This document shows, one piece after another, positions 1-64,000 of a stretch of 64,000 bases of DNA. Position 1 is the first letter of the stretch; every line of letters begins with the position of its first letter. The translations under genes were made by a program, and so were the position numbers. The notes beneath the pieces are model-generated. The model made no database searches. It was not told where the DNA came from and worked only from the letters and a program-made list of their open reading frames with translations. The stretch spans positions 310,001 through 374,000 of the forward strand of contig NZ_CP011272.1 of the NCBI RefSeq assembly GCF_001610875.1, given 5' to 3'. The DNA comes from Pirellula sp. SH-Sr6A (GTDB lineage: Bacteria; Planctomycetota; Planctomycetia; Pirellulales; Pirellulaceae).

Positions 1-1064
1 AGAATCACCGGACCACGAACATGCTTCTCCGTAATATATCGTTCGTGCTCCGCTTGCAAATCGATACCCCATGCAACTGGATAATCAAACTTCTCGTTAC
101 TACCCTGCAAAATGTCAATTGCTTCCGTGTAGGAAAGATGGGTAAAGGGCTTTTCCAGAACCAAACGAAGCGCCTCGAGCAAACCAGGCTGGATTCGCTT
201 CTCAAAAAAGTCCATGTCCTCATGACAGTCGTGCAAGATCGCGTGCAACATGAACTTCAAATACCGCTCGGCCAAGTCCATATTGTCTGCGAGCTCGAAG
301 AACGCCATCTCAGGCTCGATCATCCAAAACTCAGCCAAATGCCGTGATGTGTTAGAGTTCTCCGCTCGAAAGGTGGGACCAAACGTGTAGATCTTTCCCA
401 TGGCGGTCGCATACGCCTCTCCCTCCAACTGTCCGCTCACCGTCAAGAACGATGGCTTGCCAAAAAAATCCTGAGCATGGTCGACTTTGCCATTCACCGT
501 CGGAGGGTTGTCGAGCGGAAGGGTGGTGACACGAAACATCTGACCCGCTCCCTCGCAATCGCTCGCGGTGATGATCGGAGTGTGGATGTAGACGAATCCC
601 TCTTTTTGAAAGAACTCATGTGTCGCATGGCTGAGCCGATTGCGTACGCGAGTGACAGCACCGAACGTATTCGTGCGAGGTCGGAGATGCGCCCACTCCC
701 GAAGCTTTTCAAACGTGTGTTGCTTTTTCTGAAGCGGATAGTCTGTGGCGCTCGCGGTGCCAAGAATTCGAACTTCGTGCGCGAACAACTCGGTCGCTTG
801 CCCCTGCCCAGCACTTGCCTTGATCTCCCCAGTAACGATCACGCTGCTCCCAACGGTCAAAGTGGGGATGTCGCTCTCGTAGTTGGGTAGAGTTTTGTCC
901 GCGATGATTTGGAGATTGCCAAAGCAGCTGCCATCGTTGACCTCGATGAAGCTAAAGCCTCCCTTGCTATCGCGCCGAGTCCTTACCCACCCTCGAACTT
1001 GTGCGATCGATCCAATCGCCTGCGCGTCGCGAGCCTTGCTTACCGAAATCCAGTTGCTGTTCAT
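1..1064 (-). CDS. asnS: Asparaginyl-tRNA synthetase, 3' part cut by window edge
   Basis: This class II aminoacyl-tRNA synthetase charges tRNA-Asn in the cytoplasm. About 354 residues are visible and the C-terminus lies beyond the left edge. The N-terminal OB-fold anticodon-binding domain (roughly residues 14-110) contains VRGWVRTRRDSKGGFSFIEV and DGSCFGNLQII. The catalytic part follows with LREWAHLRPRTNTFGAVTRVR, the class II motif 2 segment TFGPTFRAENSNTSRHLAEF and WMIEPEMAF. These match AsnRS rather than AspRS, in particular GPTFRAENSNTSRHLAEFWM. The ATG at 1064 (protein begins MNSNWISVSKA) fits the family start. No neighbour is co-oriented within the next 240 bases upstream. Confidence 0.95.
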   Translation of the reverse strand, partial: MNSNWISVSKARDAQAIGSIAQVRGWVRTRRDSKGGFSFIEVNDGSCFGNLQIIADKTLPNYESDIPTLTVGSSVIVTGEIKASAGQGQATELFAHEVRILGTASATDYPLQKKQHTFEKLREWAHLRPRTNTFGAVTRVRNRLSHATHEFFQKEGFVYIHTPIITASDCEGAGQMFRVTTLPLDNPPTVNGKVDHAQDFFGKPSFLTVSGQLEGEAYATAMGKIYTFGPTFRAENSNTSRHLAEFWMIEPEMAFFELADNMDLAERYLKFMLHAILHDCHEDMDFFEKRIQPGLLEALRLVLEKPFTHLSYTEAIDILQGSNEKFDYPVAWGIDLQAEHERYITEKHVRGPVI

Positions 1065-1307
1065 GTGTTGCTACCATCCAGGTCAAAACCAAAAGAGACC
1101 GCCCACCGCCACCCACTCTATCGGCACGGCTAGGCCCACTCGATGACCCGCGTATTCTAGCGAAGAACCTTAGAAAATGAGCAGCCATCTTCGAGACCCG
1201 CTGGACTCGATCACCAGGAACGGACTCATCACCTAGGTGAGGTATCTATTCAGGAAAAGGCTGTCGCCCCGCTCCCCGCTCGCACCTCCGCCCCTCGCCA
1301 CTTATTC

Positions 1308-2012
1308 TCAAGGCTGGAGAGCGACCAGGGAAGCGCCGGTGGTGAGGATCTGGAAGCGAAGAGCGCCCTTGTCATACGGAGCTCGCTCGCGGATGCCAGG
1401 AGCGGCGCTGCCGGGTCGGAAGTGCCCGGTATTGGGATGATCCGACAGCGGGCGATGCAAATAGGCTTGGTACGGCAACGTCGCGACGCCAGTGAAAAAT
1501 CGGACTCCCGAGAGCATCGGCGTCAGCTTCGGAAAACGCTCGTGGCCATGGCGTTCGAGCATCGTGTCCTCGAAGTACAAAGGCTGATGGCAAATCACCG
1601 GCGCGGTCCAATTCTTTTGCAACCCGACCAATCCATACTTCCGATCAGGACCATACGGAAGAGTTTGCATTTCCGGAAGACGCCCCTCTACCAAATCGTC
1701 CGGCAGCTTGCCGGTCCCGATATCGCTGATAGAAAGGTTTCGCGTAGGGAGTGGCGGAAGAACGATCGGACCTCGATCCTCCGCTTGCCGTGGCCCTCCT
1801 TCTTGCGGTGACGCTTCTTGCACAGTACCGGTCGAGGACGCGGACTCTTGTACCTTCGCAGAGACTTGCTGCGCCGGGACGGTTCCACTGCCAAAGAGAA
1901 TGCTCACACCGGAGTCCTGGCCCCAAGCGACATTGGTGTGAAGCAACCCGACAAGAACAAAGCTTCGGATCAACCCTCGTTGCATCGTCAATGGCCTTGG
2001 CTGCGACATCAT
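1308..2012 (-). CDS. Exported protein of unknown function, planctomycete CHQPLYFED family
   Basis: The function is unknown. The protein has an N-terminal signal peptide (LIRSFVLVGLLHTNVAWG), a low-complexity Ser/Gln/Pro stretch, and then a conserved C-terminal part with APVICHQPLYFEDTMLERHG followed by HERFPKLTPMLSGVRFFTGVATLPYQ. I remember this signature from many exported planctomycete proteins without an assigned role. Three starts are possible: ATG 2048, the ATG-ATG pair at 2012/2009, or the ATG at 1985 directly before the hydrophobic stretch. I chose 2012 because a GAGGTGGG sequence precedes it, although the spacing is very short. It lies downstream of and on the same strand as the HlyD/M50 unit, with a 200-base gap, so it may be a separate transcript. 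Confidence 0.72.
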   Translation of the reverse strand: MMSQPRPLTMQRGLIRSFVLVGLLHTNVAWGQDSGVSILFGSGTVPAQQVSAKVQESASSTGTVQEASPQEGGPRQAEDRGPIVLPPLPTRNLSISDIGTGKLPDDLVEGRLPEMQTLPYGPDRKYGLVGLQKNWTAPVICHQPLYFEDTMLERHGHERFPKLTPMLSGVRFFTGVATLPYQAYLHRPLSDHPNTGHFRPGSAAPGIRERAPYDKGALRFQILTTGASLVALQP

Positions 2013-2212
2013 CCCACCTCGTCTATTGTGCTCAAAAAAGTCGACCATAGGGGTACCAACACTCGCGCGTTGGCGGTCGACTTACGAGCTTTCTTCGGCA
2101 ACACCCGAAGGATCCCTTCATCACGCACAACAGGTTTTCAACTCAAAACTGCATTGGCCGTCCGAATCATGACGCAGTCGTTAATCTTTCCCACACCGAA
2201 ATGACAGCAATG

Positions 2213-4393
2213 CTAACGCAGTCGAGCTTGTCGGAAGAAGAAGTCCAATCCTTGATGGAGTAGCGATTCCTCTTTGCAAAGGAACAGAATCTCCGCGGTC
2301 GCGTCTCCCATCGCTTCCGGCATCGGCGAATCAAGCGAGAGTCGTACCCGAAACAACGGCATCGTATTGGCTCCCGAAGATGTCGCGACGTCGCTCGCTA
2401 CGGTATCGATTTCGGTCACGCGCGCAGCGAGCAATCGAGAAGGCGCTTGCAACGACCGAACTCTGGCCCGCAACCCGACCTGCAATTGAGCAACTTCGGA
2501 TTCGGACAAATAGCACTCGATTTCCTCCACCTGAACGGACTCGATCCAGCCTAACAGCGATCCCTTCTCCACGAACTCACCGCTTTGCAGATCAGACCGA
2601 AGCCGATAGTCCTCTTTGCCCTGCGCTCGCTGTCGAGCGTTTGGATCGTCTGACGATGCGTGATGCGATGCCAAGCGAAAGACGCCTGGATGGGGTGTTG
2701 CGACTACGAGCTTCTCCAACCTCGCATGGAGCTCGAGGAGTTCTGTTTCGAGGACCTTCTGGATGGATTCCAGATGCGACAGGGATTCCAACGCTTCCGA
2801 GTTATGAAACGCGGCTCGCTTTGCTCCTGCTAATTCCCCTGCGGCGACGATCCAACGGCCTTTGAGGCGATTGTATTCCTTCTGCAACGCTAGATTCTTG
2901 ACGTGAAAAACGGGGACTCCCTTTTCTACGTCCTCGTGCGGGAGTGCTTCATCGAGCAAATGGACGCGGCCGCTCTCGGGTGCAAAGATTGGTTTCGTTT
3001 CCTTCGCTCGAATCCATCCGGTTGTTTGTACAAAAGTTGGAATAGGAGTCGTGACGGAATAAACGCACAGCAGCGTTACCGCTACCCACCCCATCCATTG
3101 CAGCCTTATCCCACCGCGCTGTTCCGTAGCGATTGCTTGCCAACGGGAAACCGCGAGCAGCAGCTGACAGATCGCGTAAAGCGTGAGTACGATTAGCCCC
3201 AATCCCGCTACCTCCCAATCCGCAGCGATGTGCAGTGAGATCCAGGCAACTCCGAATAGCAATAGCGAACGGTTCACCAGCGAGAGCACAAAGTAATTGG
3301 CGAGCAGGAAGGTTTGACGAGCATCTTCCCCCACACTCCCGCGCCACAATCCATCAAACGCATTCCACGAACGCTCTCGTAGATTTTGAAGCCCCAACCA
3401 ATCGCTCATCACGTAGTAACCGTCATACTTGATGAATGGATTAGCGTTGAACAAAAATGTTGTCACGCTGCAGACAATCATGACTTGGAAGGCAATCAAA
3501 TTCAAAGGTCCTGAGGTGGTAAATCCCCACGCGATCGCGGCGACTGCTGCCAACCAACATTCCAAAATCATTCCGCCCATCGCAATGATCATCCGCTGAT
3601 GAACCCGCGGGCACTGCCACGATTCGGAGATATCGACATAGGGACAGAGCATCCCAAAACTTCCAAGCAATCCGAACCCTCGCACACGGATGTCGTACCG
3701 CACGCAGGCCAATGCGTGACCAAGTTCATGAACCAAGCGGGTCGCAAAAAAGACCACCCCATACCCGATCCAGTTCCTTGGAGACCGAAGCAGATCCCAA
3801 CTTGGCAACTGCTCGACAGCGGTCTCCCAACGCAACAACACCGTCACGCCCCCGACCGTGGCAACACATGCGAAGGCCATCCATCCCACCGGCCCAAAAA
3901 AGAAACGGCTGACAGGCCCCAGGGGTCGCAATATTAGGGAAGGGTCCCCAATATGAAGCTTCATCTGAAATAACGAAACAAAGAATCGGCAAAACCGAAG
4001 GATCCAACCGCTCGATTTTGCGGTGGAAAGGTCGTAGGTCGCGCCGGTAACCGCCCCGCGACCATGCGGAAAAGTGGTATGAACGATGCCGAGACGCAAG
4101 CATCGATTTAGGAACGATTCGATGGTCGATGCGTGGATTTGATTGGGTCGGTGAGCCAATCGATACAAGGCCACTAACTCGTCGATCGAGTCCGTCCGAT
4201 TGAGATTCTGCAATAGAAAATATTCATCGCGCGAGCATCGGAATTGCTCCGATGTCCATGGGTGAACCGCGATCCAAATCGCCCCCTGAGGGGAATCGAC
4301 CGATTTCCATTTGAGATCCGTGCGAAGGCGCAGCGAATGGGGCTTCGACTTTGCCTTCGTCAACGCATGGGAAGTACCGATCTCGATCGTCAT
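2213..4393 (-). CDS. M50-type membrane zinc metalloprotease fused to HlyD adaptor
   Basis: This 726-residue membrane protein belongs to the group annotated as putative peptide zinc metalloprotease (YydH-like). Residues about 30-105 look like a small winged-helix, PqqD-like domain. The M50 core follows, with the zinc motif HELGH at residues 222-226 and the distal NANPFIKYDG segment, where Asp is the expected third ligand. Several transmembrane segments surround these. After the last membrane helix (YSVTTPIPTFVQTTGWI) the C-terminal third is a HlyD-like periplasmic arm: a lipoyl half-motif (FAPESGRVHLLDEALPHEDV), a coiled coil and beta-barrel segments. The start lies 3 bases after the stop of the preceding HlyD gene. 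The partner and substrate are unknown; a role in export or processing is inferred from family and context. Confidence 0.85.
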   Translation of the reverse strand: MTIEIGTSHALTKAKSKPHSLRLRTDLKWKSVDSPQGAIWIAVHPWTSEQFRCSRDEYFLLQNLNRTDSIDELVALYRLAHRPNQIHASTIESFLNRCLRLGIVHTTFPHGRGAVTGATYDLSTAKSSGWILRFCRFFVSLFQMKLHIGDPSLILRPLGPVSRFFFGPVGWMAFACVATVGGVTVLLRWETAVEQLPSWDLLRSPRNWIGYGVVFFATRLVHELGHALACVRYDIRVRGFGLLGSFGMLCPYVDISESWQCPRVHQRMIIAMGGMILECWLAAVAAIAWGFTTSGPLNLIAFQVMIVCSVTTFLFNANPFIKYDGYYVMSDWLGLQNLRERSWNAFDGLWRGSVGEDARQTFLLANYFVLSLVNRSLLLFGVAWISLHIAADWEVAGLGLIVLTLYAICQLLLAVSRWQAIATEQRGGIRLQWMGWVAVTLLCVYSVTTPIPTFVQTTGWIRAKETKPIFAPESGRVHLLDEALPHEDVEKGVPVFHVKNLALQKEYNRLKGRWIVAAGELAGAKRAAFHNSEALESLSHLESIQKVLETELLELHARLEKLVVATPHPGVFRLASHHASSDDPNARQRAQGKEDYRLRSDLQSGEFVEKGSLLGWIESVQVEEIECYLSESEVAQLQVGLRARVRSLQAPSRLLAARVTEIDTVASDVATSSGANTMPLFRVRLSLDSPMPEAMGDATAEILFLCKEESLLHQGLDFFFRQARLR

Positions 4394-4396
4394 CGC

Positions 4397-5407
4397 TTAC
4401 TTTTTCGCCAGATGGGTTTGGAGCGAAACATTCATCCCGGGGATCAGTGACCACGCCTTGTCCGTTTTTTGATTCTGTACGGTGGCGGACATGCGGATCT
4501 TTCTCGCCGAACTCACCTCAGGGGCGTACCCTGATATAACCCCTACGAACCGATTGGAGGCTCGCGATGCTGCGGTTGCGACGCCAATCTCGACTTGCAA
4601 TCCGATCAAATCACTCGGATCAAATCGATCGAGGTCGACAAAGAAATCGACTCGTAACTCATCCATTCGAACCACATGCAAGACCGTGGTTCCCGCGCTC
4701 ATCCACTCTCCCTGTCGGTGGTCCATCCGCGTAACGATTCCCGTAACGGGTGATGCGATCTGCAGCTTATCCAACTTCTTCTGCGATACCGAGTAGGAGG
4801 CTTGCGCAAGTCTCGCTTTCAGATCCTTTTGAACCTTGGTTGCCTTGGCCTGTACGAGCCTTACCTTGGCCTGTTCGACAGCAATCTTCTTTTGTCGAAC
4901 CTCGATCGGGCTTGCTTCTCCTTTATTTCCCATCTTTTCGTATGCTTCGAACTGCAGCTGAGTCTCTTCGACCACCATCTCTGCAAAGCGGATATCGCTT
5001 TCGTCGATTGCCTCCGCCTGAGCTACTTGAAACTGCAGTGCAGCCACTTGTTTCTCCAACTCGAGCGTGTCCGAATTCAACCGTCCGAGGATATCTCCCT
5101 TGTTGACGAGACTGTTTTCGGAAACTTTCAGCTCGAGAAGAGTACCGGTTTCTTGAACGGCGATTTCGACGACTTCCGGCGCGACGACGATTCCTTGCTC
5201 GAAGCGAATCCATGCTCCTTCGCCGTCTTGAAGCGAAAGATTGTTTGTGCCCCGAGTCTCGTTGGCGGGATTCGTCGACGATCGTTCTGCGAGTCGAGGA
5301 GTTTGTTGCCCCCAAGCTCCCTCGCGAAAACACAAAATAGGAATCGTTGCAACCAGAGGAAGAAGCCAAATCGTTTTCGGGAACAATCGTCGATGCAAAG
5401 CGATCAT
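4397..5407 (-). CDS. HlyD/RND-type periplasmic adaptor (membrane fusion protein)
   Basis: This 336-residue exported adaptor has a hydrophobic N-terminal segment (TIWLLPLVATIPILCFREGAWG). A lipoyl domain is split around a coiled-coil hairpin: ETGTLLELKVSENSLVNKGDIL on one side and KLDKLQIASPVTGIVTRMDH on the other. A beta-barrel part follows (VVRMDELRVDFFVDLDRFDP). The frame is open further upstream to 5467, but the ATG at 5407 overlaps the stop of the preceding gene as ATGA, so translational coupling is likely and I chose it. Such adaptors normally bridge an inner-membrane pump and an outer-membrane channel. No pump or TolC-like gene is next to it here. Confidence 0.87.
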   Translation of the reverse strand: MIALHRRLFPKTIWLLPLVATIPILCFREGAWGQQTPRLAERSSTNPANETRGTNNLSLQDGEGAWIRFEQGIVVAPEVVEIAVQETGTLLELKVSENSLVNKGDILGRLNSDTLELEKQVAALQFQVAQAEAIDESDIRFAEMVVEETQLQFEAYEKMGNKGEASPIEVRQKKIAVEQAKVRLVQAKATKVQKDLKARLAQASYSVSQKKLDKLQIASPVTGIVTRMDHRQGEWMSAGTTVLHVVRMDELRVDFFVDLDRFDPSDLIGLQVEIGVATAASRASNRFVGVISGYAPEVSSARKIRMSATVQNQKTDKAWSLIPGMNVSLQTHLAKK

Positions 5408-7743
5408 GGGATCCACATTTTCACTCGGTAAACAACACCCTGAACAAAGTCCTTCACCAAAGCCCAACCCAAAGGCCCTCGCCCTGTTTCGATAGCAACG
5501 CGCGCTCCTGCCCCGGTCATCGCGAGGTCCGCCGGGATGGAAGTACGCGGCTTTAGCTTTATCGTCACGAATGACTGACGTGATCCTGATCTCGGTTCGG
5601 AGTCGGTTTCAGAACGTTCGGTACGCCACTTGGAGTCTTTTTCCAAATCCAATTCGATCGTCGATTGCGGAGACGCGAGCAGACGTGCAAACGCTTTAGT
5701 CTGTTCCTTGGTTCCATTCACCAACTCTTCTAGCTTCTGCTCGGGTATCTTCGTGTCAAAATACCAGCCATCCGTTTCGTCGCGGATCGAGAAGAGCCAT
5801 TGCCCTATGCGAAGAGGCCTATCTTGAAGCTTGGTTTCAATATCCCAGGTCTCAATCACTCCATCCCTTGGAGCGGTAACCGAGAGCGACCGGCACTGCG
5901 ATTCGATCAACGCGAGCGTCGACATTTCAAGTCGATGAATTTCTTCGAGCGCCATCCGCTCGCTCTCGAGCGAGTCGCGTTGTGATGCCGGCAAAGATCG
6001 GTCGCGCAGGAGTCTATCCTGGACCTCTCGCAGGCGCTGCTCGGTCTTGGCATGCGTGGCGAGCATCTGGTCTCGTTCGGCAAGCAATTTAGGGGAAGTG
6101 ATCCGAAGGCAAAGATCCCCGGCCTTCACTCGCTCGCCTCGATGTACCAATACTTCAGTAACAATCCCCTCTTCGGGAGCAAAGATCTCGTGAACGGATT
6201 GCGGTGATAAAGTTGCGGTCGCTTCGATCTGAATGGGGACTGGAATAGCGAGCACACTCAGGACACTGAACAAAAGAGACGCCCCGATCAGAACCTTGGC
6301 CCCAACCAGCGATCGGAGCTTGGCGAACCGCGAGGAACGCCCTCCATCACGCAAGGGGTTCGAAGAGCTAGGAACATTGGCGAGAAGCTTGAGGGTGAGC
6401 GCGGCCCGCGGCGCACAGTCTTTGTGAGGAATTACGCCATCGGACCAAGTCATTAATAGACTGAACCCGCGATCGCTGTTCTCTCGCGATGGCAACCATT
6501 GCGTTTTGGATTCGAAGAGACTCCGTAGAGTCCCTCCTCCGTCTGCAATTTGGGACGTGTCGATTGCGAAGGGCTGCAACCATACATATCGAGCGATTCC
6601 TAACGACTGCCGCCACGTCATGTCACCAGTGGCGGTGCGGTCTGCTTCTCCCTCCACGCAGCGCGAGCCTCCAGACTGCCGTTCAAGGTCCATGACCAAC
6701 TTTTCCGTCGACGAAATAGCATCGGCTCGACGGTCCAGTCTTTCGAGCCCAGCCACGGCTAGAACTCGCCATCGCGCACGGCTGCGTTGCAACAAAACAA
6801 CGTGCTCCGCGTTCTCTTCCATCTGAATGGAGCTCAATGCCTTTGCAACCGACGTGCGAGGGTCTCTTGCAAACGAGTCCAGAAGGAGCCGAGTGGTCGC
6901 CAGGTAGCGACGCTCCTGTTCTATCAATCGCGTTCGATGCTGCCGAAAGAACTCGGCGATCAGATCCGACATCTGCGACGCGAAGCGCAGGTAACCTCGT
7001 TGGCTCGATGGGCCGCCGCTCGGAGGCTGAACAATTTCCAACCACAATTCTCCACCTTCGATCTGGACCGGTATCGGGCAAAGGATAAGCAGAGAATCAA
7101 GCGGATTTCGAGGCCGATTGCTACCTACCACTACGTCCCGAGGAGGAACGAGTACAGGTTGGTTTTCTTTTCGAACAGCGTCGAGCAGCTGGCGATGCTC
7201 GTGACTTGGAAGAAGGGCCTCGTTCCCGTCAAACTCCGACGAGGTTCGCGAGTCAACATCGTCACTCACAACGGTCGCTAACTCCGACTCCAATCGATCG
7301 AGTAGAGCCAAGGGAGGTTCGACCGACTCATGGCGAGTCAACTCGGGCAATGCAAGTGGTTGGCATAAGTTGCGAGCCAATTGCGACGCTTCGAACAATC
7401 GCCACTCGCATTCGGAGTCCCACACCCAAACTCCGATCCCTTCGGCTCCCATCGCTTGCAAGATCCGTGGCAAGGCGAAACGGAGAAATTCACGCGGCGA
7501 GATGGGGCGAGTCGTCGACTCTTGAATCTCATCGACCCATTGCCGGATCCGATCTTTCGTTTGCTGTACGACTGCAGAATCCAACGGAAGAGGGCTGCGT
7601 CGATCTGCAGCGTTATGGGGTTCGAGTCGCTCGAATTCGCTGCGATCGTTGTCGATGGACGCGCCAATGTCACTGCGATGTGCCGAGTGGGCTCGCGTTT
7701 CTCCCGACATGGATTGGATGGGTGGATTTCCGTCGATGCGCAT
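5404..7743 (-). CDS. Large GAF-like/HlyD hybrid adaptor protein
   Basis: This 779-residue protein has a long cytoplasmic N-terminal part (about 1-480). It contains GAF-like segments, for example RFALPRILQAMGAEGIGVWV and a second region around residues 290-410. One membrane helix (VLIGASLLFSVLSVLAIPVP) leads into a HlyD-type C-terminus with lipoyl halves (EIFAPEEGIVTEVLVHRGER; SVTAPRDGVIETWDIE) and a coiled coil between them. It is the first gene of the unit with the two downstream adaptor genes and overlaps the next by ATGA. The arrangement suggests a cytoplasmic ligand sensor joined through the membrane to a periplasmic arm. The GAF assignment rests on pattern only and is less certain than the HlyD part. 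Confidence 0.8.
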   Translation of the reverse strand: MRIDGNPPIQSMSGETRAHSAHRSDIGASIDNDRSEFERLEPHNAADRRSPLPLDSAVVQQTKDRIRQWVDEIQESTTRPISPREFLRFALPRILQAMGAEGIGVWVWDSECEWRLFEASQLARNLCQPLALPELTRHESVEPPLALLDRLESELATVVSDDVDSRTSSEFDGNEALLPSHEHRQLLDAVRKENQPVLVPPRDVVVGSNRPRNPLDSLLILCPIPVQIEGGELWLEIVQPPSGGPSSQRGYLRFASQMSDLIAEFFRQHRTRLIEQERRYLATTRLLLDSFARDPRTSVAKALSSIQMEENAEHVVLLQRSRARWRVLAVAGLERLDRRADAISSTEKLVMDLERQSGGSRCVEGEADRTATGDMTWRQSLGIARYVWLQPFAIDTSQIADGGGTLRSLFESKTQWLPSRENSDRGFSLLMTWSDGVIPHKDCAPRAALTLKLLANVPSSSNPLRDGGRSSRFAKLRSLVGAKVLIGASLLFSVLSVLAIPVPIQIEATATLSPQSVHEIFAPEEGIVTEVLVHRGERVKAGDLCLRITSPKLLAERDQMLATHAKTEQRLREVQDRLLRDRSLPASQRDSLESERMALEEIHRLEMSTLALIESQCRSLSVTAPRDGVIETWDIETKLQDRPLRIGQWLFSIRDETDGWYFDTKIPEQKLEELVNGTKEQTKAFARLLASPQSTIELDLEKDSKWRTERSETDSEPRSGSRQSFVTIKLKPRTSIPADLAMTGAGARVAIETGRGPLGWALVKDFVQGVVYRVKMWIP

Positions 7744-7842
7744 GGTTCACCGGGTACCATATTCGGTGAACAGAATGCAATAGTAGCTTAAAGACGGTGC
7801 AGGGCCGTACAGTCCCAACAAGTGTGTGGAACGAAATGAAAA

Positions 7843-9060
7843 CTAATTCCACGGATAGAAAAGACGGGTGCCGGTGGTCGGCTCGCCCGGAGGAATTTCA
7901 ACAAAACCGATGCTGGTGGCCAGCGATGCGATGTCTCCTGAACCTTTTGAAGGTTCGACAACGAATGCTCCTCGATCGTTTTGGGACACCAACCGAAACC
8001 AAACAAGAGGAAGTGTCTTGTCGTCATCCGCTTGAACAGAAACGGACATCGCCCCCAAGCTCGGCCTCCCTCCACCAGCTTGTTGAAGAATCGAGTAGGC
8101 GAAACGCCTGAACGTCACCGCAACACTGACAGGGTTTCCAGGGAGCCCCAATATGGGCTTGCCATCCTCTGTGATCGCTCCGAGGATCGGTTTGCCGGGA
8201 CGGATTGGGAGCTTGTGAAACAGAATCTCCGCACCCGCCTGCCGAATCGCTTCGGGAACATGATCCGAATCCCCCATGGATACGCCCCCGGTCAAGAGAA
8301 TGGCATCGCAGGACTCGATCTTCTCGCTTAGCGCCAATCGAATCTGCTCCAGCGAGTCCTGAACGCGTTCTACAACAGGTTCCGCCCAGCCCGTTTTGAG
8401 CAAAGCAGACGTCAGAAAAGGACCGTTGGAATCGCGAATTTGCCAAGGTTCGATCGGGACACCTGGTGGCAATAACTCGTCCCCCGTATTGATGACTCCA
8501 ACGCGAAGCCTTCGAAAGACCGAGAGCTGTGCTCCTTCTTGAAAGGTCGCGACGCCTGCCATGGCATTCGGCCCCAAACAACAACCAGCCGAAAGTATCT
8601 CCGCTCCCAAAGGCGCATTCTCTCCGCGCCGACGAATGTTCTGCCCTCGCTGACAGTCGCTTGGTGCGATCTTGACGCGAATGGAGGTCGTTACCCTTGG
8701 GTTTGGAAGCTCCTGGCAATCTTCCCTTCGAATGACGATGTCCGCGTCTTCAGGGACCGCAGCCCCCGTGAAAATCTTCACGGCAAAACCAGACGGAAGG
8801 GTTGTGGGTGGCATGCCGGCAGCGAGCGTCGATGCGACAGGAATTTCGCCGGCGTCGAGATCCGAGATACGCACGGCGTAACCGTCCATTGCGGACACAT
8901 CTATCGATGGACTTGGCCGAAAAGAATAGAGCGGGGAAGCCAGGATACGTCCGCAAGCCTCCGACAACGGGACTTGCTCGGTGCCGACAGAGCGAACCTT
9001 ACTCATGAAGCTCTTCAAAACCGATTCGATCTCATCTTGGATCGATGGCTTTGCGTTCAT
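7843..9060 (-). CDS. moeA: Molybdopterin molybdenumtransferase MoeA
   Basis: MoeA inserts molybdate into adenylylated molybdopterin in the last step of molybdenum cofactor synthesis. The 405-residue protein shows the family motifs in order: SPSIDVSAMDGYAVR, KIFTGAAVPEDADIVIRRED, RVGVINTGDEL, DAILLTGGVSMGDSDHVPEA, HKLPIRPGKPILGAI and ILGLPGNPVSVAVTF. The frame opens at a TTG at 9078, but the ATG at 9060 (MNAKPSIQDEIES) is preceded by GGAA at suitable spacing and fits the family. It is downstream of the MerC-like gene by 77 bases on the same strand. No other moa or mob gene is in the window. Confidence 0.95.
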   Translation of the reverse strand: MNAKPSIQDEIESVLKSFMSKVRSVGTEQVPLSEACGRILASPLYSFRPSPSIDVSAMDGYAVRISDLDAGEIPVASTLAAGMPPTTLPSGFAVKIFTGAAVPEDADIVIRREDCQELPNPRVTTSIRVKIAPSDCQRGQNIRRRGENAPLGAEILSAGCCLGPNAMAGVATFQEGAQLSVFRRLRVGVINTGDELLPPGVPIEPWQIRDSNGPFLTSALLKTGWAEPVVERVQDSLEQIRLALSEKIESCDAILLTGGVSMGDSDHVPEAIRQAGAEILFHKLPIRPGKPILGAITEDGKPILGLPGNPVSVAVTFRRFAYSILQQAGGGRPSLGAMSVSVQADDDKTLPLVWFRLVSQNDRGAFVVEPSKGSGDIASLATSIGFVEIPPGEPTTGTRLFYPWN

Positions 9061-9136
9061 GATGGAAGTTCCAAGCAAAAAAGATGGGGCGACGACGCTG
9101 GTAGACTACCTTGCCGGCGTCCTGCACTCGATTGCG

Positions 9137-9751
9137 TTAAGCCGCTTGAGCGGTCGGGAGTTCCTCGATCGCTTCTTCGGGGCGAGGGCAAGCGCACTTG
9201 GAAGAACATCCTCCAAACGATCGCCGAAGATTCATGAAATGAGCGAGAATCAACAAGGCACCGCCGATCGGAGTCATCCAAGGCTGAATAGTCTCCCAGG
9301 GGAGTCCCGAAAATCCGGCTGATGCGACGAACGTCTCTGGCGAACCAGGGTCGTGGCTGAGGCTCGTGCCTTGACTATGGTCGTGGTAGGGACAGTTTTC
9401 TTCGTCGTGAGGAGTCGCATGGGCATGCCCAGCATGCGACAAATCCGATGGTGAACAGCAGTGATCCGGGAGCAGAAAGGCCGCTGCCAGAATCATCCCC
9501 AATCCAGCTCCGGATAGAGTGAGAACCCGAATATCACCAAACCGACGGTAAGCTGGGAGAATCGAAACCGAAACGATCGAAACACAAATAATCGCAGCAA
9601 TCTGATGGAAGAGTGGGCTCGCCATCCATTCGGTGAACTGAAGTGTCGGCAGGAATGCGAGCAAAACAGGAGTCGCAGCGCAGTGAACCGCGCACAAGGC
9701 GGACGCGGCGATTCCCATTCGATCCTTCCATTGGCTTCCGCTTTTCTCCAT
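9137..9751 (-). CDS. MerC-domain membrane protein with His/Cys-rich loop
   Basis: This 204-residue inner-membrane protein of the MerC type has four predicted membrane segments. The first begins GIAASALCAVHCAATPVLLA and carries the Cys-x3-Cys pair expected for metal handover. The loop between helices is strikingly rich in His and Cys (DHCCSPSDLSHAGHAHATPH followed by ENCPYHDHS), and the C-terminus has CSSKCACPRP. MerC proteins move mercuric ion, and relatives carry other soft metals; the substrate here is unknown. There is no MerR regulator or reductase nearby, so a dedicated mercury operon is not supported. Confidence 0.85.
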   Translation of the reverse strand: MEKSGSQWKDRMGIAASALCAVHCAATPVLLAFLPTLQFTEWMASPLFHQIAAIICVSIVSVSILPAYRRFGDIRVLTLSGAGLGMILAAAFLLPDHCCSPSDLSHAGHAHATPHDEENCPYHDHSQGTSLSHDPGSPETFVASAGFSGLPWETIQPWMTPIGGALLILAHFMNLRRSFGGCSSKCACPRPEEAIEELPTAQAA

Positions 9752-9877
9752 AATTCAGCTCGCAGTCGGGGAGAGAGGTTTCTTTTCCAGAGGCTCCAAG
9801 TTTATCGGAAAGATTCGCTGTTGCAATACGATTGCAAGAACTTTTTCTCTTCAGAAATTCACCCAGACGTAGGGGTT

Positions 9878-10624
9878 ATGCCGTTGTCAGTTTCCCGTAT
9901 GCAAGTGATAGACCGCTATCAAGAAGCGATTTCGAGGGTATCGGCTGCGTGCCAGCGAGCTGGTCGCGAAGCTGGAGCCGTCACGATAGTGGGGGTGACC
10001 AAATATGTCGGTTCCGAGGAAGCGCGTTGGCTGGCCGAGGCCGGTTGTCATGATCTAGGAGAAAGTCGGCCCCAGGCGCTTTGGGAGAAAGCGGACGCAC
10101 TAAGCGATTTACCGATTCGCTGGCACCTCATCGGGCATTTGCAACGGAACAAGGTGGCGCGCACTCTTACGTGTGCACGATGTATCCACTCCGTGGACTC
10201 GGAACGAGTTTTAAAACAGATCATCGATGATTCGCGTGGGTGCGAGAATCCTCTTTCCATCCTCATCGAGATCAACATCTCGAGTGATGCGTCCAAAACA
10301 GGGCTGTCGTTCGACGAGGCGAGGCGATTGCTCCAGTATTGGAAAGAGTTCCAGCGAGAAGCCCCCCACAACGGGCATCTGCAACAGAAGACGCTCCAGC
10401 TTAATGGACTGATGGGAATGGGGAGCTTGGACGGCGACGAACATCAAACACGCAAAGAATTTGAATCACTACGGTTGTTTCGGGACGATTGCGAGACAGA
10501 GTTCGGTCTGGAGCTCCCTCAACTTTCAATGGGGATGAGCAACGACTTTGAATGGGCCATCGAGGAAGGGGCGACCATGGTCCGCCTCGGATCCACACTG
10601 TTTCACTCTTCGACGGTGTCCTAA
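9878..10624 (+). CDS. yggS: PLP homeostasis protein, YggS/PLPBP family
   Basis: This 248-residue, fold-type III PLP-binding protein without known enzymatic activity is involved in vitamin B6 and amino-acid balance. The PLP lysine lies in IVGVTKYVG (about residue 42). Other family marks are HDLGESRPQALWEKADAL, IRWHLIGHLQRNKVARTL, IHSVDSERVL, ILIEINISSDASKTGLS, LNGLMGMGSL, LSMGMSNDFEWAIEEGATMV and RLGSTLF. The frame is open upstream to 9605, but that extension has no similarity to the family and overlaps the divergent MerC gene. The ATG at 9878 (or 9899) gives the usual length. It is transcribed divergently from the MerC-moeA pair. Confidence 0.93.
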   Translation: MPLSVSRMQVIDRYQEAISRVSAACQRAGREAGAVTIVGVTKYVGSEEARWLAEAGCHDLGESRPQALWEKADALSDLPIRWHLIGHLQRNKVARTLTCARCIHSVDSERVLKQIIDDSRGCENPLSILIEINISSDASKTGLSFDEARRLLQYWKEFQREAPHNGHLQQKTLQLNGLMGMGSLDGDEHQTRKEFESLRLFRDDCETEFGLELPQLSMGMSNDFEWAIEEGATMVRLGSTLFHSSTVS

Positions 10625-10646
10625 TGCCGATGCGTCTACGCCCCAC

Positions 10647-10952
10647 AAAAGGTGGGCGCCTCCTATTTCCGCCCCATTACGTGGGTGCCCCGAATCCCCG
10701 CCCCTCCCCTTTTGCGTCTTGGCGCCTTTGCGAGAAACCTCCCTCCCCCCATTAGGTGGGCGCCTCTTATCAATTAAATGGGTGCCTTCTATTCATATAC
10801 CCACTCATAAGGTGGGTGCCCCCTATTCCCCGGCCTTGGTTAGATGGGCGGCCTTGGTTAGATGGGTACCCCAATTTCCGATCGCGCCTTGGCGCCGTCG
10901 CGCGAAACCTCCCTCCAAAAGGTGGGTGCCTGCTATCAAAAAGGTGGGTGCC
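10647..10952 (+). repeat. Short G-rich repeat array A, left part (interrupted by the IS)
   Basis: Nine imperfect units with core GGTGGGTGCC, usually followed by TnCTAT, lie in the same orientation. They start near 10647, 10677, 10751, 10772, 10806, 10840, 10858, 10917 and 10938. Several begin ATTA or AATTA. Two copies of a second motif, close to TTGGCGCCTTCGCGAGAAAC followed by CCTCCCTCC, lie between them (about 10714-10750 and 10884-10916). The last unit is cut after GGTGGGTGCC by the insertion sequence. Each core can form only a small imperfect hairpin (AGGT/GCCT around GGGT). No protein-coding gene is supported in this stretch. Confidence 0.85.
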
Positions 10953-10953
10953 T

Positions 10954-10970
10954 CGAATGGCACTGTAATC
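10954..10970 (+). repeat. Left terminal inverted repeat of the IS4-type element
   Basis: The 17-base sequence is an exact reverse complement of 12581-12597. A single T (10953) separates it from the duplicated octamer on the left. Confidence 0.85.
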
Positions 10971-11085
10971 TCCAATGATCGCGCAGTTCCCCCTAGCGAC
11001 AGAGCGGGAATTTTCTTTAGAATCTCGCTCGCCTTGAAGATTGTTCTGGCTATGAACCCATTTTCTTGGCTATGATTTTGATCGT

Positions 11086-11125
11086 CCCTCCTTGGTTAAG
11101 TTGCCTAAACATAAACCAAGGAGGG
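11086..11125 (+). promoter_or_regulatory. Hairpin that can mask the transposase ribosome site
   Basis: A perfect 12-base inverted repeat, CCCTCCTTGGTT (11086-11097) and AACCAAGGAGGG (11114-11125), encloses a 16-base loop and is followed by TTTTGTTTT. The right arm contains GGAGG, which sits 8 bases before the TTG start codon of the transposase at 11133. When the hairpin forms, the ribosome-binding site is buried. The T-rich tail would also fit a weak intrinsic terminator. Either effect would limit transposase made from read-through transcripts, as is known for other insertion sequences. A TATGAT box at 11071 would start transcripts just before the hairpin, so the native transcript may carry it too. 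Confidence 0.6.
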
Positions 11126-11132
11126 TTTTGTT

Positions 11133-12563
11133 TTGGTCTCTATACCACCAAGGCGATCTCAAGCCAATTTCAGCTTTGGAGATTCCATCAAGGCTTTCCT
11201 GCTGCAACCCGGACTGCCGTTTGCATCGATTCTTTGCGAGCAGCACATCAGAAATGTTTTTCGCAAGCACGGTTGCACGATGAATGGGATCTATTCCACC
11301 GCAATTGTCTTGTGGGCGTTCATGTCGCAAATTATGCGTGATGGGAAAGAAGCCGCTTGCCAGTCCGCCGTCGCTCGTATTACGGCATTCTTTACTCTTC
11401 ACGGGAAGTCAGCACCCGGGGCCGATACGGGGAACTACTGTCGCGCAAGAGCAAAGCTTCCCGAGGACGCTTTGAAAGAACTATGCCTTGGTGTTGCCTC
11501 TGAAGCGGAAGCCAAGGTGGAGTCCAAATGGCTCTGGAAGTCTATGCATGCCAAGCTTATTGATGGATTTACTTTCAAAATGCCCGATACGCGAAAGAAC
11601 CAGAAAGAGTATCCGCAGCATACTGCCCAAAAGCCAGGGATTGGTTTTCCTATTGCTCGTGTCTTGGCTGTGATGTCGTTGGCCACAGGTTGTTTGCTTG
11701 ATGCAACGGTCGGTCCCTTCAGCGGAAAAGAAACGGGCGAAACCAGTCTTCTGCGTCGGTTGCTCAAAGGTTTTTCAGCGGGAGATATCGTGATTGCTGA
11801 CCGCTTCTTTTGTAACTACTGGTTGATCGCGATGTTCATGAAATTGAACGTTCATGTTTGTTTTCGCAGGAAGAAGGGACACACAGATTTTCGAACTGGA
11901 AAGCGATTGGGTAAACAAGATCACTTGATTCAGTGGTATCGTCCCGCTCGTCCGGCCTGGATGAGCCACGAGATGTACCAATCCTTACCGTTCGTGATCG
12001 AACTACGGGAGTTGCGATATACGGTCGAAGCTCCGGGCCGTAAATCAGGCCCGTTTATCATTGTGACAACATTGCTAGAGCACAAGGGTGACCAGGGTGT
12101 TAGCTATGAGGAGATATCCGATCTGTTTAGCTTTCGTTGGAATGCAGAACTTGACATCCGTTCTATCAAGACGTTTATGAATTTAAACTTTGTGAGATGC
12201 TTATCGCCCGAGATGGTCAGGCGAGAGTTATGGACGACGCTTCTTGCCTACAACTTGATTCGAACAACGATTTGCTCTGCCGCTTCGCTCTCTGGAAAGC
12301 GGCCGCGAGAGATCAGCTTCGTCTGTGCTAGCCAGTACATCCTAGCGAGTTGGCAGGAGGTGACGGCTCATCTTCGCGGCAAGCAACTTGAGCGTTACGC
12401 CAGATTTCTCCTCGAGCGGATTGCGAACTGTAAGGTTGGCAACCGTCCGGGGCGGATTGAACCGCGAGTTGTAAAGCGACGCCGCGACCAATACGCGCTG
12501 ATGACCGAACCCAGAAAACAACTCCAAAAGCGACTCTATAAAGGCGATAACCGATTTGAATGA
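11133..12563 (+). CDS. IS4-family DDE transposase
   Basis: This 476-residue transposase cuts and rejoins the ends of its own element. The DDE residues are placed in LIDGFTFKMPDT (first Asp), GDIVIADRFFCNYW (second Asp) and FSFRWNAELDIRSIKTFM (Glu). The last segment fits the IS4 signature R(3)E(6)K, with Phe where Tyr is usual. The start is a TTG at 11133 with GGAGG 8 bases upstream. An N-terminal region beginning FGDSIKAFLLQPGLPFASIL fits the usual length of related planctomycete transposases, so the internal ATG at 11281 is less likely. The gene appears intact. Confidence 0.9.
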   Translation: MVSIPPRRSQANFSFGDSIKAFLLQPGLPFASILCEQHIRNVFRKHGCTMNGIYSTAIVLWAFMSQIMRDGKEAACQSAVARITAFFTLHGKSAPGADTGNYCRARAKLPEDALKELCLGVASEAEAKVESKWLWKSMHAKLIDGFTFKMPDTRKNQKEYPQHTAQKPGIGFPIARVLAVMSLATGCLLDATVGPFSGKETGETSLLRRLLKGFSAGDIVIADRFFCNYWLIAMFMKLNVHVCFRRKKGHTDFRTGKRLGKQDHLIQWYRPARPAWMSHEMYQSLPFVIELRELRYTVEAPGRKSGPFIIVTTLLEHKGDQGVSYEEISDLFSFRWNAELDIRSIKTFMNLNFVRCLSPEMVRRELWTTLLAYNLIRTTICSAASLSGKRPREISFVCASQYILASWQEVTAHLRGKQLERYARFLLERIANCKVGNRPGRIEPRVVKRRRDQYALMTEPRKQLQKRLYKGDNRFE

Positions 12564-12580
12564 AACGACTTACGCAAATC

Positions 12581-12597
12581 GATTACAGTGCCATTCG
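12581..12597 (+). repeat. Right terminal inverted repeat of the IS4-type element
   Basis: GATTACAGTGCCATTCG is the exact reverse complement of the left end. It begins 17 bases after the transposase stop codon and abuts the TGGGTGCC octamer on the right. Confidence 0.85.
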
Positions 12598-12706
12598 TGG
12601 GTGCCCCTTATCAATTAGGTGGGTGCCTTCTATTAATCAGCCCCTTTTGCGTCTTGGCGCCTTCGCGAGAAACCTCCCTCCCCCCCATTAGGTGGGTGCC
12701 TCTCAT
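12598..12706 (+). repeat. Short G-rich repeat array A, right part
   Basis: This continues array A after the insertion sequence. It contains the second half of the interrupted unit (12598-12611), a full unit at about 12612-12633, the TTGGCGCCTTCGCGAGAAAC motif at about 12654-12673, and a last unit at 12687-12706 (ATTAGGTGGGTGCCTCTCAT). About 100 bases then separate it from the transposase-like gene start at 12806. Confidence 0.82.
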
Positions 12707-13985
12707 TTACCCCTCTCCAAAAAGTTCACCTATTTGGTTGCATCCCTTCCTTCAATCCCATAAGGTGATGGGATCTACACCCCGAACTTCTTGGAGAAAT
12801 CCACCATGTCCAGCACGCTCCGCTGTGAGCAGTTCGTCAGCGACGAAATCTGCCTTGTTCATTGCTACCATCGCTGTGTCCGTCGCGCCTTCCTCACAGG
12901 CATCGATGAGCTCACCCAGAAAGACTACACCCACCGCAGAGAATGGATTCGCCAGCGCCTGGAGTCCCTGGCCTCTGTCTTCGGTATCGACGTTCTCCAA
13001 TATGCCGTCCTATCCAATCACCTCCATGTCATCCTCCGCAATCGCCCCGATGTCGTGAAGACTTGGTCCGACGTAGAAGTCGCCACCCGCTGGCTAAGAC
13101 TCTTTCCAGGCACCCGAATCCTCGATGTCTTGGCAGAGCCCAACGAGGAGGATGTCCGAAGCGCTGTAGCCAATCCCGAGAAGATCCAAGAGTATCGCAG
13201 CCGACTCTCCGATATCTCTTGGTTCATGCGTTCTCTCGCAGAAGTCATCGCTAGGCGAGCCAATGCAGAAGATGAATGCAGTGGCTGCTTCTGGGATGGC
13301 CGATTCAAAGCGAAGCGGCTTCTCGATGAAGCGGGTTTGCTGGCCTGCGCCATGTATGTGGATCTCAATGTCTTGCGCGCGAACCTGGCCGCAACAATCG
13401 AACTCTCGATGCACACGTCGGTGTTTGATCGAATCGAGGCTGCCAAGGGAGCGATGATCGAATCCTCGGCTCTGGATCGTATTCCCTTGTCCCGGGAGGA
13501 ATCGATCGCGAGGAGGACCAAGATGACGCTCGAGGAGCAGAAGAAGGCTCGTAAGCAGACTGGCCCCCGTCCACTGGTCCCCCGAGACGCCTGGTTGGCC
13601 CCTTTGACGCTCGACCCCGGAGTGGACGCGTTTGATCCGCAGGCCAGCACCAATGGTCTGCGCGCCAGCAACCGAGGGTTCTTGAAGATGAACCTGGAGG
13701 ACTATGTGAAGTTGTTGCAATGGACTGCTAAGCAGAAGGATCATCCGCCAGGGAGCGTGTGTCGGGTTCCTGAATCCTTAGAGCCCTTGTTTACCGGCTT
13801 GGGAGTGGAACCGAGCATGTGGTGCGACTTGGTGTGGAACTACACGAAGTACTTTGGGACAAGCCGTTGTAGTGGGAATCCCAAGGCGATGATCGCCGAC
13901 GCGGAGCGGACCCACAAACGCTGGAGTCGCGGCCAGCGCCAAGCTGCCGCTTGCTTCGCCTAGCGGGGAGCGCTTCGCGACAACT
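12641..13985 (+). repeat. Long direct repeat, copy 1 (partner at 56373-57717)
   Basis: About 1345 bases match 56373-57717 without gaps at a constant offset of 43732. Reading the two by eye I found four or five single-base differences: one just before the start codon, two silent changes in the gene and one after the stop. The block comprises the last array motif, the leader, the whole HUH transposase gene and about 20 bases beyond it. Weaker similarity continues for another 150 bases downstream. Confidence 0.85.
12806..13963 (+). CDS. Y1/HUH transposase of IS200/RAYT type, copy 1
   Basis: This 385-residue protein has the single-strand DNA transposase fold of IS200-like and REP-associated tyrosine transposases. 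The HUH metal motif is in AVLSNHLHVILRNRP. The segment GRFKAKRLLDEAGLLACAMY followed by VDLNVLRANLA matches the family's GRFKaq...YI.lNPvrA region and supplies a candidate Tyr. It is longer than typical RAYT proteins because of a C-terminal extension (about residues 225-385) of unknown role. The ATG at 12806 has GGAG 9 bases upstream; the TTG at 12791 is unlikely. The gene is flanked on both sides by arrays of short repeats, as RAYT genes are by REPs, and has no IS-like terminal inverted repeats. Its protein is identical to that of the copy at 56538. Confidence 0.85.
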   Translation: MSSTLRCEQFVSDEICLVHCYHRCVRRAFLTGIDELTQKDYTHRREWIRQRLESLASVFGIDVLQYAVLSNHLHVILRNRPDVVKTWSDVEVATRWLRLFPGTRILDVLAEPNEEDVRSAVANPEKIQEYRSRLSDISWFMRSLAEVIARRANAEDECSGCFWDGRFKAKRLLDEAGLLACAMYVDLNVLRANLAATIELSMHTSVFDRIEAAKGAMIESSALDRIPLSREESIARRTKMTLEEQKKARKQTGPRPLVPRDAWLAPLTLDPGVDAFDPQASTNGLRASNRGFLKMNLEDYVKLLQWTAKQKDHPPGSVCRVPESLEPLFTGLGVEPSMWCDLVWNYTKYFGTSRCSGNPKAMIADAERTHKRWSRGQRQAAACFA

Positions 13986-14212
13986 GGCCAGTAGCAAGGA
14001 GCAAGGAGCAAGTGGCACCTCTAGCTCCGGTTCCCCACCTTAGAGCCTGAGCCAGAACGTCCGCTCTCCAGTCTCCCGCTCTCCCATCTCCCTCTCTTCG
14101 CCCTCCTGCATTCTCGGGTCCGGCTCGCCGCTGCGCCCATCCGAGCCCAATCCCCCCGAATTCCAGCCCCCCAGGCCACTTCCGCCCCCACCGTCCCCCC
14201 TCCGTCCCCTCC
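13964..14212. other. C-rich non-coding spacer after transposase copy 1
   Basis: The stretch contains no credible gene. It is pyrimidine-rich on the plus strand (runs such as TCTCCCGCTCTCCCATCTCC) and is similar to the sequence after copy 2 (57696-57952), with small insertions and deletions. The shared part ends where the downstream repeat array begins. Confidence 0.6.
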
Positions 14213-14581
14213 AAAAGATGGGTGCCTGCGATTGAACTGCTCCAAAAGATGGGTGCCTTCTATCAAAAGATGGGTGCCTACTATCGGGAATGTCTGCGTC
14301 TTGGCGCCTTCGCGAGAAAACTCCTCCCCCCAAAAAGGTGGGTGCCTGCTATTTGAGGAACGATTGAATAGATGGGTGCCCTTAATTGAGAGCGCCATCC
14401 CTCCGAATTCCAGCCCCCCAGGCCAATTCCGCCCCCAATTCCCCCCAACCTCCGTCCCCACCCCCTCCAAACGATGGGTGCCTGCTATCAAAAGGTGGGT
14501 GCCTTCTATTGACTACCTGCTATTGACTCATTCCGACAAAAGGTGGGTGCCTACTATCGGGAATAGGTGGGTGCCTCGGAT
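14213..14581 (+). repeat. Short G-rich repeat array B (downstream of transposase copy 1)
   Basis: Nine same-direction units start near 14213, 14244, 14265, 14332, 14367, 14469, 14490, 14538 and 14562. The dominant form is AAAAGATGGGTGCCTGCTAT or AAAAGGTGGGTGCCTnCTAT, so the leader is A-rich, unlike the ATTA leaders of the upstream arrays. One copy of TTGGCGCCTTCGCGAGAAAA lies at about 14301-14320. Read in one frame the units give repeated KRWVP peptides, which explains a spurious open frame here. Confidence 0.85.
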
Positions 14582-14647
14582 TAGGGGGAGGGGGCAACTA
14601 ATTTATTTGGGATGGGCTGGGGCGGCGATAGGGACGGATTGTTGAGT

Positions 14648-15973
14648 TCAGAGGTCGAGAATCTTAGAGATATCGATCATGTAGACTTGTCGACCTTTAC
14701 CTTCGTGGGTGGAATCGACGACAACCATGCGTCCGCTACGGCTGGATGACGGGTGGTTGTCGCATCGCCATTCTCCGGTGTAGCGATCTGGCGAGAGTAG
14801 ATGAGCGATGGGAACTTTTCTATTCGTACTGACTTGGTAGAGATACGGATGTTGGATCCGCCCTTTATCTGGGTACGTGTCATTCAAGATCCAATCGTTG
14901 TCCGTTCGGGGCACATATGTGTTATGACCGTTGGTGGTCATTTGATCGGGCCCCACCGCTTCGACTTTGGAGGTTCGGTCGTGGTACAAGTAGAAGCGAT
15001 CGCGGTGGGAAGGGTGCCAAGCCCATGCGCAGATCGAAGATCCATCCCGCCAGACAAAGTGAGAGGTTTTGCCGTACGGGTCGACCACGTATCCGTTCGA
15101 ACCGTCTGCGTCCATGGTCCACATGCGGGTTGAGAATCCAGTTCTCGAAATGGTCAGTCTGTCGGCCGCTGTTGGCGTCTCTCGCCAACGATGCAGAAAG
15201 AGAAATCGCTTCCCATCCGGGGCGATTAGCAAATGGTTGAACCAATGTTTCGATTTCTTTGGATCGAATTGCAACTTCACATCTGATTGGTAAGGCTGCT
15301 CTGCGATCTGCTGGTAACTTACCAGCAAATGATATTTACCTGACTTTAAGTCAACCTTCCAGATTCCCGTTTCTCGCGGTGCCTTTTTTTCTTGATAAGG
15401 ATCTTCGATGCCTGCATATCCATAACCAGGTCGACAATCATTTAGTCGGCGAAAATCGACGCTCAATCCCCATGAGCCATCAGGGGAAACGCAATAAATC
15501 GGCAAAGGAAGGACACGCTCGGTTTTGGTGCGAAGTGACAATATCTTCGCGACAAATCTCCCTTCGACGCGATCGTTCCAAAGTACTTCTTGGTCGTTAG
15601 CGTCCGTCGCACCTGGAAGCCATTGCAGCATGCATCCTTGTTGCCAGTTCCAAGCACTTGTCGTTCCGAGTTCAATCCACTGGTCTTGTTCATGAAGATC
15701 CAACATCCCTAGACGGATAGAATCTTCTGGCTCTGGCGTTCTACCTTCAAAGTCCACTTCGTTTGCGAGGACATAGCGATCGCTTAGGTCGAACAGTTCT
15801 TTGTCGTAGTATCCGCGCCAATGGAATTTAGGGCCCCGCGTGATGGCTCGAATTGGCGGCATCTCCTCGGTTGATTGAGCCTTCGTTGAACGTCCAAATG
15901 ACGATGCGATCAAGGAGGCGAGACTACTTCGACAAAAGGTGCGGCGACAAAAGGTATGGCGATACACAGACAC
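14648..15973 (-). CDS. Exported beta-propeller-like protein, possibly oligogalacturonate-lyase-like
   Basis: This 441-residue protein has an N-terminal RRTFCRSSLASLIAS segment that could be a Tat signal. The body has repeated propeller-like strands: TSAWNWQQGCMLQWLPG, IYCVSPDGSWGLSVDFRRLN, GIWKVDLKSGKYHLLVS, FNHLLIAPDGKRFLFLHRW, RMWTMDADGSNGYVVDP and the terminal VVDSTHEGKGRQVYMIDI. This resembles TolB-like and oligogalacturonate-lyase-type propellers, but I cannot confirm catalytic residues. The start is a GTG at 15973. It is transcribed divergently from the large nuclease/helicase gene and has no operon partner. Confidence 0.7.
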   Translation of the reverse strand: MSVYRHTFCRRTFCRSSLASLIASSFGRSTKAQSTEEMPPIRAITRGPKFHWRGYYDKELFDLSDRYVLANEVDFEGRTPEPEDSIRLGMLDLHEQDQWIELGTTSAWNWQQGCMLQWLPGATDANDQEVLWNDRVEGRFVAKILSLRTKTERVLPLPIYCVSPDGSWGLSVDFRRLNDCRPGYGYAGIEDPYQEKKAPRETGIWKVDLKSGKYHLLVSYQQIAEQPYQSDVKLQFDPKKSKHWFNHLLIAPDGKRFLFLHRWRETPTAADRLTISRTGFSTRMWTMDADGSNGYVVDPYGKTSHFVWRDGSSICAWAWHPSHRDRFYLYHDRTSKVEAVGPDQMTTNGHNTYVPRTDNDWILNDTYPDKGRIQHPYLYQVSTNRKVPIAHLLSPDRYTGEWRCDNHPSSSRSGRMVVVDSTHEGKGRQVYMIDISKILDL

Positions 15974-16331
15974 GATCCTGTATGGCGGAATGGAAAAATG
16001 GCGTGGGAATCGTCAAAGCGACCAGAGGAACGGCGAGTACACGCGTGGGCAAAATCACAACCTGAGCCCATCTTAGCATGTTGCGTTTGGGGCAGGGGCG
16101 CATGGAGTTGTTGCGGAGCACCGGGATCGTGATCCCTCAGCGATCTTGAGGGTTCGCTCCAAACTTTCCAGAATGTTTTTTCCCTAGCATGGTGTACTCG
16201 CGATTAGGACCAGACGTGTCATTGAAGTTTGATACGCTATTCCGATGCGCTAACTCCGACCTTGGGTCCCCGGCCAGTTAGAGCCCGTTTTCCCGTCAGT
16301 CTTTCGAGTTCGAACAAACGCGACTATTACC
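15974..16331. other. Divergent intergenic region, promoters expected
   Basis: The 358 bases between two divergent genes hold no credible gene. A perfect 6-base inverted repeat with a 2-base spacer, GGGATCGTGATCCC, lies at 16123-16136 and could be an operator, but nothing else supports this. I could not settle on a convincing promoter pair. Confidence 0.4.
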
Positions 16332-19300
16332 ATGCCTACCCCGAAGATCTCCCATCGTCAGCGTCGGCCGCTATTCGATCTCACCCAGTCCATTCCACCC
16401 GTTTACTTGGGCTGGGAACAACCGATTCTTCACTCGGCAAGCGACTACTTGTTGGATCAATTCAAAAGGGGAGATTCCTGGGACTTGTCTCATTGCTTAG
16501 TCGTGCTACCTGGAGCCTATGCTGGACGGCGTCTCGCGACGCTCCTAGCCCAGCGAGCTCAGGAGATGTCGCTCATTCTGCGGCCGCCGGAGATACTTAC
16601 GGTCGGCAAGCTGCCAGAGATGCTTTATTCAGCAAAGCTACCTTTCGCAACCGATTTGGAGCAGACGCTCGCTTGGACGAAGGTGTTGCGAGAAGCGGAG
16701 TCAGAGTTTTTGCGACCTCTCTTGTTGGAGTTACCTGAGCGAAGCGATGTTCGACCATGGATCGATCTGGCGAAGATGTTGTCAGCGTTGCACCGCGAGC
16801 TGTCATCGGACCTCATCGATTTCGATGACGTTGCGCACGAGATCAGCGATGCTCGCGAGTTGGTGCGATGGGAGGTTCTATCCAAGCTTCAGCGTCGGTA
16901 CCTAGATGAGCTTCATATCGCAGGATTGTGGGATCTGCAGACTGCGCGTCGATTCGCAATTGACCAGAAAGAGGTGAATACGGACAAGGACATCATCCTG
17001 ATTGGCGCCGTAGACTTGAACCGAGCTCAGCGAAGATTTCTCGATGCGGTTTCCTCCCAAGTACGAGTGTTGATCGGTGCTCCACTCGCGTTTGAGAGCG
17101 GCTTTCACTCCGACGGATCCTTGATACCGGATTTTTGGCAGGATCTTGAGATTCCCATCGACGCGAATCAGATCCATGTACGATCAACCCCTACGGAATC
17201 CGCCAAGGAGCTTGGGGTGCAATTGGCGCGTTTGGGTGGTGCATACTCCGTTGCCGACGTAACGGTTGGGATACCCGATCCAGCAATTGTCCCAATTCTA
17301 CAGGAGACCGCATCGGACTTCGGTGTAGCATTGCGTTACGGTCCTGGAGAATCGATCGCCCTGTCGCCCCCCATGAAATTACTGGAAACGGTATTGGATT
17401 ATGTTGCATCGAATGGGATCGAGGCTTTTAACAAACTGGTGCGGATTCCCAGTGTTGAGAGGTGGTTGGGGGAACAACCAGCGGTAGCTGAGCATCTGTC
17501 TTCGGAAAAAGGATCGATTGGATTACTGACAGCATTGGATCGGTATCAAGAAAAGACACTGATCCGTACGGTCGATCAGTTGGAATGGCCTGACGTGCAG
17601 GGCAAAGAACTATTTCAAACGGTTGTCAAATGTTTGGATGAATGGGTGCAACCGTTGCGAGTATCGAGTATGCCTCTTGAGCAATGGGCTGCACCGATTC
17701 GATCTGTCATTGCGACGGCATACTCACAGATGGAGATCAACCCACTCGATTCGCTGGGGCATCGCTACCTTCGATCCAGCCAGCAAATCAATGTCATTCT
17801 CGACGAGATGCAATCGATTCCTCAAAATCTGGACGTTTCGGTTGGTCTTGCCGAGGCATATACATGGCTGATTGGGCAGCTTGAAAGCATCCAGATTCCG
17901 CCGCTCCATGCGGACAATGAGATTGAGATGTTGGGGTGGTTGGATCTCGCTCATGATGATGCTCCCGTTTTGATGCTAACGGGGTTGCAGGATGGAATTG
18001 TTCCGGAGTCCGTCAATGGCGACGCATTCTTGCCCAACCAACTGCGCAGTCAATTGGGGCTCATGGACAATGCACGTCGTTACGCGCGCGATTGTTATGC
18101 GTTGATGACGATGCGGATGACGCGTCAGCGATTCGAAATCTTATTCCATCTTTTGAGCGTCGATGGCGATCCCCAGACTCCTAGTCGATTGTTGCTCGCC
18201 GTTCCTGTCGAGCAGTTGGCCGTCCGAGTGAAGTGGTTGTTAGAGCCGAAAACGACTCCGCTAGAACTCGAGTCAGCTGTCGCCTGGAAGCCGAGGAGAG
18301 GGCAAACGAATATACCCATCCCTTATCCAGTGCTGAAGACGCCCATTCAAGATATGGCGGTCACTGATTTTAAAAAGTATGACCAATGTCCCTATCGCTT
18401 CTATCTCGGGCGAATTGAAAAGGCCAGGGCATTTGAGCATGAGAAGTTAGAGCTAGACGGAGGTGGGTTTGGAGATCTTATTCACAAAGTATTGGAGGAG
18501 TTGCACGGAAAACCGGTCGCCAAGAGCACCGACGCGGAAGAGATCGAGGTTTTTCTCAAGGTGGAGCTGGAGCGGATCGCTAAGGTGCAGTTCGGTATTC
18601 AGCGTCCCCCTGCATTGATCATCCAATTAGAACAGGCTCAAAGGCGGTTAAGCGAATTCGCGAAGAAGCAGGCAGAGTGGGCTGCGAAAGGATGGGAGAT
18701 CCGTTGGATCGAGCATCAAGTTGAGAAAAAGGACCAGGTCGTACTCGATCTTCGAAATGGCAGTCGGATGGTTGTCCATGGCCGGATCGATCGAATCGAT
18801 TACCATCCGGCGGAAGATCGTTACACCGTATGGGATTACAAAACCGGAGATCAAACCGACCTACCGGTGAAGAATCACCTAAAGGGGGAAACTTGGATCG
18901 ATTGGCAATTGCCATTGTATGGTCTTTTGATCCAGACTTTAGGGATTCGAGATCTCTCGAAAGTTTCCTTTGGTTACATACTTCTCCCAAAGAATCCATC
19001 CGAAACACAGTTCGCGATCGCAGACTTTACGCTTGAACAGCATCGCAGCGCCTTGGAATCGGCTGTAGAAATCGCGAGGAAGGTGGCTGCGGGAATCTTT
19101 TGGCCTCCCAAGTACAAACAGATTCACCCATTGGACGATTACAACGCCATTACGCAGCGTTCGGTTGCGAGACGGTGGGATAAAGAATTGGCGGAGCAAG
19201 AAACGGCCGCTGAGTCTCAGGCGGACACGCAGAATGAACCAGAGTATGAGGTAAGTGATTCCGCCACCGACGCTGCGGTTGATCAAAGCCATGTGTCGCC

Positions 19301-22300
19301 GAAGCCTCCGTCGTACCCTTGCAAGATCGAGCTGAAGCCAGTCGTTGCTCAAGGCGTTGCGCCGGCTGAGTGGTTTTCACCCAAGATGATTCTTGCTTCG
19401 GCAGGTACAGGGAAGACCTACAATTTGGCTTCTCGTGCGTTGCGATTGTTGTTCACCGAGCAGTCGCTCGATTCCATACTGGCTACGACATTTACGAGAA
19501 AAGCTGCAGGGGAGATTCTTCATCGCGTTCTGATTTGGCTTGCTAAGGCCGTAGATAGCCCCGATGTACTCCAACAGATTCAGGAGGTCGTGGCCCCGTT
19601 GCAGATCGACCGTTCCGGCGTGATTTATCAATTGGGGCGTCTCTGTTCGCAGTTGCACCGATTCCGCGTCAGCACACTTGATAGTTTTTATTCTCAGCTC
19701 GCTCGTTCGTTCGCGTTGGAGCTCAATCTGCCACCCGGATGGAGTCTGTCGGATCCATTTCAATACGAGCAGCTCAAACAAGAAGCGATTACACGGATGT
19801 TTGAAACCATTTCGCATTCCGATTTACGCTCCCTGATATCGCAGCTGTCAAAAGGAGAAGCAACGCGAAGCTTACGGCGAGAAATCGATAGCGTCGTTTC
19901 GTCTGGGTATGAGTTGTTTCGACGCACAACCGAGGACGCTTGGAAGAACTTACATGTCCCCAACGCCCCGGATGACGAGCTCGTTCAGAAAGCGATTCAA
20001 GTTTTTAAGGCGTCTGAGGTCAAGGACGCTCGCTATGCTGCTTCCCGTGACAAGACCGTCGATTGGTTTGACCGTGAAGAGTGGGGAAGCTTTCTCTCTC
20101 AGACGCTTGTTCAGCGAGCGAGTGAAGAAGTACCTAAGTTTTACCGGGCGGAGTTAGACCCGCATATCGTCTCAGCTCTACGAACTTTGGCCAAGCGAGC
20201 GGTTGCGGGCGAGCTAGCAAGCCGACGAGCTCAAAACGAAGCAGCGTACCATCTTTTGAAGGGTTTTCATGAGCAACTGCAATGGGTGAAAACCAGGCGT
20301 CGCACCGTTACGTTTGATGACATCGCGGAACGGCTGGCGCAATGGATGCGGGGGCTAGTGGTGAATAAGGAGGCTGAAGCGAAGGGCGAGCCGGACGCTC
20401 CCGAAAATAGTTCCGCGGCACCTAGCATGCCAACCATTTCCTATCGGATGGACTGTCCCATCAATCACCTCCTTCTCGATGAGTTTCAGGACACTTCACC
20501 TGTGCAATGGGAGATTGTGAAGCCATTCGCGGAGACGATTGTTCAGAATCAAATTGATCGGACATCCTTCTTTTGCGTCGGAGATACGAAGCAAGCAATC
20601 TATGGCTGGCGTGGTGGGGTCTCCGAGATCTTCGAGTCGGTCGGAGTGCAGATCCGTAATGTCCAGAAGGAGCAATTGGTCAAGAGTTTTCGCAGTTCGC
20701 AGGTTGTGATTGACTTCGTCAATGACGTCTTTACGCAGTTAGATAAGCACCCTGCTTACGGCAGCGATGATGGCGACGGCGAATTGAGCGGCATTGACGC
20801 AGTAACGCACTGGGTTTCGCGAAACTTCACGAAGCATGAGACCGCGAAGACCACGTTGACTGGCTATGTGGAATTACGAAATGCGAATGTCGAATCGAAA
20901 CGCAGCAGCGATACAGACGATTCAGAAACCAATGAGTTTTTAGAAGAAGTTGTTGACCGAATTGCCCAGTTGCATCGAGATGCCCCTTCGATCGAAATCG
21001 GAGTGCTAGCCCGAACGAACCAAGAGATTGGCTCTATCATCCACTTGCTGCGAGAGCGAGGTGTCGAAGCGAGTCAGGAGGGAGGCAATCCATTGACCGA
21101 TTCCGCTCCCGTTCTCTTGGTGCAAAGTGCGATGCGCGTCGCCAATCATCCAGCAGACACACTTGCATTTTTTCATGTGACGCAGTCTCCGCTCGCCAAC
21201 CACTTTCTTGAAGAGGAGCGGCAGGATGCAAACGCAATGTCGGCCAGGCTTCGATCATGGATTGATGCGTTCGGATTCGGAGACACGGTTAGTCAACTTG
21301 CCCACACCTTGGCACCTCAGTGCAATGCGAGAGATCAAGATCGATTGCGCCAGTTGGTCCAGCTTGGATACCGGTTCGATGCATTGCGAGTTGACAATAT
21401 TTATGGATTCATTGAGTTCATTGAACAACAAAGAGTCGCGTTGCCAGGGGCTAGCAAGATACGTGTGATGACCATTCACCAATCCAAGGGACTGGAGTTT
21501 GACGCAGTATTCTTGCCTTCCTTGAATCAAGGGATGACAGCCCGAGTCCCTGCTTTTGTCGCGATGTTGGGCGATCGAACGAAGCCTCCTATAGGGGTTT
21601 CCCGTTACATCAGTGGCCCGATTCAGCGTTATCTGGATACGCCGTGGAAAATTGCTTTTCAGGAATACCAGCAGCAGCAATTGGCGGAGGCACTTTGTTT
21701 GTTCTATGTCGCACTGACGCGGGCTCGGCAGGCTCTTTACCTTTACACCGTGCCTAGTTCGTCTCCCAAGAAGAGATGGGGATCTGTTCTGCAGTCACTG
21801 TTTGCCAAGCAAGATCAGGGGAAATCGCCTGGAATCCTCCTTCATAGCTGGGGAGATGCGGACTGGTATCAAAAGTCTCATTCGCAATCAGATGCTTCCG
21901 ATGAGAGCGACGAGCGAGATGCAAGCGAACAGCAAGCAGTAACGGAGATTACCGAGTCGATATCTGTATCAAAGGCTTCAAATGCGAAGACCCTTCCTAT
22001 TCGACTTCGCGGAGCCAAGGCGAACGAAAGGGTGATCTCCGTATTGCGTCCAAGTCAGGAGGAGACCGCCGATCGGGTCGTGCTGGGAACGCAGTGGAAA
22101 TCGTATGACCCGAGTGGTGCGATCATCGGCAAACTGGTGCACCGATGGTTCGAAGAAATCACGGGATGGATTGAGGACTTTAAGATAAATAAACGAAGGT
22201 TGAAGGAACTGGCGGCGGCGTCGCTTACGCAAGAGGAAATGCAACAGATCCGGATGCTGGAGTGGTTAGATCGCTTTGTCCAGTACAGCAACCAGCCGGG

Positions 22301-22667
22301 TGTTCGAGGGGTCCTGAGCTCATCGCGATATGCCTCCTGGATTCGTCCTCGGCTTTTGCGATTGGAGGTGACCAATGAACGCAAACTGCTGCAGATACTC
22401 GATGATAGTTTATTGCGAGGTGTGATTGATCGCTGTGTAATTGGATACGATGGCGACCAAGTCGTGCGAGCTGAGATCATTGATTTCAAAACCGATCAGC
22501 GACCAAATGGGTGCAGCTTGTCAGACTGGATCGACGACCGAAAAGAGTATCACTTTCCACAGTTAGCGATCTATAGGCGGGCGATCAGCGATCAATATCG
22601 TTTGAAGGAAAATCAGATTACGATCGCGTTGGTATTGCTGTCTGAGGATCAAGTGATCGAGTTATGA
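16332..22667 (+). CDS. AddB-AddA fusion: nuclease/helicase for double-strand break processing
   Basis: One 2111-residue frame carries both halves of an AddAB-type recombination machine. Residues 1 to about 1000 resemble AddB: VLPGAYAGRRLATLLAQRA, VLMLTGLQDGIVPESVNGDA and an LRSQLGL segment, then a RecB-like nuclease with CPYRFYLGR (Cys686), GFGDLIHKVLEEL and DYKTG (Asp835). Residues about 1010-2111 are AddA: Walker A ASAGTGKT (1022-1029), ATTFTRKAAGEI, Walker B DEFQDT (1383-1388), GDTKQAIYGWRGG, MTIHQSKGLEF (from 1713), YVALTRARQALYLY, IIGKLVHRWFEE and a second nuclease motif DFKTD (Asp2051). An acidic, Glu/Ala-rich linker (about 955-1000) joins the halves. The AddB half lacks a Walker A motif and the C-terminal cysteine trio of iron-sulfur AddB. 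The stop overlaps the convergent lipid-kinase gene. Confidence 0.9.
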   Translation: MPTPKISHRQRRPLFDLTQSIPPVYLGWEQPILHSASDYLLDQFKRGDSWDLSHCLVVLPGAYAGRRLATLLAQRAQEMSLILRPPEILTVGKLPEMLYSAKLPFATDLEQTLAWTKVLREAESEFLRPLLLELPERSDVRPWIDLAKMLSALHRELSSDLIDFDDVAHEISDARELVRWEVLSKLQRRYLDELHIAGLWDLQTARRFAIDQKEVNTDKDIILIGAVDLNRAQRRFLDAVSSQVRVLIGAPLAFESGFHSDGSLIPDFWQDLEIPIDANQIHVRSTPTESAKELGVQLARLGGAYSVADVTVGIPDPAIVPILQETASDFGVALRYGPGESIALSPPMKLLETVLDYVASNGIEAFNKLVRIPSVERWLGEQPAVAEHLSSEKGSIGLLTALDRYQEKTLIRTVDQLEWPDVQGKELFQTVVKCLDEWVQPLRVSSMPLEQWAAPIRSVIATAYSQMEINPLDSLGHRYLRSSQQINVILDEMQSIPQNLDVSVGLAEAYTWLIGQLESIQIPPLHADNEIEMLGWLDLAHDDAPVLMLTGLQDGIVPESVNGDAFLPNQLRSQLGLMDNARRYARDCYALMTMRMTRQRFEILFHLLSVDGDPQTPSRLLLAVPVEQLAVRVKWLLEPKTTPLELESAVAWKPRRGQTNIPIPYPVLKTPIQDMAVTDFKKYDQCPYRFYLGRIEKARAFEHEKLELDGGGFGDLIHKVLEELHGKPVAKSTDAEEIEVFLKVELERIAKVQFGIQRPPALIIQLEQAQRRLSEFAKKQAEWAAKGWEIRWIEHQVEKKDQVVLDLRNGSRMVVHGRIDRIDYHPAEDRYTVWDYKTGDQTDLPVKNHLKGETWIDWQLPLYGLLIQTLGIRDLSKVSFGYILLPKNPSETQFAIADFTLEQHRSALESAVEIARKVAAGIFWPPKYKQIHPLDDYNAITQRSVARRWDKELAEQETAAESQADTQNEPEYEVSDSATDAAVDQSHVSPKPPSYPCKIELKPVVAQGVAPAEWFSPKMILASAGTGKTYNLASRALRLLFTEQSLDSILATTFTRKAAGEILHRVLIWLAKAVDSPDVLQQIQEVVAPLQIDRSGVIYQLGRLCSQLHRFRVSTLDSFYSQLARSFALELNLPPGWSLSDPFQYEQLKQEAITRMFETISHSDLRSLISQLSKGEATRSLRREIDSVVSSGYELFRRTTEDAWKNLHVPNAPDDELVQKAIQVFKASEVKDARYAASRDKTVDWFDREEWGSFLSQTLVQRASEEVPKFYRAELDPHIVSALRTLAKRAVAGELASRRAQNEAAYHLLKGFHEQLQWVKTRRRTVTFDDIAERLAQWMRGLVVNKEAEAKGEPDAPENSSAAPSMPTISYRMDCPINHLLLDEFQDTSPVQWEIVKPFAETIVQNQIDRTSFFCVGDTKQAIYGWRGGVSEIFESVGVQIRNVQKEQLVKSFRSSQVVIDFVNDVFTQLDKHPAYGSDDGDGELSGIDAVTHWVSRNFTKHETAKTTLTGYVELRNANVESKRSSDTDDSETNEFLEEVVDRIAQLHRDAPSIEIGVLARTNQEIGSIIHLLRERGVEASQEGGNPLTDSAPVLLVQSAMRVANHPADTLAFFHVTQSPLANHFLEEERQDANAMSARLRSWIDAFGFGDTVSQLAHTLAPQCNARDQDRLRQLVQLGYRFDALRVDNIYGFIEFIEQQRVALPGASKIRVMTIHQSKGLEFDAVFLPSLNQGMTARVPAFVAMLGDRTKPPIGVSRYISGPIQRYLDTPWKIAFQEYQQQQLAEALCLFYVALTRARQALYLYTVPSSSPKKRWGSVLQSLFAKQDQGKSPGILLHSWGDADWYQKSHSQSDASDESDERDASEQQAVTEITESISVSKASNAKTLPIRLRGAKANERVISVLRPSQEETADRVVLGTQWKSYDPSGAIIGKLVHRWFEEITGWIEDFKINKRRLKELAAASLTQEEMQQIRMLEWLDRFVQYSNQPGVRGVLSSSRYASWIRPRLLRLEVTNERKLLQILDDSLLRGVIDRCVIGYDGDQVVRAEIIDFKTDQRPNGCSLSDWIDDRKEYHFPQLAIYRRAISDQYRLKENQITIALVLLSEDQVIEL

Positions 22668-23571
22668 GGCATGACATAGCCCGTGGGATGATTTCGATGG
22701 AAAGGGACCGAATTGTGGGGCAAGGGGATTCATTGGGACTTTCTCCGTCGAGATGAATGGCGATAGGGTCGGAGGAGGAGATATCCAAACGCGTGCAACG
22801 ACCGCGTTGGACATGAGGGTGATTCGTCGGAAGATTTCCACGCAACATCGCGGGGAAATGCCGAGCCAATTCAAAACGAGTTAATTTCCCCAAGTGGAGC
22901 CAATCGAAGAGGCCATCGGACGGATTCGCATCAGCATGGAGCGGGTAGCTTCCTTCCCGTTTCCCGATCGCGACGCTCAACATGAGTGTGTCACACGGAA
23001 GAGTCCTGTCATGATCGACGGAGAGGGAAAAGTTTCGAGTTCCGAAGTGAGGTCCTGTTTGCAGGAGCAATGCGAGTGTGTAGCGAATTCTCGCAGGTAA
23101 CCTTTTCATCGATCTTGCTCGATCCGCGATGGAGCCCGATAGGCCGATACCTGCTACGTTCGCGAAGTAGCGGCATTCTTCGTCCCATTTGAGAATCCCA
23201 ATATCGACAAGAGTTGGAGAAGGTGTTTCGTTGCCATGCGATTCGCACGTGAAGGATGCGGCATAGTCGTTGGCGGTGCCGGCGGGGATCCAGCCCAAAA
23301 TGGATCGGTTCTCTGGGTTTTGCATCATCCCATTTACAACTTCATGAATCGTCCCATCTCCACCCACTGCAATGATCGTACTTACACCGTCCAAGCTCGC
23401 GCGGAAGGCAAGTGATTCCGCATGTTTCGGATAGCTTGTTGTTTCCCAACGAATGACGTCGTTTTTCGATCGCTTGAATTGTTTTTCCATCGAATTCCAA
23501 TAACTATTCGGTCGCTTGCGGCCGGCTCTCGGGTTTGCGATCATAAGGATGGTATTCTTTCGATCAGTCAT
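22618..23571 (-). CDS. YegS/DagK-family lipid kinase
   Basis: This 317-residue diacylglycerol-kinase-fold protein probably phosphorylates a lipid. It shows ILMIANPRAGRKRP, the nucleotide motif IIAVGGDGTIHEVVNGM, SILGWIPAGTANDYAAS and, toward the C-terminus, DANPSDGLFDWLHLGKLTRF and HLDGES, as in the family. The ATG at 23571 (MTDRKNT) gives a normal N-terminus; an upstream ATG at 23619 would overlap the divergent gene. The 3' end overlaps the fusion nuclease gene tail to tail by 50 bases. It faces away from a lipid-modifying gene pair, which makes a shared lipid role plausible. Confidence 0.85.
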   Translation of the reverse strand: MTDRKNTILMIANPRAGRKRPNSYWNSMEKQFKRSKNDVIRWETTSYPKHAESLAFRASLDGVSTIIAVGGDGTIHEVVNGMMQNPENRSILGWIPAGTANDYAASFTCESHGNETPSPTLVDIGILKWDEECRYFANVAGIGLSGSIADRARSMKRLPARIRYTLALLLQTGPHFGTRNFSLSVDHDRTLPCDTLMLSVAIGKREGSYPLHADANPSDGLFDWLHLGKLTRFELARHFPAMLRGNLPTNHPHVQRGRCTRLDISSSDPIAIHLDGESPNESPCPTIRSLSIEIIPRAMSCLITRSLDPQTAIPTRS

Positions 23572-23609
23572 TGAGCGTATTCCGCCATTTCTGTTTTCAA
23601 GTGAGCGAT

Positions 23610-24338
23610 ATGAGTTCATCGCGAGTTAGGGTTCACGACGGTTCAAGCCAACCGACATTCTTGTTCGAATCGTTCTGTGTTTTGAGTGCGTACGGTTTGG
23701 TATTCATCCATCTCCTTCGTGTTTTTCAACATGGGAGCCCATGGCATTGGGGATGCGTCATTGCGATCCTCTTGGGGTGGATTGCAGCGGACTTTGTGAG
23801 CGGAATGGTTCACTGGCTGGCTGATACTTGGGGGAGCGAGTCGATGTTATGGATCGGTCCCAGGTTTCTCCGACCGTTTCGCGTTCATCATGTGACTCCG
23901 ACCTCTTTTCTTGATTGCAAGTTCATGGACACCAATGGAGACACGGCACTCCTAGGAATCCCGTTTCTACTCGCCATATTCGCAATTCCCTTATCCACTT
24001 TCGCTGGATCGATCGCAGCTATCTTTTTGATTTCGTTTTGTCTCTTTGCACTTCCGACCAATCAGATCCACCAGTGGGCGCATATGCCATCGCCTCCTCG
24101 TGCGGTCCAGTGGTTGCAGCGCAGTGGATTGATTTTATCTCGAGTTGCGCACGATCGTCATCATTCCGACGGCCACCAGCAACATTACTGCATTACGACC
24201 GGCTTCTGCAATTCGGGTCTTGAGAAGATACGATTCTTTCCCGTATTAGAACGTGTGGTAACAAAATTGACTGGACTGAAGCCGCGTCAAGATGAGGCGG
24301 CACATGCGGAGTCGAAACACGTGGAGACGTTGCCATGA
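23610..24338 (+). CDS. carF: CarF/TMEM189-type plasmanylethanolamine desaturase
   Basis: This 242-residue, four-helix membrane protein is of the family that makes the vinyl-ether bond of plasmalogens (CarF in Myxococcus, PEDS1 in animals). All His clusters of the family are visible: DFVSGMVHWLADTWG (His68, Asp72), FRVHHVTPTSF (His93-94), FMDTNGD, NQIHQWAHMP (His154, His158), RVAHDRHHSDGHQQHYCITT (His181, His184-185, His192) and FCNSGLE. These coordinate the di-iron centre in the characterised members. The ATG at 23610 is preferred over an upstream frame opening. The gene ends in an ATGA overlap with the next one, so the two are probably cotranslated. Confidence 0.9.
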   Translation: MSSSRVRVHDGSSQPTFLFESFCVLSAYGLVFIHLLRVFQHGSPWHWGCVIAILLGWIAADFVSGMVHWLADTWGSESMLWIGPRFLRPFRVHHVTPTSFLDCKFMDTNGDTALLGIPFLLAIFAIPLSTFAGSIAAIFLISFCLFALPTNQIHQWAHMPSPPRAVQWLQRSGLILSRVAHDRHHSDGHQQHYCITTGFCNSGLEKIRFFPVLERVVTKLTGLKPRQDEAAHAESKHVETLP

Positions 24339-25534
24339 TCGATCCGTTGCCCGACGCTACATCGAGCGATCAAGTTACGACGCACAGTCGTGTGGATGGA
24401 GAGCCTGTTCGATGGGGAACTGGTTGGATAAGCGGAGTCCTTGGAATCACTTTGGGAATCTTTGGATTCGGCGCGGTGGTTTGCATGCGATTTCCGGATT
24501 GGCTCACGATGCCTGCATTGCGAGAACTTTATCCGCTTCCAGTCTTGAGAGTGCTTCTCCAAGCGGTTCTGGTGGTTGGATTTGGGTTAGGGATAATCAG
24601 TCTCTCGCTCCGCAAGAAGCCAATACTGGGCGGAATCGCCTGCGCGCTTGCGATGATGGCGGCTTTGTTGGGTGGAGCGCAAGTGCCCATTGGGCAGAAC
24701 ACGACACCGGAAGGGCCATTTTTCGGTCTGGATTGGTTTCTGTTAAATCTCTTCGTCTGGACCACTATCTTTATCCCGCTTGAGCGAATGTTTGCCTTGC
24801 GGGCAGAGCAGCCCATATTTCGACACGGTTGGCGCACGGATTTAAGTTATTTCTTAGTGAGCGCGGTCTTGATTCAATGGACCACGATCGCCACGTTGAA
24901 GCCAGCTGAGACGCTATTCGCGTGGACGGTGGATATGGAGTGGAGGCGATGGATTGGTTCGCAGCCTATTATTCTCCAGATACTTGCAATATTATTGATC
25001 ACCGACTTTGTTCAGTATTGGGTTCATCGCGCCTTTCACCGTATTCCTTGGTTGTGGCGATTTCACAGCATTCACCACTCCGCAGAGGCGATGGATTGGC
25101 TTGCAGGGTCTCGTTTGCATATTGTCGACGTACTCGTCACGCGTTCGTTGACCTACATCCCATTATTTGCGTTAGGCTTTTCCGAGTGGGCGTTGGTCAT
25201 CTACGCCGTTTTGGTATCTGTCCAGGCGACGATGATCCATGCAAACCTCCGATTCCTTTTTGGCCCGCTTCGTTACTTCTTCGTGACTCCTCAATTCCAT
25301 CATTGGCATCACAGCGATGAATCGGAGGGGATCGATAAAAACTTCGCTGTGCATCTTCCCGTTTGGGATTTTCTATTTGGGAGCTTTTTCTTGCCTGGTA
25401 ATCGATGGCCTCGGAGCTATGGAGTTCATGGTGAGAAGTTACCCGAGGGATTCGTAAGGCAACTGGCCGTTCCCTTTCGTCGCGCCATCAATGATCCGAT
25501 GCGGTCGAGTCGTCGGAATAGCGAGGACGAATAA
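24335..25534 (+). CDS. Sterol-desaturase/fatty-acid-hydroxylase family membrane oxygenase
   Basis: This 399-residue protein has many membrane helices and the di-iron His motifs of the family: WVHRAFHRIPWL (His231, His235), WRFHSIHHSAEAMDWLAGSR (His244, His247-248), a further His in TMIHANLRFLFGPLRYFFV, and TPQFHHWHHSDE. The N-terminal 130 residues hold extra helices not needed for the core. It overlaps the CarF gene by 4 bases. Members of this family include C5-sterol desaturases and the ether-lipid-cleaving alkylglycerol monooxygenase. Beside a plasmalogen enzyme an ether-lipid substrate is attractive, but that is inference. The 3' end overlaps the convergent MFS gene by 47 bases. Confidence 0.88.
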   Translation: MIDPLPDATSSDQVTTHSRVDGEPVRWGTGWISGVLGITLGIFGFGAVVCMRFPDWLTMPALRELYPLPVLRVLLQAVLVVGFGLGIISLSLRKKPILGGIACALAMMAALLGGAQVPIGQNTTPEGPFFGLDWFLLNLFVWTTIFIPLERMFALRAEQPIFRHGWRTDLSYFLVSAVLIQWTTIATLKPAETLFAWTVDMEWRRWIGSQPIILQILAILLITDFVQYWVHRAFHRIPWLWRFHSIHHSAEAMDWLAGSRLHIVDVLVTRSLTYIPLFALGFSEWALVIYAVLVSVQATMIHANLRFLFGPLRYFFVTPQFHHWHHSDESEGIDKNFAVHLPVWDFLFGSFFLPGNRWPRSYGVHGEKLPEGFVRQLAVPFRRAINDPMRSSRRNSEDE

Positions 25535-26753
25535 GGAGGACAAGGACGATAGAAATGACAGCGACACTCGCGAACACGCTGAAAATCCCGAACAGCGGAA
25601 CGTTACGGTCTTGAAGTTCGCCAAAGCCCCAATCGGCGAGACCGCCACAACTGATACTGACCAAATTCATCAGTCCGTATCCACTGGCTCTCAAGTGCGG
25701 TTTTGTGATTTGGCAAAGGATCGGCATATTGTTGCAATCAAAGAATCCCCAGCCCAGTCCGAAGAGCACCAAGAATAAGATTGCGACCAGGAGCATTCCC
25801 GTTTGCGGTGCGTAGCCTACGCCGAACATCGATGGGACGATCATCGACATGCCTAGAGCGCTCACGTAGATACGGCCCCGGGAAGTTTTCATCATCCAAC
25901 GATCAGCCAGCCAGCCGCCGATGATGGCGCCGACAATCGCCGCGACCTGCCAGTAGAGGGTTGCTGAGACTCCTGCCATGCCTTGACCAATTCCGAACTC
26001 CTCTTTCAAGATGGATGGCATCCAATCTCGCACCACCCAAGCGGCAAGGGCAGGAAGGGTGAAATACAGCACGAGGAGCACGAAAGACCCATTCGACAGG
26101 AGCGATTTGGTTGACGACAAAATCGATACAGACTCCCGTTTTTCGCCGTTGAGTTGGGGAGAGTCGCGGAGAACGAGGAACAGGGGGAATGCGTAGAGAA
26201 TTCCCACGAGCCCGCAGGCAGCGAATGCCCATCGCCATCCGAGGTCGGGGCTGTCCGCCACATAGCCACTAAAACCGCCGAGAATCACTCCTGCGTAGAT
26301 TCCCATTTGGTGAAGCCCGACGGCTCTCGAACGAGTGCGTCCCACATGGTAGTCGGCGATGAGAGCTAATGCAGCGGGAATGTAGAACGCTTCGCTGATA
26401 CCCATCGCCGCTCTAGCGAATAGAAGTTGCTCGTACGTAGTGACTTGCCCGGTAGCCCACGTTACCAGTGACCAAAAGAATAGGCTCGCGATGATCACTC
26501 CGCGGCGTCCGAATTTGTCTGCGAAATAACCTCCAAATGGACTGACAAACGCGTAGGTCCATTTGAACAATGCGAGAATCCAGCCCCATGCAGCATCGTT
26601 ATCGATTCCAGCAACATCCTGCATCACCGAAGCCTTCATCGAGGCGAGCATTTGGCGATCCAGGTAGTTCAGCAGAGCAACGGGCACCAGCAATGCCACG
26701 ACGATCCAAGCCAGAGATGTCTGCGACTTGGCAGAACCATGAGAAGAGTTCAT
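25488..26753 (-). CDS. Major facilitator superfamily transporter
   Basis: This 421-residue protein has about 12 membrane helices. Typical MFS marks are LLNYLDRQMLASM in helix 1, the loop 2-3 motif GGYFADKFGRRGVIIAS, RAAMGISEAFYIPAALALIADY, and a second loop motif GGWLADRWMMKTSRGRIY. The pattern resembles sugar/organic-acid porters (ACS and related groups), but the substrate cannot be told from sequence. A good ATG lies at 26753. Its neighbours do not hint at the substrate. It overlaps the convergent oxygenase gene at the 3' end. Confidence 0.88.
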   Translation of the reverse strand: MNSSHGSAKSQTSLAWIVVALLVPVALLNYLDRQMLASMKASVMQDVAGIDNDAAWGWILALFKWTYAFVSPFGGYFADKFGRRGVIIASLFFWSLVTWATGQVTTYEQLLFARAAMGISEAFYIPAALALIADYHVGRTRSRAVGLHQMGIYAGVILGGFSGYVADSPDLGWRWAFAACGLVGILYAFPLFLVLRDSPQLNGEKRESVSILSSTKSLLSNGSFVLLVLYFTLPALAAWVVRDWMPSILKEEFGIGQGMAGVSATLYWQVAAIVGAIIGGWLADRWMMKTSRGRIYVSALGMSMIVPSMFGVGYAPQTGMLLVAILFLVLFGLGWGFFDCNNMPILCQITKPHLRASGYGLMNLVSISCGGLADWGFGELQDRNVPLFGIFSVFASVAVISIVLVLLIRPRYSDDSTASDH

Positions 26754-26874
26754 TGTAGCCCCGCCTACTTTCCGATTCGTGCTTGATATTCCTGATCAAG
26801 GGAGAGAGAGGGGGGATAGTCTAGCAAATCAAGGCCGCGTGCGGGGTACGGCCAATGAAATGACAAAACGGACT

Positions 26875-28161
26875 CTACATTGGATTTGGCAATACAACCT
26901 CTGGCTTCAAGGCCTCCACTTGGATGGCAGTGGGCACGGAAGTTGGGATCGATATCGCAGTGGTCGAAGCGCTGAGGGAATCTGATGCGGAAGCTTGAAC
27001 GACAGCGGGTGCCTGAACAAAGACTTCTTCGGGCCCACCTGCGGTGCGCATCATGTTTCGAATCGCTGGCTCCAGATTCTTCGCGTGGAAGGCCAAGCTC
27101 GAAACGCGTCCGCTGCGTGCGATATTCAAACCGACAGCACGTCCCTCGATGTCTACGAGAGGACCTCCGCATTGATGGGGAAGGAGTACCGTGTCGTGCT
27201 GCATGACATTTTGAAAGCCGGTAGCGCGTGCGCTGATTTGGCCGTTCACCTCCATTTCCGTGCTATCGAATAAAGAACTGGTAAGGTCCATCATCTGCGC
27301 GGCAATCGAGACTTTGCGTTCATCACGAAGAATGTCCAAGGCGACCGATTGCCCAGCCTTCAACTCGCGCAGTCGGCTCAGAACTTCCTCCATCGAGGCG
27401 TACGAAATCCCTTCGATGGATTGAATGATATCTCCGACTCTCAGACCGGCTCGATCCGCACCACCACCATCGACGACTGATTCGATCACAGCACCCGTAT
27501 CGCCGGTTGGGGGTGGACCTAATCGTACGCCTAGAACCGGTTTTTCCTTCCGGATGTTACGGTTGGCAACGCTTAAAACTCCGATCGTGAGTGGGGTGGC
27601 TCGTAGGTCGGTGCTGATCAGCCAACCTCCGACGGGAATTTCTTCTGATGTTCCCCATTGGATTGGGAGCAAACCAGTTCGCTCAACCTTAATCAGAACC
27701 AAGTCCATGTCGTCGAGTCGCGCTCGCACTTGGCCGATCGCTTTGGTCTGATCCCACAGTTTGACATCGAACTTTTCTGGCACTTCACTGGATTTGGACA
27801 CGATCCATCCATCGGGATGAACCACCGCACCGAGAGCAGCCTGTCGGTTCCGAACAATGATCTGCACCGTTGACTTGAATGCATCTCCAACCGAATCTTG
27901 GAATGCTCTTAGCGTTTGACGGTGAGTACGCTGATGGGCTCGGTCCGTAAAATTTTGAAACTCTCGTCCCAACGTCCCTGCGCCCTGTTGGACGAGAAGA
28001 GAACTTCCCTCTTCGTAGTTCGAGGAGGCCGTGCCATGTCCAATCGCCAGAGATAGTAACGAGCTATCCAATCGAACTTGGTCGATCAAATCGAGCACGC
28101 AAAAGGAGGCGAGTGACCCAACCAGGAATACTCCAAGCGACCGTTGTATCACTCGTTTCAT
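26875..28161 (-). CDS. HtrA-like exported PDZ protein with degenerate protease site
   Basis: This 428-residue protein has an N-terminal signal/anchor (LGVFLVGSLASFCVLDLI). The chymotrypsin-like fold is recognisable (TVQIIVRNRQAALGAVVHPD; RLDDMDLVLIKVE), but the usual TAAHV is replaced by GWIVSKSSEV, so the catalytic His is missing. A PDZ domain (VLGVRLGPPPTGDTGAVIES; AGLRVGDIIQSIEG) sits in the middle. The serine loop comes only after it and reads LLPHQCGGPLVDIEGRAVGL, with Cys in place of Ser. The Asp remains. A binding or chaperone role is likelier than proteolysis, though this is inference. It follows a canonical HtrA-like gene on the same strand after 206 bases. Confidence 0.85.
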   Translation of the reverse strand: MKRVIQRSLGVFLVGSLASFCVLDLIDQVRLDSSLLSLAIGHGTASSNYEEGSSLLVQQGAGTLGREFQNFTDRAHQRTHRQTLRAFQDSVGDAFKSTVQIIVRNRQAALGAVVHPDGWIVSKSSEVPEKFDVKLWDQTKAIGQVRARLDDMDLVLIKVERTGLLPIQWGTSEEIPVGGWLISTDLRATPLTIGVLSVANRNIRKEKPVLGVRLGPPPTGDTGAVIESVVDGGGADRAGLRVGDIIQSIEGISYASMEEVLSRLRELKAGQSVALDILRDERKVSIAAQMMDLTSSLFDSTEMEVNGQISARATGFQNVMQHDTVLLPHQCGGPLVDIEGRAVGLNIARSGRVSSLAFHAKNLEPAIRNMMRTAGGPEEVFVQAPAVVQASASDSLSASTTAISIPTSVPTAIQVEALKPEVVLPNPM

Positions 28162-28367
28162 CTACGGCTCCTTACTATTCCTTCGTTTCCAAATGATTCG
28201 CGACTCGCCATTCCGATTGCGTTCCACGCTGCTTGGCGAGCATCCATTATAAGTGGTCGTGAAACCGCCGAACAGAAAATTATGGTTGGTTCTGCAGGCG
28301 AGTTCAGTGGAGGGCGAAAGCCTGCGCCCCCGTGTCTCAACGCTGGTGCGAGAGCAAACAGCGAGGT

Positions 28368-29582
28368 TTAAGGGTTCAAGGAACCGATCATGATTCGCAC
28401 GATCATTCTTCTCGAATTGCGTTCCAATTCGACTTCTACCGAATCACCCGGAACCATTGCATCGACGGAATCTTTCAGTTCTTTGAACACGGTGATCTTT
28501 TGACCGTCAAACCGCACAATGATGTCACCCGGTTCAATGCCTGCCCGATCCGCGGGCCCTTTCGGGGTAACCCGCTCGATCACGCAGCGGCCTCCGCTAT
28601 CTTCAACACTCGCTCCCTCTACACCAATGTAGGGGCGAAAGCCGGGGAGCGATCCCCATGCTTCACTGCGGATCAATCGCTCGTGACTTTTGTAGAAGAC
28701 ATCGAGCGGGACGTGCATGTTTTCGTCGACTTCAACGCCGATCCGGCTGTGGATTCCAATCAGCTTGCCTTCCAGGTCGAACAGGGGACCGCCACTATCT
28801 CCTCCGATCAATGCGCAATCGGTGATCAAGGTCGAGTCGATGTTGCGAAGTAATCGTCCGATTCGAACCACCGCTGGGCGATCTTCCTGCCAACCGCCGG
28901 GGTGACCGACCGCCATCACCCAACTACCTGGTTGCAGATCGGTCGAACTTCCTAGCGACGCGTGTGGCCAAGGGTTGTCGGGGCTTCGGACGGGATGGAC
29001 GATCTTGACCAACCCGGCATCTTCATTGCGGTTGAGACCTAGCGACTTGCCCTCAACGCGGGTTCCATCGTGCAAGACAACATGGATCCGTTGATTGGGA
29101 CGACCGGCCACGTGTGCGGCGGTCAGGATGTATCCGTCGCCGCTAACGATGACTCCGCTCCCCTGTGTATTGCCGTGTTGCAAATTGACCGTGACCAAGG
29201 GCGCACGCTTCGCGACTTCGGTTTGCTGCTTTTGCAAGCTGACCAGTTGTTGTTTGTTGTTGGGATCGGTCCCTTTCGCGATCCTCGCGATCTCATCGGA
29301 CAGAGGCACCTTGGTGAGGGCAGTGGGAGCGTCCAAAGAAGTCGAGAAGTAGAGCGGAAGAGCGGGGCGAAGAGCCGTTCGTTGCTCCCCCTCTTGCTCT
29401 TGGACCTTGTCCTGTGCGCTGACCCATCCGCTTGAAAAGGCGATGGCGAGACCGAAGAAGCAACCGGAAATCTGGAGCCACAAACCGGACGGATGCTCGG
29501 CGACCGGCTCAGTAGGAGTAAAGCCGTTGTATCGAATCACTTGGGTCACAGGAAACTCCGAAGTACGGGTTTCGCCTTGCAT
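28368..29582 (-). CDS. HtrA/Deg-type serine protease with PDZ domain
   Basis: This 404-residue exported serine protease acts in envelope protein quality control, by family. The membrane/signal segment is around residues 35-55. The catalytic triad is intact: His157 in YILTAAHVAG, Asp188 in NRNEDAGLVKI and Ser263 in LIGGDSGGPLFDLEGKLIG. A C-terminal PDZ domain spans about 310-404 (YIGVEGASVEDSGGRCVIER; AGIEPGDIIVRFDGQKI). A heptad-like Gln/Lys segment (about 108-126) precedes the protease domain. The ATG at 29582 is clear. The degenerate homologue lies directly downstream, an active/inactive pairing. Confidence 0.9.
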   Translation of the reverse strand: MQGETRTSEFPVTQVIRYNGFTPTEPVAEHPSGLWLQISGCFFGLAIAFSSGWVSAQDKVQEQEGEQRTALRPALPLYFSTSLDAPTALTKVPLSDEIARIAKGTDPNNKQQLVSLQKQQTEVAKRAPLVTVNLQHGNTQGSGVIVSGDGYILTAAHVAGRPNQRIHVVLHDGTRVEGKSLGLNRNEDAGLVKIVHPVRSPDNPWPHASLGSSTDLQPGSWVMAVGHPGGWQEDRPAVVRIGRLLRNIDSTLITDCALIGGDSGGPLFDLEGKLIGIHSRIGVEVDENMHVPLDVFYKSHERLIRSEAWGSLPGFRPYIGVEGASVEDSGGRCVIERVTPKGPADRAGIEPGDIIVRFDGQKITVFKELKDSVDAMVPGDSVEVELERNSRRMIVRIMIGSLNP

Positions 29583-29772
29583 ACGACTTGGGGGATCGAA
29601 GCAAGACCATTACATTGGGTGCAACCGATCTAAACGGCTGTGGAATCGATTATTCGCTAAGCGCAGTCAAATTGAAACCCACCGACTTTAAGAAAAATCC
29701 AAATCTCCCCGTTCACGACAGCATTGGTATGCGGGTTGTAGGAGGTGTAGAAGGTTTAAGGAGAGCCATGCG

Positions 29773-30750
29773 ATGACTTGCCGTCTGATTGTCGGATGCG
29801 GATACGTGGGGATGGAGGTGGCGAAAACGTGGCTTGCCAAAGGGGACCGTGTGCTTGCTGTTACCCGTTCTGCAAGTCGGGCATCGGAGCTTCGACACTC
29901 TGGAATCATCCCGATTATTTGGAATTGGCTCGAGGCCCCTGGCGAAGCATTTCTTCGTGAATGGCGAGGAATATCGTTGGCAGAATCGATCTCAACGGTG
30001 CTCATCGCAGTCTCGCACGCGCCTGTCGAAGAGGTCCCACATTCGGAATCGCATACGCGGGGATTGGAAGAATTGAGGCAATTGCTCGCGAAGGGCGAAA
30101 CGGAAGACGCTTCGGTATCGCAGGAGAGAGTGCGGTGGATTTACTTGTCGACGACAGGCGTGATGTCGGGGGTGAACGACGGTAGCTGGATCGATGAGCA
30201 AGCTTCCGTACAGCCCCAACGGCCCGGGCCAATCGCGGCGGCTGCGGCAGAAGAGTGGATTGCGAGAAACCATGCAGATGGTGATTTTGTTGTCTTGCGG
30301 CCGGCCGGGATCTATGGCCCTGGAAGGCTGCCTAACTGGCAAGCGATCCGGGACCAAACTCCTTTGGGTGCCGATCCCGACAGTTACCTCAACTTGATTC
30401 ACGTGAAAGACCTTGCTGATACCATCGTCTACTTCAGCGAACATACTCCCAAGCATTCGCTTTACTGTGTCAGCGACGGCAATCCCGTTCCGCGAGGGGA
30501 CTACTACCGATTCATCGCCGAGCTAGGAGGTTTTCCCGAGCCTCGCTTTGCTTCCCGCGAGATGTCCGGATCTCTGTCTGCATCAGGGGCATCCGAGGCG
30601 CTTCGCTCCAAGCCTCCTCGATCGTCCGTTAACAAGCGGATCGATTCGCGTCGGTTGCTGAGCGAGCTCCCATTTCGCTTTCGGTTTGAAGATTTTCGAA
30701 GCGGGTTGCAGGATGGATTGCCCTTTCCCAAGCTGCCGTTGTCCTCTTAA
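29773..30750 (+). CDS. SDR-family NAD(P)-dependent epimerase/reductase (YeeZ-like)
   Basis: This 325-residue cytoplasmic Rossmann-fold protein starts LIVGCGYVGMEVAKTWLAKG, the atypical SDR nucleotide motif of YeeZ-type proteins. Further marks are WIYLSTTGVMSGVNDGSWID, a segment ending in AAAAAEEWI where YxxxK is lost or shifted, VVLRPAGIYGPGRLPNW and LIHVKDLADTIVYF. The substrate is unknown. The ATG at 29773 follows GGAG; an ATG 5 bases earlier is out of frame. It is divergent from the HtrA pair. Confidence 0.85.
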   Translation: MTCRLIVGCGYVGMEVAKTWLAKGDRVLAVTRSASRASELRHSGIIPIIWNWLEAPGEAFLREWRGISLAESISTVLIAVSHAPVEEVPHSESHTRGLEELRQLLAKGETEDASVSQERVRWIYLSTTGVMSGVNDGSWIDEQASVQPQRPGPIAAAAAEEWIARNHADGDFVVLRPAGIYGPGRLPNWQAIRDQTPLGADPDSYLNLIHVKDLADTIVYFSEHTPKHSLYCVSDGNPVPRGDYYRFIAELGGFPEPRFASREMSGSLSASGASEALRSKPPRSSVNKRIDSRRLLSELPFRFRFEDFRSGLQDGLPFPKLPLSS

Positions 30751-31149
30751 CGACCTTCCGAGCGACCCGCGTGGGTCTGCAGCTCCACGTCTTTTGCATT
30801 AGTTATTCTTAATGAGCGCCAACAGGCATGCCAAAGCGTCGCTACGACATGTTGTCGCCCGTCTGTTATTTTCGTAAGTTGTTTTCTAGTATGGAGTTAC
30901 GAAACATGACTCACGGCGAGAATTCAGATGTGCTAGCACTGTAGCGGGAGTCGAAACGGCATTTTCTGGCCAAGTCGGGGAAAGAGAGTTTCCCAAAAAG
31001 GGACGATTCGGGTATCCTGAGGTCGTTGTCAGAACATGATCGACAGCCGATCGGAATCTGCGACAGCCCAGTCATCCAAGCGATGGTTGGAGCTCTTTGA
31101 AAAGCGAGAGTCGAGCCTACGGCCACGGGCTTTGCTCCTCACCGCCGAA
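30751..31149. other. Intergenic region before rsmH, no gene seen
   Basis: I see no credible coding frame here. A small GC-rich hairpin (GACCC/GGGTC, about 30767-30780) lies just after the upstream gene's stop but lacks a T-run. A weak TAGTAT box occurs near 30887. The stretch leads into the structured region described next. Confidence 0.4.
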
Positions 31150-31337
31150 GAAGCAGTCGGTCGGTACTTTTTGGAGAGTTCCACCACATTCTCGCAACTG
31201 TGAGCACCTGGCTTCTGTGTTGGACACAGGAGTTTGGGAGGCCGCAGTAAGATCCAGCACCGCGTCTCAGAACGGAAACTTAGAGGGCTTGCTGCGACGG
31301 ACCGGGTGTCGCACCGGTCGGCTGTTTTCTTTTCTTC
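31150..31337 (+). ncRNA. Candidate structured RNA or long structured leader of rsmH
   Basis: This non-coding stretch can fold well. A central hairpin pairs CTTCTGTG (31212-31219) with CACAGGAG (31225-31232) around TTGGA, with one G-U pair and possible extension below. Flanking arms AGTTCC (31177-31183 region) and GGAAACT (about 31274-31280) can pair across it. It ends in a strong hairpin with a T-rich tail (see the terminator entry). The outline, closing arms around a bubble with a terminal hairpin, is reminiscent of 6S RNA, but I see no decisive 6S consensus. It may equally be a regulatory leader of rsmH. Confidence 0.3.
31300..31336 (+). terminator. Terminator-like hairpin just before rsmH
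   Basis: The left arm GACCGGGTG (31300-31308) pairs with CACCGGTC (31312-31319) with one bulged G and a TCG loop. It is followed by TTTTCTTTTCTT (31325-31336). It ends 7 bases before the rsmH start. An overlapping alternative hairpin (TGCGAC 31293-31298 with GTCGCA 31308-31313) would exclude it, as in an attenuator. Confidence 0.45.
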
Positions 31338-31342
31338 AGGAA

Positions 31343-32278
31343 ATGGTCTCTAGGTTGACTTCTCCCACGGTTCACATCCCTGTGATGATGCAGGAGATAT
31401 TGGAATGGTCTGGGCTGGAAGTCGAAGGACGCAGCCCCGATTCCTCGTTTGTTTGGATCGATGGCACGTTGGGAGGAGGCGGTCATGCGCTGGCGATGCT
31501 TTCCCGAATGCGTGACGGCGATTTATTTGTAGGGATCGATCGGGATCCTGTTGCCGTCGAGCGATCCGAGTTGCGGTTGCAGGCCAACCGCAATTGGACC
31601 TGTCGAGCGAAACTCATCGCGACATCGTATCGTGACATCCCTCGCTACATCCAGGATGGAGACATCGAGCCTGCCGATGGAATCCTCCTCGACTTGGGAT
31701 TGTCCAGCGATCAGTTGGCGGACCCTGCGCGAGGATTCTCATTCAAATTGGGTGGGCCGCTTGATCTGCGATTTTCCGAAGACAGCGGAATACCTGCGTC
31801 GCAACTTCTCCAGATCGCTACCGAGAAAGAAATCGCGGACATTATCTACCAATATGGGGAAGAGCGGTTCAGTCGGCGCATCGCGAGGGCCATCGTCGCG
31901 CGGCGACTAGACGATCCGATAGAGACTGCCGAGCAACTCTACGATTTGATCCACCGCGTCATCCCTGGGAAGATCCACGGTCGAATCGATAGTGCGACTC
32001 GTACCTTTCAGGCTTTGCGTATCGCTGTGAATCACGAACTGGATCATCTCAAAGAGGCGCTCCAGTGGCTTCCTGCCTGTTTGAAGCCGAACGGTCGTTT
32101 GTTGATCATTTCCTTCCATTCCTTGGAGGATCGGATGGTCAAGCATGCGTTTCGCGACCATCCCCAATTGGAAGTTCTCACGCGTAAACCCCTCTTGCCG
32201 ACCGAACGAGAAATCGAGGAAAACCCACGATCTCGCAGTGCCAAACTGCGGGTCGCACAGCGTCGAGCTGACGGGTAA
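31343..32278 (+). CDS. rsmH: 16S rRNA (cytosine-1402 N4)-methyltransferase RsmH
   Basis: RsmH methylates N4 of C1402 in the decoding centre of 16S rRNA. The 311-residue protein has the family's usual length. The motifs are HIPVMMQEILEW, the SAM-binding DGTLGGGGHALAMLS, GIDRDPVAVERSE, ADGILLDLGLSSDQLADPAR, GFSFKLGGPLDLRF, IIYQYGEERFSRRIARAI, ATRTFQALRIAVNHELDHL, LLIISFHSLEDRMVK and NPRSRSAKLRVAQR. The frame is open back to 31097, but the ATG at 31343 with AGGA 5 bases upstream fits the family N-terminus. The usual mraZ/ftsL/ftsI neighbours are absent. Confidence 0.95.
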   Translation: MVSRLTSPTVHIPVMMQEILEWSGLEVEGRSPDSSFVWIDGTLGGGGHALAMLSRMRDGDLFVGIDRDPVAVERSELRLQANRNWTCRAKLIATSYRDIPRYIQDGDIEPADGILLDLGLSSDQLADPARGFSFKLGGPLDLRFSEDSGIPASQLLQIATEKEIADIIYQYGEERFSRRIARAIVARRLDDPIETAEQLYDLIHRVIPGKIHGRIDSATRTFQALRIAVNHELDHLKEALQWLPACLKPNGRLLIISFHSLEDRMVKHAFRDHPQLEVLTRKPLLPTEREIEENPRSRSAKLRVAQRRADG

Positions 32279-32280
32279 AG

Positions 32281-32811
32281 TTACCGGCAACTCAGCAGAT
32301 AGCGTCTTGCTTCGGTAAAGAACGCTTGGAAATCACTGCGCTGGTAATCGGGGTACGTCCATGGCATTGCATTCCACTTTTGATCTCGAAAGGCGAGAGT
32401 GACTTCTGCGTATACGCCGTCTTGAAGATAGATGCGATGCTCGCGATTCTTCGTCGAGGCAAGTACCAATTTCGTCATCGCGAGATATCCCGGGTCGATA
32501 TTGAGAGGTCGAGGTTCGGAATACGTCGCAAGATTAGCAAACTCTTCCTCCCACCCGTTGGTCGTACGCTTATCAGCAGACAAGCAACCGGGGTTGTAGA
32601 GCGGCCGGCATAACGCGAATTGTTTCCAGAGTCCTTCTCCCATGGTTCGGTGGTAGTACTCCGACTCGCGGAAGGCGAATCGTTCGCTGAGCAACGGGAT
32701 GTCTCCCCAAGCTTGGCGAACCCGATCCCAAACCCAATCCAATGCTTCGGGGTAGCGGCTGAAGGCACCGATCAATTGGATGCAAGGCGGATACGATTTG
32801 ATGTCCCCCAT
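32281..32811 (-). CDS. DUF4416 family protein
   Basis: This 176-residue protein has no known function. It matches the DUF4416 pattern: PPCIQLIGAFSRYPEALDWV, LLSERFAFRESEYYHRTMGE, PLNIDPGYLAMTKLVLASTK, HRIYLQDGVYAEVTLAFRDQ and MPWTYPDYQRSDFQAFF. There is no signal peptide or membrane segment, so it is probably cytoplasmic. Its ATG at 32811 lies 15 bases after the thiO stop on the same strand, so it is likely the last gene of the symporter-thiO unit. It ends 2 bases from the convergent rsmH stop. Confidence 0.9.
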   Translation of the reverse strand: MGDIKSYPPCIQLIGAFSRYPEALDWVWDRVRQAWGDIPLLSERFAFRESEYYHRTMGEGLWKQFALCRPLYNPGCLSADKRTTNGWEEEFANLATYSEPRPLNIDPGYLAMTKLVLASTKNREHRIYLQDGVYAEVTLAFRDQKWNAMPWTYPDYQRSDFQAFFTEARRYLLSCR

Positions 32812-32826
32812 GTCGATGCAATCTCT

Positions 32827-33993
32827 TTATTTAGAGTTGTGTCCGCGAAGGACTCGGAACGGCTCCAAATCGATGTCTGTCTCTTCGCCGAACATAAGTT
32901 GTTGCATGAGAAGGGCTGTTCCCGTGGACCAATGGAGTCCATGCCGGAAGTGGCCGGAAGCCACAAACACATTCTCCTGCCCGGGCACCGTCCCCAGGTA
33001 GGGGTAGCTATCAAAGGATCCTGGTCGAAGTCCCGCCCAGGTGCGTTCGACTTTGGCGTGTTTTAGATCGGGTAGAACCGATCCTGCCCACTCGCGCAAC
33101 TCGGAGATCATCGACTCCGTCGTCGACGTGTCGAAACCCACTTCCTCCTCGCATGAACCCGCCAGCAGATAGCCGTCGTCGCGAGGTACCAGATACCGAT
33201 GCCCTTCATTGATGATAAACGGGAACTTCGGTGCATCCAGTTTGTAAAGAACCATCTGACCGCGGACTGGCATGATCCCTGTCTCGATGCCCCATAACCC
33301 GAGCAGTTGTCGGGACCAAGCCCCCGCAGTGAGGCATACACGCAATGTACGGATCGTCTTTCCGGTCTGATCTCGACCTATCAAAGTCGAGGCTGCCCCC
33401 ACATGTCCTGCATCACGCTCGAAGGAAACGATTTCTCGGTCGTTCGCGAGATGAACGCCCAGTCTCCGATTAGCTTCCACCAAGGCGTCGATGTGATACG
33501 GATTGCGGACTCGGCAGTCATCCGGCAGCCACCAACATTCGCCGTCCATCCGAAAGGGGAGGGAATTGGCTAGTGCGGGGATACGCTCCCTCGACTCTTG
33601 CGATGTGAGCCGTTCATAAGCGATTCCGTGATCGTCCCACCACATCTCATTGGCGATGAGGGTTGCGCGTTCGGCAGGAGTTCTGGCGAGATAGACTCCA
33701 CCGCATTCGCGATATTCGCTGTCAATGCCCGTGAGATCGCGCAACTCTGCTGCCCATCTTCGGTGCAATCGATGGGAGAGAGCCCGCAGTTGCTCGATGG
33801 GGTCGAGCGCTTCGACGGTCGCTCCCGCTGGTAGGATGCCAGCACCCGCCCACGAAGCCCCCCGCCCAAAGCGCCCGCGATCGACCACGAGTACCTTCCA
33901 TCCCTGTTTCGCACACTGGTAGGCAATCGAGAGCCCGATCACTCCGCCCCCGCAGACCAGCAAATCCCATCCATCTTGATCCATGCGAATCAC
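32827..33993 (-). CDS. thiO: Glycine oxidase ThiO-like FAD-dependent amine oxidase
   Basis: This 388-residue flavoprotein of the DAO family in characterised members oxidises glycine to dehydroglycine for the thiazole of thiamine. The N-terminal FAD motif is LLVCGGGVIGLSIAYQCAKQ, followed by GRGASWAGAGILPAG. Further marks are WWLPDDCRVRNPYHIDALVE, GIMPVRGQMVLYK, WAGLRPGSFDSYPYLGTVPG and VFVASGHFRHGLHWSTGTA. The start is either a GTG at 33993, overlapping the symporter stop as GTGA, or the ATG at 33984. No other thiamine gene is adjacent. The next upstream gene, an amino-acid symporter, could supply the substrate. Confidence 0.87.
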   Translation of the reverse strand: MIRMDQDGWDLLVCGGGVIGLSIAYQCAKQGWKVLVVDRGRFGRGASWAGAGILPAGATVEALDPIEQLRALSHRLHRRWAAELRDLTGIDSEYRECGGVYLARTPAERATLIANEMWWDDHGIAYERLTSQESRERIPALANSLPFRMDGECWWLPDDCRVRNPYHIDALVEANRRLGVHLANDREIVSFERDAGHVGAASTLIGRDQTGKTIRTLRVCLTAGAWSRQLLGLWGIETGIMPVRGQMVLYKLDAPKFPFIINEGHRYLVPRDDGYLLAGSCEEEVGFDTSTTESMISELREWAGSVLPDLKHAKVERTWAGLRPGSFDSYPYLGTVPGQENVFVASGHFRHGLHWSTGTALLMQQLMFGEETDIDLEPFRVLRGHNSK

Positions 33994-35738
33994 TCGTGCT
34001 TAGGTAACAGTTCGCCGCTCTTGTACCGGGCCCAATAGCGATCCAGTTCAGAACGGATTCGATTGCTTAGCAAAAAGACTCCGATCAAGTTGGGGATAGC
34101 CATCGAGAGGATCATCATGTCACTAAAGTCAAGAATGTTTGTAGGGCTAACAACCGAACCTAGGAACGTGAAGGTGAGGAACAGTACTTTATAAGGGAGG
34201 CTGGATCGATTTCCGAACAATGCCACGCAGCAACGTTCCCCGTAATAGGACCAGGAAACGCAGGTGGAATACGCAAACAGGAAAACGGCTAGGTAGAGGA
34301 TGTACTTGAACCACTCGAAGCTCGCGTTCTGGGTGAACGCAGCCAGCGTGATCATCGATCCCTTGTTGTCCTGCGCCAGTTGGAGGATCTCAGGTTGTCG
34401 GTAGACACCGGTGACGACAATCGTCAATGCCGTGAGCGTGCAGACAACAACCGTGTCGATGAAAGGTTCGAGAAGAGCGACCATCCCTTCACTTACAGGT
34501 TCTTTGGTCCTCGCAGCCGCGTGAGCGATCGCAGCGGATCCGGCCCCGGCTTCGTTGGAGAAGCAGGCTCGTTTGATTCCGAGAACCATGACTCCCAAAA
34601 AGCCACCATACAGACCATCGGGTGTGAAGGCGCCTCGAAAGATCTCGCTTACCGCATATGGGATTTGAGAGAAGTTCATTCCGAGGATGGATAGACAGAC
34701 CACTAGATAAGCTAGGCACATGAACGGCACGACTCGGCCTGCAAAATTGCCGATCGACTTGATCCCTCCGATGATTACGGCCCCAACCAAGACCACCATG
34801 ACAACGCCATAAATCCATGGATACTGTCCTGGTCTCAAAAAGGAAAAGACCTCCTCCGATTGCAGTGCATTCAGCGATTGAACGACTTGGTAAGAGTTGC
34901 CTCCTCCGAGCGATCCACCGATGCAGAGGAAGGTAAAGGCGATGGCGAGCACCGATCCTAACGGGCCGAGTCCCATGCGGGCGAGACCGTCTCGCAAGTA
35001 AATCATTGGGCCCCCTAACACCAGCCCTTCCTCGTCGGTGCGCCGATACATAACGGCGAGCGTGCATTCCGAAAACTTGCTCGTCATCCCAAGCAGTCCG
35101 CAGACGATCATCCAAAAGGTTGCCCCTGGTCCCCCTTGTCCAATCGCGATGGCAACGCCGGCGATATTTCCCAGACCAACGGTTCCGGACAAAGCGGATG
35201 CCAACGCTTGGAAGTGGGAAACGTCCCCTTGATCATCTTTTTCATCATAGGTGCCTCGAATCAGTTCGATGGCATGGTAGAAGCCCCGCAAGTTGATAAA
35301 GGCCATCCGTAAGGTGAGGAACACACCCCCGAAAAGGAGCCAAATCACGACGAAAGGGACGCTGGTTCCCAGAAACTCTTTGGTTCGAAAATCGTAAAAC
35401 AACACCAGTTCGAGAGGCTTGACGAGCCAAGTTCCGAACACGCTATCGACTTGATCCACCCAGTCCTTTTTCGCATCAGGACTTTCGTTTGCGGCCTTGG
35501 TCGCAGATGACTTGGGGGGCAAAGTAGCCGGGAGTTCCAACGCATGGGATTCCGCAGCGGTCCGTCTCTTTGGCTCTTCCGCACCGAACGCTTGGGGGCC
35601 ACCCAAGACAATCGTCATCAACGAGCCAATCATCATCAACAAGAGAGCCGACCATTGAGCCTTCATGCTGACGAGCATTCGTGAACCGGTGGAACACGGC
35701 ACGACATTGCTGCTTGCCATCTCAGATTCCTTTTCCAT
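33990..35738 (-). CDS. AGCS-family alanine/glycine:cation symporter with N-terminal extension
   Basis: This 582-residue sodium-coupled amino-acid carrier of the AGCS family has about 10-11 helices. Family motifs include ALASALSGTVGLGNIAGVAIAI, GQGGPGATFWMIVCGLLGM, SNEAGAGSAAIAHAAARTKE and PVSEGMVALLEPFIDT. It is longer than usual because the first 110 residues hold a signal-peptide-like stretch (WSALLLMMIGSLMTIVLGGP, then QAFGAEE) and a hydrophilic linker before the first carrier helix. Starts at 35738 or 35720 are both possible. It overlaps the thiO start, so the two are probably translationally coupled. Confidence 0.9.
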   Translation of the reverse strand: MEKESEMASSNVVPCSTGSRMLVSMKAQWSALLLMMIGSLMTIVLGGPQAFGAEEPKRRTAAESHALELPATLPPKSSATKAANESPDAKKDWVDQVDSVFGTWLVKPLELVLFYDFRTKEFLGTSVPFVVIWLLFGGVFLTLRMAFINLRGFYHAIELIRGTYDEKDDQGDVSHFQALASALSGTVGLGNIAGVAIAIGQGGPGATFWMIVCGLLGMTSKFSECTLAVMYRRTDEEGLVLGGPMIYLRDGLARMGLGPLGSVLAIAFTFLCIGGSLGGGNSYQVVQSLNALQSEEVFSFLRPGQYPWIYGVVMVVLVGAVIIGGIKSIGNFAGRVVPFMCLAYLVVCLSILGMNFSQIPYAVSEIFRGAFTPDGLYGGFLGVMVLGIKRACFSNEAGAGSAAIAHAAARTKEPVSEGMVALLEPFIDTVVVCTLTALTIVVTGVYRQPEILQLAQDNKGSMITLAAFTQNASFEWFKYILYLAVFLFAYSTCVSWSYYGERCCVALFGNRSSLPYKVLFLTFTFLGSVVSPTNILDFSDMMILSMAIPNLIGVFLLSNRIRSELDRYWARYKSGELLPKHE

Positions 35739-35923
35739 CCAAGGGGTATTTGCATGAGAGGATTAACGGGTAGGTCGTATGCTACACAACGTGGGGCAAG
35801 TTGCTAGAAGTTCTTGGGGATAAGTAGGTTTCAAAACAGAGAATTCCCCTTATGATTCCCTCATCGCGGACGCGAGAAACTACCCAACTGTTCCATTTTC
35901 CATCAGCCGAAAATCCTATCGCT

Positions 35924-37039
35924 ATGGCCAGCACCCATCCTTGGATTGCAAAACGAACTCTTGCATTCGACTCGAGCGGTATCCGCAAAGTCTTTGAATT
36001 GGCGGCGAAGCTGACGAATCCGATCAATCTCTCGATTGGCCAGCCCGATTTTGATGTGCCGCAGCCGATTCGTTTTTCTGCTATCGAAGCCATCGAGTCA
36101 GGACGCAATGCTTATTCGCCCACGCAGGGAATCCCGCCACTCGTCGATAAACTTCAAAAGGAAATTCAAAAGAAATGGAATCACGAGGATCGCAAGGTTT
36201 TTGTCAGTTCCGGTACTTCTGGCGGCTTGGTCCTCTCGATGCTTTCGCTCGTCGACCCAGGGGATGAAGTCATCATCTTCGATCCCTATTTCGTGATGTA
36301 TGTCCCGCTGGTCCAACTCGTAGGGGGTGTACCCGTTCTGATCGATACCTACCCCGATTTCCGCATCGACCTCGACAAGGTGCGAGATGCGATTACTCCT
36401 CGGACCAAGCTGGTCCTATTCAACTCCCCTGGGAATCCCACCGGCGTGACGGCGAGTGTCGAAGAGATCGAAGGGCTGGCGAAGCTGTGCAAGGAGAAGA
36501 ACATCGCTTTGATCTCGGATGAAATCTATTCCGGATTTCATTTCGATAGCCCGATGTGCTCCCCGGCCAAGTTCAACGAAGACACCATTGTGATCGACGG
36601 CTTTTCGAAGAGTCACGCAATGACTGGCTGGCGATTGGGATATGTGCACGGGCCCTCGCAAGTCATTCAAACCATGTTGAAGATTCAGCAGTACTCGTTT
36701 GTTTGCGCACCGACTCCGTTCCAATGGGCTGCGCTGGCTGCGTACGATCACGATATGACTCAGTACTATCGCGATTACGCTTCGAAACGGGATCGAATCG
36801 TCGAGGGCTTGAAAGATGACTACGAATTCACCACCCCAGGCGGTGCGTTTTATATCTTTCCGAAAGCTCCCGGGGGAAGCGGCAGCCGATTCGTGGAACG
36901 CTGCATTGCAAACGAGTTGCTGGTTATCCCTGGGAACATCTTCTCGCAGCGAGACACCCACTTCCGAATTTCATTCGCTGCAAGCAACGAGACCTTGGAC
37001 CGCGGTATCGATGTCCTCCGTAAACTCGCTAGAGAATAA
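35924..37039 (+). CDS. Class I/II PLP-dependent aminotransferase
   Basis: This 371-residue fold-type I aminotransferase is related to aspartate/aromatic aminotransferases. Motifs are NLSIGQPDFDVPQPI, NAYSPTQGIPPLVDKL, VSSGTSGGLVLSMLSLVDPG, DEVIIFDPYFVMYVPLVQL, LVLFNSPGNPTGVTASVEEI, LISDEIYSGFHFD and the PLP lysine in IDGFSKSHAMTGWRLGYVHG. The frame opens at 35852, but the ATG at 35924 (MASTHPWIAKR) starts where the family does. The amino acid used is not evident. It is a single gene with its own terminator. Confidence 0.92.
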   Translation: MASTHPWIAKRTLAFDSSGIRKVFELAAKLTNPINLSIGQPDFDVPQPIRFSAIEAIESGRNAYSPTQGIPPLVDKLQKEIQKKWNHEDRKVFVSSGTSGGLVLSMLSLVDPGDEVIIFDPYFVMYVPLVQLVGGVPVLIDTYPDFRIDLDKVRDAITPRTKLVLFNSPGNPTGVTASVEEIEGLAKLCKEKNIALISDEIYSGFHFDSPMCSPAKFNEDTIVIDGFSKSHAMTGWRLGYVHGPSQVIQTMLKIQQYSFVCAPTPFQWAALAAYDHDMTQYYRDYASKRDRIVEGLKDDYEFTTPGGAFYIFPKAPGGSGSRFVERCIANELLVIPGNIFSQRDTHFRISFAASNETLDRGIDVLRKLARE

Positions 37040-37047
37040 GAGTCACT

Positions 37048-37075
37048 CGCGATCGAAGGCGGATCGCGTTTCTCT
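37048..37075 (+). terminator. Intrinsic terminator of the aminotransferase gene
   Basis: A perfect 7-base stem CGCGATC/GATCGCG (37048-37054 and 37062-37068) with a 7-base loop is followed by TTTCTCT, 9 bases after the stop codon. It also separates the gene from the convergent DUF202 gene. Confidence 0.55.
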
Positions 37076-37084
37076 CAATGGCAG

Positions 37085-37498
37085 CTAGAGTCGGGCCAAG
37101 TAAATCGACATGGCTATGCCTACCACGCATAGTAACCCTGCAACCAAAATCGCGAATGTCGAGCCAAACGCTCTGCGAAATTCGTTGCGATCGATCGCTT
37201 CGATGTAGCGATGGTGTCGAACAACTGAAAGGAAGATGACGACGGTCCCCACGATGACCAGCGAAATGCCCAAAGGTAAAGAAACACCCAATCGATTGGG
37301 TTCGTCCTGAAAACGCTGGCTGGCCAATTCACGAAGAAAAAAACCGAATCGTGCAATCACGAAGCCAAATCCCATCATCGCGACACCGGTGCGAATCCAT
37401 GCGAGAAAGGTTCTCTCGGCAGCCATGTAAATGCGAGGGTCTTGTTCGGGGTCACCGGTCGCCATCGTATCGTCCTCTCCCTCTGCCCCTGTGTTCAT
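37085..37498 (-). CDS. DUF202 (YidH-like) small membrane protein
   Basis: This 137-residue inner-membrane protein has three hydrophobic helices and the DUF202 opening signature YMAAERTFLAWIRTGVAMMG, followed by FGFVIARFGFFLREL. Helices run about 38-56, 72-94 and 110-134. The function is unknown in the family. It could start at 37498 or at the ATG at 37465 (MATGDPEQD). It lies 39 bases downstream of the sensor-kinase gene on the same strand, so the two may form one transcript. Confidence 0.9.
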   Translation of the reverse strand: MNTGAEGEDDTMATGDPEQDPRIYMAAERTFLAWIRTGVAMMGFGFVIARFGFFLRELASQRFQDEPNRLGVSLPLGISLVIVGTVVIFLSVVRHHRYIEAIDRNEFRRAFGSTFAILVAGLLCVVGIAMSIYLARL

Positions 37499-37537
37499 AC
37501 ATTGTCATTGTCGGCCTCTCAAGTTCGCGGGTTTGCT

Positions 37538-38923
37538 TTAAACGCTCTTGGTGGGTATTTCGACTTCGCAAATGGTTCCACCCTCTGCTCGGCTCATGAA
37601 TTTCATCGTCCCGCCGATCCCTTGAATGACATTGCGGGTCAGGAACACTCCGAGCCCCATTCCTTGCCCCACTTCCTTGGTCGTAAAGAAGGGTTCGCCG
37701 ATACGGCGCGAGACTTCCTCGCTGAGTCCTGTACCGCTATCGGTAATTGTTACCTCCCACTTCTTGAACCCAGGTGCATTATCTTGTTCACGAATCGTCA
37801 ATGTCACGATCGCTTCGGGGGGAGAGGCGTCGAGTCCATTTTGGATTAAATTTCGCAGCGCCTGCGAGAGGGCTTGCTTGGGAAGCAACCCCCTTCTTTC
37901 GGCGATGTCTGCTGGCAAATCGACGACGACGCGATGCGGTTCTCGCATGGCTTGGACGGTTTCTTGGATGAGCTCAGAGAGGGAGATCGGGTGCAAATGT
38001 TCCGCTGCGGCTTCTCCTGCCCCGCTTTTCATCCGATGCAAAATATCGCGGCACCGGTTCAGCTCCTCACGAATCAATTCCACATCGCGCCGAATGCCCG
38101 ACGAAACCTCGTACTTCTCAAGATTACGAGAAAGCTCCTTTGCAACAACGGCGATGGTCGACAGCGGACTGGCAAGCTCATGTCCCGCTCCTGCTGCCAA
38201 CGTCGCCATGGCTTCTAGCCGTCGCGATCTCTCCTTTTCCTGTTCTGCGATGGCCAGTTGTTTCTCCCGTTCCCGAAGCTGCCCTGCGAGCATGGTGACG
38301 AAAAACGTGATCACGCAGGAGCTGGTTGCAAAGGCGACAAGAAACGCGAACTTGGAAACTCCCCAAGGTGCGTTGGGATCCAGTGGGGAATTGGCGATGA
38401 CATCGATCGATCGTGCCTCATTCAGTAGCCAGCTAACCCCTGCGACCGAAAGGAATGCAACCACCCAAGCTAACTGGCGAGGCAGGATCATCCCCGCGAT
38501 CGCTATGTTTGCGAAGTAGAAGATAAGAAAGGGGTTGGCGCCGCCCCCTGTGAAATAGAGAAGCCCCGTCAGCGTGACAACATCCATACAGAGAATCGCA
38601 GTGAGAACGCGACTGCCGATCGAGTCGTCGGTGGCCGCATCGGCCACAAGAGAGCTCGACGATTCGTACCCAACTCTGGACGGGGAGTGTGCAAGTGAAT
38701 TTCGAAGCCGTCTAGCCCATACCCCCAAACCAATGTTGCTTGCGGCAGTCCAGGCTACCAGTGCGAGAAGCGGTAAGAGGGGGAGTGGTATCAGGACCAG
38801 CAGAACCACAGAACCAATCACCAATAACTGGCCCGCAACCGCCACCCAACGCAATTGCGTTAACCAGATCGCGGTGGAAATGTGGGGTTCCGCGAGAGAG
38901 TATCGTACCCCTTCACTCATCAT
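37538..38923 (-). CDS. RegB/PrrB-like redox sensor histidine kinase
   Basis: This 461-residue membrane kinase has about six N-terminal helices followed by a dimerisation/phosphoacceptor domain and a HATPase domain. The H-box is ATLAAGAGHELASPLSTIAV with His248. Two further marks are those of RegB/PrrB: the quinone-site motif GGGANPF (127-133) between helices, and Cys291 in ELNRCRDIL, matching the redox-active Cys of RegB. The ATPase has LRNLIQNGLDASPP, DSGTGLSEEV and GMGLGVFLTRNVI. No response regulator lies next to it, so the partner must be elsewhere. A start at 38923 or 38920 is equally possible. Confidence 0.87.
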   Translation of the reverse strand: MMSEGVRYSLAEPHISTAIWLTQLRWVAVAGQLLVIGSVVLLVLIPLPLLPLLALVAWTAASNIGLGVWARRLRNSLAHSPSRVGYESSSSLVADAATDDSIGSRVLTAILCMDVVTLTGLLYFTGGGANPFLIFYFANIAIAGMILPRQLAWVVAFLSVAGVSWLLNEARSIDVIANSPLDPNAPWGVSKFAFLVAFATSSCVITFFVTMLAGQLREREKQLAIAEQEKERSRRLEAMATLAAGAGHELASPLSTIAVVAKELSRNLEKYEVSSGIRRDVELIREELNRCRDILHRMKSGAGEAAAEHLHPISLSELIQETVQAMREPHRVVVDLPADIAERRGLLPKQALSQALRNLIQNGLDASPPEAIVTLTIREQDNAPGFKKWEVTITDSGTGLSEEVSRRIGEPFFTTKEVGQGMGLGVFLTRNVIQGIGGTMKFMSRAEGGTICEVEIPTKSV

Positions 38924-38935
38924 CAGCTACTCACA

Positions 38936-38997
38936 CAGAAAAAACAAAGGGCATCGTGATTCGCTCCGCCATGATCCGGCCTGAACGCTCGATGCCC
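38936..38997 (-). terminator. Intrinsic terminator downstream of rplS
   Basis: On the minus strand GGGCATCG (38997-38990) pairs with CGATGCCC (38956-38949) around a long loop and is followed directly by TTTGTTTTTT. It lies about 60 bases after the rplS stop and just before the sensor-kinase start, so it separates the two transcription units. Confidence 0.65.
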
Positions 38998-39058
38998 TGT
39001 TCGCTAATGACGCCGACCGCATTATCAGACCATGCGGTGGACCTTTTGTAACCCGATA

Positions 39059-39409
39059 CTAACCGCGGCGTTCTTCCAAACGGACCGACTTACCGGTGCG
39101 TCCACGCAAGAAGTAGAGCTTTGCACGGCGAATAACCGATCGGCGCTTCACCTCGATCTTGTCGATACGTGGCGAATGAACTGGGAACTTACGTTCGACA
39201 CCTTCACCAGCCACAATGCGGCGAACGACGAACATTTCACGGGTTCCCGATCCACTCTTAGCAATCACGGTTCCACTGAAAACCTGGATCCGTTCTTTGT
39301 TGCCTTCCTGAATCTTCGTGTGGACATCGACTGTGTCCCCAATCCCGAACGTATCCACTTTATCCTTCAGGGAAGACTGTTCAACCAATTGGAGCAATCG
39401 TTGGCTCAT
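39059..39409 (-). CDS. rplS: 50S ribosomal protein L19
   Basis: This 116-residue ribosomal protein sits at the 30S-50S interface. It matches L19 along its length: MSQRLLQLVEQSSLKDKVDT, FGIGDTVDVHTKIQEGNKER, IQVFSGTVIAKSGSGTREMF, VVRRIVAGEGVERKFPVHSP and VKRRSVIRRAKLYFLRGRTG. The frame extends upstream to 39448, but the ATG at 39409 gives the normal start. The rimM/trmD neighbours often found with rplS are not here. A strong terminator follows. Confidence 0.96.
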   Translation of the reverse strand: MSQRLLQLVEQSSLKDKVDTFGIGDTVDVHTKIQEGNKERIQVFSGTVIAKSGSGTREMFVVRRIVAGEGVERKFPVHSPRIDKIEVKRRSVIRRAKLYFLRGRTGKSVRLEERRG

Positions 39410-39521
39410 GATTCCAAAAACACCAAAACGAGGCAAACTTCTAGTCAATTCAAGCGGAATATGTTGACAAGGCGATCGAACTTTGGGAAGGCCAAACTAC
39501 AGCTTTTCCACGTTTTTGGGG

Positions 39522-40622
39522 CTAGGAGAGAGAAAATATCAGGGATTCGAATGCAAACCTCGCCCTGTATTCGTTGCTGTGGCTCCCTTTGAGTTTGAGC
39601 TCCAAATCGACCAAGGCCTGAAGTAGGTTCTTTGCCCGAGCACGACCGATTCGACGCAATCGGGCCTCGGATTTGGCCAAATCGAATCGGTTGAAGCCAG
39701 CCTTTTCCAAGGCCGAGCCCAGCGAAACTTTGTCCCCCTCTTTTTCGCACTGCTCGATCCATTGAGCCGCGACTCCGTAACGGCGGAGTGACCAAGAAAT
39801 CTGGGCGGCGAGCCCGACGGTGGTTTGCCCAGCGTGGAGCAGTTTTTCTAGCTGCTCCAAGGCTACCGAGGTCTTTCCATCTGCAATCGCATCGGCGACC
39901 TCCCAAGCTGTCTGGGTTCGCCAACCGCCGATCAGCTCCGCGACTCTATCGTTTGGAACATTCCCTTTCCCATCCTTGAACAACGCGAGCTTGGCGAGTT
40001 CGCAGTCGATCAGTCCGCATACAGCTCCAATGCGTTCGACGACCAAAGCTGCTTGGTTGGCTGTGAGTTCGAGCCCATGCCGGCTTTTTCCCCACGAGAC
40101 GACCCATTGTTGCAAGGCTTTATCGTCCGGGGGATTTCCCCACGATGCTTTCTGCGGAGGGGTGCATTTGACGAGCTTCCCCTTCTTCGAAATCGCAGTG
40201 TAGAGCTTTGTGTTGGCTGGAAATGTCTGGATTTCGAGAATCAGCGAGCAATCGCTGGATTGGGAGTCGGCCCATTTTTCAAGCGATTCGCGGTACTTGC
40301 TGATGAATTTGTCCGCATTGCGGACCACCGCGATGCGGATCCCCAAATCATCAAACAAGGAACGAGTCGACAACTGATCGTGCACATCGCGCCATGCCGC
40401 CTCGTCCCCTTCAAAACTCCGGACAGACTCCGCTTCAATCCCGCTCCCCATAACCCAGTGGCGGATCGATTCGCGCCGCAAGAAATCGTCGCTACCAAAG
40501 CACGCGATAAGATAAGGCAGAGGTCGCGCTACGGTACTATCCAAGAATTCAAAGGCTTGCTGTGCCGTTGCCTTTTCTGCCAATGTGCTTCCTCGTTCCG
40601 GCCAGAAAAAAGAAAATCCCAT
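39522..40622 (-). CDS. holA: DNA polymerase III delta subunit
   Basis: HolA opens the beta clamp in the clamp-loader complex. The protein has the delta-subunit architecture: PYLIACFGSDDFLRRESIRH, RSLFDDLGIRIAVVRNADKF, ISKYRESLEKWADS, DCSLILEIQTFPANTKLYTA, DCELAKLALFKDG, and a C-terminal helical part with LEKLLHAGQTTVGLAAQISW. The start is uncertain. The ATG at 40622 has GGAGG only 2 bases away, while a TTG at 40583 has GAGG at 7 bases and starts closer to the conserved region. I give the ATG as the outer limit. Confidence 0.87.
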   Translation of the reverse strand: MGFSFFWPERGSTLAEKATAQQAFEFLDSTVARPLPYLIACFGSDDFLRRESIRHWVMGSGIEAESVRSFEGDEAAWRDVHDQLSTRSLFDDLGIRIAVVRNADKFISKYRESLEKWADSQSSDCSLILEIQTFPANTKLYTAISKKGKLVKCTPPQKASWGNPPDDKALQQWVVSWGKSRHGLELTANQAALVVERIGAVCGLIDCELAKLALFKDGKGNVPNDRVAELIGGWRTQTAWEVADAIADGKTSVALEQLEKLLHAGQTTVGLAAQISWSLRRYGVAAQWIEQCEKEGDKVSLGSALEKAGFNRFDLAKSEARLRRIGRARAKNLLQALVDLELKLKGSHSNEYRARFAFESLIFSLS

Positions 40623-40711
40623 ATCCTCCGCAAAACAACGCGGTCGAGTATAGCGATCCTGGCAATGGCCGAGAATAGATCGCGTCAATCTCACCCCAAA
40701 AGCGGGTTCAA

Positions 40712-40738
40712 GGCGAGCCCCGAAAGTTAGGACTCGCC
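40712..40738 (-). terminator. Hairpin between the glutathione peroxidase gene and holA
   Basis: On the minus strand GGCGAGTCC (40738-40730) pairs with the segment 40720-40712 over 9 bases with one G-U pair and a short loop. It lies about 30 bases after the peroxidase stop. The following bases are only moderately T-rich, so the terminator role is uncertain. Confidence 0.45.
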
Positions 40739-40764
40739 TCGTCCACTGCGCAAGGAATTCGAGT

Positions 40765-41370
40765 TTACTTTCCTAGGGATTTTTCGATCAGAGCGACCAA
40801 TTCATCGTTTTCCGGGGTCACAGCGGAACTGAACCGGCCCACGACCTTGCCATCCCGATTGACAACGAACTTTTCGAAATTCCACTTCACCTTACCAGCA
40901 GGGAGCGGGGTCGTTTGCTGGGTCGTAAGATACTTGTAGAGATCGCAAGCGTTATCGCCGTTGACTTCTACTTTGTCGAGCATGTCGAAGGTGACTTGGT
41001 ACTTGCTGGTGCAGAACTCTCGGATCTCCTTGTTGCTGCCCGCTTCTTGTCCACCGAACTGATTGCAGGGGACGCCTACGACGACCAATCCCTTCGATTC
41101 GTATTTCTCAAACAACTTTTGGAGGCCTTCGTATTGTTTCGTGTAACCACACTTGCTGGCGACATTTACGAACAAAACCACTTTCCCTTTGTACTTCGCC
41201 AAATCGACAGGCTTCCCGTCGAGATCTTTCATTTGAAACGCCAAGGAAGGGGGGACGTCCGTCTTCTTTTCGTCGGCCATAACTGGGGAATTCATGCAAG
41301 GGGTACAGACGTAACCGGACATCATGGCCATTGCCACAATACCTGCAAACAACGATTTGTAATTCGACAT
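40765..41370 (-). CDS. Exported glutathione peroxidase-family thiol peroxidase
   Basis: This 201-residue peroxidase has a signal peptide of about 32 residues (LFAGIVAMAMMSGYVCTPCM). The catalytic residues of the family are present: Cys in NVASKCGYTKQYEGLQ, Gln in VPCNQFGGQEAGS, Trp in VKWNFEKFVVNRDGKVVGRF, and Asn in the same motif. Cys, not selenocysteine, is used, so a thioredoxin-type reductant is likely. A further Cys in REFCTSKYQVTF is at the position of the resolving Cys. The ATG at 41370 has GAGG upstream; the longer frame to 41496 is non-homologous. Confidence 0.92.
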   Translation of the reverse strand: MSNYKSLFAGIVAMAMMSGYVCTPCMNSPVMADEKKTDVPPSLAFQMKDLDGKPVDLAKYKGKVVLFVNVASKCGYTKQYEGLQKLFEKYESKGLVVVGVPCNQFGGQEAGSNKEIREFCTSKYQVTFDMLDKVEVNGDNACDLYKYLTTQQTTPLPAGKVKWNFEKFVVNRDGKVVGRFSSAVTPENDELVALIEKSLGK

Positions 41371-41544
41371 GGGGACCTCGAAATGGGGAGGGAAATGGGA
41401 GCTGGGAAATGGACGGAGACGAGGAATCCTCGCGAAAGGCGGGCGGTTTTTACTCGGCCGAAGCGAGTTCACCCGGGCTTTCACGCTAGGAGTCACGCCC
41501 GCTACGACAAGACATTGTACGCGACCGAGTCAAGTCGGATCAGT

Positions 41545-42024
41545 CTACCCGGCGGATTGTGACGCGACGGGCTTCCGTTTCTTGGCCACAAACGCCAGAT
41601 GATGATCCAGGTGATGGATATAGTTTTCAAGCATATCCGACAGAGTTACTTTTCCACCCTCGGTGTGAATGCCGAAGCGTTCGAAGGCGTTGTCTGGTAA
41701 GTGTCGCAGAATGGTCGCCGTCATGCAGCGGTTTCGATGAAACAGATCGACGGCGTCGTGCGCTGAAAGGAGTTCGCTACCGGGAAGACTAGCGAAGGCT
41801 GTCTCATCAAAACCGACCAAGAGCGGAATGGGCATGCTGGCAATTCGCTTCATCCGATCGCTCCCGATCAAATCGGCATCTAGCAAATGAATTGCGATCT
41901 TTTGTAGCGACCAAGAACCATCCGGCGGAACCGCCTGCAATTGCTCGGAAGTAACCCCTTCGTAAGCCTGCTTTAGTTTCTCACCACCTTTTTCGTAAAC
42001 GTCGATGCGTTTGCGATCGAACAT
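41545..42024 (-). CDS. DinB-like metal-dependent protein
   Basis: This 159-residue protein has the four-helix DinB/YfiT-type fold. Candidate metal His residues are in QKIAIHLLDADLIGSDRM and in the C-terminal NYIHHLDHHLAFVAKK. The segment GSWSLQKIAIHLLDAD matches the family's 'WS..e...Hl.d.e' pattern. Some members are thiol transferases, and the role here is not known. It is a single gene without signal peptide, divergent from the amidohydrolase cluster that begins 104 bases away. Confidence 0.87.
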   Translation of the reverse strand: MFDRKRIDVYEKGGEKLKQAYEGVTSEQLQAVPPDGSWSLQKIAIHLLDADLIGSDRMKRIASMPIPLLVGFDETAFASLPGSELLSAHDAVDLFHRNRCMTATILRHLPDNAFERFGIHTEGGKVTLSDMLENYIHHLDHHLAFVAKKRKPVASQSAG

Positions 42025-42127
42025 GCTTGTTCACCTTTCATTCCTGGAGTCAACGAACCGGTAGAGAGTATCATAGCGAATCACGCCCGCCCCATTTTAT
42101 TCTCTTCGAAAGAATCGCTTCCCCATC

Positions 42128-43399
42128 ATGGATTGGGCCACCTTGGAAACGCGCAAACGACGTAATTGGTTTCTGGTCGTGATTGCATGGATGCTGGGGG
42201 CGACCCCTTTCGAAACATCCCTGTCACAAGAAAAGCGACCTGCGGAACAAATCGCTGCACCGCCAAGTTCGCTACAAAGTTCGCCGTCAGCAACGGCCGA
42301 TCATTGGCTTCTACACCCGAGTGCGCGGATGCCCCGCACGGCGATCGAGAGAGCCAAGTTCCCGGTTGTGGATTGCCATACCCACTTTTGGGTCAAAGGT
42401 CGGCATGACGAAGACCTTTTGCGACGGTACGTCGCCATGATGGATCGCAACAACATCGCGATTTCGGTTTCTCTCGATGGAACGCTTGGCCCACAACTAG
42501 AGCGCCACGTGAAATTCCTACAGGCTGACTACGCGAATCGCTTTGTGATCTTCGCGAATATCGACTTCCGAGGTGCGGCGGACGAAAAGGACTTTGCGAA
42601 GTGGGAATGCAATCAACCTCATTTCATCCGTAACGTGGTGGAACAGCTTCGGGAAGCTCATCGAAAGGATTGGATCGGTGGTCTCAAGTTTTTCAAGGAC
42701 TTCGGACTTGGCTATCGCGATGCGATGGGCGTGTTGCTTCGGGTTGACGACCCGCGATGGGATCCGATCTGGGAAACCTGCGGAGAGCTTGGACTCCCTG
42801 TCCTAATGCACACGGCTGATCCGAGTGCCTTCTTTCGGCCCATCACGGAAATCAATGAACGAAAGCGAGAGCTCGAGCAGCATCCTGATTGGTCGTTTCA
42901 TGGCGACGGATTCCCGTCCCGCGATGCCTTGCTGGAAGCCAGAAATCGCGTGGTCGGACGCCATCCGAAAACTCGTTTCATCGCAGCACACTTTGGGAAC
43001 GATGCGGAAGACCTGACTCAGTTGTCCCGTTGGCTTGAGGAATACCCCAACCTTCATGTCGAGTTCGCTTCACGCATCAACGAATTGGGCCGGCAGCCCT
43101 ACACGTCTCGCGATTTCTTTGTCCGGTATCAAGACCGAATCCTTTTCGGTACGGATGGTCCATGGCCGGAAAAACGTTTGCATTCCTATTGGCGCTTCCT
43201 CGAAACGAAAGACGAATACTTTGCTTACTCCGATAAAGTCCCGCCACCGCAAGGAGACTGGAACATCTACGGGATCTTTCTCGAAGACAAGATTCTTCGA
43301 AAAATTTACCATGAAAACGCGGCCCGTTTGATCCCTGGAGTTCGAGAGAAACTCTCCGAGCAGTCCAGCCTCCAGTCGCCTGCCCCCGTGCGGAATTGA
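42128..43399 (+). CDS. Exported amidohydrolase-2 family metal hydrolase, active site intact
   Basis: This 423-residue protein has an N-terminal signal (WFLVVIAWMLGATPFETSLS). The body is a TIM-barrel of the amidohydrolase_2 (ACMSD-like) type. Metal ligands are all visible: HxH in VVDCHTHFWV (His84, His86), His228 in LPVLMHTADPS, His288 in FIAAHFGND and Asp343 in ILFGTDGPWP. Lys187 in GGLKFFKDF might be structural. The substrate is unknown. It is the first of eight same-strand genes, but it is of a different amidohydrolase branch from the following seven and is separated from them by about 230 bases. Confidence 0.88.
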   Translation: MDWATLETRKRRNWFLVVIAWMLGATPFETSLSQEKRPAEQIAAPPSSLQSSPSATADHWLLHPSARMPRTAIERAKFPVVDCHTHFWVKGRHDEDLLRRYVAMMDRNNIAISVSLDGTLGPQLERHVKFLQADYANRFVIFANIDFRGAADEKDFAKWECNQPHFIRNVVEQLREAHRKDWIGGLKFFKDFGLGYRDAMGVLLRVDDPRWDPIWETCGELGLPVLMHTADPSAFFRPITEINERKRELEQHPDWSFHGDGFPSRDALLEARNRVVGRHPKTRFIAAHFGNDAEDLTQLSRWLEEYPNLHVEFASRINELGRQPYTSRDFFVRYQDRILFGTDGPWPEKRLHSYWRFLETKDEYFAYSDKVPPPQGDWNIYGIFLEDKILRKIYHENAARLIPGVREKLSEQSSLQSPAPVRN

Positions 43400-43633
43400 G
43401 GGATTGGTTGAACTATTCGCCGAACCAAACGGTTGCCAAGTCGCTACCATCGGAGTAGTTTAGCCGTGTCCGCTTCGTATCGCGACTCGATTCGCTTCCT
43501 TCGCTCTTTTGCATTGGAACAGGAACTCGATCGCGTTGCTCCTCTCCGCGGATCACCACGTGTCTATCGGCATGGAGCGGTCTATGTACTGCTTCCTGCG
43601 TGTTCGTTTCTTTTTAGGCAAACGGTCTGCATT

Positions 43634-46252
43634 ATGCGAGCCTCCATCAGGAGATCGTTTCACGTGATGGGGTGGCTCTGTCTCCTTTTTCTCGTGACAA
43701 CCCTATCTTCGAATACGTGCATCTCGTGGGTGCGCACCGCGTCGATCGCTGGGGAGCCTGCGGACATCAAGGTGGCTGTGGTGAACGCAACGATCCTGAC
43801 CATGGCCGATCAGGGAACGGTGCCGAATGGGACCTTAGTGGTGAGAGGTTCGAAAATTGAAGCGGTCGGTGGTCCCGATTTGCCCATTCCTGAAGGGTAC
43901 CAACGGATCGACGCTGCAGGTGCCTATCTAACACCGGGCTTGATCGATTTGCGAAGCAGTCTTTGGTTGGATGCATCGGACCTGGAAGCTTCGGGAAACG
44001 ATGGCTCGCTTTCCATTCGAGATGCTATCGATCCGGTCGATGAAAATTGGCGAGAGATCCTTTCGACGGGTGTGACGGCTGTCTATATCCAACCATCGTC
44101 GCGAGGGGCAATCGGAGGTCGCGGCATTCTTCTTTCATCCTGGCCAGACGCTTCGGCAAGTCCGAAAATTCTCTCGGATGCAGCGGGATTGCAGATGTCG
44201 ATGGGAACGTCCCGTTCTAACCGAGAAAGATTGCAACGGACCAATTCCCTCAAAGCATGGTTGCAGGGATTGGTAGATTACAAAAAGAAGTGGGACGAAT
44301 ACGAATCCCAACTGAAGAAATTGGAATCGAAAAAGTCAGAAACGGAAACAAAAGAAACAGGCGAAAAAAAGCAGCCAGCGAAAGATTCCGGAAAAGAGCC
44401 TTCCAAGGAGTCGAGCGATGCTGCAAAGACACAGGAAAAAGCAGGGGAAAAGCCACCTGAAAAACCGGTGAAGGATTCGATCAAAGAACAGTTTTTGCCC
44501 CTGCTCGCCGGCAAAATCCCGGTCCGTCTGGAAGTCCACAACATCAACGATCTTCGGTTTGCCCAGGAATTGATGAAAGGGTTTCCCGATGTGCAGTGGG
44601 TCCTGGAATCGCTCGACGAACTCGGACGTTCGACACACGAACTGACCAAGACATCGACGCCAATTGTCCTCCAGCCGATATCGGACGCATGGTTCCCCGG
44701 GGATGCTTCCGTATTGCAGGCGACGTCCAACTATCCAGAACTGCTTAGGAAGCATAAAGGGGTTATCGGCATCGGAACGTTCTCCGGTGCAGCGCGCGGT
44801 TCGAAATCTTTGCGGACCGTCGCGGCGTCCGCAGTCGCCGCAGGTATGCCCCTCGATCGGGCGTTGCAAGCCATTACATCGGTACCGGCCAAGTTGACAC
44901 AAGTGGAACAACAGCTGGGAACCTTGTCGCCAGGCAAGGACGCGACATTCGTTCTCTTTGGCGGTCATCCTCTGGATTTAACATCCCCCGTGCTACGCGT
45001 CTTCACCGAGGGTATCGATCGCACCCAGGAACTAGAACTGAACTCGAAACGGCCGGTCTCGGGTGATACTTCGGCGAAATCCCACAACGGAACGGAAGCA
45101 AAGCCGATGACACTTCCCGATCGATTGCCAGAATCCTACGAAGTGATTTCCAGACGCGTGTGGGTGGACGGGCAATTCATCCACGCTGTGATTCAAGTTC
45201 GGGACGGGAAAATTGCTTCGGTTCAGAAAGTGGATTCGGACGTAACAGAGTTAAAGAGCGGGATTGCCCGGTTCGATGTAAACGATCTTCCTATCACACC
45301 TGGTTTGATTTCCCCTTTTGCGACGCTAGGCATTGCGAACAATGCGATTGCAGGGGCGGAATCCAATTCGCTTCCCATACAAACGAGTGATGCAATCGAT
45401 GGCTCGAATCGGGCGAGAGAACGATGGGGAGGGAGTGGTTTCTATCATGTGGCGTTGGCCTCCTCTCCTGCTAATACCATAGCAGGACAGATCGATCTGG
45501 TTTCTACCGTCCCCCCAAACGATTTAGACGTCGGCACTGTTGCGATCGAGTTCGTGCTGAGTGAATCGGCGCGCAACGCAGGTCGATTTCCTTCCAGCCT
45601 GGCTGGCCAGATCCAAATGCTTCAGGAATTCTTCGGTACCGGTTCCGCAAGCTCTCGTCTGTTTCTTCCAGACGTAGCTTCGATTTGGTGGAGCGAAACC
45701 AGTCGGAGCAAGTCCGTACAACTGCGGGATCGATCGCTTATTTCCCTTTTCGTGGTGCGCGAGGGTGCCGAATTGGATGCTTGCGTCCGGATGACCAAGC
45801 AGTGGGGGCTGCGAGCGGCCGTTTACGGTATCAAATCGCTGCGTGATCATTTGGGGACGCTCGCCGAATCGAAAGCGACACTCATTCTCACCTCGGAAAG
45901 CGAGGAGGACTACCTTTGGTATGGACGCGATGTGGTCGCAAGTTTCGACCAGGGGGTTCCACTCCTCTTTGCAGGCGAGACAGGGCGAGACGCCTTGCGT
46001 GCTGCCGCGGAATGTGTTCGGGCAGGGGTTCGCGAGGAGTATGTATTGCAGCAGCTCATCGATGGCCCTGCGGCATTGTTCCAAATCGATCGTCCACAAA
46101 TTCAGGTTGGAGAGGATGCGGATTTCGTGGTCTGGACGGGCGGTTTGTTATCGGGGCACGCTCCTCGGCCTCGTTGCATCGTTCGCGGTTCGCTGCTCTC
46201 CGTCGAGAAAGAGGAGTCCGCTCCTTATTGGACGGAAGGAGCGCAGCAATGA
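43634..46252 (+). CDS. Exported double amidohydrolase-fold protein, metal site lost
   Basis: This 872-residue protein has a signal peptide (VMGWLCLLFLVTTLSS) and two amidohydrolase-like modules. The first has IKVAVVNATILTMADQG, GTLVVRGSKIEAVGG and AAGAYLTPGLIDLRSSLWLD, where the HxH of active relatives would be expected; it ends with LGTLSPGKDATFVLFGGHPL. The second runs from SYEVISRRVWVDGQFIHAVI to IQVGEDADFVVWTGG and has LPITPGLISPFATLG. Neither keeps HxH. A Lys/Glu-rich linker (44281-44490) sits just before LLAGKIPVRLEVHN. The ATG at 43634 precedes the signal; the longer frame from 43433 is unlikely. It overlaps the next gene by ATGA. Confidence 0.82.
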   Translation: MRASIRRSFHVMGWLCLLFLVTTLSSNTCISWVRTASIAGEPADIKVAVVNATILTMADQGTVPNGTLVVRGSKIEAVGGPDLPIPEGYQRIDAAGAYLTPGLIDLRSSLWLDASDLEASGNDGSLSIRDAIDPVDENWREILSTGVTAVYIQPSSRGAIGGRGILLSSWPDASASPKILSDAAGLQMSMGTSRSNRERLQRTNSLKAWLQGLVDYKKKWDEYESQLKKLESKKSETETKETGEKKQPAKDSGKEPSKESSDAAKTQEKAGEKPPEKPVKDSIKEQFLPLLAGKIPVRLEVHNINDLRFAQELMKGFPDVQWVLESLDELGRSTHELTKTSTPIVLQPISDAWFPGDASVLQATSNYPELLRKHKGVIGIGTFSGAARGSKSLRTVAASAVAAGMPLDRALQAITSVPAKLTQVEQQLGTLSPGKDATFVLFGGHPLDLTSPVLRVFTEGIDRTQELELNSKRPVSGDTSAKSHNGTEAKPMTLPDRLPESYEVISRRVWVDGQFIHAVIQVRDGKIASVQKVDSDVTELKSGIARFDVNDLPITPGLISPFATLGIANNAIAGAESNSLPIQTSDAIDGSNRARERWGGSGFYHVALASSPANTIAGQIDLVSTVPPNDLDVGTVAIEFVLSESARNAGRFPSSLAGQIQMLQEFFGTGSASSRLFLPDVASIWWSETSRSKSVQLRDRSLISLFVVREGAELDACVRMTKQWGLRAAVYGIKSLRDHLGTLAESKATLILTSESEEDYLWYGRDVVASFDQGVPLLFAGETGRDALRAAAECVRAGVREEYVLQQLIDGPAALFQIDRPQIQVGEDADFVVWTGGLLSGHAPRPRCIVRGSLLSVEKEESAPYWTEGAQQ

Positions 46253-47562
46253 TTCGAAAGCAAGAGATGAGTCGAAAGATTTTGTCCGCGGGTTTTGCTT
46301 TTCCATCCACCTTCTTCGATCGAAAGCTCGGAATGTTGAGAGAGATTTCTGGGATCAAGCTCGCGACAATAGCGGCATGTTTGGTCTCCAATCCGTGCAT
46401 AGGGGTGGACGCATGTGCGAACGGTCCGTCGGACGGCGGCAACGCGGTCTTGGTCCAAGCAGAACATGTGATCACCGGCGACGGTGAAATGCTCGAACCG
46501 GGAGCAATATTGATTCGAAATGGCAAGATCGAGGCGATTGGCAAAGAAGTCGTCGCGGAGGGAGCCAAGATCGTTCAAGCAAAATGGGTTATGCCTGGAT
46601 TGGTGAACGCCGCTTCCGATCTGGGGCTCGCGGGTGGAACATCCGAAGTTTCCGCGGAAGTAACGCCTGACTTCGACACCTCTTCGACGATGGACTGGGG
46701 ATCCCGATCCTTTTCCCGTGCGGTCGATGAAGGGATTACGACGTCGCATGTGATTCCCGGGTCGCAGTCGGTTTTCGCCGGCGTCAGCTGTATGGTGAAG
46801 ACGGCGGGAAACGTTGATAACTCCAATGCTCCTTACCTGATGAAGAAGGACTGCGGGCTGACCATTGCATTGTGTACCGATCCGACAGGTCGCAACCAAT
46901 CGCGGGGACGCCCCGACACGGTATTCATGCGGCAGCCCACCAATCGAATGGGGGTGGTTTGGATTCTCCGGAGTTCGTTCCAAAAGGCGATCGAGTCGAA
47001 GACCACTGACGACCTGGATGAGAGGAAAATGACGATCCTTCGCAAAGCTCTGGATCAGTCGTTGCCTCTCTATTCTGTAAGCCGCACCGAAGTCGACATT
47101 CAAAGTTGTTTCACTTTGCAAAACGAATTTGGGGTTCGGCCCATCATCGTAGGTGGAGACGAAGCGTATAGACTGATCGATACCATTGTGGAAAGGAAGC
47201 CAGAGATCGTCTTCACCGGCCTCGCCACGTCGTCACGTGTTGGAGGTCTACGCGGAGAGGAAGGTACCGCCCGAAGATGGAATGTGCTCGGGCAACTCGA
47301 TGCAGCTGGCGCTACCTACTGCTTGGCCGGCGATCAATTGCTCGAGCAAGCAAGATTTGCGCATCGATTTGGACTGAGTCGCGACGCGGCGCTCCGCAGC
47401 ATCACGCTCAGCCCCGCGTCTATCTTGAAGATCGACTCGAGCGTCGGGTCGCTTCGGCAAGGCAAGGCGGCCGACTTGCTCGCCCTGGACTCGGATCCAC
47501 TCGAGTTCCGAACGGCAGTCCAGTGGGTGATGGTCGATGGCAAAGTGCTATCTCAACCTTAG
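46249..47562 (+). CDS. Exported amidohydrolase-fold protein, metal site lost
   Basis: This 437-residue protein has a hydrophobic segment after a charged start (GIKLATIAACLVSNPCIGVD). The fold frame is clear: AVLVQAEHVITGDGEMLEPG, AILIRNGKIEAIGKEV and AKWVMPGLVNAASDLGLAGG, which replaces the HxH segment, then AVDEGITTSHVIPGSQSVFA and GLSRDAALRSITLSPASILK, GSLRQGKAADLLALDSDPLE. No HxH remains and the later His/Asp ligands are not evident. The start codon overlaps the previous stop as ATGA, so the frame opening at 45916 is not used. No substrate can be proposed. Confidence 0.82.
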   Translation: MIRKQEMSRKILSAGFAFPSTFFDRKLGMLREISGIKLATIAACLVSNPCIGVDACANGPSDGGNAVLVQAEHVITGDGEMLEPGAILIRNGKIEAIGKEVVAEGAKIVQAKWVMPGLVNAASDLGLAGGTSEVSAEVTPDFDTSSTMDWGSRSFSRAVDEGITTSHVIPGSQSVFAGVSCMVKTAGNVDNSNAPYLMKKDCGLTIALCTDPTGRNQSRGRPDTVFMRQPTNRMGVVWILRSSFQKAIESKTTDDLDERKMTILRKALDQSLPLYSVSRTEVDIQSCFTLQNEFGVRPIIVGGDEAYRLIDTIVERKPEIVFTGLATSSRVGGLRGEEGTARRWNVLGQLDAAGATYCLAGDQLLEQARFAHRFGLSRDAALRSITLSPASILKIDSSVGSLRQGKAADLLALDSDPLEFRTAVQWVMVDGKVLSQP

Positions 47563-47614
47563 TCAAGTACGTAATCAAGACATACATAACAAACGAGTGC
47601 ACCGGGACAGATTC

Positions 47615-48952
47615 ATGAAACGCAAAGGTTTGGTTTTGATTGCTGCGTGGGGTTTCACCTTCGCTTGCCAGGTTACCGGATTGCTCGCGGATACTTTGGC
47701 GATAAAAGGTGGAACGATTCTGACCGTCTCGGCTGGTCGAATGGAAGACGGGACGATCCTCATTCGCGATGGAAAAATCGAATCCGTCGGTAAGGATGTT
47801 CCAGTTCCCATCGAAGCGACCGTGATCGATGCGAAAGGGAAAGTCGTCATTCCAGGGTTCGTGGAGGCGCATACTTCGGAAGGCATGGGGCAGTCGAACG
47901 AACGAAATGATTTTGTCCCCTTCCTTTCCGTCGTGGACTCGATAGATCCCGTGCTCGATTTCTTTGAAGAGTCGCGACGAAACGGAGTCACGACAATTGC
48001 GATCGTACCGGGGAATAGCACGCTCGTAGGAGGACGATCCGCAATTTTGAAGACTGCTGGGCAGTATGTCGACGACATGATCGTGCGGCGAGATGCGGGA
48101 GTAAAGGTGGCCATGCAACCAACCAACGGAAGCCGGATGGGGCATTTGGCTCGATTGCGAAAGGAACTCGACAAAGCAAAACAATCCTTGGAGAAGCGAA
48201 GCAAAGGAGAACTGGACTCGAAGGAGTCAGCCAAACCCGAAAGCGGTGAAAAGAAGCAAGACGATGCGCCGAAGCCCGATGGGAATGGTGCCGATGCTTC
48301 GCAGCCCGAGAACAATGCAGCTAGCGAAGCCTTGTATGCGTCCAAAGGCTTAGATGTGATGATGGACGTTGTTGCAGGAAAGACTCCGGTTTTCCTTTAC
48401 TGCGATTCCGCGATGGATGTCGCCAACGGAAAGCAGCTCGCCAAGGACTACAGCCTCGATTGTATCTTCGTCCTGGGTAGAACCGCATACAAAGCAGTAG
48501 ACCTGTTGAAAGATGCGAAGCATCCCGTTGTTCTTGACAAGAGTCTGGTCTTTTGGGAGTCGGAGCCTCGCACGCGGATGGAATCTAAAGTGGTACTACC
48601 CAAGGTTTTTCTGGATGCGAAGGTGCCGTTCGTTTTTCAAACCGGAGATGGCGGTTTCCGAACCACAATTGGTTCTAGCTACCTTTGGTATCAGGCGGCT
48701 GTGGCTGTGAAGGCGGGGATGTCGGAAGAAGCGGCTCTTCGGGCCTTGACTCTGACCCCGGCCGAATTGCTGGGGGTCTCGGAGCTAGTGGGTTCAATTG
48801 AAGCAGGAAAGGATGCGGATCTGGTAATTCTCTCTGGAAAACCACTTCGAACGGCGACTTGGGTCGAGAAGACAATTGTCAACGGGAAGGTCGTATACGA
48901 TCGGTCCAACGACGACAAACTAAAGCGACTCTTATCCCCGAAAGCGGAGTAG
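47615..48952 (+). CDS. Exported amidohydrolase-fold protein with half-lost HxH
   Basis: This 445-residue protein has a clean signal peptide (LVLIAAWGFTFACQVTGLLA). It has TLAIKGGTILTVSAGRMEDG, TILIRDGKIESVGKDVPVPI, VVIPGFVEAHTSEGMGQSNE (first His kept, second replaced by Ser), RNGVTTIAIVPGNSTLVGGR, and the C-terminal LTLTPAELLGVSELVGSIEA followed by GKDADLVILSGKPL. A Lys/Glu/Asp-rich linker (about 48170-48330) precedes the strand VVAGKTPVFLYCDS. An Asp in FQTGDGGFRT may be the remnant of the last ligand. It begins 52 bases after the previous gene and is followed by the next after 5 bases. Confidence 0.83.
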   Translation: MKRKGLVLIAAWGFTFACQVTGLLADTLAIKGGTILTVSAGRMEDGTILIRDGKIESVGKDVPVPIEATVIDAKGKVVIPGFVEAHTSEGMGQSNERNDFVPFLSVVDSIDPVLDFFEESRRNGVTTIAIVPGNSTLVGGRSAILKTAGQYVDDMIVRRDAGVKVAMQPTNGSRMGHLARLRKELDKAKQSLEKRSKGELDSKESAKPESGEKKQDDAPKPDGNGADASQPENNAASEALYASKGLDVMMDVVAGKTPVFLYCDSAMDVANGKQLAKDYSLDCIFVLGRTAYKAVDLLKDAKHPVVLDKSLVFWESEPRTRMESKVVLPKVFLDAKVPFVFQTGDGGFRTTIGSSYLWYQAAVAVKAGMSEEAALRALTLTPAELLGVSELVGSIEAGKDADLVILSGKPLRTATWVEKTIVNGKVVYDRSNDDKLKRLLSPKAE

Positions 48953-48957
48953 CTGCC

Positions 48958-51675
48958 ATGTCAACATTCGACGGATTGCGCATTTCAGCGACGAGGACCA
49001 AAGTGATGAGGCTCCAGCTAACCGCTCTCTGCAATTTGATCCTCTGCATCTTTGGATTTGTCTGTGCACTACCGACGTCGGTTAGAGCAGAGGTGGGCGC
49101 TTTCGGCGCTGCCGACCCGGATGATTCGGACTCGAGAACTATTTTTCAAGTTGGTCAACTTTACTCTGGAAGCGAAGCTCCCATCCGCGATGCGGTCATC
49201 GTCGTTCAGCAAGGCAAGATCGTTGCAATTGGTCCGCGATCGAGTGTGAAATGGGAGCCATCCGACAAGTTGGTCGACTGCCGCAATGCCACGGCGATTC
49301 CAGGACTTTTGATGGCGGATACAAATCTCGTCGAAAGAGGAAACGATGAGCCGCGGACATTTACTCCGGAAAATCGCGCCATCGATGCGTTCGATTTTTT
49401 CAAAGATCGAGCCGAGCTTCTCGCGGCGGGAATTACCACCGTCCACCTTTCTGCTCCCAGCAATCGATTGATGCCAGGGAAGAGTGCGATCGTAAAGCTC
49501 GCCGGTAAAGAGACCGCGGATCGAATCCTTCAGGCAGAAGAGAGCATGAAGATCGTTCTCTCACGTGAATCGCTTAATCCACCCACCATCTACGAGCCAC
49601 CCGTCGGCGCTGTTTCGGTAGATAGGCCTTTAAAACCGACGCAACCGCAGTTAGGGGCTTCTTTGGCGGAAGTCATGGCGGGCCTTCGCGCGATCTTTGA
49701 GGGGACCAAGTCGGGGAAGAGCGAGGATCTTTCCATTGAAACACTTCGAAACTGGCTCGATGCCAAACGAACTTTCCAAATCCATGCCTCTTCGGGTAGT
49801 GAGCTTCGAGCGGCGGTGGGAGTATCCAAATGGCTCCCAGGCGAATGGTACGTCGTCGCGCCGAAGGAATTTATTCAACCGTTTGATAAAGCGTTGCTCG
49901 CTTCGAACGCATTCCGGGGCGTGGTGCTCAAGTCTGAAGTCCGACCAGGAGCTATCAACAATCCGCCTGTGCCACGCGAGGTGGATCGCAATGTTTTGGA
50001 ACCGTGGGAATTTGCGGAACGAATGAAGGGGCAGGGATTTGTTCATAAGGTTGCCATCCAGGCTGCGACGGACGCCGATCTGAAATCCATATTTTTCTTA
50101 GCCAAGCAACTTGTACGAGGAGGATGGACACACGACGAGTGTTTAGCTGCCCTCACATGGAATCCCTCTCGAATACTTGGCGTAGACAGTCGTGTGGGGC
50201 GTCTGGCTGTTGGAATGGATGCTGACTTCGTGCTTCTAACCGATCCTCCTTTCGAAGAAGGTGCTGAAGTTTTAGCGACCTATGTCGATGGCCAAAAGGC
50301 TTATGAGAAGAAGGTGGAATCGGATGCGATCGTGATCGACGCATCCCAAATTATCACCCCCCATGGCGTCGTCGCCGATGGGAAGATCACAGTGGCTTCG
50401 GGCAAAATTCGCTCGGTGGGCAAAGAGGCTACGATTCCCCGCAATGCCCGTCGATTGAGTTTCCCGGATGGCGTCGTCGTACCGGGATTCATCGATGCGG
50501 GTTCGGAGCTGGGGCTAGGGTTACCGTTGTCGGAAACTATTCCGCTGGAAACAAAACTGGGTTCCCTCCTCGCTTACGACGACCCGGCCATTCAGTTCGC
50601 GAGAGAGGGAGGTGTCACTACCGCGTTGCTGAGCAGCTCTCGATTGCCTAGCCCTGTCATCGCTTTCAAGTTGTTAGATCGACCTCGTGCGCTCAAGGAT
50701 CCTGTCGCTATCCGATTTGAAGTGAGCGGGAACTTGACGACGGCTGAATTGAATTCCAGGAGAACACTTCTCACCGCTAAGCAATATGTCGACTCTTGGA
50801 CGCGATATGACGAAAGCATGCTCGAATATCAATCCAAAATAAAAGCGTACGAGATCGAGAAGAGGAAATTCGACGACGCGGCAAAAGAGTCCGAAAAGAA
50901 AAAGCAGGAAGAGGCATCAAAAAAATCGGCCGATTTGACCTCGAATCCGCCCGAGAATCCAAATCCCAAGGAAGGGAGTAAGCCTAGCGGTGCACCGAAG
51001 TCGGTAGGTTCCTCCGGCGAAAAGGAATCTCCAGGTCAGGCTCAACAAGGTGCGGAGAAAGAAGGGGAAAAGGAGCTCGAGCGATTGAAGGAGCCCGAGA
51101 AGCCCAAAGAACCAGAAAAGCCGAAATCGAATGCGAGTTTGGAGCCATACCGCGAGCTCTTTGCAGGAAAGATACTCGCCATTGTTGAGATCGAGGATTT
51201 CCGTGGGGCAGAACTGGCATTCAAGCTCTTTCACTCCGAGTACAAGCTCCCATTGGTTCTCGCCGGAGGCAAAGGCCTGTGGGAAGCTTCCGACTGGATC
51301 TCCAAAGGATCATTACCGGTCATTCTCGGGCCGGCGTTTTCGATCGAGGAACGAGGGGAGTCGATCGATCTTCCCGCCGAAATGGCGCTTCAGAATATTC
51401 CCTTTCTGGTTCAATCCAAAGGGACTACGGGAGTGAAACAGCTTAGCGAAGCGCTTGCCTATTCCGCTTTTCGCGGTCTCGCAAAGTCGAAAGGACTCGC
51501 GGCGCTGACCACGACGGCTTCCGCGACGCTGAAACTGCCCTCGATCGGGGCGATCGACGAGGGCCGTGACGCAGATCTTGTTGTGCTTAGCGGTAGCCCC
51601 CTCGATATCGCCACAGAAGTCTTAGCCGTCATCATCGACGGTAAGATCGTCTTCTTGAAGGAGTCCAAGGAATAA
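48958..51675 (+). CDS. Exported double amidohydrolase-fold protein with charged linker
   Basis: This 905-residue protein has a signal-like segment from the internal Met at 49006 (LQLTALCNLILCIFGFVCAL). Module 1 has AVIVVQQGKIVAIGPRSSVK, ATAIPGLLMADTNLVERGND and VGRLAVGMDADFVLLTDPPF. Module 2 has GVVADGKITVASGKIRSVGK, GVVVPGFIDAGSELGLGLPL, GGVTTALLSSSRLPSPV and IDEGRDADLVVLSGSPLDIA. Neither module keeps HxH. A long Lys/Glu/Pro-rich linker (about 50850-51140) lies before LFAGKILAIVEIED, the same place as in the 43634 and 47615 proteins. The ATG at 48958 has GGAG 8 bases upstream. Confidence 0.83.
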   Translation: MSTFDGLRISATRTKVMRLQLTALCNLILCIFGFVCALPTSVRAEVGAFGAADPDDSDSRTIFQVGQLYSGSEAPIRDAVIVVQQGKIVAIGPRSSVKWEPSDKLVDCRNATAIPGLLMADTNLVERGNDEPRTFTPENRAIDAFDFFKDRAELLAAGITTVHLSAPSNRLMPGKSAIVKLAGKETADRILQAEESMKIVLSRESLNPPTIYEPPVGAVSVDRPLKPTQPQLGASLAEVMAGLRAIFEGTKSGKSEDLSIETLRNWLDAKRTFQIHASSGSELRAAVGVSKWLPGEWYVVAPKEFIQPFDKALLASNAFRGVVLKSEVRPGAINNPPVPREVDRNVLEPWEFAERMKGQGFVHKVAIQAATDADLKSIFFLAKQLVRGGWTHDECLAALTWNPSRILGVDSRVGRLAVGMDADFVLLTDPPFEEGAEVLATYVDGQKAYEKKVESDAIVIDASQIITPHGVVADGKITVASGKIRSVGKEATIPRNARRLSFPDGVVVPGFIDAGSELGLGLPLSETIPLETKLGSLLAYDDPAIQFAREGGVTTALLSSSRLPSPVIAFKLLDRPRALKDPVAIRFEVSGNLTTAELNSRRTLLTAKQYVDSWTRYDESMLEYQSKIKAYEIEKRKFDDAAKESEKKKQEEASKKSADLTSNPPENPNPKEGSKPSGAPKSVGSSGEKESPGQAQQGAEKEGEKELERLKEPEKPKEPEKPKSNASLEPYRELFAGKILAIVEIEDFRGAELAFKLFHSEYKLPLVLAGGKGLWEASDWISKGSLPVILGPAFSIEERGESIDLPAEMALQNIPFLVQSKGTTGVKQLSEALAYSAFRGLAKSKGLAALTTTASATLKLPSIGAIDEGRDADLVVLSGSPLDIATEVLAVIIDGKIVFLKESKE

Positions 51676-51676
51676 C

Positions 51677-52975
51677 ATGCTGCTGCACCGATTCATTCCT
51701 CCCTATGCCCGAGTTAGACATCTGGGTGGCGTTATAGCCTTGGGGTGTGTGCTCGCTCTTTTTTGCGTTGCGATGTCCGCTGTCGCAGTGGGCGAAGAGC
51801 CATCACCTGATAATCATCGAATCGCCGTGCGAGTGGGGAAAGTCATCACATGCGCTGGCGAACCGATCCTCGATGGCGTTATCCTTATCGAGAACGGAAA
51901 GATCCAATCCGTAGGTCCATTTGCTAGTCTGACGATCCCAGAGGGTTGCAGCGTGATTCACCATCCCGATTCGTTCGCGATGCCTGGCCTCATCGAGGCG
52001 CATTCGCACGTAGGAGGGACTGGGGATTTGAATGAGATGGTTTATCAAACCAACCCAGAACTTCGGAACTGGGACCAGATCATTCCTCACAATGAAAAGC
52101 TCAAAGTGGCCATCGCAGGGGGTGTCACCACCGTCTGCTTTATCCCAGGTAGCGGAACCAACATGGGCGGCTGGGGAACGCTGATGAAAACTGGCCCTGG
52201 CAAACTTTCCGAAATCATCCTCAAAGCGCCGGGGGTTCTTAAGATCGCCCAAGCGGGGAACCCGGAACGGAGCGCTGGCGAGGTAGGTTCGGGTCGGATG
52301 GGCATGAATCACGTGATCCGTCAACAACTCCTCGAGGGACGTCTTTACGTTCAACAATGGGATGCGTACGAGTCGGGCAAGACGACGGTGAAACCAGAAT
52401 TCAATCTGCGTTTGGAGTACTTCAAGCCCTTGTTCCATCGCGAGATCCCCGTCGTCGTACACACACAGCAATACCAAGTCGTTCAATCGACCCTCCGAAT
52501 GCTTGTCGACGAAATGAATCTGAAGATCGTGATCGACCACGGGACGTTTGATGCGTTTAAGCTGGCCGAGGAGGTCAACAAGCGGGGCATACCCGTCATG
52601 GCAGGTCCTCGGGGCTTTTGGATGGACCCTGCAAATGGCCAGATTCGCGGCATCGTCGTCGAGTATGCCAATCGAGGGACGACGCTCCTCGGAGTCAACA
52701 CCGACGCGCCTGTGATTCCGCAGGAGGAGCTCTCATTTCAAGCGACGATGGCAGTCAGGTATGGCTGGGATGAAGAGAAAGCCATTCGCGGCTTGACGAT
52801 CGAAGCAGCTCGCGCCTTGATGATAGAGGATCGGGTCGGGTCACTCGAACCCGGCAAGGACGCGGATATCGTGATCTCGACCGGTTCGCTGATCGACCCA
52901 CGTCACTATGTCAAGCAAGTCTTCATCAACGGGAAGAGCGTCTATGACATTCAAGTGGACAGGAGAAGGTTTTAA
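51677..52975 (+). CDS. Exported amidohydrolase, active site intact
   Basis: This 432-residue protein is the only one of the seven related genes with a full metal site. It has HxH in PGLIEAHSHVGGTG (His109, His111), His262 in IPVVVHTQQYQ, His288 in LKIVIDHGTFDAF and Asp343 in LGVNTDAPVIPQEE. The signal segment is GVIALGCVLALFCVAMSAVA. It belongs to the imidazolonepropionase/dipeptidase-like group of amidohydrolases, with GGVTTVCFIPGSGTNMGGWG and SLEPGKDADIVISTGSL. The substrate is unknown. It starts 1 base after the upstream stop and ends 6 bases before the next start, so it is clearly part of one operon with the inactive relatives. Confidence 0.9.
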   Translation: MLLHRFIPPYARVRHLGGVIALGCVLALFCVAMSAVAVGEEPSPDNHRIAVRVGKVITCAGEPILDGVILIENGKIQSVGPFASLTIPEGCSVIHHPDSFAMPGLIEAHSHVGGTGDLNEMVYQTNPELRNWDQIIPHNEKLKVAIAGGVTTVCFIPGSGTNMGGWGTLMKTGPGKLSEIILKAPGVLKIAQAGNPERSAGEVGSGRMGMNHVIRQQLLEGRLYVQQWDAYESGKTTVKPEFNLRLEYFKPLFHREIPVVVHTQQYQVVQSTLRMLVDEMNLKIVIDHGTFDAFKLAEEVNKRGIPVMAGPRGFWMDPANGQIRGIVVEYANRGTTLLGVNTDAPVIPQEELSFQATMAVRYGWDEEKAIRGLTIEAARALMIEDRVGSLEPGKDADIVISTGSLIDPRHYVKQVFINGKSVYDIQVDRRRF

Positions 52976-52981
52976 ACACGC

Positions 52982-54295
52982 ATGAAAAGTCCATTTGCAA
53001 TAAAATATTGTCGTTGGCTTCCATCGCGGCACAACGCTAACGCGTTAGCTTGGGCGGTACTCCCAGTTGTTTCGTGGATTTCCGTAGGCGAAATGCTTGG
53101 AAACGATGCGGTCGTGATACGAAACGCGACGATACATACCTTGACCGATCCCAAGCCATTGGAGAATGCCACCTTGCTCATCGAGGACGGCAAGGTGAAG
53201 AGCGTAGGGAAAGATACAGCGATTCCAATCGATGCCCAAATCCTCGACGGCACCAACAAACACGTCACGCCAGGATTTCTTTCCGTCTTCTATCCGCTAA
53301 CACTCCAAGCGGAGAATTCGTCGGAAGAGACTCGAACCGTCGTTGTCGGGGGAAGAACGTTTACGCTAGGAGGGCGTTCTCCCACGGCCCGCGGTCCGCT
53401 ACAGAAGGTATCGGAACTGATTCGAAAGGACGCGATCGACTGGAGGCCGCTCTTGCGTTCCGGAATCACCACGGCGCATGTCATTGCACCCGGCTATTCC
53501 TACACGGCCATCGTGATACCATCTAACTATTCTGAAGAGAATCCATCGGAATTGAAAGTCTTGAAGGAGGATGGATTCCTGGGAGTGACGGTGACCAACA
53601 ACGAACGTAGTCTGGACCTACTTCGAAGCAATCTAAAGCCCCCGTCTTCGAATCGAGGTTCTCGCGGTCCCTCCGCTTCTCCTGCGAACAATTCAGGTAA
53701 TGCAGGAGCCAGCGGCCCCTCGACTCCTCCGGAATCGTCGGATGAGCAAAAGCTATGGGCAGAAGTTCGCGAGGGGACCAAACCCATTGTGATCAATTGC
53801 AATAATGCCGCAACGATTCTTCATGTCGAGTCGATTCTCAAAGAGTTTCCAAAAGCAAAGGTGCAGTGGATTGTTAATGGAGCGGATGCGTATGCGGCGC
53901 GTCAAAGCATTCGAAAGGACCAATCGGTTTTACTCTTGCCACCTCGCATCGATCTGATTCCGAACTCTCGGGTGCGTGTGAACGTTCCTGCACTGGCTGC
54001 TAAAGAGAAGATCCCTTTTGCGATTGCCCTGGGGCAACGTTCGATCGATTTGACCGAATCCCAGGCATCCCCGACGTTTGCACTTGGGGTCCTGATCAAG
54101 ACCGGACTTTCGGAATTCGAGGCGCTAGCGTCGGTTACTTCGACACCTGCGAAGTTGCTGGGACTTGAGAAGACCCACGGCATGATAGCACCAGGATCAC
54201 AAGCCGATTTGATTTTGTTCGACGGTCCACCTTTTGATGTGGCTACCGAAATCGAAACGTTGCTCTTGGAAGGTAAAGTCGTTTATGAAAACTAA
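52982..54295 (+). CDS. Exported amidohydrolase-fold protein with Ser/Gly/Pro linker
   Basis: This 437-residue protein keeps AVVIRNATIHTLTDPKPLEN, ATLLIEDGKVKSVGKDTAIP, HVTPGFLSVFYPLTLQAENS (HxH lost) and LRSGITTAHVIAPGYSYTAI, then VTSTPAKLLGLEKTHGMIAP and SQADLILFDGPPFD. A Ser/Gly/Asn/Pro-rich linker (about 53635-53745) precedes the strand TKPIVINCNNAATI, at the site where its relatives carry charged linkers. The N-terminal hydrophobic stretch (ALAWAVLPVVSWISVGEM) may be a signal or anchor. It overlaps the next gene by 11 bases. Confidence 0.8.
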   Translation: MKSPFAIKYCRWLPSRHNANALAWAVLPVVSWISVGEMLGNDAVVIRNATIHTLTDPKPLENATLLIEDGKVKSVGKDTAIPIDAQILDGTNKHVTPGFLSVFYPLTLQAENSSEETRTVVVGGRTFTLGGRSPTARGPLQKVSELIRKDAIDWRPLLRSGITTAHVIAPGYSYTAIVIPSNYSEENPSELKVLKEDGFLGVTVTNNERSLDLLRSNLKPPSSNRGSRGPSASPANNSGNAGASGPSTPPESSDEQKLWAEVREGTKPIVINCNNAATILHVESILKEFPKAKVQWIVNGADAYAARQSIRKDQSVLLLPPRIDLIPNSRVRVNVPALAAKEKIPFAIALGQRSIDLTESQASPTFALGVLIKTGLSEFEALASVTSTPAKLLGLEKTHGMIAPGSQADLILFDGPPFDVATEIETLLLEGKVVYEN

Positions 54296-55868
54296 TCGAT
54301 CGTGGATGCGACTTTGGTTGCTAGGGCTAATGGGCTGTTCGATCGTGGGCGCCGACACGTATGCGTGGCAGCCGCCCGGCGGACGTGGCCCGAATCGAGG
54401 TCCTCAGCGCGAAGATAGCAGGCAACGCACGGCACCGTCCGAAGATGAGAAAAAGCAATCTGCTGCACCCAAACCGGAGCCCGAGTGGCTTGCGATCGTT
54501 GGAGGAGATGTGCATACCGTTTCACGGGAAGTCATCCGGCGTGGGACTGTTCTTATCGAGAACGGGAAGATCAAGGCGATCGGGACTAATGTCGATATTC
54601 CAGAAAAGGCCACGCGGATCGATGCAACTGGAAAATGGGTTACTCCCGGCTTCATAGCCTTGAATATGTCCGGTGTTGGTGTTTCGGGTGGAGCGGACGG
54701 AAAGCTCGCCGATGAATTCAATCCGTTTGATCGCAATATCCAATTTTCACTTTCGGTCGGTATCACCTCGGGGGCCGTTCAAGTTCGAGGCGGCGGGCAA
54801 GGGCGAGGTCGTCGCGGTGTCGAGGCGGACGCAGCCACGGTCCGTCCAAACGATGAGTTCTACGAAGTGACAGAACGCTTCCCTGGTTTCGATCCGGACT
54901 CGAGCGAATTGGAGCGAACCTCGCAATCGATGGAACGGAGAGCCTATGGGGAATTGGTGCAGCTTTGCCCCTGCTGCAGTCTCCCGATCCTACCGACGGA
55001 GCCCATCGCTCCGACCCCTCCTTCTCCGATCGTCCCACAAAAGAGCTCGGTCATTAAGATGTCGTTCGGGCAGTTAGAGGGCATGCTCGTAAAGGAGGTC
55101 GCATTTTTGGACTTAACGCCAGGCGCGTTGAGCGGCGCGACCAATCAATCTGCCTGGCGCGATCAGATCCAGAAAGCCAAGCAATACCTAAAGGACCAAG
55201 CGGCTCACGAGCAAGCGACGCGGGAAGGGAAGCGAGAAAACCCTCCTCGCAAACCGGTGAGCGATGAAATTCTTAGTTTAGTGAAAAAGGAGATCGCCCT
55301 TCGGATTCCTGCGAGCCGTGTCACCGAAATGCGTGAGCTTTGTCAACTATCGAAAGATCTGGACTACCGGCTGGTGATCAAGGGAGGGATCGAAGGTTGG
55401 GTTATTCCTAAAGATTTAGCGGAGGCAAATGTCGGTTTGACCATCACCCCACGTGTGCGACGGGAACCCAGATTCGGTGAGGAGGATAGTTCGGGAAGCT
55501 GGATTGAATTGCCACGCGTCCTTGAATCAGCAGGGATACCATTTGCGGTGGAACCGCTCGAAGGTGCTGTGAGCATGGTCGGTTTAGCGGGACGAGATCT
55601 GATGAGTCTACCCCTCGAAGCTGCGTTTGCAGTGCGAGGTGGTGCGAGCGAGGCCAAGGCGTTAGCGGCAATCACGCTAGTTCCTGCCGCGATGCTTGGG
55701 TTAGAAGATCGGCTTGGAGCGATCGAGGTTGGCCGTGATGCGGATTTGCTCATCCTCAATGGCAATCCCCTCGATTATCGCACCTACGTAGAAACGTCGA
55801 TCGTGAATGGTCGACCTCGTTACCAACGCGACCAAGATTTCGTCTTACCCGTTTACGAACGAAAATAG
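54285..55868 (+). CDS. Exported amidohydrolase-fold protein with Cys-rich insert
   Basis: This 527-residue protein is the last gene of the cluster. A signal peptide (MRLWLLGLMGCSIVGADTYA) is followed by a Gly/Arg/Pro/Gln-rich linker. The fold frame is EWLAIVGGDVHTVSREVIRR, GTVLIENGKIKAIGTNVDIP, KWVTPGFIALNMSGVGVSGG (HxH lost) and ITLVPAAMLGLEDRLGAIEV with GRDADLLILNGNPL. An insert has LVQLCPCCSLPILPTEPIAP, a CPCC cluster that might bind a metal or form disulfides. The start at 54285 has GGAAGG upstream and overlaps the previous gene by 11 bases. A weak stem follows the stop, and no convincing terminator was found. Confidence 0.8.
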   Translation: MKTNRSWMRLWLLGLMGCSIVGADTYAWQPPGGRGPNRGPQREDSRQRTAPSEDEKKQSAAPKPEPEWLAIVGGDVHTVSREVIRRGTVLIENGKIKAIGTNVDIPEKATRIDATGKWVTPGFIALNMSGVGVSGGADGKLADEFNPFDRNIQFSLSVGITSGAVQVRGGGQGRGRRGVEADAATVRPNDEFYEVTERFPGFDPDSSELERTSQSMERRAYGELVQLCPCCSLPILPTEPIAPTPPSPIVPQKSSVIKMSFGQLEGMLVKEVAFLDLTPGALSGATNQSAWRDQIQKAKQYLKDQAAHEQATREGKRENPPRKPVSDEILSLVKKEIALRIPASRVTEMRELCQLSKDLDYRLVIKGGIEGWVIPKDLAEANVGLTITPRVRREPRFGEEDSSGSWIELPRVLESAGIPFAVEPLEGAVSMVGLAGRDLMSLPLEAAFAVRGGASEAKALAAITLVPAAMLGLEDRLGAIEVGRDADLLILNGNPLDYRTYVETSIVNGRPRYQRDQDFVLPVYERK

Positions 55869-56053
55869 CCTAGGGTTCTCCACTTCTTCGCCACTAGGGC
55901 CAGCATGTCTATCAAGCTACCTCATCACCGCCACGGATAAAAACATCTTTCCGTCGCCGTACCAAGCGAAGTCTTCCCAATCCACCTTTCCTTATCGCTC
56001 CAAGTCCCGCTGCCCACCCCCCCCCAAATCCCCCTCACTCACCTCCCCCCAAT

Positions 56054-56438
56054 CCGAGGCACCCACCTATTAATTAGGATGCACCCACCTATCACCTTCT
56101 CACCTAATTAGGTGGAAACAATTAGGTGGGTGCCTCTTATTGAGCCGTTGCGACTTGGCGCCTTCGCGAGAAAACTCCCTCCCCCCCATTAGGTGGGTGC
56201 CTTCTATTTACCCTCACCTAATTAGGAGGCGCCCACCTCCCCTACTCCCCATTAGATGGGTGCATCCTATTTCTATTAGGTGGGTGCTTCCTATCAAAAA
56301 AGTGGGTGCCTCTTATTTCCCCATTAAGTGGGTGCCCCCAATCCCCCGTTTATTAGGTGGGTGCCCCGAATCCCCCTTTTGCGTCTTGGCGCCTTCGCGA
56401 GAAACCTCCCTCCCCCCCATTAGGTGGGTGCCTCTCAT
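56054..56438 (+). repeat. Short G-rich repeat array C (upstream of transposase copy 2)
   Basis: Eight forward units start near 56120, 56188, 56251, 56275, 56296, 56323, 56352 and 56419, with core GGTGGGTGCC and mostly ATTA leaders. Three units are inverted (about 56056-56072, 56077-56093 and 56216-56237). A perfect 14-base palindrome CACCTAATTAGGTG lies at 56101-56114, where an inverted and a direct leader meet. The second motif TTGGCGCCTTCGCGAGAAAN occurs at about 56155-56174 and 56386-56405. The last 66 bases are shared with array A. No gene is supported here or in the preceding 185 bases after the amidohydrolase cluster. Confidence 0.85.
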
Positions 56439-57717
56439 TTACCCCTCTCCAAAAAGTTCACCTATTTGGTTGCATCCCTTCCTTCAATCCCATAAGGTGA
56501 TGGGATCTACACCCCGAACTTCTTGGAGAGATCCACCATGTCCAGCACGCTCCGCTGTGAGCAGTTCGTCAGCGACGAAATCTGCCTTGTTCATTGCTAC
56601 CATCGCTGTGTCCGTCGCGCCTTCCTCACAGGCATCGATGAGCTCACCCAGAAAGACTACACCCACCGCAGAGAATGGATTCGCCAGCGCCTGGAGTCCC
56701 TGGCCTCTGTCTTCGGTATCGACGTTCTCCAATATGCCGTCCTATCCAATCACCTCCATGTCATCCTCCGCAATCGCCCCGATGTCGTGAAGACTTGGTC
56801 CGACGTAGAAGTCGCCACCCGCTGGCTAAGACTCTTTCCAGGCACCCGAATCCTCGATGTCTTGGCCGAGCCCAACGAGGAGGATGTCCGAAGCGCTGTA
56901 GCCAATCCCGAGAAGATCCAAGAGTATCGCAGCCGACTCTCCGATATCTCTTGGTTCATGCGTTCTCTTGCAGAAGTCATCGCTAGGCGAGCCAATGCAG
57001 AAGATGAATGCAGTGGCTGCTTCTGGGATGGCCGATTCAAAGCGAAGCGGCTTCTCGATGAAGCGGGTTTGCTGGCCTGCGCCATGTATGTGGATCTCAA
57101 TGTCTTGCGCGCGAACCTGGCCGCAACAATCGAACTCTCGATGCACACGTCGGTGTTTGATCGAATCGAGGCTGCCAAGGGAGCGATGATCGAATCCTCG
57201 GCTCTGGATCGTATTCCCTTGTCCCGGGAGGAATCGATCGCGAGGAGGACCAAGATGACGCTCGAGGAGCAGAAGAAGGCTCGTAAGCAGACTGGCCCCC
57301 GTCCACTGGTCCCCCGAGACGCCTGGTTGGCCCCTTTGACGCTCGACCCCGGAGTGGACGCGTTTGATCCGCAGGCCAGCACCAATGGTCTGCGCGCCAG
57401 CAACCGAGGGTTCTTGAAGATGAACCTGGAGGACTATGTGAAGTTGTTGCAATGGACTGCTAAGCAGAAGGATCATCCGCCAGGGAGCGTGTGTCGGGTT
57501 CCTGAATCCTTAGAGCCCTTGTTTACCGGCTTGGGAGTGGAACCGAGCATGTGGTGCGACTTGGTGTGGAACTACACGAAGTACTTTGGGACAAGCCGTT
57601 GTAGTGGGAATCCCAAGGCGATGATCGCCGACGCGGAGCGGACCCACAAACGCTGGAGTCGCGGCCAGCGCCAAGCTGCCGCTTGCTTCGCCTAGCGGGG
57701 AGCGATTCGCGACAACT
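56373..57717 (+). repeat. Long direct repeat, copy 2 (partner at 12641-13985)
   Basis: This matches copy 1 at a constant offset without gaps. Upstream of 56373 and downstream of 57717 the sequences diverge into related but rearranged repeat arrays. The near identity over 1.3 kb implies recent duplication or gene conversion. Confidence 0.85.
56538..57695 (+). CDS. Y1/HUH transposase of IS200/RAYT type, copy 2
   Basis: This 385-residue protein is identical in sequence to that of copy 1. The HUH motif NHLHVILRNRP and the GRFKAKRLLDE...MYVDLNVLRANL segment are intact. Two silent differences from copy 1 were noticed (in codons for Ala of LAEPNEED and Leu of SLAEV), plus one base in the leader. 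The ATG at 56538 has GGAG 9 bases upstream. It is flanked upstream by array C and downstream by array D. There is no sign of transposon ends, so it may be immobile and act on the repeats, as RAYTs are thought to do on REPs. Confidence 0.85.
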   Translation: MSSTLRCEQFVSDEICLVHCYHRCVRRAFLTGIDELTQKDYTHRREWIRQRLESLASVFGIDVLQYAVLSNHLHVILRNRPDVVKTWSDVEVATRWLRLFPGTRILDVLAEPNEEDVRSAVANPEKIQEYRSRLSDISWFMRSLAEVIARRANAEDECSGCFWDGRFKAKRLLDEAGLLACAMYVDLNVLRANLAATIELSMHTSVFDRIEAAKGAMIESSALDRIPLSREESIARRTKMTLEEQKKARKQTGPRPLVPRDAWLAPLTLDPGVDAFDPQASTNGLRASNRGFLKMNLEDYVKLLQWTAKQKDHPPGSVCRVPESLEPLFTGLGVEPSMWCDLVWNYTKYFGTSRCSGNPKAMIADAERTHKRWSRGQRQAAACFA

Positions 57718-57952
57718 GGCGACCGGCAAGTAGCAAGTGGCTCCGCTAGCTCCGGTTCCCCACCTTGGAGCCTGAGCCAGAACGTCCGCTCTCCAGTCTC
57801 CCTCTCTCCCATCTCCCTCTCTTCGCCCTCCTGCATTCTCGGGTCCGGCTCGCCGCTGCGCCCATCCGAGCCCAATCCCTCTAAATTCCAGCCCCCCAGG
57901 CCACTTCCGCCCCCAACTCCACCCCAAACCCTGTCCCCCCTCCGTCCCCTCC

Positions 57953-58239
57953 AAAAGATGGGTGCCTGCTATCAAAAGGTGGGTGCCTGCTATTTGAGGA
58001 ACGATTGAAAAGATGGGTGCCTGCTTTCGGGATTGCTCCAAAAGATTGCTATCAAAAGATGGGTGCCTACTATCGGGAATGATTTGAATAGGTGGGTGCC
58101 TGCTATTGGGAATTTCTGCGTCTTGGCGCCTTCGCGAGATACCTCTTCCCCCCAAAAAGGTGGGTGCCTGCTATTTGAGGAACGATTGAATAGATGGGTG
58201 TCCTTAATTGAGAGCGCTGAATAGATGGGTGCCTGCTAG
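57953..58239 (+). repeat. Short G-rich repeat array D (downstream of transposase copy 2)
   Basis: Eight same-direction units start near 57953, 57974, 58008, 58054, 58087, 58154, 58189 and 58220. The leaders are A-rich (AAAAGATGGGTGCCTGCTAT type), as in array B. One remnant (about 58039-58053) has lost the core but keeps AAAAGAT and TGCTATC. One TTGGCGCCTTCGCGAGATAC motif lies at about 58123-58142. The preceding 57718-57952 stretch is C-rich spacer similar to 13986-14212. Confidence 0.85.
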
Positions 58240-58580
58240 TGAGGGAGTGTGCATGGCAGTTGCGACGACCGCGATGCCTCCGATCAACGGCGCGGTAGCC
58301 GATTCCGTTTTACGGCGCGTTGGATTCGGGGTGCACAATCGGCCGCGTTTGTCATGCAGCGAGAAAGTCGACTTTTTGCTATGCTGAAGTTGCGGTGGGC
58401 GATTAGATCGTTTACCCTTGACCATCCTTGGCTCTCCTGGGGGCAGTTATGTGTGGTAACTAACTTGTCCCTTGAGGGCCATTTTCGTTTCAAGAGCAAT
58501 TCTCGCTCATCACTGAATTGCTCTCACATCTTTGCCTAAAGTGCAGTAAAACAGCGTGCTGCTAAACCATCAAGTTCCGC
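58240..58580. other. Intergenic region after array D, nothing recognised
   Basis: A short open frame on the plus strand (58249-58539) has no recognisable domain or ribosome site and is probably chance. I see no terminator or promoter that I would defend. Confidence 0.4.
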
Positions 58581-59183
58581 TTAACGCAGGGGTACGGATT
58601 CGATTTTCCAATCGTCTCCTTCTTTCACGAATTGAAGGTCGATGCGTGTACGACGCGCCTTCGACTTGGCCCATGCACTATTTACTTTCAGAAGTGCGGT
58701 GAACGATGAGCGAATCCGTATCGGATTCGAATCTTTGAAGTCAGGATCGAGTAGCCCATGAGTGTCTCTCAGTAGAGCGACGGCGGTACCCCGGGCTGCA
58801 TGCTCTTGTACTTCAACCACCGCGGATTGAACAAAACGATGGTATCTCAGATGAAAGACAATTCCCATGTTGATGTGAGGATCAGTAGTCCTGTACCTCT
58901 CATAACAAGTGACCAATATCGGTTGCAACTCTCCAATCATTGCCTCCCATCGTACATCCAAAGGCTGGATTTCACGCTCCCATCGTTGGATGCTGGCTCG
59001 TATAGATCGCAGGTGAGAGTCGTGCTGCTCTCGCATCTCCTCGGGATCTGTCAAATGACTTGAATCGATTCGATGGGGAAGAATCCCATCAAGAACCGAC
59101 GATGGAAACTCGTACTTGAGAAAGATTCGCCCAGCTTCTTTTGCAAGCTTCTCGTCTCGAAGCAAATCGTGGGTGCTTACCAT
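58581..59183 (-). CDS. Protein of unknown function, possibly 5'-truncated
   Basis: This 200-residue protein has no recognised family. It has a predicted helical first half with charged heptad-like segments (EEMREQHDSHLRSIRASIQR) and a C-terminal part ending RTRIDLQFVKEGDDWKIESV, a pattern seen at the end of NTF2-like domains. The ATG at 59183 lacks a clear ribosome site, and the frame stays open upstream for about 25 codons (ADEFACYSGFQRSKFTYEI) to a TAG inside the presumed end of the neighbouring IS256 element. The insertion may therefore have removed an original N-terminus. No signal peptide is visible in the retained part. Confidence 0.55.
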   Translation of the reverse strand: MVSTHDLLRDEKLAKEAGRIFLKYEFPSSVLDGILPHRIDSSHLTDPEEMREQHDSHLRSIRASIQRWEREIQPLDVRWEAMIGELQPILVTCYERYRTTDPHINMGIVFHLRYHRFVQSAVVEVQEHAARGTAVALLRDTHGLLDPDFKDSNPIRIRSSFTALLKVNSAWAKSKARRTRIDLQFVKEGDDWKIESVPLR

Positions 59184-59246
59184 AATTTCGTAAGTAAACT
59201 TGCTTCTTTGAAACCCTGAATAGCAAGCAAACTCGTCGGCCCACGA

Positions 59247-60623
59247 GGTATTGTCAATTGTTGTGTTCTAGGATTTGGAATCAGGCGGCAACCTGCAGGA
59301 TTCCATTTACGAATTTCTTTCCTTCGAGCAGCGATACGATGTGCTGATGACCATCGAGTCGCCGCCATTTCTTTGCAGCTGCTTCGGCAAGCTTGAACAT
59401 CATCACCAAGCTCGCTTGACGCGTTCCGCTTCCCTTCGTCTTGCGATGCCTTAACCGTATCGTTGAGAAGGTGGACTCAATCGGATTGGTCGTGCGAAGG
59501 TGCTTCCAGTGCTCAGCAGGGAAATCATAAAACGCCAGGAGCTCCTCCTTGTCTTTGGAAAGACATTCCCATGCCTTCGGGTATTTCGCTTTGTACATTT
59601 CTCCGAAGCGATCAAACGCCTTGTAAGCATTCTCTCGTGTCTCTGCCATCCAGATTTCGTGGAGGGCTTCCTTGGCGCGTGGCTGCGCACTTTTGGGTAG
59701 CTTGTTCAAGACGTTTCCGCTCTTGTGAAACCAGCAACGCTGCTCCCGTATCTTGGAAAACACTTTGCGTACGGCAGCCCAAAAGCCCAACGCTCCATCA
59801 CCGATGGCAAGCTGCGGTTCCACTTTGAGGCCGCGGCTTTTAAGGTCACTAAGGAGCTCTATCCAGCTTGATTCGCTTTCCCGATATCCATCTCTCACGG
59901 CGATCAGCTCCTTCTCTCCTTCCGCAGTTGCCCCCATCAAGACCAAGAGGCATTGCCTTTGATTTTCTTGGTCTTCCAATCGAACATTGACATGAATGCC
60001 ATCTGCCCAGATGTAGGCATAACGCTTTTCCGAGAGATCGCGGCTGCTCCAAGTTTCATACTCTTTCGTCCAAGCTTCCTTCAAGCGAACGATTGTCGAG
60101 GCGCTCACCGAATCCACGGGAGCGCCCGTCAACGATTGCAAGGCTTCCGAGAAATCGCCGGTGGAAATGCCTTTGAGGGAAAGCCAGGGAATGAGCTCGT
60201 CGATCGCCTTCGAACGACGCAGGTAGGGCGGAAGGATGCTGGAGGAAAATCGAACGCGATCATCTGCCTTGGGTGATTTATCGCGAACACGAGGCTGTTG
60301 GATCTCGAGTGTTCCTGCACCCGTCACCAACTCGCGGGAAGGTAAGTATCCGTTTCGGACGACTTGTCGCCTTCCCTCGTCGTCGACCTTGTTCGAATGC
60401 CGTTCGAGGAACGCTTCGACCTCGTTTTCCAAAGCAGCTTGCAGCATCCGTCTCGCCCCGTCTTGGATGATTTGGTCGAGGACGCTTCTGGCGTTCTCAA
60501 CGGGTCCAAACTTCAAAACTTCGTTCCCACCCACTGGTTCAGAAGCATCGAATACCTTATTTTTCATCTCGGCGTACTCCTTGTGCCCTCGTTGGGCCGC
60601 TAGTGAAACTTGACATTTACACC
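59247..60623 (-). mobile_element. IS256-family insertion sequence (approximate ends)
   Basis: One transposase gene is flanked by imperfect ends. The right end read inward is GGTGTAAATGTCAAGTTTCA (from 60623), and the left end read inward is GGTATTGTCAATTGTTGTGT (from 59247). They share GGT and a TGTCAA block. No target duplication could be recognised, so the exact ends are uncertain and one end may be worn. Confidence 0.65.
59281..60567 (-). CDS. IS256-family transposase
   Basis: This 428-residue transposase of the mutator/IS256 type is full length. DDE residues are placed in YIWADGIHVNVRLED (first Asp), PQLAIGDGALGFWAAVRKVF (second Asp) and TTNPIESTFSTIRLRHRKTK (Glu). Other family marks are the N-terminal LQAALENEVEAFLERH, RNGYLPSRELVTGAGTLEIQ, QRCWFHKSGNVLNKLPKSAQ and LAEAAAKKWRRLDG. 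The ATG at 60567 has AAGGAG upstream. It appears intact and potentially active. Confidence 0.93.
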   Translation of the reverse strand: MKNKVFDASEPVGGNEVLKFGPVENARSVLDQIIQDGARRMLQAALENEVEAFLERHSNKVDDEGRRQVVRNGYLPSRELVTGAGTLEIQQPRVRDKSPKADDRVRFSSSILPPYLRRSKAIDELIPWLSLKGISTGDFSEALQSLTGAPVDSVSASTIVRLKEAWTKEYETWSSRDLSEKRYAYIWADGIHVNVRLEDQENQRQCLLVLMGATAEGEKELIAVRDGYRESESSWIELLSDLKSRGLKVEPQLAIGDGALGFWAAVRKVFSKIREQRCWFHKSGNVLNKLPKSAQPRAKEALHEIWMAETRENAYKAFDRFGEMYKAKYPKAWECLSKDKEELLAFYDFPAEHWKHLRTTNPIESTFSTIRLRHRKTKGSGTRQASLVMMFKLAEAAAKKWRRLDGHQHIVSLLEGKKFVNGILQVAA

Positions 60624-61033
60624 AGCAGGATACGCCACCTTTTTCTCAATTCACAGAACTCAACATTTGGTTATATCTCCGGCCCACTTCTCTCTATTCA
60701 CTGATAGCATCCAGGACGCCATCGTCGCTTCTGGAGTTTCGAACTTGCTCTTCGTATTGCGGGCGAAAAAGAGATTGGGATGGAAGGAAGATTGGCCAAA
60801 ACCCAATCTCTCCGCAAAAGACCAAACGCCAAAGAGTGCAAACCCCAAAAATAGACGTTTAAGGATCCCGTTAGCGAAGAGGCGGGAAGAGGCGGGAAGA
60901 GGCGGGAAGACACCCCACCCCGAAAACGCACTGGAGAATACAAGATCACTCAAGCTCCACGATGAAGAATCGCTTTTCAACTTCGCCGTCGACGCTACCA
61001 AACCCAAAGCACAGTGCAAAGGGCATAAGCAGA
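60624..61033. other. Intergenic region with a 10-base tandem repeat
   Basis: The decamer GGCGGGAAGA is repeated three times without interruption at 60881-60910. An open frame on the plus strand (60610-61137) runs through this and into the convergent gene without any recognisable domain, so I do not count it as a gene. Nothing else is supported. Confidence 0.45.
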
Positions 61034-62797
61034 TCAATTTGGTAATCTTGAAGGTGACGAGACTTTTGAATTTCCCCCGAACCCTTGAGGAAAAAGTAAC
61101 TCAACTAGAAGCCGAGCCAAGCGACCTCTTGAAATAGTCGATCCAGCCGATTCCTCGATCCCGGCTATGTCTACACGAAATTTGGACGAGTCAGCTGTAC
61201 TATACAACGCAGCAAGTTTATCGAGTCCTAATTTCAAATCTTGAATCGAAATCTGTTCGTCGAGCCGTAGCTCACCATCGCTAACTCGCTTTATAAATCC
61301 CACTTCCATCGCTTGTCTGAGCTCGATCGACAACCGATTTTTATCGTTTGTGTCGTGAAGACCTTCATCCTTGGGCGCATTCAAGTGAAGACATCGAACA
61401 CAAGCAACTGCAAATTCTCGACGAGTAACCGACTCGAAGGGACGAAACTCTCGCCCCTGATTTGTCGTCAGCATCCCACGAAACGCTACAGCAGTAGCCG
61501 CCAGCTTTTCTTCTTCACCAAGATCTGAAAGATCGACGGGATGTTGGGTATGAGCAGGGAATAAACCATTTGCAATCGGTGAGATATTGATCTGAATGTG
61601 AAGAACGCTGTATCGAGATCCATCTAGCGAATCGGAAAGAAATGATTTGCTGGCGGGAGTCTTGATGAATTCATATCGATAGCCATGCGAGGTGTCATCG
61701 TGATACTGCAACACAATGCCTTCTTGGTTTGACTGCGTATTTTCCGCCAATCCTCCAATCAAAGCGTTCGCAACAGCGTAACCAGATCCGATGTCGGTAA
61801 TCCGAAACCCTCCATCAAAGGTCACGTCCTCTTCTGCGATAGGTTTACGCGACGAGTGAAGCGTGAACGTTAAATCCAAGGGATCGAAACAATCTCCCTC
61901 GCTGATTAGCGACACGTTCAGGTTGCTTAGAGAACATCCCGTAGGCCCAGACTGCACGGTTGCGCGGTCAGCTAGGACCACGATCGCACGGCCCCCTGTC
62001 ACCATCACCTTCCCGTCGCTGCGTACACGTATGGCCGAGTCTCTATCGATTCCAATGCCAAACGGAATTTTCCGTTCCAGTATCACTCGGCTAAGCCTTG
62101 CAAGGCGTCCGCGGTACTGGAGAAAGTGTTGATCGATGACGCCGTTCTGAAGAAACCCTAGCCCCCGAGTCACAAGGATTCCACGCGAGATTGTGTCCTT
62201 GGTTAATCCGAAATCGAGCGCATCGAGTCCTTCGTCAACGAACATGCTTGGCAATCCTGAAGCCGAAAGCATTTTTGTGCTCTGAGCAGAAGCTCCAGCG
62301 CTCGTTCCTGCAATGACTCCTCCTCGAGCATAGAGCCGACGCATCGCGACGAGGAGAGGCGTGTCGGTTCCATCGGAATTGGTCAAAGCTCGAACCAAAC
62401 GAACTTGATCCCCTCCGGTCATGTAAACCGCAGTGGCACGATCAACCTTCTCCACATTGACAGGATCCCTCGTTGCCTGATCGGCATTCGAGTGAAGAAC
62501 ATTTAAAATCTCGACTTGGTTGCTTTGAATACCAAATTCTGAAAGCTCTTTTTGAAAGTGGTGCGCGGCGTCGAGCGACAGACTAGCCGCAGGCAGTAGA
62601 ACAAACTTGGCATTGGATGTGCCGCCGGCCGCTTCAATGAGATCCAGGAAGACCGAACGGTTACTTACCCCCAATCCGCCTCCAACCATGATCAATTGCC
62701 CATTCGATGGCCTTACATCGGCCTGCGAGAAGACTGGCTCGGAGAGCAGTAGCCCAGATGCGAGGGAAAGAATCAGGGCAAGGCAGAGTCGAACCAT
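61034..62797 (-). CDS. Cyanophycinase-like exported S51 peptidase with SLH-like tail
   Basis: This 587-residue protein has a signal peptide (LCLALILSLASGLLLSEPVF). The first half is a cyanophycinase-type S51 serine peptidase: GQLIMVGGGLG, KFVLLPAASLS, AVYMTGGDQVRLVRAL, the nucleophile Ser in GGVIAGTSAGASAQS, then GFLQNGVIDQHFLQYRGRLA and FGIGIDRDSAIRV. The C-terminal part has SLH-like segments (LAATAVAFRGMLTTNQGREF with VTRREFAVACVRCL; a second EVGFIKRVSDGELRLDEQIS), which in other proteins attach to the cell surface. The ATG at 62797 is preferred over a TTG at 62881. Cyanophycinase releases dipeptides from cyanophycin; the real substrate here is unproven. Confidence 0.87.
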   Translation of the reverse strand: MVRLCLALILSLASGLLLSEPVFSQADVRPSNGQLIMVGGGLGVSNRSVFLDLIEAAGGTSNAKFVLLPAASLSLDAAHHFQKELSEFGIQSNQVEILNVLHSNADQATRDPVNVEKVDRATAVYMTGGDQVRLVRALTNSDGTDTPLLVAMRRLYARGGVIAGTSAGASAQSTKMLSASGLPSMFVDEGLDALDFGLTKDTISRGILVTRGLGFLQNGVIDQHFLQYRGRLARLSRVILERKIPFGIGIDRDSAIRVRSDGKVMVTGGRAIVVLADRATVQSGPTGCSLSNLNVSLISEGDCFDPLDLTFTLHSSRKPIAEEDVTFDGGFRITDIGSGYAVANALIGGLAENTQSNQEGIVLQYHDDTSHGYRYEFIKTPASKSFLSDSLDGSRYSVLHIQINISPIANGLFPAHTQHPVDLSDLGEEEKLAATAVAFRGMLTTNQGREFRPFESVTRREFAVACVRCLHLNAPKDEGLHDTNDKNRLSIELRQAMEVGFIKRVSDGELRLDEQISIQDLKLGLDKLAALYSTADSSKFRVDIAGIEESAGSTISRGRLARLLVELLFPQGFGGNSKVSSPSRLPN

Positions 62798-63148
62798 AGC
62801 GGAGTTCGGAACACGGGAGGGAAAGGAATACCTTTGCAAATCGGGATCCGTTGAGCCTAGATAAAAGAGTGGTTCTTGCAACTGATTGGTATCGCTCGCC
62901 GAGATAATTCTTCAATCGCTTTCGATGTAGGGTTCTAAGATCGAAACGGCCGCTGGCACTTGCTCGCTGTTTGCATCCAGGGTTCTCCGCCTCAGCGCGC
63001 TCACCACAAACAGAGGGACTGCAGACTCGACACAGGTAGGAGCCCCCCTAGGGGCCATGCGACTTCGTTCGGATTAACGATGTGGAGGGGAGTTTCTATG
63101 GACTTTGAAGCGAAGAGTCGCCTCTATGACTTGGCCCCCTGAACTTTC
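62798..63148. other. Intergenic region, nothing recognised
   Basis: The region between two same-strand genes contains a GC-rich perfect palindrome CCCCTAGGGG near 63045-63056 without a T-run. Short open frames on the plus strand are not convincing. I could not assign a promoter or riboswitch. Confidence 0.35.
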
Positions 63149-64000
63149 TTACTTCGAGGTGGGAGCGTGGGAATGGTTTGGGGAAAGGGGACGTCCTAGG
63201 CTGCGCAAGAGAACGTAGAAGGTCGGAGTGAGAAAAAGTCCGACCAACGTAACTCCGCTCATTCCAGCAAAGACGGCTGTACCCAAAGCTTGCCGAATCT
63301 CTGCGCCAGCTCCTATCGCTTTCACCATCGGAAGGACGCCGAGAATGAATGCGAGCGAGGTCATGACAATCGGTCGTAATCGCAATCGGCAGGCCTCCGT
63401 GGCCGCAGCGTATTTGTCTTTACCTTCTTCCTCCAATTGCTTCGCAAACTCAACGATCAGAACAGCGTTTTTCGCCGCCAATCCGATCAAGACGATGAAG
63501 CCAATTTGCGCGATGAGATTGTTATCCATCGACCGCATGTAAAGGCCACCCAAAGCGAAGGGCAAGCAAATCGGGGCAATCATAATGATAGCCAGGGGCA
63601 ACAACCAGCTTTCGTACTCAGCCGAGTGAACGAGAAAGACGAAGAGAACGCAAAGCGGGAAAATATAAATAGCCGTATTCCCAGCAAGCTGTTCTTGGTA
63701 GGCGATATCGGTCCACTCGATTTGCATTCCTTGCGGCAGGACTTCTTTCGCAATTCGCTCCACAGCTTGAATAGCTTCGCCAGAACTTCGTCCAAACGAT
63801 GCGTCTCCTTGTACTTCCGCTGCGGGATACATGTTGTACCGTACCACGCGATCCGTACCGCTGCGCCATTCGACATCGAGCAGGGATCCGAGTGGAACCA
63901 TACTCCCTTCGCGACTTCGCACTCGAAAGCGAGTGATATCATCCGAAAACTGTCGGAACTCTCCTTCGGACTGCGCTCTCACTTGGAACGTCCTGCCAAA
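63149..64000 (-). CDS. RND efflux pump inner-membrane subunit, C-terminal part
   Basis: This is the C-terminal 283 residues of an AcrB/HAE1-type RND permease; the rest lies beyond the right edge and the frame stays open to it. The visible part contains the last periplasmic subdomains (REGSMVPLGSLLDVEWRSGT; YPAAEVQGDASFGRSSGEAI; QGMQIEWTDIAYQEQLAGNT) and helices 8-12 with VFLVHSAEYESWLLPLAIIM, GLAAKNAVLIVEFAKQLEEE, ACRLRLRPIVMTSLAFILGV and GMSGVTLVGLFLTPTFYVLL. These are standard for drug/solute RND pumps. The adaptor gene expected upstream is outside the window. Confidence 0.93.
   Translation of the reverse strand, partial: FGRTFQVRAQSEGEFRQFSDDITRFRVRSREGSMVPLGSLLDVEWRSGTDRVVRYNMYPAAEVQGDASFGRSSGEAIQAVERIAKEVLPQGMQIEWTDIAYQEQLAGNTAIYIFPLCVLFVFLVHSAEYESWLLPLAIIMIAPICLPFALGGLYMRSMDNNLIAQIGFIVLIGLAAKNAVLIVEFAKQLEEEGKDKYAAATEACRLRLRPIVMTSLAFILGVLPMVKAIGAGAEIRQALGTAVFAGMSGVTLVGLFLTPTFYVLLRSLGRPLSPNHSHAPTSK

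Follow-up and report, generated by a model that had tools for sequence, protein, structure and literature searches.

Why would a bacterium keep, side by side, so many amidohydrolase folds that have lost their metal site? The question is raised by a locus in the window, the whole stretch of 64,000 nucleotides that was analysed (310001-374000 of a 6.5 Mb single-contig genome). Between 42128 and 55868 eight open frames follow each other, all on the plus strand, and the original prediction had read them as one unit of exported amidohydrolase-fold proteins.

Composition of the locus and the site of module 6

From 43433 to 55868, seven plus-strand frames are packed closely, either overlapping or separated by a few bases. 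All seven proteins exceed the Pfam gathering scores for Amidohydro_1 and/or Amidohydro_3, the matches lying mainly in the C-terminal part. As the frames at 43433 and 48859 hold two modules each, the seven genes encode nine amidohydrolase modules, which are labelled 2a-2b-3-4-5a-5b-6-7-8. The parts of the locus are listed here, with likely starts assigned by reading.

43433..46252, plus strand: gene 2, one chain that begins export-like and holds two inactive modules (Pfam, reading); likely start near 43634
about 43718-45097, plus strand: module 2a of gene 2, inactive
about 45098-46249, plus strand: module 2b of gene 2, inactive
45916..47562 (open frame), plus strand: gene 3, one inactive module (Pfam, profile alignment); likely start 46249 or 46333
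47537..48952, plus strand: gene 4, one module that lacks HxH and retains the first His and the Lys together with the N-E motif; likely start 47615
48859..51675, plus strand: gene 5, one chain that holds two inactive modules (Pfam, profile alignment)
about 49099-50322, plus strand: module 5a of gene 5, inactive
about 50314-51672, plus strand: module 5b of gene 5, inactive
51677..52975, plus strand: gene 6, the active module, with candidate ligands H109, H111, K189, H262, H288 and D343
52982..54295, plus strand: gene 7, one inactive module (Pfam, AlphaFold model)
54234..55868, plus strand: gene 8, a single inactive module that has an insert and a long stretch at the N terminus; likely start 54285

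The product of the gene at 42128 belongs to Amidohydro_2, with a match above the Pfam gathering score. The earlier count of about ten folds is matched by nine Amidohydro_1-type modules and this one protein according to Pfam. The gene had also been counted as a member of the unit, which the relatives of the operon do not bear out: no relative of it was found in 78 loci, many with short flanks, or in any flanking cluster of at least three loci.

The best NCBIfam match of module 6 is the Caulobacter-type Xaa-Pro dipeptidase (NF051886) with 68.9 bits at a cut-off of 500, and HutI imidazolonepropionase (TIGR01224) reaches 39.8 bits at a cut-off of 298.15; module 6 thus falls outside both families. 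Its closest solved relative is the Thermotoga maritima amidohydrolase of PDB entry 3ooq (E 5e-51), which we take to be the product of locus TM0119. The same structure is closest to the profiles of gene 4 and gene 5. The AlphaFold models of gene 2 (pTM 0.83) and gene 7 (pTM 0.82) match 3ooq with Z 39.5, for the 2a part, and Z 33.5, respectively, and in both cases 3ooq outranks every other structure listed. The predicted models thus place the beta-sandwich and barrel fold in 2a and 7; for 2b, kinship with module 6 is indicated by profile comparison only.

Export of the proteins had been predicted as well. Ahead of the first module, every one of the seven chains in the window shows a basic residue followed by a hydrophobic stretch, and all seven begin export-like by our own hydrophobicity rule, which is not a trained predictor; the internal modules 2b and 5b have no such stretch. 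By the same rule, in the window and the near loci together, export-like starts were counted for 2a in 23/23, 3 in 18/24, 4 in 22/26, 5a in 23/26, 6 in 29/32, 7 in 29/31 and 8 in 21/28 cases, and a stretch of this kind at the internal modules in 1/23 (2b) and 0/27 (5b).

Among the nine modules of the window only module 6 possesses a complete metal site, consisting of HxH, K, H, H and D. In agreement with the prediction, an HxH within the N-terminal site motif is read only in the frames at 42128 and 51677. The site of HxH, His, His and Asp assigned to the latter frame was likewise confirmed, but a sixth candidate ligand had been missed, the invariant lysine K189, which we presume to be a ligand from our knowledge of the superfamily. 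For the remaining proteins of the operon the loss of HxH holds, although module 4 still keeps the first His, the Lys and N-E.

The six candidate ligands are intact in 85/85 position-6 modules; this count is not fully independent, because position 6 in the distant loci was labelled via the score to the active-module profile, which had also served to find the loci. Module 6 is in addition the most conserved member, with a mean identity of 0.50 vs 0.26-0.39 elsewhere (44 loci). Both results argue that catalysis is under strong selection. Of 66 loci, 55 have a single copy of position 6, 6 have two copies, 2 have three and 3 have four, and a single active subunit is therefore not universal. In the loci with four tandem copies (L096, L105, L113) each copy has a complete site.

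An alternative reading is that the proteins are structural or belong to the cell envelope, their fold having been taken over for adhesion or for organising the wall, and that module 6 is a bystander. The export-like starts would suit such proteins, as would the inserts, charged or rich in Gly/Ser, found in modules 2a, 4, 5b and 7 and the long extra stretch in 8. A bystander, however, should not be the most conserved member with all its ligands kept, and we consider this reading very improbable.

Gene order, selection and fusions

The original prediction suggested searching for the same gene order in other planctomycetes. A scan of genome_contigs with gene 6 yielded 30 loci from named Pirellulaceae, Planctomycetaceae, Gemmatales, Tautonia and others, and the order 2a-2b-3-4-5a-5b-6-7-8 recurs in all of them as far as the contigs reach. 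Tautonia sociabilis (L074) is one of the operon's carriers. From 38 genomes of the phylum, chosen for carrying gene 5 and gene 6 or one of them, 40 regions were compared, and they show the same order where the contig allows; two of these regions, L081 and L108, repeat the earlier loci L069 and L071. Positions in the distant loci were assigned by order and then checked by the tree, not by the best profile: there, the profile of 3 gives the top score for 2b in 19/34 cases, and another profile does so for 7 in 10/35. All nine positions are present at a length of at least 330 aa in 44 loci.

Module 6 was detected at E<=1e-90 in 99 of 393 sampled genomes of the phylum, belonging to 28 families by our own count and to 72 of 271 genera. 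At this threshold it is missing from the other 294, including the other members of the window's own family in the sample. Within the window's own genus gene 6 occurs in 5/25 genomes, and in 1/15 of the other genomes of the order (matches >660 bits). The unit is therefore widespread but patchy. Gene 5 was found in 121/393 genomes (E<=1e-40), the weaker ones matching one module only. In 93 of the 99 genomes with module 6 it is found upstream of gene 6, no more than 8 kb away and in the same orientation on the same contig, 59 times within 600 bases; of the remaining six, five have gene 5 on another contig and in one (G247) it is cut by the contig end. Viral contigs yielded no relative, and six plasmid records contain relatives, each with less than 60% identity.

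A tree was calculated from 572 modules, leaving out, as in the wider-set site comparison below, nine modules shorter than 330 aa as well as the loci L054 (partial), L081 and L108. Positions 3, 4, 6 and 8 form exact clades, and 5a, 5b and 7 form clades but for one to three sequences (60/61 for position 7). The groups of 2b (49/55) and 2a (44/49) have weak support (0.68 and 0.45, respectively), and the sequences labelled 2a in L083 and L095 sit elsewhere in the tree. Active modules, also those from the smaller systems described below, cluster together with a support of 0.90.

dN/dS had been proposed as a check for selection on the inactive modules. In pairwise codon models of five informative pairs (L064/L065, L072/L073, L055 with L036 and L075, L097/L116, L089/L115) omega is 0.04-0.25 at the dead positions and 0.017-0.10 at position 6. 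Position 6 does not always have the lowest value: gene 8 is lower in L055/L075, and there is a tie at 0.040 in L097/L116. Saturated dS or failed optimisation led us to drop window/L050 (2 rows), window/L076 (9), window/L039 (6), L069/L071 (9), L051/L052 (3), and 5b and 7 of L089/L115. Three rows of window/L049 (omega 0.022-0.033, dS 2.5-4.9) are only indicative. Wherever an omega estimate was possible in the five pairs, it shows the dead position to be under purifying selection. With the conserved order, the low omega and the positional clades, the predicted retention of the inactive folds under selection, and their co-inheritance, are well supported, as is export by the export-like starts.

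That the dead copies are decaying duplicates is scarcely credible. Decay was looked for, and only two genes appear disrupted, both on draft contigs: in L066 the 2b is truncated, and in L067 gene 8 is split. Decay is at odds with the low omega values in five pairs and with positional clades that span the sampled families. Divergence is correlated among the positions (r 0.57-0.86, 44 loci). We rejected this correlation as mirror-tree evidence for contact, as shared ancestry alone explains it.

Some of the modules are joined in one chain. 5a and 5b form a single chain in every complete locus; 2a and 2b are fused in the lineage of the window and in some distant loci and split in many distant loci. 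Two further fusions, 2a-2b-3 in L110 and 7-8 in L084, were each seen once as a single frame with no stop and no internal export signal. An apparent fusion of genes 4 and 5 in L111 was rejected, the joining stretch being unreadable and followed by an export-like signal.

A fusion of a dead with an active module is found at a second locus of the window's own genome (L001; G000:C1:963600-968300; L001:5638-10278), where a 1084-aa chain of one dead and one active module is followed by a dead module of 442 aa. Among the matches listed, frames of at least 900 aa match gene 6 at a lower score in 17/24 other genomes of the genus; these may be second systems of the L001 type. Pairs of an active and a dead module, judged on HxH, occur in other planctomycetes (L042-L046, L048), and one such pair is encoded by the Alphaproteobacterial Qipengyuania (L121). 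A plasmid of Hymenobacter volaticus (Bacteroidota, L119) carries a three-module set whose active module is apparently split over two annotated genes. In Acetoanaerobium (Clostridia, L120) an active relative, with 32% identity, stands alone. The number of dead partners thus runs from zero (one Clostridia locus) over one (one Alphaproteobacterial locus and several planctomycetes) to two (one Bacteroidota locus and planctomycetes).

Remnants of the site in the inactive modules

Profile-profile alignment related the eight other positions to module 6, with a probability of 99.8-100 in the near set and of 100 at every position in the wider set. An HxH at the site is kept in 8 of 467 modules outside position 6, and a single site, in a 2b, looks complete. 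None of the 292 sequences at positions 2a, 3, 4, 5b and 7 has a complete site. This count is blind at 2b, 5a and 8, where one ligand column is unaligned; these positions were therefore judged on HxH, and the HxH-keeping 2b modules except those of L064 and L065 also by reading. At 5a and 8 no HxH was found at the site columns in 120 sequences. In L109 the 5b has HxH and lacks the other ligands. HxH-like strings away from the site occur in a few dead modules, for example in 4 of L106, L111 and L117, in 5b of L063 and in 8 of L085.

Position 2b is different in that 7 of its 55 sequences keep HxH, and the one in L099 reads complete with HAH, Lys, His, His and Asp. In the tree this module sits among the other 2b, apart from the active-module group. 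The complete-looking 2b (L099:15427-17292) is a possible second active module within its unit. From these cases, 2b may have lost its activity late and repeatedly. Judged by their residues, the seven positions other than 2b are dead in all sampled lineages. A restored, different metal site in each module had been named as an outcome that would speak against the prediction; at the level of sequence, no complete site of the family's kind appears at seven of the eight dead positions, with module 4 among them keeping part of the site, and position 2b has the L099 module and six further HxH-keeping cases.

In module 4, 54 of 60 sequences keep the first His, 57 keep the Lys and all keep the N-E after it; Tyr replaces the fifth-strand His in 46. 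Beside the retained Lys, H86, Y262 and C263 are invariant (numbering of the aligned stretch, 23 sequences). Such a module, with half its pocket kept, may bind a ligand. Position 2a has Glu at the place of the fifth-strand His in 37/49 sequences. Overall, the C-terminal helix and the beta-sandwich of the dead modules rank high in conservation and most of the former ligand columns do not. Exceptions are the first and the fifth-strand columns of module 4 and the fifth-strand column of 2a, and, more mildly, single former ligand columns of 2b, 3 and 7. Across the phylum most of the former ligand positions vary within one and the same position, and no replacement set is common to the positions.

These remnants bear on two further alternatives. 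First, some of the seemingly inactive modules could be enzymes with a different site, metal-free or with another set of metal ligands. The invariant residues of module 4 and the HxH-keeping 2b, with the complete-looking site of L099, could be taken in this sense. The lack of a shared replacement set and the variation of the ligand positions weaken the idea, and it appears rather improbable. Second, the dead modules could act singly, as exported binding proteins whose remodelled pockets capture or deliver a related substrate with no assembly with module 6. A pocket under selection is what the near-invariant His, Lys and N-E and the frequent Tyr of module 4 would reflect, and the Glu favoured in 2a may be read likewise. 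The ranking of the columns points instead to conservation of the frame and not of a pocket, and independent receptors need neither a fixed order nor fusions. We regard single binders as unlikely, though worth keeping in mind.

A possible assembly around one hydrolase and related systems

The reading we favour, with a probability of about 60%, is that of an exported hetero-oligomer with one hydrolase, whose site is built or gated by dead paralogues. It is preferred because of the fixed order, the fusions between dead neighbours, the dead-active fusion of L001 and the selection on every position. Fusions and co-inheritance bear on the association of the active with the dead chains; selection and co-inheritance would equally fit separately acting proteins that share a task. 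Points that count against the reading are the patchy distribution of the unit, the tandem copies of position 6 in 11 of 66 loci and the HxH kept by some 2b.

In such a hetero-oligomer the seven genes would supply the subunits, gene 6 being the catalytic one, a metal-dependent hydrolase like the Thermotoga protein of 3ooq. The eight other modules would share its fold and ancestry and would have lost the metal site. Each of them would be fixed in its position by a place of its own in the assembly, where its task would be to help form the site of module 6, keep it stable or control access to it. Perhaps the dead modules also bind substrate, module 4 being the best candidate. We infer the physical assembly, its stoichiometry, the gating and the substrate, which at a guess would be peptide-derived amides. 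A more specific form of this reading is put forward tentatively, at less than even odds: a periplasmic hetero-oligomer with nine paralogous modules at positions of their own, comparable to a proteasome or CCT ring. One module would be the metal hydrolase, the eight pseudoenzymes would serve as its gate or chamber, and the assembly would predate the split of the sampled Planctomycetota families.

The neighbourhood offers a thin hint of a peptide-type substrate, from two loci only: a PTR2-family transporter lies beside the Alphaproteobacterial pair (L121) and a Peptidase_M24 protein beside the lone Clostridia relative (L120). No recurring flanking gene offered a functional clue. Among loci whose flank reaches 1.5 kb or more (36 upstream, 54 downstream), and for frames within 5 kb that are at least 100 aa long, no neighbour beyond the nine modules occurs in more than six loci; the example of the largest flanking cluster (six loci) resembles a non-coding frame. 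Elsewhere in the window, a short repeat (TAGGTGGGTGCCT...) is present at 56046-58245 in about 9-10 copies, in either orientation, which flank a gene at 56523-57695 that weakly matches the REP-associated tyrosine transposase (28 bits vs a cut-off of 80); the two are a possible REP/RAYT unit. An IS256 family transposase is encoded at 59281-60567 on the minus strand.

How does such a unit compare with known systems? In 3ooq the residues aligned to the six ligands of module 6 are, by reading, HxH, Lys, His, His and Asp. The relative in L120 differs from the operon in that it has no second amidohydrolase within 3.5 kb on either side and no visible export signal. Proteasome and CCT rings consist of paralogous subunits at fixed positions, and only some of the proteasome subunits are catalytic; these rings are unrelated to the operon modules in fold or function. 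The CRMPs have lost their activity and form hetero-tetramers, but are animal cytosolic proteins that are not known to require an active member. They are alike in being dead amidohydrolase paralogues retained for assembly. CRMPs are dihydropyrimidinase-like proteins (PMC4442009, PMC4051505).

The nearest documented principles would be two others. In the aspartate transcarbamoylase (ATCase) of Pseudomonas an inactive pseudo-dihydroorotase is required for assembly and activity of the catalytic chain (PMC7053772). As described there, a dead chain of the amidohydrolase superfamily likewise serves an active chain, but the active partner belongs to another family and there is one kind of dead chain, whereas the planctomycete operon combines one active with eight dead modules of the same family, all exported. 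AibH1H2 is a heterodimer of amidohydrolase-superfamily relatives in which AibH1 seems structural and AibH2 catalytic (PMC12141560); it differs in having two subunits, in being a hydroxylase and in that AibH1 reportedly retains a metal. A secreted amidohydrolase has been reported with no dead partners in the accessible parts of the text (PMC13081902). Among the papers listed first in literature searches, none describes a nine-module system, judged by title or start of abstract.

In the documented cases known to us, each active partner is accompanied by one or two kinds of dead chain. In this operon one active module has retained eight dead ones, in a fixed order and in genomes from 28 sampled families of the phylum, and with the smaller versions there is a graded natural series in which the step from a homo-oligomer to an assembly with a single active site could be studied. 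The operon points to an uncharacterised exported function in planctomycetes, and the fixed row of nine, with selection on the dead copies, suggests a protein machine around a single working enzyme.
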